Of a stretch of 28,307 bases of DNA, positions 1-28,307 are shown in pieces; position 1 is the first letter of the stretch; every line of letters begins with the position of its first letter. The stretch comes from Anaerolineaceae bacterium UBA4799 (GTDB lineage: Bacteria; Chloroflexota; Anaerolineae; Anaerolineales; Anaerolineaceae): NCBI GenBank assembly GCA_002402725.1, contig DHGL01000009.1, positions 41,578 to 69,884 on the forward strand, in the 5' to 3' direction. The notes below the pieces were generated by a model. The model ran no database searches, had not been told where the DNA came from, and was given only the letters and a program-made list of their open reading frames with translations. The position numbers and the translations under genes are program-made.

Positions 1-465
1 GACCCCGACATCATGGATCAACAGCCCAGACCCCCGAAGGAATCGATCATTAACCAATATATGCGCGGCGGGATCATTGTGCAAACGATTGCCATCACCA
101 CTGCTGTTCTGCTCGCCTATTTCATTGGTCTGCGTGCCCACCCCGAGTTGCCCGAGTTCGCCGAGACGATGGCATTTACGACCCTCTCAATTTCTGAGTT
201 GTTGCGCGCTTACACCTCACGCTCGGAATACTACCCGGTGCTTAAAATTGGATTGTTCAAAAACAAATGGATGAACATCGGGGTACTGGCTTCGATGGTG
301 CTCATTTTCCTGGTTATTTATGTGCCATTCCTGAATAAACTCTTTGATACTGTCCCCCTGGGCTGGGCACAGTGGGAGTTGATCCTGCCGCTCATTCTGA
401 TTCCTTCTCTGGCTGCCGAGGGGAAGAAATACATCGAGAGGATCTTTAGAAAAAAGAACGCATGA
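1..465 (+). CDS. Cation-transporting P-type ATPase, C-terminal fragment (cut by window start)
   Basis: The frame is open from base 1, so the gene begins before the window; the ATG at 13 is internal. The visible 154 residues begin DPDIMDQQPRPPKE, the form of the conserved PDxMxxPPRxPKE stretch between the P domain and the last transmembrane helices of P2-type (Ca2+/cation) ATPases. Three or four hydrophobic segments follow, with LSISELLRAYTSRS in the usual position of the family's T-x-S-E-L/M-L-x-A-x-x-x-R-S motif. The catalytic DKTGT and TGE motifs would be outside the window. The protein ends in a basic tail (FRKKNA). Membrane location and ATP-driven cation export are family knowledge; the ion cannot be told from this part. 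It is followed after 13 bases by the epimerase gene on the same strand, probably as one transcript. Confidence 0.88.
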   Translation, partial: DPDIMDQQPRPPKESIINQYMRGGIIVQTIAITTAVLLAYFIGLRAHPELPEFAETMAFTTLSISELLRAYTSRSEYYPVLKIGLFKNKWMNIGVLASMVLIFLVIYVPFLNKLFDTVPLGWAQWELILPLILIPSLAAEGKKYIERIFRKKNA

Positions 466-478
466 AGGCGGAAAACCC

Positions 479-886
479 ATGAATAAGGTCACAAAGATTA
501 ATCATATCGGTATTGTCGTGCCGGATATTGAGAAATCCTTAAAGTTCTGGCAGGATATTCTTGGTATCCAACTGGATTACACTGAAAATGTTCCCTCGAT
601 GGATCTCGAGCTGGCATGGCTGCCAGTGGGGAAAACCCGCATTGAACTCCTGAAACCCACCTCAGAGGTTGGAAACGAATACCACGATTTCCTGAGCACC
701 TGCGGTCCTGGTGTACATCATATCTGCTTTGAAGTAGAGGATATCACCGAGATGGTGCACAGGTTGAAAGAAAATCATATCCACCTGAAGAACGATGAAC
801 CTGTTGAATTACCAGGCAGGAAAGTGGTTTTTCTTGATCCGCTGGATGCAGACGGTGTCATTGTGGAGTTGTATGAATTAACCTGA
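479..886 (+). CDS. mce: Methylmalonyl-CoA epimerase (VOC superfamily)
   Basis: A 135-residue protein, the normal length for methylmalonyl-CoA epimerase, which interconverts (R)- and (S)-methylmalonyl-CoA in the B12-dependent propionate/succinate route. It has two vicinal-oxygen-chelate halves. Likely metal ligands are His9 in INHIGIVV, Glu56 in RIELLKP, the His pair 80-81 in GVHHICFEV, and Glu130 in VIVELYE. Phrases such as KINHIGIVVPDIEKS and PGVHHICFEVED are typical of the family rather than of glyoxalase I or dioxygenases. The ATG follows an AAGGCGG ribosome site. No methylmalonyl-CoA mutase is in the window, so the partner enzyme must lie elsewhere. A terminator follows at 947-974. Confidence 0.9.
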   Translation: MNKVTKINHIGIVVPDIEKSLKFWQDILGIQLDYTENVPSMDLELAWLPVGKTRIELLKPTSEVGNEYHDFLSTCGPGVHHICFEVEDITEMVHRLKENHIHLKNDEPVELPGRKVVFLDPLDADGVIVELYELT

Positions 887-946
887 TCCCTGGTTGAGTA
901 ATCAAGGCATCTCCAGCAACACCCGGCACCTTGAATTGTATTCAGG

Positions 947-974
947 CTGCTGCGACTCGTTCGCAGTAGTTTTT
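947..974 (+). terminator. Rho-independent terminator after the epimerase gene
   Basis: A 9-bp stem (947-955 with 961-969, one G-U pair) encloses a 5-base loop, and five T's follow at 970-974. It lies 60 bases after the epimerase stop. The T-tract overlaps the stop codon of the convergent gene at 973. On the minus strand no T-run follows the stem, so it should work for plus-strand transcripts only. Confidence 0.75.
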
Positions 975-1557
975 ATTTAAAAGTGTGCCCGGTTGAAGGC
1001 AGGCAAATGATTTCCATTAGTTGGATATCAAAAAAAGATTGTGAGTAAGCGGGAATGAGCACAACCGCGGTATCCGCGCCGGTGTTGGTACCCGTGATAC
1101 AAAGTACCGGCCTATCCGTGCGTACCGCGCCGCCATCGGCGGCCATGAGCGCGATTTCAAACGCCACTTTCATTCCCTGCCCAAATATCTTGAGTGTGCT
1201 GGCGATGATCTCATCCACCTGGTAGGTATTGAATTTACGCCGAATCGCCCTGTTAACACCTCCCAGCGCGTGTGTGGCGGTGAGGATCCTGCCAGATAGT
1301 AACTCTATCTTCTTACGATTATCGTCAGTCAATTCCTGCAGATTGGCTTCACGGAACCCCACTGAGTGGGAGACAACGATCACCTCGAAACCAGTAAAAA
1401 ACTCCGCTGCCAATGCGCCTGTGTTGCCTGAACTCGAGGCTACCAGGATGGTCTTAATCTCCAATTCCAGGGCACGTTCACGAGCCAGTTCAAATGTCCG
1501 CCTGGTGTTCACGTCACCAGGTGTCAAAAAATAAGTAATCGGTTTGGTCAATTCCAA
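973..1557 (-). CDS. Stand-alone pyruvate-kinase C-terminal (alpha/beta) domain-like protein
   Basis: A 194-residue protein resembling the C-terminal PK_C domain of pyruvate kinase without the catalytic barrel. This type is usually annotated 'pyruvate kinase alpha/beta domain-containing protein'. Visible hallmarks are the glycine/serine loop ASSSGNTGALAAEFF (about residues 40-54), the strand EVIVVSHSVGF, and a late segment ITGTNTGADTAVVLIP. In real pyruvate kinase this domain binds allosteric effectors; the function of the free form is not known, and a catalytic role cannot be claimed. The start is TTG, chosen because GAGGTGA lies just upstream and the nearest upstream ATG runs into a stop at once. 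It is the last gene of the eut cluster, 29 bases after eutL, so probably co-transcribed with it. Confidence 0.72.
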   Translation of the reverse strand: MELTKPITYFLTPGDVNTRRTFELARERALELEIKTILVASSSGNTGALAAEFFTGFEVIVVSHSVGFREANLQELTDDNRKKIELLSGRILTATHALGGVNRAIRRKFNTYQVDEIIASTLKIFGQGMKVAFEIALMAADGGAVRTDRPVLCITGTNTGADTAVVLIPAYSQSFFDIQLMEIICLPSTGHTFK

Positions 1558-1586
1558 CGGGTCACCTCATGCCTTGCTTTATGCAG

Positions 1587-2246
1587 TTAAATTAACCTGA
1601 AAGGGTTTCTAACCACTTCCAGAACCTGATCCTGGAAGGCTTGCGCAGCTGCCTTACAGGCTGACTGATCACCGGTGAGGATGACGCCCATGTAGTTGGT
1701 CTCTGAAGGCGGCATGGTCAGCGAAACTATGGAGACAGCTGCGGCTTTGAGCGCTGCGTCCAGCCCCACCAGTCCCTCAATTGGCGGAGCGACCAGGTAA
1801 GCAACTGGAGTGCCTGTTGGCAGATTGTGAGCGTGGGAAAGATATGACCCGGTTTGTGAAATAACATGCGGGAAGAAAGCCACTGAAGCGTCTTCATTGG
1901 CAGCATACCAGAAGGCTTCTTTTTCGAGGTACGCCGCCGCAGCTTCCAGTCCTTCGCTCACCTCGTGCGGGTTGGGCCCTGCCAGGATGGCGATGATCTC
2001 ACCGGATAGCAGCCCGGAAGCATGCCTGGCTCCAGCGTAAAAGGAATGCGCGTACACCACTTCAACCTCCGCCATTTTGGTGGCATGGTCAATGGATACA
2101 TACGTGGCATCGTCATTATTCGCGGTAATGAGCCCGATGGATAGCTGGTCCGTGCGTAAGTTGAGCCGGCGCGCAAAATCATCAGCGACGCGCGGGATGA
2201 GTTGCACGGACAACGCCTTTGCCTGTATCCTATCGAGGACTGCCAT
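1587..2246 (-). CDS. eutL: Ethanolamine-utilisation microcompartment shell protein EutL
   Basis: This 219-residue protein is the same length as enterobacterial EutL and similar to it throughout. Matching stretches include FARRLNLRTDQLSIGLIT, AEVEVVYAHSFYAGARHASG, LAGPNPHEVSEGLEA, SQTGSYLSHAHNLP, AYLVAPPIEGLVGLDAALKA, PPSETNYMGVILTGDQSACK and VLEVVRNPF. EutL carries two fused, circularly permuted BMC domains and forms pseudohexameric trimers with a gated central pore in the shell of the ethanolamine microcompartment. It starts 7 bases after the eutC stop with a GGGAG site before the ATG, so it is clearly in the eut operon. It is the only shell protein in the window: EutM, EutN, EutS and EutK are absent, so a closed shell would need genes from elsewhere. 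Confidence 0.96.
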   Translation of the reverse strand: MAVLDRIQAKALSVQLIPRVADDFARRLNLRTDQLSIGLITANNDDATYVSIDHATKMAEVEVVYAHSFYAGARHASGLLSGEIIAILAGPNPHEVSEGLEAAAAYLEKEAFWYAANEDASVAFFPHVISQTGSYLSHAHNLPTGTPVAYLVAPPIEGLVGLDAALKAAAVSIVSLTMPPSETNYMGVILTGDQSACKAAAQAFQDQVLEVVRNPFRLI

Positions 2247-2253
2247 ACGCTCC

Positions 2254-3222
2254 CTACCCTGCTGCCAGTTTTAGTTTGACCCCTGAGGCTTTAAATTGCA
2301 TCATTTTTTGCGCAAATTGAACAATAAACGCCCCGGCTTCCAGCGGGTTCGTACCGCCTTTTTCGTAAATATTGCAGACCACGTCACGGTCTGCATCATT
2401 CTGACCAGCCCCGGGCTGGTACGCCATGTAAGCGCTCATACTTTCCGCTCTGCCCAAACCTGGCCGCTCACCGATGAGAAGCACAAGAACTCTCGGTCGA
2501 ATGATATCACCGACGTCATTCATCACGCCAACTCGGCAGTACTTAATATGAAACGGTGTACCAATCCGTAAACCGGCTGACTGGGCGCCCTGGATGATGA
2601 CTGGAAAGATCTGCCGCAGGTTGCTCTCAATCGCCAGCGCGCTCAGTCCATCTCCTATTACCAGTTGTAGATCAGGGCTCTTCAGGCATTTTTCGGCTAG
2701 CACTTGGCGCGCCGCGTCACTCAATTGCCGTCCCAGGTCTGGCCGCAGCAGGTATTCTTCCTTACCCTCCGTGATTCTTGTCTGCACGGTCATCAGGTTA
2801 AACTCATCGAGCAGCCGCTGATCGACATTACGATACAGCGCATCCTGGGTAATGGCGTGGTCTCCCTGGAAAAGCAGCAAAGATGCGGTGTTACTGCGCG
2901 CTCCCGCCCTGCCTACCCCGATGCGGGCTGAGGTTGAGGCTATGAGTGCTTTCAATGCCACCGGGTCTTTGGCATTTCTGACCCGCGGCTGCCAGCGGAA
3001 AGCGTCACTGGCGGGGTCGGGCAGGTCGATTTCCGGTACAGCCAGGGCGGAAGAGACCATATCAGGGTGTAAAGCCAACCCGGGGCCCGTGGCGGTTGTC
3101 GCTGCTTGATTTGGAAGTCCACCAGGACGATTTTTCTGCGCGCCTGGCACTAATCCTTCTTCCTGTAACTGGCGCAGGACAAGTTCAACGATCCGGTTAA
3201 ACCTTTCTTCTTCCATCATCAT
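2254..3222 (-). CDS. eutC: Ethanolamine ammonia-lyase, small subunit EutC
   Basis: This 322-residue protein is the small subunit of adenosylcobalamin-dependent ethanolamine ammonia-lyase, which converts ethanolamine to acetaldehyde and ammonia. EutC with EutB holds the B12 cofactor. Family signatures include RIGVGRAGAR, FQGDHAITQDAL, LLRPDLGRQLSD, VIGDGLSALAI, LRIGTPFHIKYCRVG, VLLIGERPGLGRAESMSAYMAY and EKGGTNPLEAGAFIV. Enterobacterial EutC is about 295 residues; the extra length is a Pro/Gly/Ala-rich linker (about residues 25-75) after an amphipathic helix (residues 5-20, ERFNRIVELVLRQLQEEG). That is the usual layout of a microcompartment encapsulation peptide. The ATG (first of three in a row) lies 4 bases after the eutB stop with only a weak ribosome site, suggesting translational coupling. 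Confidence 0.96.
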   Translation of the reverse strand: MMMEEERFNRIVELVLRQLQEEGLVPGAQKNRPGGLPNQAATTATGPGLALHPDMVSSALAVPEIDLPDPASDAFRWQPRVRNAKDPVALKALIASTSARIGVGRAGARSNTASLLLFQGDHAITQDALYRNVDQRLLDEFNLMTVQTRITEGKEEYLLRPDLGRQLSDAARQVLAEKCLKSPDLQLVIGDGLSALAIESNLRQIFPVIIQGAQSAGLRIGTPFHIKYCRVGVMNDVGDIIRPRVLVLLIGERPGLGRAESMSAYMAYQPGAGQNDADRDVVCNIYEKGGTNPLEAGAFIVQFAQKMMQFKASGVKLKLAAG

Positions 3223-3226
3223 TCGC

Positions 3227-4594
3227 TTATCGCCTTAAGAAGAAGGTGGGGTCACCGGCGAGTTCGGTCAACCGGCCATCCTTCATCAACCCGATCGATT
3301 CCAGCCAGACCTCGAATTCCGCTGCCGGGCGCAACCGGAACAGCTGCCGGAGGGAGGCTGTGTCGTGATAGGAGGTGGACTGATAGGAAAGCATCGAGTC
3401 ATCTCCCATAGGCACGGCCATGAAATAGTTGCAACCCGCGGCTGTAAGCATTACAGCCAGGTTTTCGTTCGCGTTCTGATCCGCGCGCGCGTGATTGGTG
3501 TAACAGGCATCCACACCCATGGGAATGCCCGAGAGTTTACCCATAAAGAGATCCTCCAACCCGGCACGCTGGATCTGGTTGGCGTCATACAAATATTCAG
3601 GACCGATGAAGCCGACCACGGTATTCACCTGGAAAGGATGGTAGCGCCTGGCCAGTCCGTAATTACGCGCTTCCAGCGTTAACTGGTCCCAACCGTTGTG
3701 GGCATCAGCCGACAAGGCTGACCCCTGACCGGTCTCAAAGTACATAAAGTTCGGCCCCACCGGGAAGCAGTACTTCTTCGCCAGTTCGTAGGCTTCATCC
3801 AGCATTCCCACGTTGATTCCGAACGATTCGCAGCCTTTTTGTGACCCTGAAATGGATTGAAACACCAGTCCGACTGGTGACCCGGATTGCAGGCATTTCA
3901 TTTGCGTGGTGACGTGCGCCAGCACGCAGTTCTGGGTGGGGATTTCCCATTCGCGGATGATATTATGAGTCATGTCTAAAAGGCGTGAGACGGAAGATTG
4001 CGAATCGTCAGAGGGGTTGATGCCAATCACCGAGTCGCCACAGCCGTAAGCCAGTCCCTCGTAAATTTCAGCGCGGATGCCCTCGGGCGAGTCGGTCGGG
4101 TGGTTGGGCTGCAATCGGCTGGATAGCCGCCCCGGCGCGCCAATGGTGTTATGGCAGTGCGCTGTAACATGTATCTTGCTGGCCGCCACAATCAGGTCCA
4201 GGTTGGACATTAATTTGGTTACTGCCGCCACCATTTCAGCGGTCAATCCGGCGGTGACACGCTGAATCATTTCATGCGTGGTTGTATCCTCCAGTAGCCA
4301 CTCTCTGAAGGCGCCTACCGTCCAGTTTTTGATTTCAGAATAAACTGCTTCATCCACTGCGTCCTGAATCACACGGGTGACCTCGTCCTGCTCGTACGGC
4401 ACCGCCGGGTTCTGGCGCAACACCCACAGCGGCAACTCTGCCAGTACAAGGCGGGCGGCGATACGTTCAGCCGCGCAATCAGCAGCCACGCCAGCCAGCC
4501 GGTCACCAGATTTCTCTTCGTTGGCCTTGCCCATCAGCAGGCGCACGTCAGGGAATTCGTAGGTCTTTCCATGCAGTTTCGTACGCAACAACAT
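3227..4594 (-). CDS. eutB: Ethanolamine ammonia-lyase, large (catalytic) subunit EutB
   Basis: This 455-residue protein aligns without visible gaps to enterobacterial EutB over most of its length, so family numbering can be used. The substrate-binding residues known for the enzyme are present: Arg160 and Gln162 (RLQPN), Asn193 (GINPSDD), Glu287 (FETGQGSALSA) and Asp362 (MGVDACYTNHARAD). The TIM-barrel protein carries out radical deamination of ethanolamine with adenosylcobalamin, in complex with EutC. The segment NTVVGFIGPEYLYDANQI is highly typical. The start follows CGGAG with 5 bases of spacing. It lies 59 bases after eutA, with a possible internal promoter there, and 4 bases before eutC. 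Confidence 0.97.
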   Translation of the reverse strand: MLLRTKLHGKTYEFPDVRLLMGKANEEKSGDRLAGVAADCAAERIAARLVLAELPLWVLRQNPAVPYEQDEVTRVIQDAVDEAVYSEIKNWTVGAFREWLLEDTTTHEMIQRVTAGLTAEMVAAVTKLMSNLDLIVAASKIHVTAHCHNTIGAPGRLSSRLQPNHPTDSPEGIRAEIYEGLAYGCGDSVIGINPSDDSQSSVSRLLDMTHNIIREWEIPTQNCVLAHVTTQMKCLQSGSPVGLVFQSISGSQKGCESFGINVGMLDEAYELAKKYCFPVGPNFMYFETGQGSALSADAHNGWDQLTLEARNYGLARRYHPFQVNTVVGFIGPEYLYDANQIQRAGLEDLFMGKLSGIPMGVDACYTNHARADQNANENLAVMLTAAGCNYFMAVPMGDDSMLSYQSTSYHDTASLRQLFRLRPAAEFEVWLESIGLMKDGRLTELAGDPTFFLRR

Positions 4595-4627
4595 GAGTAC
4601 TCCGCATATTCAGGTTCAAGTAACATG

Positions 4628-4656
4628 ATTATAAATTGAATCACCTGGTTGGTCTA
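4628..4656 (-). promoter_or_regulatory. Possible internal promoter before eutB
   Basis: On the minus strand a TATAAT box (4628-4633) is preceded by a 17-base spacer and TAGACC (4651-4656, four of six matches to the -35 consensus). The -35 overlaps the end of eutA. The predicted transcript would have a leader of about 25 bases with the eutB ribosome site. It could give extra lyase over reactivase; this is seen by eye only. Confidence 0.38.
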
Positions 4657-6129
4657 ATTGTAAAAGACGAGTGTTTTCACGCTGATGGGCACCACCCGGC
4701 CATCCATCAACGGGGTACCGATATCAATGTAATCACCTTCCATCAAACCAATCTGGTCGATTACCAGAAGCGGGTGCCCAGGCGCCAGGCTTTTCACCGT
4801 TTGTCCAAGCACCCTGGCATAATCCCGTTCCACGACGATAAGCAGCGGCATCTGCTCAGGCAGCTTGCCTGCAAATTCGGCAATGCCAGTTGCCAGTTGC
4901 TGCAAGGATGCAAAATCCAGGCTGGCGTTGAGGTCCAGCGCAAAAGCATAATGGTCCTCTGTTGGGTTCAGACTGTTGCGGCGCACCCTGGCTTCCAGTT
5001 CCGCTGCCAGTGCGGTCGGATCAGGCGCTGGTTCCACGGGTAGATGCAGCACCGGGATATTCCGAAGCGGCAGGATCTCCCGTTCTGCCCAGATGGTGGA
5101 ACCGGATAGCGAAACGGTCTGGGTGCTCGCCCCCAGTACCGTGGCGCGCAACGTTTCCGCCGGCGTGACCACCCGGTAAGCTGTGAGAGCGGCATTGTTC
5201 CTCAAGCTTTCAGCCAGCAGCGGACCCACATCGTCATGTAAGGTCACATCCACGACCGTGCTTATTTCTAATGGATGGTAATAGTAATACCCGACACCAC
5301 CGCTAAACATGAGGCTGGAACCCGCACCGGAAACCAGTGAAGGCGGAGTGAGATATAACTCCTTTGCAAGTGGAGAAGCACCGCCCTCAATCAGTTCGAG
5401 TGTCACTTCCGCCATGCGGTCAGTAAAGCGGCGCAGGTCTGCCAGAGCGGGTGTATCACCGATTTTCAGGCTCAACTGGCAGTCCTGCAGAATGGATCTG
5501 GCAGCCTGGGCGATGTGCAGCACACGCCCGCTTGCGTGATTTAGGATAAGTATCCTTCCACCATAATTCATCGCCGCGCTGCCAATCAAGTTTCCGCCCT
5601 TGAAAACCGCGCAATTGGTGCTGCCACCACCAATATCCAGGTTGGTAACCGTCAGATAGTGTTCCCTGGAATACTGTGCCGCGCCGGAACCCCGCCCGGA
5701 GATCAGGCTTTCCAGGTGAGGTCCGGCGACGCTGACGATGAAATCACCCGCCAGCCCTGAAAGCGATTGGAGGATGGCATCGGCGTTTTTTTTCCTGGCC
5801 GTTTCACCGGTGATGATCACCGCCCCGGTGGCCACCTGGGCGGGTTCGATTCCCGCCGACTGGTATTCACGGCGCACGATCTCGTTCAACTTTTCAGCAT
5901 CCACCAGGTCTTGGTCCAGCAGCGGGGTGAACACGATTGGACTCTGGTACAGCACTTGCTTGTCTGTGATCTCCATGCGCGGGATCAGACCGGTGCGGGC
6001 AACATTCGTGATCTCCAATCGCGAAAAGACTACTTGGGTAGTGGTGGTGCCAACATCAATGCCAACAGAGAGCAAGGTCTGATTTTCTGCCATGGGGTTC
6101 AATGAAACCAAGCGTTCATTTTCATTCAT
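4654..6129 (-). CDS. eutA: Ethanolamine ammonia-lyase reactivating factor EutA
   Basis: This 491-residue protein of the actin/Hsp70-like ATPase fold reactivates ethanolamine ammonia-lyase by exchanging damaged cobalamin. The phosphate-binding loop is SVGIDVGTTTTQVVFSRLEI near the N-terminus. The second conserved nucleotide segment is LDIGGGSTNCAVFKGG, and GAVIITGETARKKNADAIL and LIEGGASPLAKELYLTP are further family signatures. Enterobacterial EutA is about 467 residues and starts close to the GID motif, so the true start could instead be Met13 (base 6093). The ATG at 6129 has only a weak AATAAG in front, and neither start has a clear ribosome site. It is the first eut gene, 158 bases after the ABC ATPase gene on the same strand. 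Confidence 0.95.
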   Translation of the reverse strand: MNENERLVSLNPMAENQTLLSVGIDVGTTTTQVVFSRLEITNVARTGLIPRMEITDKQVLYQSPIVFTPLLDQDLVDAEKLNEIVRREYQSAGIEPAQVATGAVIITGETARKKNADAILQSLSGLAGDFIVSVAGPHLESLISGRGSGAAQYSREHYLTVTNLDIGGGSTNCAVFKGGNLIGSAAMNYGGRILILNHASGRVLHIAQAARSILQDCQLSLKIGDTPALADLRRFTDRMAEVTLELIEGGASPLAKELYLTPPSLVSGAGSSLMFSGGVGYYYYHPLEISTVVDVTLHDDVGPLLAESLRNNAALTAYRVVTPAETLRATVLGASTQTVSLSGSTIWAEREILPLRNIPVLHLPVEPAPDPTALAAELEARVRRNSLNPTEDHYAFALDLNASLDFASLQQLATGIAEFAGKLPEQMPLLIVVERDYARVLGQTVKSLAPGHPLLVIDQIGLMEGDYIDIGTPLMDGRVVPISVKTLVFYN

Positions 6130-6234
6130 CTTATTATATATTCAGAAAACTCTAATGGTTGGGAAGATAATTACGCAATGCAACACCTCACCTTACCGGG
6201 CGGTTGAGTTACATGAATCAGGATGCTTGACCAT

Positions 6235-6271
6235 TCAAGAATTGGCTGGATGATGCTTCTTTAATTCTTGA
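6235..6271. repeat. Inverted repeat between the ABC ATPase gene and eutA
   Basis: TCAAGAATT (6235-6243) and AATTCTTGA (6263-6271) are perfect 9-base inverted arms around a 19-base spacer. It lies just after the stop of the transport ATPase and about 105 bases before the eutA start. It lacks a T-tract, so it is not a standard terminator. It could be a two-site operator, a weak processing hairpin, or chance. The rest of 6130-6287 shows a TATAAT only 5-10 bases from the eutA ATG, without a matching -35. Confidence 0.45.
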
Positions 6272-6287
6272 GATTTGCGTAGCGTCT

Positions 6288-7337
6288 TTACATAACCCAG
6301 CATGAATATTCTGGGAAGCTGATAATCACATCATCGCCCACGCGCGGCAGGGTACGGGAACGTTCGTTGAAGAAATCTGCTGAGAGAACGATACCGCCTA
6401 TATCAACACGCAACCTCACCACGGCGCCCAAAAAGAGAACTGATTCCACCCGGCCTTTCAAGGCGTTCCTCCCCTCACCTGTTCCCAATTGTAATTCTTC
6501 AGGTCGAATTGCCAGCCTGGGAGAGTTGCTGATAGCACGCCCGGGAGTGTGTTCAAATTTTACTGCCTGACCGGCGAGCAGGCATTTTCCTGCATCCAAA
6601 TCAACCTTGGTCACCAGCAGAAGGTTCAATTGACCCACAAATTGCGCCACAAATTCATTGGATGGATAATTGTAAATCTTATCTGGCGTGCCTACCTGCT
6701 CAATACGCCCTTCAGACATGACCACAATACGGTCCGAGATGAGCAGCGCCTCTTCCTGGTCGTGAGTCACATAAATTGTCGTGATGCCCATTTCCTGTTG
6801 GATGCGGCGTATTTCCAATCGTAGCTCCACGCGGATCTTCGCGTCCAGAGCCGAAAGCGGTTCATCCAGCAATAGCACCTGCGGATTAATCGCCAGCGCT
6901 CTGGTTAACGCGATACGTTGTTGCTGTCCGCCCGAGAGTTGATGAGGATACTTGTTCTTGTGGCTCTCCAGGTGAACGATCGACAACATCTCATCGATGC
7001 GATTTTCAATGTCCGGCTTTGACATTTTCCGTACTTGTAAACCAAATCCGATATTCTGACCGATGGTCAGATTCGGAAACAACGCGTAAGATTGGAAAAC
7101 CATGCCCACATTGCGCTGGTTCGGTGACTTGTAGGTAATATCCTCACCATTGAGTGTAATGATCCCGGAGGAAGGCAGTTCGAAACCCGCAATCATACGC
7201 AGCGTTGTCGTTTTTCCACATCCTGAAGGTCCAAGAAAAGAAACAAATTCCCCTTTTTCAACTTCCAGGTTGAAATCCTCCACCGCGGTCGTGTTACCAA
7301 AAACCTTTGACACATTTTTAAGAGTAACAAATGCCAT
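6288..7337 (-). CDS. ABC importer ATP-binding protein (PotA/FbpC type)
   Basis: This 349-residue protein has a complete nucleotide-binding domain. Walker A is GPSGCGKTT (residues 36-44), the Q-loop is VFQSYALFP (80-88), the signature is LSGGQQQR (134-141), Walker B is LLLDEP (155-160) with the D-loop SALD, and the H-loop is in VTHDQEEAL. The last 110 residues form a TOBE-like domain (RLAIRPEEL, ending in the GDDVIISFP strand) typical of PotA, FbpC and MalK-like ATPases. It energises the two adjacent permeases from the cytoplasmic side. It is the last gene of the four-gene transporter and lies directly before eutA. Homology alone does not give the substrate. Confidence 0.94.
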   Translation of the reverse strand: MAFVTLKNVSKVFGNTTAVEDFNLEVEKGEFVSFLGPSGCGKTTTLRMIAGFELPSSGIITLNGEDITYKSPNQRNVGMVFQSYALFPNLTIGQNIGFGLQVRKMSKPDIENRIDEMLSIVHLESHKNKYPHQLSGGQQQRIALTRALAINPQVLLLDEPLSALDAKIRVELRLEIRRIQQEMGITTIYVTHDQEEALLISDRIVVMSEGRIEQVGTPDKIYNYPSNEFVAQFVGQLNLLLVTKVDLDAGKCLLAGQAVKFEHTPGRAISNSPRLAIRPEELQLGTGEGRNALKGRVESVLFLGAVVRLRVDIGGIVLSADFFNERSRTLPRVGDDVIISFPEYSCWVM

Positions 7338-7379
7338 AAGTCACCGTTTATTTTTGAGATTTATTGTTTTTGATTAAAA

Positions 7380-8177
7380 TCACCTGGCACCTGCCAGAGA
7401 ACTACCGGCTGTTTTTCCGCGGGAAAATACCTGTATCAGTCCCATGAAAGCCCATGTGAGCATAAAACTGATGATGGCCAATGATGAAGATTCATAGGTC
7501 TTGTTTTGCCCGATCATCGACATGTACGGTCCATACGCCTTGATTCCAACCAGGAAACTGGCAATGGTGTATTCACCAATGACGATGGCGAGCGTGAGGA
7601 ACGAGCAGCTTAATAAAGCAACCTTCAGGTTAGGAAAAATTATCCTGAAAAGGATGGTCGCCCATCCAGCGCCAAGGCTCTGTGCGGCTTCGGTGAGGGA
7701 TTTAACATCAATCGCCGCCAGGCCCACATCAATTGACCGGTAAACAAAGGGTAGCGCTAACACAACATAACCGGCGGTAAGCAGCACATAAGTCCCCATA
7801 AAAGTATTCGTCAGAAAGAAGGGAGCACCGCTGAAGGTACGGATGGCGCCAAAAACCCACACTATTGCCGGGATGACATAAGGAAGCATCGAAATAAATT
7901 CCACGAGACCTCTCAACTGCGGTAATCGCAGCCGTATCCAGTAAGCCGTGGGAACGACAAGAATAATGCTCAGAATGATGGTAAAGAGGGCAATCACCAG
8001 AGAAAACCACATTGTTCCCCAAAAATTGGGGTCTGCAAAAACTCGCGTGTATGCGAGAAACGAAAGTACGCCTTTTTTTGCACGAAGGGAGAACTCAAAA
8101 GTCGAGATTAATGGGAGGAGAAAATAAAGTGTTCCGATAATGACCCACAACCATGACCAAAATGATCCGCGCTTCAT
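7380..8177 (-). CDS. ABC importer permease 2 (PotC-like)
   Basis: This is an inner-membrane permease of about 265 residues with six hydrophobic segments. The cytoplasmic EAA loop is seen as SLTEAAQSLGAGWATILFRI near residues 160-185, ending in the usual I-x-x-P (IIFPNL). Its subfamily is that of PotC and the iron/2-aminoethylphosphonate permeases. The chosen ATG at 8177 overlaps the TGA of the preceding permease in an ATGA junction and has AAGGTGG eight bases upstream. A GTG at 8189 with AGGAG before it is an alternative that would add four residues. Coupling with permease 1 implies equal production of the two halves of the channel. Confidence 0.92.
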   Translation of the reverse strand: MKRGSFWSWLWVIIGTLYFLLPLISTFEFSLRAKKGVLSFLAYTRVFADPNFWGTMWFSLVIALFTIILSIILVVPTAYWIRLRLPQLRGLVEFISMLPYVIPAIVWVFGAIRTFSGAPFFLTNTFMGTYVLLTAGYVVLALPFVYRSIDVGLAAIDVKSLTEAAQSLGAGWATILFRIIFPNLKVALLSCSFLTLAIVIGEYTIASFLVGIKAYGPYMSMIGQNKTYESSSLAIISFMLTWAFMGLIQVFSRGKTAGSSLAGAR

Positions 8178-9085
8178 CTTGGCAGCCACCTTTCACTCCT
8201 GCGGCGCAGGTAATAGTAAATCGCCATCATTACCGCCATCACAATCACCATCCCAACCGCGAGGGCATAACCCAGACCTGGATTGTAAAGGATATCGCCC
8301 TTGATTTGAGAGCCTACCACGATGGTGATCAGGTTGATAAAACCTCCGGTGAGAGAGTAAGCGGTGGCGTAAGCGCCAAAGGAATTTCCAAACAAGAGAA
8401 TGATCGCGCCTAAAATGGATGGGGTCAGGATGGGTAACGCGACCTTGCGCCAATAAAGGCTCCTGGAAGCGCCCAGGTTTTCAGCAGCCTCACTCCATTC
8501 TTTCTTCAACCCATCCAGCGCAGGGGTGATAATGAGCACCATCAGGGGGAACTGGAAATATAAATAGGTCAGCGATAGACCCCAAAAACTGTAAAGGTTG
8601 AACCCATGGGCATAAAGGTCCAGCTTCAGAACATCTTTAAGGATAACGGTGATGAGACCCGTACGTCCAAGTGTGGCGATGAACGCAAAAGCCAAGGGAA
8701 CGCCAGCGAAGTTCGAAGCGACGCCCGAAAATGTCATGAGCATGTTGCGGACTGCTTTTGGTAACTTGCCTACAGTGACAGAATAGGCCATCAGAAAACC
8801 CAATAATCCGCCCGCGAGCGCGGTGGTTAAACTGATCTTGATCGTGACCCAATAAGCGCTTAAAATCGATGGCTCTAAGAGTCCGGCGAGGTTGGTCAGG
8901 GTGAATTTCCCTTCGTTTGTGCGGAAGGCTCCAGCCAGGATATTCACGGAAGGGAGCAGGATAAATAGAATCGCAAAAGCAAAGAAAGGGATCACTCCGA
9001 TCCATTTGTGCCAGATATTGTTAGAGGGGCGCGCTTTTCGCGCGTCCCTCTTCTGAGCAGTAAAGACCGTGTTATTCCTTGACAT
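8174..9085 (-). CDS. ABC importer permease 1 (PotB-like)
   Basis: This is an inner-membrane permease of about 303 residues. A basic cytoplasmic N-terminus (KRDARKARPSNN) is followed by a first membrane helix and five or six more hydrophobic segments. The EAA loop is visible as KEWSEAAENLGASRSLYWRK, followed by VALPILTPS. It pairs with the PotC-like permease downstream. The start is uncertain: ATG 9085, or GTG 9091 two codons earlier; both overlap the end of the binding-protein gene (14 or 20 bases), so it is translated from within that reading frame. It is one of four contiguous transporter genes. Confidence 0.92.
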   Translation of the reverse strand: MSRNNTVFTAQKRDARKARPSNNIWHKWIGVIPFFAFAILFILLPSVNILAGAFRTNEGKFTLTNLAGLLEPSILSAYWVTIKISLTTALAGGLLGFLMAYSVTVGKLPKAVRNMLMTFSGVASNFAGVPLAFAFIATLGRTGLITVILKDVLKLDLYAHGFNLYSFWGLSLTYLYFQFPLMVLIITPALDGLKKEWSEAAENLGASRSLYWRKVALPILTPSILGAIILLFGNSFGAYATAYSLTGGFINLITIVVGSQIKGDILYNPGLGYALAVGMVIVMAVMMAIYYYLRRRSERWLPR

Positions 9086-10259
9086 CTGCACCGACGACAG
9101 TCATCCAGTTATCTGCGATAACCTGTTTGGCTGTGTTGATCTGGTCAATGCTCGGGAAAGCGATCGGACCATCGAAGGTAGGTAGTTTTGCCGCCAAATC
9201 AGCAGGAATTACTCCGCGAGACTCCATTTCGCTATAGCGAATCGGATGGCAGTATCCTTTCAGCCAGATGTTTTGGCCTTCATCGCTGTAAAGGAATTCC
9301 ATCCAAAGTTTGGCAGCATTGGGGTGCGGGGCATATGCTGAAATTGCCTGGATATAGATACCCGCGATCGTGCCGCTTGCCGGATAGACTACTTCAATAT
9401 TCGGGTTGCCAGCCAGAGCATCTTTATCTGACAAGGCGCTGTAGTCCCAGCGCATGATGACCGGGGTTTCACCCTTGGCAACAGTCGCCTGTTTGGCAAT
9501 CACGGGAACAAAATTGCCTGCATCGTTAATCTGCTTGAAGAAATCCAATCCGGGCTGTACATTATCCAAGTCACCGCCATTGTACAAAGCCGCGGCATAG
9601 ACGCTCATCTGAGCTTGTGCTGAAGCACGGGGATCACCTGCAAGGGCGAATTGACCTTTCAGTTCCGGTTTTAACAGGTCAGCCCAATCTTGCGGCACAT
9701 CGGTGACGATGTCAGAATTGCCTTCGAAGGCCATAACACCGTAATAATCACCATACCAATAGCCATCCGGATCTTTGGAATCAGCCGGAATGGAATCCCA
9801 GGTGGAGACTTTGTAAGGCTGCACAAGCGCTTCTTCGATCAATTGTGGGCCAAAACCGTATCCAACATCGATGACGTCAGGCGCTTGCGGGCCTTTATTA
9901 TCTTTATTGGCTTTAATGGCTTCAATTTCATCAGCGGAACCGGCGTCGGGGTTCAATTCATTTACAGCGATGCCATACTTGGTTTTGAAAGCATCAATGG
10001 CTTCGCCGTAATTACACCAGTCACGAGGAAGAGCTATCACGGTTAGATTGCCTTCTTCTTGCGCAGCTGCGATCAACGCTGCCATGGGATCTTCGGCGAC
10101 AGCGGGCTCTTCTGCAGCAGGTTCTTCAGCGGCGGGTTCTTCAGCCGCGGGTTCTTCAGCAACAGGTTCTTCAACGGTAGGTTCTGTTGGCGCACAGGCA
10201 GACAATGCCATCGCGAAGATCATCAGCAGGCTTATTAATAACAACGCGGTTCTTTTCAT
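9072..10259 (-). CDS. ABC importer substrate-binding lipoprotein (PotD/Fe(III)-family)
   Basis: This 395-residue protein begins with a lipoprotein signal (basic MKRT, hydrophobic core, LSAC lipobox with Cys22). An acidic linker of Glu-Glu-Pro-Ala repeats (about residues 28-56) follows, then a two-lobed periplasmic-binding fold. Family-like segments include PDVIDVGYGFGPQLIEEALV, DPDGYWYGDYYGVMAFE and the C-terminal HPNAAKLWMEFLYSDEGQNI. It belongs to the cluster holding polyamine, iron(III) and 2-aminoethylphosphonate binders, and the ligand cannot be read from sequence alone. Context (directly upstream of eutABC, no eutH) suggests ethanolamine or a related amino-alcohol; this is an inference. 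The ribosome site AGGAGAGAACC before the ATG is strong, and the promoter lies at 10379-10406. Confidence 0.92.
   Translation of the reverse strand: MKRTALLLISLLMIFAMALSACAPTEPTVEEPVAEEPAAEEPAAEEPAAEEPAVAEDPMAALIAAAQEEGNLTVIALPRDWCNYGEAIDAFKTKYGIAVNELNPDAGSADEIEAIKANKDNKGPQAPDVIDVGYGFGPQLIEEALVQPYKVSTWDSIPADSKDPDGYWYGDYYGVMAFEGNSDIVTDVPQDWADLLKPELKGQFALAGDPRASAQAQMSVYAAALYNGGDLDNVQPGLDFFKQINDAGNFVPVIAKQATVAKGETPVIMRWDYSALSDKDALAGNPNIEVVYPASGTIAGIYIQAISAYAPHPNAAKLWMEFLYSDEGQNIWLKGYCHPIRYSEMESRGVIPADLAAKLPTFDGPIAFPSIDQINTAKQVIADNWMTVVGADVKE
10105..10179. repeat. 15-bp tandem repeat encoding the lipoprotein linker
   Basis: Five adjacent 15-base units (starts 10105, 10120, 10135, 10150, 10165) share the pattern GGTTCTTCAGCNRCR on the plus strand, with some drift. 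Read on the minus strand they encode Glu-Glu-Pro-Ala-Ala type units of the flexible linker after the lipid-bearing Cys. Such repeats can change copy number by slippage without shifting frame. Confidence 0.85.
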
Positions 10260-10378
10260 GGTTCTCTCCTATTAACTTTGGTTTTTTGTGTTTACTTCTA
10301 TCTGAACCTGATTCCGCTACTGATAATATGACCGGTGACCTCCTTTCTCTTGGAAATCATTAGTGGTAAGGTAGGTAT

Positions 10379-10406
10379 ATTATATAGTAGCACTAAATAA
10401 ATACAA
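10379..10406 (-). promoter_or_regulatory. Promoter of the ABC importer (possibly importer-eut) operon
   Basis: A perfect TATAAT (10379-10384) is preceded by a 16-base spacer and TTGTAT (10401-10406, three of six matches) on the minus strand. The expected start is near 10372, giving a leader of about 110 bases before the binding-protein ATG. The surrounding AT-rich sequence supports a promoter. No B12-riboswitch box was seen in the leader. Confidence 0.55.
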
Positions 10407-10430
10407 GATAAACAGCCAAAAGAAATGTGC

Positions 10431-10444
10431 AATTGTGTACAATT
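10431..10444. promoter_or_regulatory. Candidate operator: AATTGT-GT-ACAATT palindrome
   Basis: A perfect 6-base inverted repeat with a 2-base centre lies about 60-70 bases upstream of the predicted importer transcription start. That is the usual place for an activator or upstream repressor site. No regulator gene is in the window to pair with it. The remaining bases of 10260-10500 hold the promoter, the leader and no open reading frame of note. Confidence 0.4.
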
Positions 10445-10500
10445 AATTAGTGATTTTCGTCAAGGACTCAAAAAGCCATATCCGCATCCTTATGAGCACA

Positions 10501-12024
10501 TCACCCGCCGTACAAGAGGATCAGCTCCTGCTTGCCGATCTTGCCGGTGGGGGTCATGGGCATCTTCTCAACGATCAGCACTTCTTTGGGGCTGTCTTCG
10601 ACCCCCAGTATGCTCTGACAGTGCGCCAGCAGCACTTCAGCGCCCACTGCCTGCCCCGGGTATAGTTCCACAATCCCCAGCGCGATCTGCCCAGAAACGG
10701 CATCCTGGCGGGCGATGACACCGGCATAGTGTACCGCCGGGTGCCGCAGCAGTGCCTCCTCCATGTAGCGCGGAAAGACCACCCTGCCGCTGATGACCAT
10801 GCGCTCCGACCAGCGCCCCAACAGCGTGTAGTAGCCTTCCTCGTCCATCACCCCCATGTCGCCGGTGTGCAGCCAGCCATCACGGATAACACTGTTGGTT
10901 TTCTCAGGCATTTTCCAATACCCCAGCATCACGTTGTTACGAATGAGCAGTTCCCCTGGTTCACCCACCGGCACTTCTTTACTACTCTCATCCGCCACCA
11001 TGGTCTCGCGGTCGGGCAAACCCGGGCCGATGGCGAAAAATCTCTTACCTTCTTCCTTGCGCGGGTAACCCAATGCCACGAAGCCGCCCAGCTCAGATTG
11101 ACCGTAGGATTCGACGATGTGTACCCCGAATTCATCATAATAGGCCAGCTTGACATCCGGGGGCAGCGGCGCCCCGCCGGAGATGCAGCGTATCAGCGCG
11201 CGCGGTTTCCTGCCCCGCTCACGCGATTCCTTCAGCAGATCTCCCAGCACCAGCGGGTTACCCGCGAAAAAGGTCACCCCGCGCTCCTCCATTTCTTCCC
11301 AAACAGCCCGGGGCTGCCATTCCTTGCGCACCCCTATCGTCATTCCCCGATGCACCCCAGGCAGCAGGTTGGCTACCAGGTAGAAGGAACTGGAGAGCGA
11401 GGTAACCCCCAGCGAGACATCCGCGCTGGAAAGGTCCAGTCGTTCAGCGATGGTGTGGGTTGCCCTGGCGGTATAGCCGTGCGCCAGCAGCGCGCCTTTG
11501 GATGGCCCCGAGGAACCGGAGGTGTAGGATAGGTGCGCTGCGTCCATGTCGCTAACCCGCACTGCAGGCGGCGCTGGCGCGGCCTCCAGGCTCTCACCCC
11601 AGCCCTGTGCAAAGTCCTTTTTCCCGTCAAAGCAAATATAGTGCGCCACGCCAAAGTGCTGCGCGCGCAGTTTTTCGATTACCTCGTGCAGTTCTCCGGT
11701 GTAGATGAGCACCTTTGGCGAAGAATCGTTTATGAAGTACGCCAGGTTGTCCTTTTGCAACACGCTGATGTGAGCGGAGATGGCCCCCAACTTCCAGATG
11801 CCGAACATGGCCACCACATAATCCAGCCCGTTGTGGGCGAACAACCCCACGCGGTCGCCCTTGCCAACCCCCAGCGCCGCCAGCGCGCCGGCGGCTTTCG
11901 CGCTCATTTCCTCTCCCTGGGCGTAAGTGATACTGAGTTTTCTATCTGACCAGTAAATGAACGGATGTTCGGGCAGCCGCCAGGCGGCTCTGCGCAGCAT
12001 ATCGTTGAAAGTGGTGAATTCCAT
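10501..12024 (-). CDS. AMP-forming acyl-CoA synthetase / ligase family protein
   Basis: This 507-residue protein belongs to the adenylate-forming family, which activates a carboxylic acid as acyl-AMP and usually transfers it to CoA. Core motifs are LSYTSGSSGPSKGALLAHG (ATP phosphate loop), SYGQSELGGF (A5), GELLIRNNVMLGYW, and DGWLHTGDMG (A7, ATP-ribose Asp). The C-terminal TPTGKIGKQEL holds the catalytic Lys. The hinge region reads GRWSERMVISGRVVFPRYMEE, where most relatives have GRxxDxIxxxGxxxxPxxxE, so it is diverged there. The substrate is unknown; benzoate-type, medium-chain and other acid ligases look alike at this level. A start 69 bases upstream would overlap the promoter; the ATG at 12024 has AAGGAG before it and fits family length. 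It is likely a separate transcript from the importer. Confidence 0.88.
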   Translation of the reverse strand: MEFTTFNDMLRRAAWRLPEHPFIYWSDRKLSITYAQGEEMSAKAAGALAALGVGKGDRVGLFAHNGLDYVVAMFGIWKLGAISAHISVLQKDNLAYFINDSSPKVLIYTGELHEVIEKLRAQHFGVAHYICFDGKKDFAQGWGESLEAAPAPPAVRVSDMDAAHLSYTSGSSGPSKGALLAHGYTARATHTIAERLDLSSADVSLGVTSLSSSFYLVANLLPGVHRGMTIGVRKEWQPRAVWEEMEERGVTFFAGNPLVLGDLLKESRERGRKPRALIRCISGGAPLPPDVKLAYYDEFGVHIVESYGQSELGGFVALGYPRKEEGKRFFAIGPGLPDRETMVADESSKEVPVGEPGELLIRNNVMLGYWKMPEKTNSVIRDGWLHTGDMGVMDEEGYYTLLGRWSERMVISGRVVFPRYMEEALLRHPAVHYAGVIARQDAVSGQIALGIVELYPGQAVGAEVLLAHCQSILGVEDSPKEVLIVEKMPMTPTGKIGKQELILLYGG

Positions 12025-12054
12025 GTTTCTCTCCTTCTCTACTCCAGTGAAATA

Positions 12055-12083
12055 ATTATGCAAAAAAAAAGGGTTTTTTGCAA
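12055..12083 (-). promoter_or_regulatory. Promoter of the AMP-ligase gene
   Basis: TTGCAA (12078-12083), a 17-base spacer and CATAAT (12055-12060) on the minus strand lie about 30 bases before the ATG at 12024, with the AAGGAG ribosome site between. The match is four of six and five of six to consensus. It also supports the shorter start chosen for the gene. Confidence 0.55.
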
Positions 12084-12168
12084 TTGTCTTCATTTAGGAA
12101 TTTGCATTCAAAGACTCTACTCGAAAACAGATATTTTGCAAATTCTTTCATCCAGCAATTTTTGAAAC

Positions 12169-12200
12169 AAAAAAATCGCGATGGAAACCGCGATTTTTTT
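12169..12200 (-). terminator. Strong hairpin terminator after the giant secreted-protein gene
   Basis: A perfect 12-bp stem (12169-12180 with 12189-12200; core ATCGCG/CGCGAT flanked by seven A's and seven T's) encloses an 8-base loop. It starts 22 bases after the stop of the 2703-residue gene. The A/T flanks make it symmetric, so it could end transcription both ways, but only the minus-strand gene needs it. It separates the giant gene from the AMP-ligase promoter. Confidence 0.85.
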
Positions 12201-12221
12201 ATGATTAGCCTGCAGCCCTGA

Positions 12222-15200
12222 TCAGGGCGCTATGGTGATGAGCCGGGTTTCTGACCAATTGCTCCAGTTTCCGGCAAGATCCCTGGCGCGCACATGCCAG
12301 TAATAGGCACCGCGTTTCTGACCCGGCAAGATGTGGAACGCGACCGATAATTCTCCTGTCTGATATTCTATATTGGTAAATCCCACGTCAGTAGCGAATT
12401 CGAATTGATAATATTTAGCGCTGCTGTCACTTCTCCAGTAATAAAACGGTATACCGTGAACATTTATGCCATCGAGGGGGATGATTAACGAGGGAACCGC
12501 GGGAGGTGTTGAATCAACAACGATCGACCTCGAGGACGACCACTTGCCGTAAACACCCAGGTCATTAACCGCCCGCACACGCCAGTAGTACCTGCCATCC
12601 ACTGTGACAGCGTTGGTTTCATACGAGTTTGCACCCGCCACATCTTCTGTAGAGTATGTTGTGAAATAAGGTGACCTGCCGACTTGAACCTGGTAACCGC
12701 TGACCGGTCTAAAGGGGTCAACAACCGGTTGCCAGCTTAAAAGCGGGGTGTTGTCATTGGTCAGAGCACCTGAAACCGGCGCGTCGAGAGCGGGGGCAAC
12801 TGGAATCGGGCTGACGGTGAAGGTCTGAACAGGCATCCAATCTCCGTAAGTATCGCTGACCATTACCCGTATGCGCCAGTAATACTTGCCCGCGGTAAAT
12901 GGGGTCGGGGAGGTATAAGCTGTGGACGTGGGTAGTTGTACGTCCATTACTCCCAGATTCGGATCCAGAAATGCGGCGTCAGCAGAAACCTGCAACTGAT
13001 ACTGCCAGGCACCCGCGACACCAGCCCATACAAACCTGGGCGTAAAACCGGTCAGGTTGGAACCATTAAGCGGGCTCTGCATGATGGAGACGGTAAAGCG
13101 GCGAGCACCAGACCAATCTGAAATATTTCCCGCGACGTCCAACGCCGCGGCACGCCAGTAATAATTCGCACCGTAAGGCAGTTTGTTGATTGAAGGTACT
13201 GACCAGGCAGGTTTCGCGGTGGTCATCGCGCAATCCGCATTGACAAGTATGTTTTCAAAAGTCTCTGTATCAGCCACCTGGAAACAGTAAAGATTGGCGC
13301 TCGCCACCGATTTTACTGAAAATGCAGGCGTCGTATCATAAGTAACCGCATTCATACCAGGAGATACCGGTACGGGTGCGCCGGGTGCGGTTGTATCAAT
13401 GACCAGGTAACTCGTTGATGACCACCTCCCCGGTACCCCCATTCTATTGACCGCTCTCACATGCCAGTAATGCTTGCCAGGCTTCAGTGCTGCATCTTCC
13501 AGGCTGAACTGACCGCCCAGAGTTGAACCCTGATATTCAATGGTATTGAAATACTGGCTTGTGCTGATCTGTACTTCATAGTGGTCTTCAGCTAATCCAT
13601 TATTTGTCGGATCATCTTCAGGAGGTGTCACAGGGAGTTCTTCAATATCATCAAACAACCACAAAATCGCTTCGTCCATCCAATTTCTCCAGGTGGAGGT
13701 CTGGTGAATACCACCGGGATATATATCGTATTTTATTTCGATATCCGGATTGGTTGTTGTTAATGTCTGATAAACTGCGTCAACCCCACTTTTCCATATT
13801 TTGGGGTATGTCCACCCCGGATAGGTCAGTCTTCTACCATTCCACTCATTGGTGCCGGTAAAAATATAGAATCTCGAAAGTTCCGTTTGAGGGTGATTGC
13901 GGATATATTCTAGAAGCCGGTTATTGGAGAGCCACTTACCGCCATCTTCAGCGTACCATACTGCCGGTGATAATGAAATCACCTTGGAAAACACCTCAGG
14001 TTCTCGCAAACCTCCGTAAAGTGTGATCAACCCACCCATACTGGCGCCGCCTATGGCCGTATACTCCCGATCCCTTAATGTGCGGTAACGGTTATCGATG
14101 ATCGGTTTCAGAGTGTCAACAAAGAAATCTATGTAGGCGTCCCCCTCCCCTCCCTCGCGGGCATCGGCATGCCAGTTGTGCCAGATGGTGTCTGTATCCG
14201 TGTTGATCCAGGGGCTGTACTCATCCCAGCGGTTAGGATTGGTGAACACGCCAACAGCTATCACTCCTTCGATTTGTCCTTCATAGAAAAGGGCCTCCAG
14301 TGTTTCATCTGTGTAGAATCCCTTTTCAAACTGGAGACTGCCATCACTCAGGTAGAGCACCGGATAAGACTTGCCACTGGTAGCGTAATCAGGAGGCAGG
14401 TAAACCTGAATGGTTCGATACTTGACTCTCAATTGTGGCGAATAGACCTGAAAGGATTCCACCCAGCGCAGGTGCGGGGAAAGATCGTTTGTGTAATGAC
14501 CGGCCACTGGAGAGGTGATTACTGGCGCGGAAGGGATCACGGGTGAGACAATAAATGAAGCAACGGGGGTCCAGCTTTCAGAAAACCCCGTGCCCGAATT
14601 CACCCGTAACCGCCAGTAATAATTACCTGCCAATAGACGATTGGTCGGGATGAATGATGTCACCGGGGGATTAATGTAATAATTCTCGGTTGTTTCCTCT
14701 TCAAATAATTCGGTCCGTGCAAGTTGCACCTGGTATTGAACTACTCCGCTTATTGCTCCCCAACTAAGTGTCGGTTTTGTATTAGTGGTAGTGGTACCGG
14801 TGATCGGCGTCTTCAAATTACTCACAATGAAAGATCGCTCTTCACCCCAGGATTCATTTCCAGCCTTATCCACTGCGCCGGCGCGCCAGTATACTAAACC
14901 AAACGGTAAAGTTTCAGCAGCGTTGGGCAAATAACTCGGAGATAAAGATATCGATGTAACCGTTTTGTCAAGCAGTAAGGCTCCTGAGAACTCCGGCGTT
15001 GCTGCCACCTGGAAGCGATAATTAGCAGCATCACTCACCCGCTTTATGATCAATCTGGGAGTTGCGGTAGTGGTTATCTCGTTTTCCGCGGGAGAAGAAT
15101 AGACAGGCAAGGCGGGGGGAGTTGTATCCAACCGGAAGTCGGCAGGTGCTGACCAACTTCCAGGCGTTCCAACATCATTCACAGCGCGAACCCGCCAGAA

Positions 15201-18200
15201 GTACCGGCCATCTGCTAAAGAGGGAGCCTCATAATGTTGTTGACCATCTAATGTAAGTCCGCTATAGGTGAGCGTCGTAAAACGGTTGGTCGTGCTGACC
15301 TGAATTTCATATTGGTCCTCTCTGGATCCATCTGCGGGTGGCAGACTATCCGGTAATTCAGCACTATCCGCAAATAACCAGGTGATGGCATCATCTACCC
15401 ACCAGCGCCACGAAGTGGGAGAGTGGATTCCACCGGAGTTGGTGACAAGGTAGACCTCACTGTTCGGATGGCTCTCTATCGCTGCCTTTACAGCGTTTAC
15501 ACCGCTCACCCAAACTTTGGGGTATGTCATCCCGGGAAGTCTTAAGGTTCTCCCGTTCCACTCATTTGTTCCGATATATATAAAGAATTTGGATTCCTGG
15601 GATAAAGGATGACTGGAGATATAATTGATCAAACGGTTGTTCGAGAGCCAGGCACCCCCAGATTCTCCAAACCAAACGGCAGGTGAGAGGACCATGACTT
15701 TCGAGAAAACGTCCGGCTCCCTATATGCGGCGTAAAGTGTGATGAACCCGCCCAAACTCCCTGCCCCCAAGGCTGTGTGTTCCCGGTCGGTCATTGTGCG
15801 GTAGCGATTGTCAATGATCGGTTTCAGCGTATCCACGAGGAAGTCTACGTAAGCATCACCCTCCCCTCCCTCGCTGCTGGCGGCATCACTCACATACCAC
15901 ACATCTTTCATGTGAGTATTCACCCAAGGGCTGAATTCATCCCATCTATTTGCGCTATTAAAGATCGCGACTGCTATCAAGCCATTAATCTGCCCGTTAC
16001 GATAGAGCTCTTCCAATGTGTCATCAATATAATAACCATTGATGAACTTAGTGTTACCGTCATTAAGGTAAAGCACCGGGTAGGATTTGCCACTGGTCGC
16101 GTAATCCGGCGGCAGGTATACCTGAATCGTCCGGTTTTTAATTCTCAATTGGGGAGCCGTCACATTAAACGTATCAACCCAGCGAAATCTTGGTGATGGA
16201 TCGTTGGTGTAATTCCCAGAACCCGGTTCCATGATGTAAGGAGTTGTTGGCGTAACCGGAGAGACGATAAAAGAATAGGTTGGGGTACAGTTCTCGCTAA
16301 AGCCCGCGCCGTAATCCACTCTCAGACGCCAATAGTAACTCCCGGGTGGCAAGGTCGTGGTTGAGGTGTAACTCGTCATTGGTGCTAAAACCTCGCTAAT
16401 CACAACCGACTCCACGGCAAAGTCAGCCCTTGAAGCCACAAGTAGTTCGTATTGCAGCGCCCCGGTAGCTTCCCCCCAACTGAAGGCAGGGGTCGGAACT
16501 GTAATGGTTGTACCATGATTGGGAGTTTTTAAGATGTTTACCACCAAGGCGCGGGATTCACCCCAGGCTTCATTTCCAGCAGGATCCACAGTGGCTGCGC
16601 GCCAGTAAACCGTACCGAAAGGCAGCGCTTCAGCCGTGGTCGGTGCGTAGCTCGCGTACGTTAAACCTGGTTTTACCAGTTTGTCCAGGAGTAGAGATTC
16701 CGTGAAGGTGGGTGTTGTCGCCACCTGGAAGCGGTAAGACACTGCGCCGCTGACCCTCTTCACGCTCAGCTTCGGGAGGGTCGTCGTTGTGGTAGCCCCG
16801 CTTGCCGGAGAATAATAAGGCGGTGGTTTCACTGGTGTTGAATCAACCCTGAACGACGCGACCGCTGACCAGACACCAGGCGCATCGAGGGCATTGATGG
16901 CGCGAACGCGCCAGTAATATAAACCATCCATCAGTTCAGGAAGCACATAAGGTGGGAGATTTTCGGTTGTCTCAGATTGCACGATGCTGCTGAAAACGGT
17001 ATCTTTGCTTACCTGTATCTCGTACCCGGTGATGGGGATTGTTGTCGCTTCTACAATACTCCAATCCAGTGATGGGGTTCTGTCGTTAATGATTGCGTCA
17101 ATGGACGGTGCCAGCAAGACCGGTGCAGCAGACACGGGGCTGATCGTGAAATGCTGCACAGGCATCCAATCACCAGTGTCCACCTTCAGGCGCAGGTAAT
17201 AGGAACCAAAAGCCATATCGTCCGCAGGAATAAATGTCGTGGAAGTTAGCGTTTCATCGATCAGGATCGGTGATATAAAGTCCTGCGAGGTGGATACCTG
17301 CAGGTTGTACTCGCTTGCCCCCGGGAGGCCGATCCAGGTGAACTCTGGTGTGAGAGACGGGGTAAAGGAGGAATCTGCCGGTGACTGCATCAGGGTGAGG
17401 TTGAGAAGCCTCGAGATAGCAGGAATGGAGTAGTTGCCTGCCGCATCGACTGCCATGGCACGCCAGTAATATGTTTGGTAACCCAAGGCTGCCTCAACTG
17501 GAACGGTCCAGTTTGTACTCGTTGTGCTTTGAGCACAGGTCGGGTTTACCAGGGGATTATCGAACGCCGGGTTATCAGCCATCTGGAAGCAATACCTGCC
17601 GGCATCGCTGACAGGTTTCACAGCAAGGGTCGGAGATGTAGTGGTAATGTAAGCTCCATCTGATGGCGAAGTAAGTTGAGGTGTGACCGGTAGGACTGTA
17701 TCAATCGTGAATGAACGGTAACCCGACCAGCTTCCATTGACTCCTACAGAATCTATACCCCTGACCCGCCAATAGTAAAGCCCATCTGCCAGTGCGCTGG
17801 TCGTGAAAGAAGTGCCTTTGTCTGGCACAACCACATCCTGTACTGTGCTGGTAAATTTATAGTACGTGCTGATCTGAACCTGGTACTTCTCTGCGTTAGC
17901 AGTCTCGTTCCATGATAGCAAAACTTCTGAATGATTTTTCAGGGTTCGATTAGGAGTAAGCATAACCGGTGCTAGTGGAGGATTTAATGAATAGAACTTA
18001 TAAGTTGGAGTCCAGACGTCCCAGCTGGCTCCAATGCGCGCGCGGTAACGCCAGTAATATGTTTTACCGTTCGCCAATGCCCGCCCAAAGTAGTAGCGCG
18101 AAGAATAAACCGGCCCATTAATGATCGGCTTACTGAAGTTGTTGTAGAGTGAAAGCTGGATTTGGTAGGCGTTGGCACCGGGAGAATCAGCCCAATCAAA

Positions 18201-20333
18201 GGTTACTTTTGATGTCGCCAGTTTCTGCCCGTCGGCTGGCAGTATCTCCTCCACTGAAAAGGTCAACTCGGAGGAAACTCCACCCCCGGGAGCCGCATTG
18301 ACCACCGTTAAGGGAACCCGCAAAGGCTCACCAAGATACGATGATGGAACCTCCACCCGTAGCTGCGTTGGGCTGAGATATGTAGTGTTTAGCCCGGTTG
18401 TGTCCCAATTTACTTGCGAACAAGCAACAAAATTCGCACCGGTTACTTCAACGGTAATGGCGGGATCTGTTGATAACCGCGTCAACGATTGAGCGGGTGT
18501 GAGGGCATAAAGCAGCGGCCGTGGATTCTCTATGGTAAAACTCACAGCGTTGGAGGACCCACTTTCCAGTTCAGGGTTAATCACGGTGATGGTGTACTCA
18601 CCCGCAACAACTGTCAGGTCAGGTGTCACCACAGCGGTAAGCGAGGTGTCATCGATGAAAGTAGTCACAAGCGAAGTCTCACCCCACTTGACAGTGGAAC
18701 CCGCAACAAAATTCAACCCGTGAACCATGAGCGTTGTGAACGAGGGTTCATTCACAAACGATGAATAAGGGTTCAAGGTAGTGATTTCAGGTGGAAGTCC
18801 CTCACCTGTCAAAACCGGTTCACCCTCAGGAGCCTCTGAAGCTTCAGTGCCATCAAGAGGTTTGGACTGACCGATAAAATCCACCTCTGTGTGATCGGCA
18901 TCGACTACAGTGAGTGGGAAACTCAGGGGTGTAAATTCATAAACTTCGCTTGTTGGAATAATGGAAATTTCCCCCGGCGTCAGGCCGGTAATGGTGTAAG
19001 CGCCTGTTTCATCTGTGGTTGCCGTGTGACCCAGCCCGTCCGCTACTATTATCCCCGGTAGCGGAGCACCTTCCAGATCAAGAATTGTGCCGCTAATGAG
19101 GTAAGTGAGCGTGTCTTCAGTATCATCTAGTGGAGGATTTTCAATCACACCAGCCTTCGCATAAAATGCTACCTGTGTTGGAGAGACGGGGATTACCAGG
19201 TACCCCCCAGATATCGCCATCCCGGCTGTCTTTCCGGGTGTGGCAGCAACAGCCTCCCAGACCATAGAACCCGTACTGAGGCCAATTGCTTTGATTGTCC
19301 CATCCGGAAAATTGGAATAGGCATAACCGTTTGCCATAACCAGGGACGGGCAGGCGGTCAGTTCACTTGTTCCGCCGTTCAACGACCATACGACCGTGCC
19401 ATCAAGCGGGCTCAGTTTTTCTACGAAACCTGAGTGAGTTGTGATGATAAGATCACCGTTACCATAAGCTGCCTGACAGACCTCGCCAGTAAGGACGGGG
19501 GAAGACCAGGAAAGCGTGCCGGTAAGGGAATCAAGCCCACGAATGCTCCCATCTACCTGCGAAACCAACAAGGTCGTCCCCGCCAGCAGTAGTGGCATTC
19601 TTGAACCTGTAGATTGATTTGAGGTCCAAATAACCGCTCCATCTTCCCGGTTTATCGCCCACGCGGATAACCCAGTTTCAACGAAAACAGCATCCTCTGA
19701 CAAGACCGGTACTGATCCTGGACCATCGAGAGGCATCGTCCAGACAACCGAATTGGTTGAAAGGTCAATACTCAGCAGATGCTCATCCGAGGAACAGAAC
19801 ATCTGGTTACGATCCGCAGGAGAACAGGTGTAGGCGCTTGCTGCATGTTCTGCGGTCGGTACCATTCCAATCGTTGTGCCGTCTGAAATGTCCAGCCGTA
19901 CCAGGGTTAATGTATCATCCACCGGGTTTATACCGCCAACAACGATCTCCGACCCGGTCACCCCGCTGACGATTAGTTGCTCAAGCCCGTTGTAACACCA
20001 GGTCTGCGTCAGGTCAGCAAGTAAGTATGCACAAAACCCGTCATCTTCAAGAAGGAAAAGATAACCATTGGCGAGAATTGGTGAAGCGCCTGATAAAATT
20101 TGTGAGTTTGTGGTGATGAAGGTGCTTAATTCTAAAGGTGCTGCGAGCAGAGTTTCGCCCTCAGCGAAAAACGTTCCTGCCGGATCATGCCGGGCACTCG
20201 GCCAATCCGATTCAACAGCGATTTGCGCGGTGACTGTTTCCTGGGAAACATGCATGAGCAAGATGCTTGCGATAATAAAGAGAGAGAAAAGCCTGTTTAA
20301 TTTCCCTCCGATCTTTTGAATTGATCGGATCAT
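12222..20333 (-). CDS. Giant secreted protein: PQQ-like propeller, IPT/TIG, 15 Fn3-like domains with two inserted esterases
   Basis: This is a 2703-residue exported protein. A signal peptide (residues 1 to about 36) is followed by a PQQ-like beta-propeller (about 39-395; repeats such as LDSLTGTLSWSS and LSPLDGTVVWS). Next come a carboxypeptidase-regulatory-like domain (408-490) and two IPT/TIG domains (514-604, 605-694). Fifteen Fn3-like domains with YYWRVRA-type strands then form five triads, beginning near residues 695, 979, 1266, 1839 and 2416. In triads 3 and 4 an alpha/beta-hydrolase esterase (Fes/esterase-D type) of about 285 residues sits inside one Fn3-like domain. The nucleophiles are Ser1526 (GAGSLGG) and Ser2098 (GGASMGG), the catalytic His residues are probably 1637 and 2210 (GGIHxxxxWR), and a conserved GTNEWNGR may supply the acid. 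There is no C-terminal anchor. The ester substrate is unknown. AGGTAGGG precedes the ATG. Confidence 0.9.
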   Translation of the reverse strand: MIRSIQKIGGKLNRLFSLFIIASILLMHVSQETVTAQIAVESDWPSARHDPAGTFFAEGETLLAAPLELSTFITTNSQILSGASPILANGYLFLLEDDGFCAYLLADLTQTWCYNGLEQLIVSGVTGSEIVVGGINPVDDTLTLVRLDISDGTTIGMVPTAEHAASAYTCSPADRNQMFCSSDEHLLSIDLSTNSVVWTMPLDGPGSVPVLSEDAVFVETGLSAWAINREDGAVIWTSNQSTGSRMPLLLAGTTLLVSQVDGSIRGLDSLTGTLSWSSPVLTGEVCQAAYGNGDLIITTHSGFVEKLSPLDGTVVWSLNGGTSELTACPSLVMANGYAYSNFPDGTIKAIGLSTGSMVWEAVAATPGKTAGMAISGGYLVIPVSPTQVAFYAKAGVIENPPLDDTEDTLTYLISGTILDLEGAPLPGIIVADGLGHTATTDETGAYTITGLTPGEISIIPTSEVYEFTPLSFPLTVVDADHTEVDFIGQSKPLDGTEASEAPEGEPVLTGEGLPPEITTLNPYSSFVNEPSFTTLMVHGLNFVAGSTVKWGETSLVTTFIDDTSLTAVVTPDLTVVAGEYTITVINPELESGSSNAVSFTIENPRPLLYALTPAQSLTRLSTDPAITVEVTGANFVACSQVNWDTTGLNTTYLSPTQLRVEVPSSYLGEPLRVPLTVVNAAPGGGVSSELTFSVEEILPADGQKLATSKVTFDWADSPGANAYQIQLSLYNNFSKPIINGPVYSSRYYFGRALANGKTYYWRYRARIGASWDVWTPTYKFYSLNPPLAPVMLTPNRTLKNHSEVLLSWNETANAEKYQVQISTYYKFTSTVQDVVVPDKGTSFTTSALADGLYYWRVRGIDSVGVNGSWSGYRSFTIDTVLPVTPQLTSPSDGAYITTTSPTLAVKPVSDAGRYCFQMADNPAFDNPLVNPTCAQSTTSTNWTVPVEAALGYQTYYWRAMAVDAAGNYSIPAISRLLNLTLMQSPADSSFTPSLTPEFTWIGLPGASEYNLQVSTSQDFISPILIDETLTSTTFIPADDMAFGSYYLRLKVDTGDWMPVQHFTISPVSAAPVLLAPSIDAIINDRTPSLDWSIVEATTIPITGYEIQVSKDTVFSSIVQSETTENLPPYVLPELMDGLYYWRVRAINALDAPGVWSAVASFRVDSTPVKPPPYYSPASGATTTTTLPKLSVKRVSGAVSYRFQVATTPTFTESLLLDKLVKPGLTYASYAPTTAEALPFGTVYWRAATVDPAGNEAWGESRALVVNILKTPNHGTTITVPTPAFSWGEATGALQYELLVASRADFAVESVVISEVLAPMTSYTSTTTLPPGSYYWRLRVDYGAGFSENCTPTYSFIVSPVTPTTPYIMEPGSGNYTNDPSPRFRWVDTFNVTAPQLRIKNRTIQVYLPPDYATSGKSYPVLYLNDGNTKFINGYYIDDTLEELYRNGQINGLIAVAIFNSANRWDEFSPWVNTHMKDVWYVSDAASSEGGEGDAYVDFLVDTLKPIIDNRYRTMTDREHTALGAGSLGGFITLYAAYREPDVFSKVMVLSPAVWFGESGGAWLSNNRLINYISSHPLSQESKFFIYIGTNEWNGRTLRLPGMTYPKVWVSGVNAVKAAIESHPNSEVYLVTNSGGIHSPTSWRWWVDDAITWLFADSAELPDSLPPADGSREDQYEIQVSTTNRFTTLTYSGLTLDGQQHYEAPSLADGRYFWRVRAVNDVGTPGSWSAPADFRLDTTPPALPVYSSPAENEITTTATPRLIIKRVSDAANYRFQVAATPEFSGALLLDKTVTSISLSPSYLPNAAETLPFGLVYWRAGAVDKAGNESWGEERSFIVSNLKTPITGTTTTNTKPTLSWGAISGVVQYQVQLARTELFEEETTENYYINPPVTSFIPTNRLLAGNYYWRLRVNSGTGFSESWTPVASFIVSPVIPSAPVITSPVAGHYTNDLSPHLRWVESFQVYSPQLRVKYRTIQVYLPPDYATSGKSYPVLYLSDGSLQFEKGFYTDETLEALFYEGQIEGVIAVGVFTNPNRWDEYSPWINTDTDTIWHNWHADAREGGEGDAYIDFFVDTLKPIIDNRYRTLRDREYTAIGGASMGGLITLYGGLREPEVFSKVISLSPAVWYAEDGGKWLSNNRLLEYIRNHPQTELSRFYIFTGTNEWNGRRLTYPGWTYPKIWKSGVDAVYQTLTTTNPDIEIKYDIYPGGIHQTSTWRNWMDEAILWLFDDIEELPVTPPEDDPTNNGLAEDHYEVQISTSQYFNTIEYQGSTLGGQFSLEDAALKPGKHYWHVRAVNRMGVPGRWSSTSYLVIDTTAPGAPVPVSPGMNAVTYDTTPAFSVKSVASANLYCFQVADTETFENILVNADCAMTTAKPAWSVPSINKLPYGANYYWRAAALDVAGNISDWSGARRFTVSIMQSPLNGSNLTGFTPRFVWAGVAGAWQYQLQVSADAAFLDPNLGVMDVQLPTSTAYTSPTPFTAGKYYWRIRVMVSDTYGDWMPVQTFTVSPIPVAPALDAPVSGALTNDNTPLLSWQPVVDPFRPVSGYQVQVGRSPYFTTYSTEDVAGANSYETNAVTVDGRYYWRVRAVNDLGVYGKWSSSRSIVVDSTPPAVPSLIIPLDGINVHGIPFYYWRSDSSAKYYQFEFATDVGFTNIEYQTGELSVAFHILPGQKRGAYYWHVRARDLAGNWSNWSETRLITIAP
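13088..16537 (-). repeat. In-frame tandem duplication: two 1.7-kb Fn3-esterase units
   Basis: Two adjacent coding units, about 16537-14820 and 14820-13088, have the same domain order (C-type Fn3, A-type Fn3 with inserted esterase, B-type Fn3). Matching points such as TTGCCACTGG at 16087 and 14371 are 1716 bases (572 codons) apart, as are the two active-site Ser codons (15758 and 14042). The copies are clearly diverged at the protein level, so this is an old duplication and not an assembly artefact. Confidence 0.88.
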
Positions 20334-20632
20334 TTCCCTACCTCATTCATTTGATCGCCAATAAATATAATGACAGTTTACTGGCTCGTTGTTATTTGAT
20401 TATACTCTGGACTACTCCCCGGGGAATACTTTTCTTAAAATAAAAATAGCAGGTCATATATCCAGCCGTTCCACCATTTTTTATTAACATGGGGTGATTT
20501 GTTCCTGTTCTCGATTCTCCATTATAATTTTTCTAATATGTGGTCAACTGACATGCCAACCATTCATAAACCATTAACCATTCACTACCACACGAACAGG
20601 TAAATTCACAAACTAATTCAGAAGCCCCAATT
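20334..20632. other. 299-base AT-rich intergenic region before the giant gene
   Basis: No credible gene is present. On the minus strand it holds two promoter candidates. The first is TATAAT at 20399-20404, with the palindrome TCCCCGGGGA (20416-20425) at the -35 position. The second is TTGACC (20542-20547), a short 15-base spacer and TATAAT (20521-20526). Three direct AACCATT copies (20558, 20569, 20576) lie just upstream of the second. No terminator for the upstream lipoprotein gene was seen. Confidence 0.5.
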
Positions 20633-22762
20633 TTATCTTATTCGATAGATATACACCCCATTCATCTTGGTTGCGATGTAAAGCAGGTCACCTTCAATAT
20701 CACAAACCCACGCTTCCAGGGCTTCTCTCGCGTAACCGACAAATTCCGGTGAACCGGATGTAGAAATGTCCATCACCTGGTTACCATTGATAACAAGGTA
20801 GGGTGGTTCGGCATGCACCTGGTACACATAAGGGAAGAGGGTTTGGTCGACTGGCAATTCGACTGGATGCTGAGGGGCAGTAATATCGAATCGTTTCAAA
20901 CCCATCATCGCAGTGCCAATATACATAACGTCATCCGTAACATCGATATCAGAGGGGTTCATCATCTGTAATTCCGATATCTGGATCGAATTAATCAACA
21001 CCGGGTTGGCGCTGTTGCTGATATCCAGGATACGCAATGATAAAGGTTCAGACTGGTCAGGATCGATCTCTCCATCAAGCGCATAAAGGGTTGAACCGTT
21101 TATCGAAAGTGACCACTTACCATTGGGTAGATCAACAAATCCGGCTGGCGTCAGCATTTCGGGCTTTGAAATGTCCACCACCCAGATTCCTTCGCCGGGG
21201 TAAAACGCGTCTTTTTCACCCCAACCTGAAAGATAAGCATAATCCCCCGCAATCACCATATCATGAGCGCCATCAGAAGCAGCCTTATCAAAAAGCGCTC
21301 CAACCTCTGCCATTTTGTCAGGTTCACCAAGCGCTATGACATGTATTGGATAATTGGCATCGGCGATCACGGCGTAATCATCCACTATTTCTATCGCAGT
21401 TGGGTACTGCAGGTATAAATTCTTACGCTCATCATCATAAAAAACTTCTCGAGGGTTGAGTGGATTGGATACATCCACCATTCTGAAACCCCCTGAACGG
21501 CTGACGACAAAAGCATAGTCGTCTCTCACGGTAATATCCGTCAGCCAATCCGGTAAGGGTGTCATGTAACGCCCTGTTAACTGCGGACTCATCGGATCGC
21601 GCACATCAACTATGGTCAATCCATACGTCTGGTCTGGAATGTAGAGGTAACCATCGGCAATAAACATTCCTCTTTCCGGAAATTCATTTACAGCAAACTC
21701 CAACCCTCCTATGCTTGTGGGTAATACACCCTTGCGCTGTGGTTTAAGTGGATTCGAAACGTCATAGATAAGTACTCCGGGTTCGGATTCAGACAACAAG
21801 TAGGCATAGTCTTTTTGAATAACGATTCCACTTGGAAAATATGTGGAATCCCCGCTAACATACTTCGGACTGTCTGGTTCTTCCAAGTTAAGTATTGCCA
21901 ACCCATAAGACTGCACCGCCAGGCAGAGTTCATCACCGCATACATCTACTCCCTCAATCATCTTTGTGTATTCGCCTGGGATTTCATTTACGTCAAACGT
22001 GCCAACCTGCCGGGGATTGGCTGTATCTGATACATCTGCAACCATAAGCCCTCCCCCATTTATATCCGCCAAGTAAGCGTGGTTATCAACAACTGCTATT
22101 GAAATGAAGCTCCCTGATATGACTCCATCACTCAGGATTTTCGGGTCCTCAGGATGGGTCACATCTACAATAAATAAGCCTCCCGGATTGCAGGCGATGT
22201 ATACGGTTTTACCGATTATTTCAATGGAACCGCAGCCTGGGATCGTTGGAACCGCTGATCCAATCCTGGAAATTTCACCCGATGGGTTAAATTCATATAT
22301 ATACAGACCGCCATAACCCGTTGTTACATAGACGTAACCGTCCTCAACCTCAACCCCAAGGACAATCCCCGGGAAGATTTCGCTCTGGTTCATGAAAAGA
22401 GGATTAGCAGTGTCAGAGATATCCAATACCACCAATCGAGGTCCTTGTCCAAGGTAGGCAAAGTTGCCGCTCACCGCCACCGCTGCCGCACTGCCGCCAA
22501 ACTGTCCAACCAGTTCTAGTGAACCCGCGGCTTGGGGATTTGGTTGAGTCTCTTCTAAATCTTCCCCACCTTCAAAAGTTGCAACCGTTTCAGTTGGGGT
22601 TGCCTGAGCTTTTCCTTTTGATTCTCCGACTTGGGTTATCAGAGCCTGGGTGGTTCCTTGCAGTTCGTCGATTTTTTCACCCGAATTTAGGAGACTGCAC
22701 GCCATCAACATCAAAGATAGAGACAAAAGTAATAAGGAAAGGAGCGCGCTGTTGTCTTTCAT
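20633..22762 (-). CDS. LVIVD-repeat beta-propeller lipoprotein
   Basis: This lipoprotein of about 709 residues has a signal MKDNSALLSL, a hydrophobic core and lipobox LMAC (Cys22), followed by a Glu/Thr/Gln-rich linker. The remainder is about 14 repeats of some 45 residues of the LVIVD type: a strand such as YAYLADxxxGLxIVDVS, then NP/DP..P and a turn. Examples are GGLFIVDVTHPEDPKI, YGLTIVDVRDPMSPQLTG and GGFRMVDVSNPLNPRE. Fourteen blades would suit two seven-bladed propellers. No catalytic motif is visible; surface binding or scaffolding is the likely role, by inference. The ATG at 22762 is chosen because AGAGAGGTG precedes it and the lipobox then sits at the right distance. A longer frame to 22828 is unlikely. 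Confidence 0.87.
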   Translation of the reverse strand: MKDNSALLSLLLLSLSLMLMACSLLNSGEKIDELQGTTQALITQVGESKGKAQATPTETVATFEGGEDLEETQPNPQAAGSLELVGQFGGSAAAVAVSGNFAYLGQGPRLVVLDISDTANPLFMNQSEIFPGIVLGVEVEDGYVYVTTGYGGLYIYEFNPSGEISRIGSAVPTIPGCGSIEIIGKTVYIACNPGGLFIVDVTHPEDPKILSDGVISGSFISIAVVDNHAYLADINGGGLMVADVSDTANPRQVGTFDVNEIPGEYTKMIEGVDVCGDELCLAVQSYGLAILNLEEPDSPKYVSGDSTYFPSGIVIQKDYAYLLSESEPGVLIYDVSNPLKPQRKGVLPTSIGGLEFAVNEFPERGMFIADGYLYIPDQTYGLTIVDVRDPMSPQLTGRYMTPLPDWLTDITVRDDYAFVVSRSGGFRMVDVSNPLNPREVFYDDERKNLYLQYPTAIEIVDDYAVIADANYPIHVIALGEPDKMAEVGALFDKAASDGAHDMVIAGDYAYLSGWGEKDAFYPGEGIWVVDISKPEMLTPAGFVDLPNGKWSLSINGSTLYALDGEIDPDQSEPLSLRILDISNSANPVLINSIQISELQMMNPSDIDVTDDVMYIGTAMMGLKRFDITAPQHPVELPVDQTLFPYVYQVHAEPPYLVINGNQVMDISTSGSPEFVGYAREALEAWVCDIEGDLLYIATKMNGVYIYRIR

Positions 22763-22806
22763 ATTCACCTCTCTTATCGTAAAACCCCGCCGATGTTTAC
22801 CAATTA

Positions 22807-22812
22807 AGTATA
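22807..22812 (-). promoter_or_regulatory. Possible -10 box before the LVIVD lipoprotein gene
   Basis: TATACT on the minus strand lies 44 bases before the ATG, inside an 11-base sequence (AATTAAGTATA on plus, 22802-22812). That sequence recurs before the BY-kinase gene at 28275-28285. No good -35 is seen, and three 12-base direct repeats lie just upstream, as would suit an activator-dependent promoter. Confidence 0.3.
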
Positions 22813-22834
22813 CAGCAAAAGTTCCCACAGATAA

Positions 22835-22870
22835 TCCACGAACTCATCCACGGGTTCAGCCACGGATTCA
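22835..22870. repeat. Three 12-bp tandem repeats upstream of the LVIVD gene
   Basis: The units are TCCACGAACTCA (22835-22846), TCCACGGGTTCA (22847-22858) and GCCACGGATTCA (22859-22870). They are non-coding, between the DHHW gene stop and the lipoprotein promoter region, and end about 23 bases upstream of the TATACT box. Confidence 0.65.
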
Positions 22871-22908
22871 GGCAGAAAAGAGGTCAAAGAAAGGCGTAGA
22901 TCAAAAAC

Positions 22909-23931
22909 TCAGGGTTTTACTGTCCACCTCCAGGTGTAGAAGATCACTTCCCCGCCTCCGAGGAACAGGACATCGTCCACATCGTGCTCCGCGAGGAACT
23001 CTGACATAGAGAAGTGATAATCCGGAAGCCTTCGGATATCTATGCAGTAAGTATGGTGATAATGAGAGGCGAGCAACGGCTCAATCGCATTGATAAAGGA
23101 GTCTCCGATGATCAGCAGATTGCGCTGCGCGCCATTTGCAGAGATATATTCAAGATAACCGATATCGTCTACCCCGTAATAATCGACATAATGGTCTGTG
23201 TAGTAATCCTGCCCGTACTCACCCGCAAAGTATTCCTCCATGCGGCCATGGTCCAGTTCATTTCCAGAGATGTCATAGACTTTGTAAGCGGGCAGATCTA
23301 ACACAGCCACCTTGAAAGGTTCAGGGTCAACTTCGTAATCAAGTTCGCGCGCCCAGGTTCCGACAAATTCGATATCTTTGAAAGTATGAATCTTTTTGGT
23401 TTTGATGCGGGGAGAAATCTCCGGGTAATTTTCCGCCAGCATTTTATAAATCTTTTCGTAACCCGTCATGATACCTTTAATATTCCAGTGATGATCCGTT
23501 CGGTAATAATACTTCATATGATCCTGAAAGCTGGTCAGCGGCAGGGTTTCAAGAATTAATTCTGGTGGTTTATTGGCAATAAAATATTCTAATGCTCTTC
23601 CAGCATCTGCTTCCGGGTAATCTCCGCTTACGGGGTTATGTGCTGAATACTGGATCAACTCAAGATAAAAAGCGTAGTAGTTCAGGTCCGGGAAGTTATT
23701 AATGATCGTCTCGTATTGCCCGATCTTTTTTTCCAGGTCTTCCTGCTCCGTCGCCCTGAATCGACGAGGTGATGGAAACATAACCCCGGTTTCGTTAGTC
23801 ATATAGACGTCCGTGGAACCGAGCTCACCAATTTTCGTGGAAGCTTCTTGAAAGCGGTCGCCACTACAACCACTAAGAAATATAAAAATAATCAGTATGC
23901 CAAAGATTGATCTTGGTGGTCTGGGTGCCAT
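22909..23931 (-). CDS. DHHW/AlgX-like SGNH-fold lipoprotein
   Basis: This 340-residue protein has a lipoprotein signal (hydrophobic ILIIFIFLSGC, Cys22). It contains YYYRTDHHWN (Asp146-His147-His148-Trp149), the hallmark of the DHHW/AlgX-AlgJ group of SGNH-like proteins. The block 1 motif LLIIGDSFI has Ser278 as the expected nucleophile. Relatives take part in O-acetylation of exported polysaccharides, normally with a membrane-bound MBOAT acetyl donor protein. No MBOAT gene is in the window. The start has AGAGGTGAGC before the ATG. It follows the LCP gene by 143 bases in the same direction. O-acetylation of the exopolysaccharide handled by the neighbouring genes is plausible but inferred. Confidence 0.82.
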   Translation of the reverse strand: MAPRPPRSIFGILIIFIFLSGCSGDRFQEASTKIGELGSTDVYMTNETGVMFPSPRRFRATEQEDLEKKIGQYETIINNFPDLNYYAFYLELIQYSAHNPVSGDYPEADAGRALEYFIANKPPELILETLPLTSFQDHMKYYYRTDHHWNIKGIMTGYEKIYKMLAENYPEISPRIKTKKIHTFKDIEFVGTWARELDYEVDPEPFKVAVLDLPAYKVYDISGNELDHGRMEEYFAGEYGQDYYTDHYVDYYGVDDIGYLEYISANGAQRNLLIIGDSFINAIEPLLASHYHHTYCIDIRRLPDYHFSMSEFLAEHDVDDVLFLGGGEVIFYTWRWTVKP

Positions 23932-24074
23932 TGCTCACCTCTTTGCATCACCAAATACCCCTGTGGATGATTCGAGATTTCATTCCAACTCACAACATGT
24001 AATAAAACGTCAGTTGTTTGAGTATATCCTCTGCTGACCTCCCCGCTATAAAGCCAGCAAGGGTACGTGTGCTG

Positions 24075-25127
24075 CTACTCAATGCCATTATTAATCATAT
24101 CCTGGATGAAGGCTGCGGCTTCTGGCTTTGGCAGCTTGATATGCCGGCCATAATTGGTGACCATGGGAGTGTACAGGTCATAGGGAATGTCCACAAATAC
24201 CAATGAATCGCGGTTGATTTCACGGATAAAACAGGTGAACGTGTACACATCCTGCAAACGCAAGTCAGTGATGACTGATTTGTCCTTGATGAATTTCACG
24301 CCCAGACCAGGGAGTTTTATGATGTACTCAGGTTTTGAAAGTTTCTCGTACAGCCCTTTTAAGATTGCCGATTGCCGTTGGATACGATACGCGTCCAGAT
24401 CTGCTGTCCGCTGCCTCACAAAAAGCAGCGCAGATTTGCCATCAAAATGATGATGCCCCGCGCTCGCGTAGGCGCCAATCGGTTCTTCTAGGTAGATATC
24501 CACCCCGCCAATCTGGTCTACAAGGTCCGCGAAATCATCGAAATGCGCCACAACGTAACGGTCGAAAGCAACGCCATAGTTTTGATACATCGTTTCAGAA
24601 AACTTCACCACGCCTTGACCGCGTCCATTAAAATACTCGCCATATCCATAAGCCGCGTTGATGCGAAACTGGGTGATGTTGTGTTCTTCCAACCCTGGTA
24701 TGGGAACCCAAAAATCCCGTGGGATCGACAACACCATAATCTGGCGTTTCAGCCAATCCACCCGCACAACCCTGATCATATCCGCCTGCTCCACCTCGTC
24801 AATCCCCAGTGCCAGGATGACCATTGGTTCCGCCTGCCCGCAGACGGTAGAAGCACCTGCTGGTTCAGGTTGAGCAGTCGCCTGCACCGGCTTAGTACTT
24901 ACCGCTACTGGCGTGGCAATAAACGCAGCGCTGGTGGGTAAGGAAGTAAACGTTGCCAGCTGCTCAAAAGCAAATTGCGGGAGCTGCCTTCCCAGAAGGG
25001 GGCTCGTCCACAGCATATAACCACAACCCATCAGGATCAGTAAAATAAACAAAAGCCATGCCAGGCGTTTTTTTAGGGGCGCTTTCTTAAGCCCCACTTT
25101 TAATGATCGCCCACCCTGCCCGCTCAT
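24075..25127 (-). CDS. LytR-CpsA-Psr (LCP) family glycopolymer transferase
   Basis: This 350-residue protein has a basic cytoplasmic N-terminus, one membrane helix (about residues 22-40), a Thr/Pro/Ala linker, and an extracellular LCP domain. Key residues of the family are present: Asp116 (QADMIRVV), Arg137 in LSIPRD, the GGVDIYL strand, and Arg238, Arg240, Asp245 and Arg251 in FVRQRTADLDAYRIQRQ. LCP enzymes transfer undecaprenyl-linked teichoic acid, capsule or other glycopolymers to peptidoglycan, or act on exported polysaccharides. The ATG overlaps the TGA of the phosphatase gene (ATGA), so the two are translationally coupled. Together with the Wzz-kinase and phosphatase this is the usual capsule-locus combination. 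Confidence 0.93.
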   Translation of the reverse strand: MSGQGGRSLKVGLKKAPLKKRLAWLLFILLILMGCGYMLWTSPLLGRQLPQFAFEQLATFTSLPTSAAFIATPVAVSTKPVQATAQPEPAGASTVCGQAEPMVILALGIDEVEQADMIRVVRVDWLKRQIMVLSIPRDFWVPIPGLEEHNITQFRINAAYGYGEYFNGRGQGVVKFSETMYQNYGVAFDRYVVAHFDDFADLVDQIGGVDIYLEEPIGAYASAGHHHFDGKSALLFVRQRTADLDAYRIQRQSAILKGLYEKLSKPEYIIKLPGLGVKFIKDKSVITDLRLQDVYTFTCFIREINRDSLVFVDIPYDLYTPMVTNYGRHIKLPKPEAAAFIQDMINNGIE

Positions 25128-25591
25128 CCAGCAGCTCTGCTGACAATACGGCCAAATCCGGCGTCAACCAGTGAGAAAATTTCCTCCGCGATTTGCTGCG
25201 GATCTTCACCGCTCGCCATTACAGGGTCTGGAATGTCATAAGTCTGACCAATAGTGATATCTGAGAATAAGGCAATTTTGTTCTTCGCCTGGGGAAACTC
25301 AAGGGTAATCGCCTCTCGCTGACCATCCGCCATTACAATGATCAAATCAGCCTCGTTAACGAGTGTGGTGGTTATCTCTCTTGATCGAACAGACTCGATG
25401 TTGAGATGTTTATTCGCCGCCCATTGAAGCGCTTCTTTAATTGGAGCCTCGCCTTCCTTTACCCAAATTCCCGCGCTGCCTACCACCCATCCATCCGCTT
25501 TCAGTTGGTTTTCAAGCAAGGATTTGAAGCACTCTGCCGCCAGCACGGAACGGAACCTGTTGGCGCTACATACAAAAAGGATATTCGGCAT
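25124..25591 (-). CDS. Low-molecular-weight protein-tyrosine phosphatase
   Basis: This 155-residue protein has the P-loop FVCSANRFRS, a CX5R motif with Cys8 as nucleophile and Arg14. The general-acid loop is YDIPDPV (Asp122), both as in LMW-PTPs such as Wzb and Etp. It probably dephosphorylates the Tyr-rich tail of the BY-kinase encoded two genes upstream, the usual cycle controlling polysaccharide chain polymerisation and export; this is inferred from context. Arsenate reductases share the fold, but the position in a kinase-LCP cluster argues for the phosphatase. The ribosome site GAAGGGTG precedes the ATG, 23 bases after the LysM gene. Confidence 0.92.
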   Translation of the reverse strand: MPNILFVCSANRFRSVLAAECFKSLLENQLKADGWVVGSAGIWVKEGEAPIKEALQWAANKHLNIESVRSREITTTLVNEADLIIVMADGQREAITLEFPQAKNKIALFSDITIGQTYDIPDPVMASGEDPQQIAEEIFSLVDAGFGRIVSRAAG

Positions 25592-25614
25592 GGCTCACCC
25601 TTCACCCATCTTGA

Positions 25615-26517
25615 TTATTCCGTTTTCGGCACAATCAACATTTCGCCCATTTTTAACGAATAACCCTCAGGCAAATCATTATACTTTTTCAGCATTTCTG
25701 CATCCAGTTGCATCCGCTCCGCATAAATCTCGATGGTCATCCCTTCCGCGCGTATCTCTGCTACAACGAACTTCGGCAATCCTGTCACATCATCTGTATT
25801 GATCGGTATCACCAGGACGGTATTTTCCCATAACGAATCTGGTAATGCGTAATTTATCGCCTTGATAGCATCAGCGGTGGTATTAAAGTTTTCTGCCAGC
25901 AAAATAAACCCTTCACCAGCGACGACCTTATGAATCACAAGTTGAGGGGAAGTGCCGAATGGCGTCTCCAACGCGCGTGGTGTCTGCTTGACCGGAATAA
26001 TCCATGTAGCGGTCATGGTTGGCGTCAACGTTGCGGTCAATTCAGGAGTGGCGGTCAGTTCTGTCAAAGGAACCACCTCAGATTGAAGTGTGGGGGTGTG
26101 TGTCGCCACCTTAAACCCTGCCAGCGGAGGCGTGAACCCACGGATAGGGAGCAGACCTGAGAGGAAGAGAGCCGCGGGTCCAATTATGACTACCGCTGCC
26201 AAAGCAACAACAGGTACCCACTTGAGCTTCGAAATCCTCGAATTCCTCTCGCCCCGAAGGCCCTTTGGCAGCGGGATCGGGTTTTCATTCTGAAATACCG
26301 GACAATCCGCATAATGCTCAGTCAGACATTTATTGCGCTGTTGTATCAGGCTCACCGGGGCAATGGGTTTGGCGCGAAAGCAGAAATTGTACCTGGCCGG
26401 GTAAGCCAGCGCGGTAGTAGGGTCATCCTCAAAACCGATGAAAGGACAGAAGAGTGATTCCTTTCTCTTCCTGTCCTTTTTCCCTTCTCCCGCTGAAGAT
26501 TCCGCTTTACCCGTCAT
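25615..26517 (-). CDS. Membrane protein with four-Cys cytosolic head and LysM-like extracellular repeats
   Basis: This 300-residue protein has a Lys/Arg-rich start and a 50-residue module with four cysteines (24, 46, 64, 72). The module includes CPFIGFEDDPTTALAYPARY and ends CPVF, a form I recognise from Anaerolineae proteins. One membrane helix (about 101-123) follows, then a Thr/Pro-rich linker and two LysM-like units at the C-terminus (about 197-245, GEGFILLAENFNTTADAI with LVIPI; and 250-299, ending GEMLIVPKTE). Basic residues beside the helix put the Cys module inside and LysM outside. LysM binds peptidoglycan or related glycans; the Cys module may bind zinc or an Fe-S cluster, which is not shown. 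It lies 14 bases after the BY-kinase gene, so it is in that operon. The exact function is unknown. Confidence 0.8.
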   Translation of the reverse strand: MTGKAESSAGEGKKDRKRKESLFCPFIGFEDDPTTALAYPARYNFCFRAKPIAPVSLIQQRNKCLTEHYADCPVFQNENPIPLPKGLRGERNSRISKLKWVPVVALAAVVIIGPAALFLSGLLPIRGFTPPLAGFKVATHTPTLQSEVVPLTELTATPELTATLTPTMTATWIIPVKQTPRALETPFGTSPQLVIHKVVAGEGFILLAENFNTTADAIKAINYALPDSLWENTVLVIPINTDDVTGLPKFVVAEIRAEGMTIEIYAERMQLDAEMLKKYNDLPEGYSLKMGEMLIVPKTE

Positions 26518-26531
26518 TATCCTTTTTTCCC

Positions 26532-28244
26532 CTAACCTGTATTTACCTCTTCAACCGCCGGTTCCATATGAGAGGCGTCCTCGCTGGTCCTGCCATACTG
26601 CTTGCTATAATAGTAATCACGGTTGTAATAATAACTCGACCGTTTTACTTTGATGTTATTCAGAACCACGCCCAGCAACCTGGTGTCCAGGCGCTGGAGT
26701 TGCTCGATTGCCTGGCGAATGGCGCCGCGCTTGGTCTTCTTGGGATCAACCACCAGCAGCACGCCATTAACGCTTTTTGCCAGTATCAACGCGTCTGTCA
26801 CCGCCAGCAGCGGGGGAGAATCGAGAAGCACCATATCAAAGTGTTTTTCCAACAAACTTAAAACATCCTGCATTTTGGAAGAACTCAGTAATTCCGATGG
26901 ATTTGGCGGCAGGCTGCCCGAAGTGATAATATTCAGCCCGTTTACTCTGGTTTTCTTCACCACCCCGGTCATTTTTTCAGGTGTGCGGATGAAGTAATCA
27001 GAAAGACCGATGCGGTTGGACAATTTGAACAACTTGTGTAGCGTCGGTCGCCGCATATCCGCATCCATCACCACAACGTTTTTTTCGCTCTGGGCGATAA
27101 CCGTAGCCAGGTTGGCAACGATGGAGGACTTGCCGTCGGACGGTGACGCGCTCGTTACCAGCACGGTTTTCAAAGGAGTGTCAATCCCACTGAATTGGAG
27201 GTTGGTGCGTAATGAACGGAAGGCTTCTGATACCGGCATGCGCGGTTTGGCGACAGTGATCAATTGGTCCTGGTTGTAGGGATAATGAGTGATGACCCCC
27301 ACCACCGGTACCCCCCATCTGCGGGAAAACTCTTCTGGGTCGCGGACTTCATCCTGCAAAAACGCGATTAAGAACACAATGCCTCCGGCAGCTATCAACC
27401 CGACGACCGCGGCCAAACCGGCACTCTTCATCGGTTGCGGCTGTATGGGTTCAGCATTGGCCACCGCTTTGTCTATCTGGCTGATGGTTGTGGCGGATTG
27501 AACCTCAGTTAATTTAATTTGCTGTAAGTTATAGAACAGCGAAGAGCGGGTGGATTGGTATTGAGATTGCGCCAACTCCAATTGAGCACGGGCAACATAG
27601 TCATTCGGATCCCGCACAACCTCGATCGGTTCAAGCCCTTCTGCTACCATCTGTGCTGCTCGTTTTTCGGCTTCTGCCAGTTCGGCCTCTTTAATCTGCA
27701 GGACAGCCAATCTTTCATTGATATCCGTTAAACTCTGGTCTATACGGGCAATCTCTTCCTCCAATCCCTGTTTCAGGTCGGTATAGCGGGAGGATTGATC
27801 CGTCATTACCTTTTCAGAGAAGGTGGTAAGGACCATGTTGGCTGTATCCGCTGCTTTTTGCGGGTCACTATCTGTAACGACAATGGTAAATATGGGGGAA
27901 TTTTCAACAGGTGTCACGGTAATCTTGCCGGTCACTTCATACCCAAGCCGTTCAGATACAGACTGCAGCAACTCGGGCGTGATCATCGTTTGCGCGTATG
28001 TCTCAGCCAGACGTTGAGCGCCATACGAGGCTGAATATGCGTCGTAATAATCCGAACCGGTGACTACATTTACCACAGCTCTGGTATTGGCTTCAAAAAC
28101 CCGTGGTTTCTGGTTTGTCAGGTAATAAGCCACAGCACCGGAGGCGATGGCCACCAGCAAGAGCAGCCACGCCCAGCGCCACAAGGTCTGAGCGTAATCG
28201 AGAATACTCTCAAGGCTGCTGCGTTCTTCAAGTTCATTTTCCAT
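26532..28244 (-). CDS. Wzz-type chain-length regulator fused to BY-kinase (polysaccharide tyrosine autokinase)
   Basis: This protein of about 570 residues fuses CpsC/Wzz and CpsD-type parts. Membrane helices lie at about 24-42 and 275-296, with a Wzz-like extracellular region and a coiled coil (about 152-244) between them. The kinase has Walker A SASPSDGKSS (365-374), Walker A' VVVMDAD (390-396), Walker B VLLDSPP (472-478), and a C-terminal cluster of seven Tyr (538-550, YYYNRDYYYSKQY) for autophosphorylation. It controls polysaccharide chain length and export at the inner membrane. The ATG at 28244 is chosen over an upstream TTG (28298) because it has AAAGGGTGG in front and matches the usual Wzz N-terminus. 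It is the first gene visible of the operon with LysM, phosphatase and LCP genes. Confidence 0.94.
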   Translation of the reverse strand: MENELEERSSLESILDYAQTLWRWAWLLLLVAIASGAVAYYLTNQKPRVFEANTRAVVNVVTGSDYYDAYSASYGAQRLAETYAQTMITPELLQSVSERLGYEVTGKITVTPVENSPIFTIVVTDSDPQKAADTANMVLTTFSEKVMTDQSSRYTDLKQGLEEEIARIDQSLTDINERLAVLQIKEAELAEAEKRAAQMVAEGLEPIEVVRDPNDYVARAQLELAQSQYQSTRSSLFYNLQQIKLTEVQSATTISQIDKAVANAEPIQPQPMKSAGLAAVVGLIAAGGIVFLIAFLQDEVRDPEEFSRRWGVPVVGVITHYPYNQDQLITVAKPRMPVSEAFRSLRTNLQFSGIDTPLKTVLVTSASPSDGKSSIVANLATVIAQSEKNVVVMDADMRRPTLHKLFKLSNRIGLSDYFIRTPEKMTGVVKKTRVNGLNIITSGSLPPNPSELLSSSKMQDVLSLLEKHFDMVLLDSPPLLAVTDALILAKSVNGVLLVVDPKKTKRGAIRQAIEQLQRLDTRLLGVVLNNIKVKRSSYYYNRDYYYSKQYGRTSEDASHMEPAVEEVNTG

Positions 28245-28245
28245 G

Positions 28246-28260
28246 AGGGTGTTCCACCCT
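28246..28260 (-). promoter_or_regulatory. Small hairpin covering the ribosome site of the BY-kinase gene
   Basis: In the transcript AGGGTG-GAA-CACCCT is a perfect 6-bp stem with a 3-base loop immediately before the ATG at 28244. The stem contains the AGGGTGG that would pair with 16S rRNA, so folding could lower translation. Upstream, TATACT at 28280-28285 is a possible -10 box, but its -35 would fall at the window edge. Confidence 0.4.
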
Positions 28261-28307
28261 TTCTGCGAATTGTAAATTAAGTATAATTCACTTTCCAACT
28301 GGCTGCA

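Follow-up and report, generated by a model that had tools for sequence, protein, structure and literature searches.

Putative esterases nested in split Fn3-like domains of a repeat protein from an uncultured Anaerolineaceae-like bacterium

The window analysed here is a stretch of 28,307 nucleotides, in which one long gene on the minus strand encodes a protein of 2703 amino acids from an uncultured Anaerolineaceae-like bacterium. The product is probably secreted and its N-terminus is hydrophobic, the signal peptide being judged by eye. The protein contains a PQQ-type propeller, two TIG domains, 15 Fn3/Ig_Rha78A_N-like domains and two PF00756 esterases. In the TIG region NCBIfam also names a choice-of-anchor Z repeat, and a CarboxypepD_reg match falls just under its cut-off (32.2 against 32.3). 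The best family for the domain array is PF25788 (Ig_Rha78A_N), and no RTX family was among the matches of the domain scan, which was general and not RTX-specific. Domains 8 and 11 of the 15 are each interrupted by a PF00756 esterase, and the distance between the two esterase starts is 572 residues, or one ABC triad. All peptides quoted in an earlier sequence-only reading of this DNA were found in this ORF, and by our own parsing there are five A-type domains, of which the third and the fourth hold the esterases, as that reading had proposed. The interval it gave for them, 13640-16200, covers both esterases but cuts the flanking domain halves. The features of the gene are the following.

12222-20333, minus strand: host gene, 2703 amino acids (ORF and domain scan)
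17697-17972, minus strand: uninserted A-type domain A1, residues 788-879 (profile)
16839-17129, minus strand: uninserted A-type domain A2, residues 1069-1165 (profile)
15123-16259, minus strand: unit a, split domain with esterase (profile boundaries)
16179-16259, minus strand: copy a N-half, strands A and B, residues 1359-1385 (profile positions 2-30; best pairwise match A5)
15366-16178, minus strand: copy a inserted PF00756 esterase, residues 1386-1656 (Pfam and profile; structural matches)
15321-15365, minus strand: copy a C-side linker, 15 residues, 1657-1671 (profile boundaries)
15123-15320, minus strand: copy a C-half, strands C to G, residues 1672-1737 (profile positions 29-94; best pairwise matches the three uninserted A-type domains)
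13392-14543, minus strand: unit b, split domain with esterase (profile boundaries)
14463-14543, minus strand: copy b N-half, residues 1931-1957 (profile and pairwise match)
13647-14462, minus strand: copy b inserted PF00756 esterase, residues 1958-2229 (Pfam and profile)
13590-13646, minus strand: copy b C-side linker, 19 residues, 2230-2248 (profile boundaries)
13392-13589, minus strand: copy b C-half, residues 2249-2314 (profile and pairwise match)
12510-12800, minus strand: uninserted A-type domain A5, residues 2512-2608 (profile)

Two profiles were used for the domain array. Profile a1 was made from 216 Fn3-like domains together with the three uninserted domains of the window; the 216 were full-length, came from 24 of 27 esterase-free proteins and were gathered by seeding the collection with the three window domains. 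Profile a2 consists of the 216 domains without the three seeds, with which they had themselves been gathered. The scan of the host protein (P0001) with a1 gave 15 domains, 13 whole and two split. With a2, copy a was matched by positions 2-30 at residues 1364-1392 and then by positions 29-94 at 1672-1737, and copy b by positions 2-26 at residues 1936-1960 and then by 29-94 at 2249-2314. The joined halves scored 71.6 in both copies and the uninserted domains 82.8-90.3. With our own profile, joining the halves gives about what the two separate scores add up to, which counts against joining.

Pairwise comparison with the 13 whole domains placed the three A-type domains at the top for the C-half of copy a (151, 141 and 136, the next at 73), and also for that of copy b (138, 100 and 99, with B5 next at 95). 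For the N-halves the top domain was A5, at 52 in copy a and 70 in copy b. The rest of the N-half ranking was mixed, B1 being second (45), A2 sixth (35) and A1 twelfth (21) of 13 for copy a. Taken by themselves, the upstream matches are weak when whole proteins are scanned, at 1.6-11.2 bits. The 28 residues preceding the esterase scored 10.1-18.8 bits in all nine inserted units, from seven proteins; the equivalent segments of other esterase units gave at most 2.3 bits (102 scored of 104) and shuffled sequences at most 8.7 bits (1925 scored of 2000). Among 435 Fn3 matches above 15 bits in 155 proteins (counting P0002, a copy of P0001) 21 are C-terminal fragments. Twelve of these lie behind an esterase and all start at position 29-31 with 42-53 bits, and the other nine start at 29-61 with 16-22 bits. 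In sequence, each esterase is thus flanked by two complementary halves of one domain, as expected of a split beta-sandwich host, and the proposal of the earlier reading that the enzyme is nested in a single domain at its B-C loop is well supported at this level.

The name Fn3 given to these domains proved a loose one, since the joined copy a passes PF25788 (29.2 bits, cut-off 27.4) but stays under the cut-off of PF00041 fn3 (14.4 bits, cut-off 25). The C-half alone already reaches 28.3 bits with PF25788, the gain on joining being only 0.9 bit with the N-half unaligned; in the uninserted control this alignment begins at residue 13. With Big_13 the joining of the halves raised the score from 16.4 to 25.7 bits, just under the cut-off of 27.

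The AlphaFold2 prediction of residues 1266-1838, the region in which the earlier reading had proposed to look for strands pairing across the hydrolase, was made from a shallow alignment of 19 rows, only four of which span the split domain, the other 15 being free-standing esterases. The model has a mean pLDDT of 82.9 and a pTM of 0.61, with a good esterase and a poor A/B region: the blocks 101-110 and 111-120 (residues 1366-1385) have mean pLDDT values of 46 and 49 and almost no strand. The strands predicted downstream were read as C, C', F and G. Two separate complete flanking domains, which that reading had taken as contrary to nesting, are not seen in this model, in which A/B lies mostly below a pLDDT of 50. 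The prediction neither shows nor refutes a closed sandwich. For copy b the model (four-row alignment, mean pLDDT 57.3) was unusable.

The upstream A and B strands could instead pack on the esterase as an N-terminal extension, the C-half being a degenerate half-sandwich and the enzyme being physically carried on a linker. The low pLDDT of A/B and the presence of only C, C', F and G in the model fit such an arrangement, as does the alignment of many PDB esterases from model residue 107-115, thus including part of strand B. However, all 16 inserted units that have that side retain the [ST]P and Trp of strand B, the Pro and Trp being absent from all 15 rows of free-standing esterases, and a C-G fragment of 66 residues, lacking A and B, would be an unclosed sandwich. 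We regard this arrangement as unlikely, and nesting within one domain is preferred.

A small family of proteins has the same nested arrangement. P0003, with two insertions, is 91% identical across the region searched, and P0004-P0007 and P0009, with one insertion each, are 47-49% identical, the 7988 candidates sharing most words having been scored; a further search added P0156-P0161 and P0164. Among 194 proteins (without P0002), 167 have the esterase, in 201 units, and 15 of these 167 proteins combine it with an Fn3 match above 15 bits, in 17 units. Both halves are present in 15 of the 17; the N side is missing in P0047, whose ORF begins inside the esterase, and P0164 stops inside it. An esterase carried on linkers between two intact Fn3 domains was considered and was seen in none of the 15 units that could be judged from their sequences (two of 17 being incomplete). 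In each of the 16 units with an N side, the upstream profile match runs up to the start of the esterase core or into its first residues, and so no linker is left there; on the C side, profile boundaries give a linker of 13-21 residues in 16 units. The earlier picture of an enzyme with both ends fixed on adjacent strands without a linker consequently stands, as far as the linker goes, for the N side and fails for the C side.

In a tree of the 80 best-scoring rows a single branch (99/95) separates the 12 inserted units from the rest, and a second tree, of the 95 best-scoring rows, sets 16 inserted units apart in this way (SH-aLRT 96); both were midpoint-rooted for drawing, with P0047 and others flagged as long branches. 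This placement in both trees makes one insertion followed by duplication the simplest history, and a single origin appears likely from these sequences. Several independent insertions were also considered and are not needed, since in either tree one branch sets off the inserted units. In Anaerolineaceae UBA6107 (locus L001) two adjoining genes have one insertion each, and P0009 and P0158, for which the longest contig has the same length (27578), suggest a tandem pair of the same kind. An artefact of assembly or a chimera is hardly credible, since the identical junction recurs in proteins of several sources and in Anaerolineaceae UBA6107, even if the relative P0164 does look chimeric.

A scan of genome contigs with two short peptide patterns, which may miss relatives, gave 46 stretches, 12 of them confirmed, at 11 loci, and L001 was the only one of these loci to match the whole query. 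In the family of L001, four of 147 genomes matched at E <=1e-30, all four already in the relative set, and only one of the four (G001) matched the whole nested unit. The pattern fitted 198 stretches of viral contigs, none of which was confirmed, and eight plasmid records (five of them listed) all stayed below 60% identity and in no case covered as much as 80% of the query.

PF00756 is matched in the host protein at 196.2 bits (cut-off 22), in two stretches. By motif position the Ser, Glu and His motifs of a Ser-acid-His triad are intact in both window copies, at the following places, the catalytic roles being those expected from the family.

15756-15758, minus strand: copy a putative nucleophile Ser1526 (GAGSLGG)
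15561-15563, minus strand: copy a putative acid Glu1591 (GTNE)
15423-15425, minus strand: copy a putative catalytic His1637 (GGIH)
14040-14042, minus strand: copy b putative nucleophile Ser2098 (GGASMGG)
13845-13847, minus strand: copy b putative acid Glu2163 (GTNE)
13704-13706, minus strand: copy b putative catalytic His2210 (GGIH)

The structural matches of the copy a esterase model in the PDB, which are matches of fold only, are Fes, siderophore hydrolases and CE1 esterases; the 50 PDB rows listed for the model are filled by the esterase and include no Fn3/Ig chain. The substrate may be indicated by the upstream genes.

22909-28307, minus strand: upstream block, in the same order in L001 (protein comparison and domain scan)

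This block encodes an ATPase of the ParA/AAA_31 type (72% to its L001 counterpart, with Wzz and GNVR matches below cut-off), a LysM-like protein (53%; LysM is above cut-off in L001 and 0.2 bit below it in the window), a low-molecular-weight (LMW) phosphatase and a LytR-CpsA-Psr protein (57% and 59%, fused in L001), and a protein with sub-threshold DHHW/AlgX matches (54%). An LVIVD gene without counterpart in L001 adjoins the host gene. The opposite flank of the host gene carries genes for an AMP-ligase and an ABC transporter and an ethanolamine-utilisation cluster, and none of these ORFs had a match within the L001 stretch compared. The upstream genes common to this one related genome hint, partly through sub-threshold matches, at a polysaccharide-type neighbourhood, and it is from this neighbourhood that a polysaccharide ester is proposed as substrate. 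That the guest is a siderophore (trilactone) hydrolase in place of a polysaccharide esterase seems to us improbable. It is also rather doubtful that the guest is an acyltransferase of the antigen-85 kind, esterifying surface glycans rather than cleaving them. Such enzymes, which we take to belong to PF00756 as well, would suit the possible surface-polysaccharide context; however, the antigen-85 structure is absent among the 50 PDB rows listed, an absence that is compatible with an acyltransferase too.

The explanation that we favour, with somewhat better than even confidence, is that an A-type repeat of a secreted Ig/Fn3-repeat protein received, in a single event, an esterase of the alpha/beta-hydrolase kind in its B-C loop, and that the interrupted repeat was then kept and duplicated. 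Strands A and B would close with C-G into one sandwich, so that the enzyme would be held at two points, with no linker on one side and a short linker on the other. It would thus project laterally from the fibre, leaving the active site accessible, and may act on acetyl or aromatic acyl esters of polysaccharide that is extracellular or at the cell surface.

As a rule, enzymes that form part of repeat proteins are attached in series through linkers. Nesting of one domain in another is found in integrin beta, in which the I domain lies within the hybrid domain, and neither this guest nor D3 of the pilus-tip adhesin RrgA is known as a hydrolase. In RrgA, D3 is inserted into D2, and the likeness is that of one domain nested in another in a surface protein, host and context being different (PMC5333627). 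In the RTX adhesins MpIBP and FrhA, which are long repeat proteins of the cell surface, an Ig-like domain is interrupted by a guest, as in the present case, but the guests named in the passages cited are ligand-binding domains and not enzymes, and they belong to other bacteria (PMC10865825). The remark of the earlier reading that it knew of no described family of this kind therefore holds in part: adhesins with a guest in a split Ig-like domain are already in print, the guest here being, as judged from sequence, an esterase, and a narrow search with co-occurring terms in open-licence papers brought up none in which an esterase or another alpha/beta-hydrolase is nested in an Fn3/Ig-like repeat. 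We think it fairly probable that this is an undescribed family in which a secreted fibre carries an active alpha/beta-hydrolase within a split Ig/Fn3-like repeat, with a single insertion and later duplication of a three-domain repeat unit. If this is true it would be the enzymatic counterpart of the split binding domains of the adhesins, and it draws attention to ester chemistry at the surface or in the matrix of uncultured Anaerolineaceae.

CE1 esterases with CBM48, and Fes, share with the present units an esterase fold and an accessory beta domain (PDB rows), but there the two domains follow one another, the accessory one first, and the esterase is not enclosed; in Fes the N-terminal domain comes before the esterase. 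If the catalytic domain is held at two points in a repeat, its free-standing relatives and the uninserted sister repeats offer a natural comparison set, in which nested and free forms would permit the effect of nesting on orientation, stability and substrate access to be tested. The nested unit could also serve as a template for enzyme-bearing Fn3-like scaffolds. The nearest outside relatives of the guest, among the best 120 of 727 matches, are the free-standing P0044, P0045 and P0053 (48-51% identical), which can be aligned from the same first residues as the guest. By eye they consist of a hydrophobic N-terminus, the esterase and a C-terminal hydrophobic segment, and unlike the nested units they have no Fn3 match above 15 bits. 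Relatives of these free-standing esterases also occur in Anaerolineaceae genomes.

Two tandem paralogues lie side by side in L001, a locus of the related genome Anaerolineaceae UBA6107:

L001:7145-12043, tandem paralogue 1, with a single nested esterase
L001:12169-15849, tandem paralogue 2, with a single nested esterase

A PQQ propeller is listed for the close relatives of the former (homologue P0007), and the close relatives of the latter (P0156) are without a listed one. The esterase unit of P0156, which begins at residue 569, presents Cys at the nucleophile position (GGGCMGG), this variant being based on a single sequence cluster, and Ser is found there in the 15 other inserted units.

In the homologue P0164 (residues about 695-724) the nested esterase is cut off internally and is followed by an unrelated-looking C-terminal tail. 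This protein may be a chimera or the product of a rearranged gene, since PF13602 is listed for it by its source. Two PF00756 esterases in tandem, without Fn3, were found in P0036 and others, and such a pair is also present in frames of about 770 aa in the genomes G003 and G004. In P0023 (residues about 210-480), GDQ/TGDQ-type repeats appear to break up the Fn3-like matches and are perhaps expanded loops.

Other genes of the window and of L001 are the following:

Window 24075-25591, LMW phosphatase and LytR-CpsA-Psr, two ORFs with a 4-base overlap
L001:4109-5704, LMW phosphatase and LytR-CpsA-Psr, a single fused ORF of 531 aa
Window 1587-10259, minus strand, ethanolamine cluster and ABC transporter genes
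Window 973-1557, minus strand, small ORF whose sole match is PK_C, the C-terminal domain of pyruvate kinase

The ethanolamine cluster comprises a BMC shell protein, EutC, EutB and EutA, and the ABC transporter genes that come after it include one for an SBP_bac_6 binding protein.
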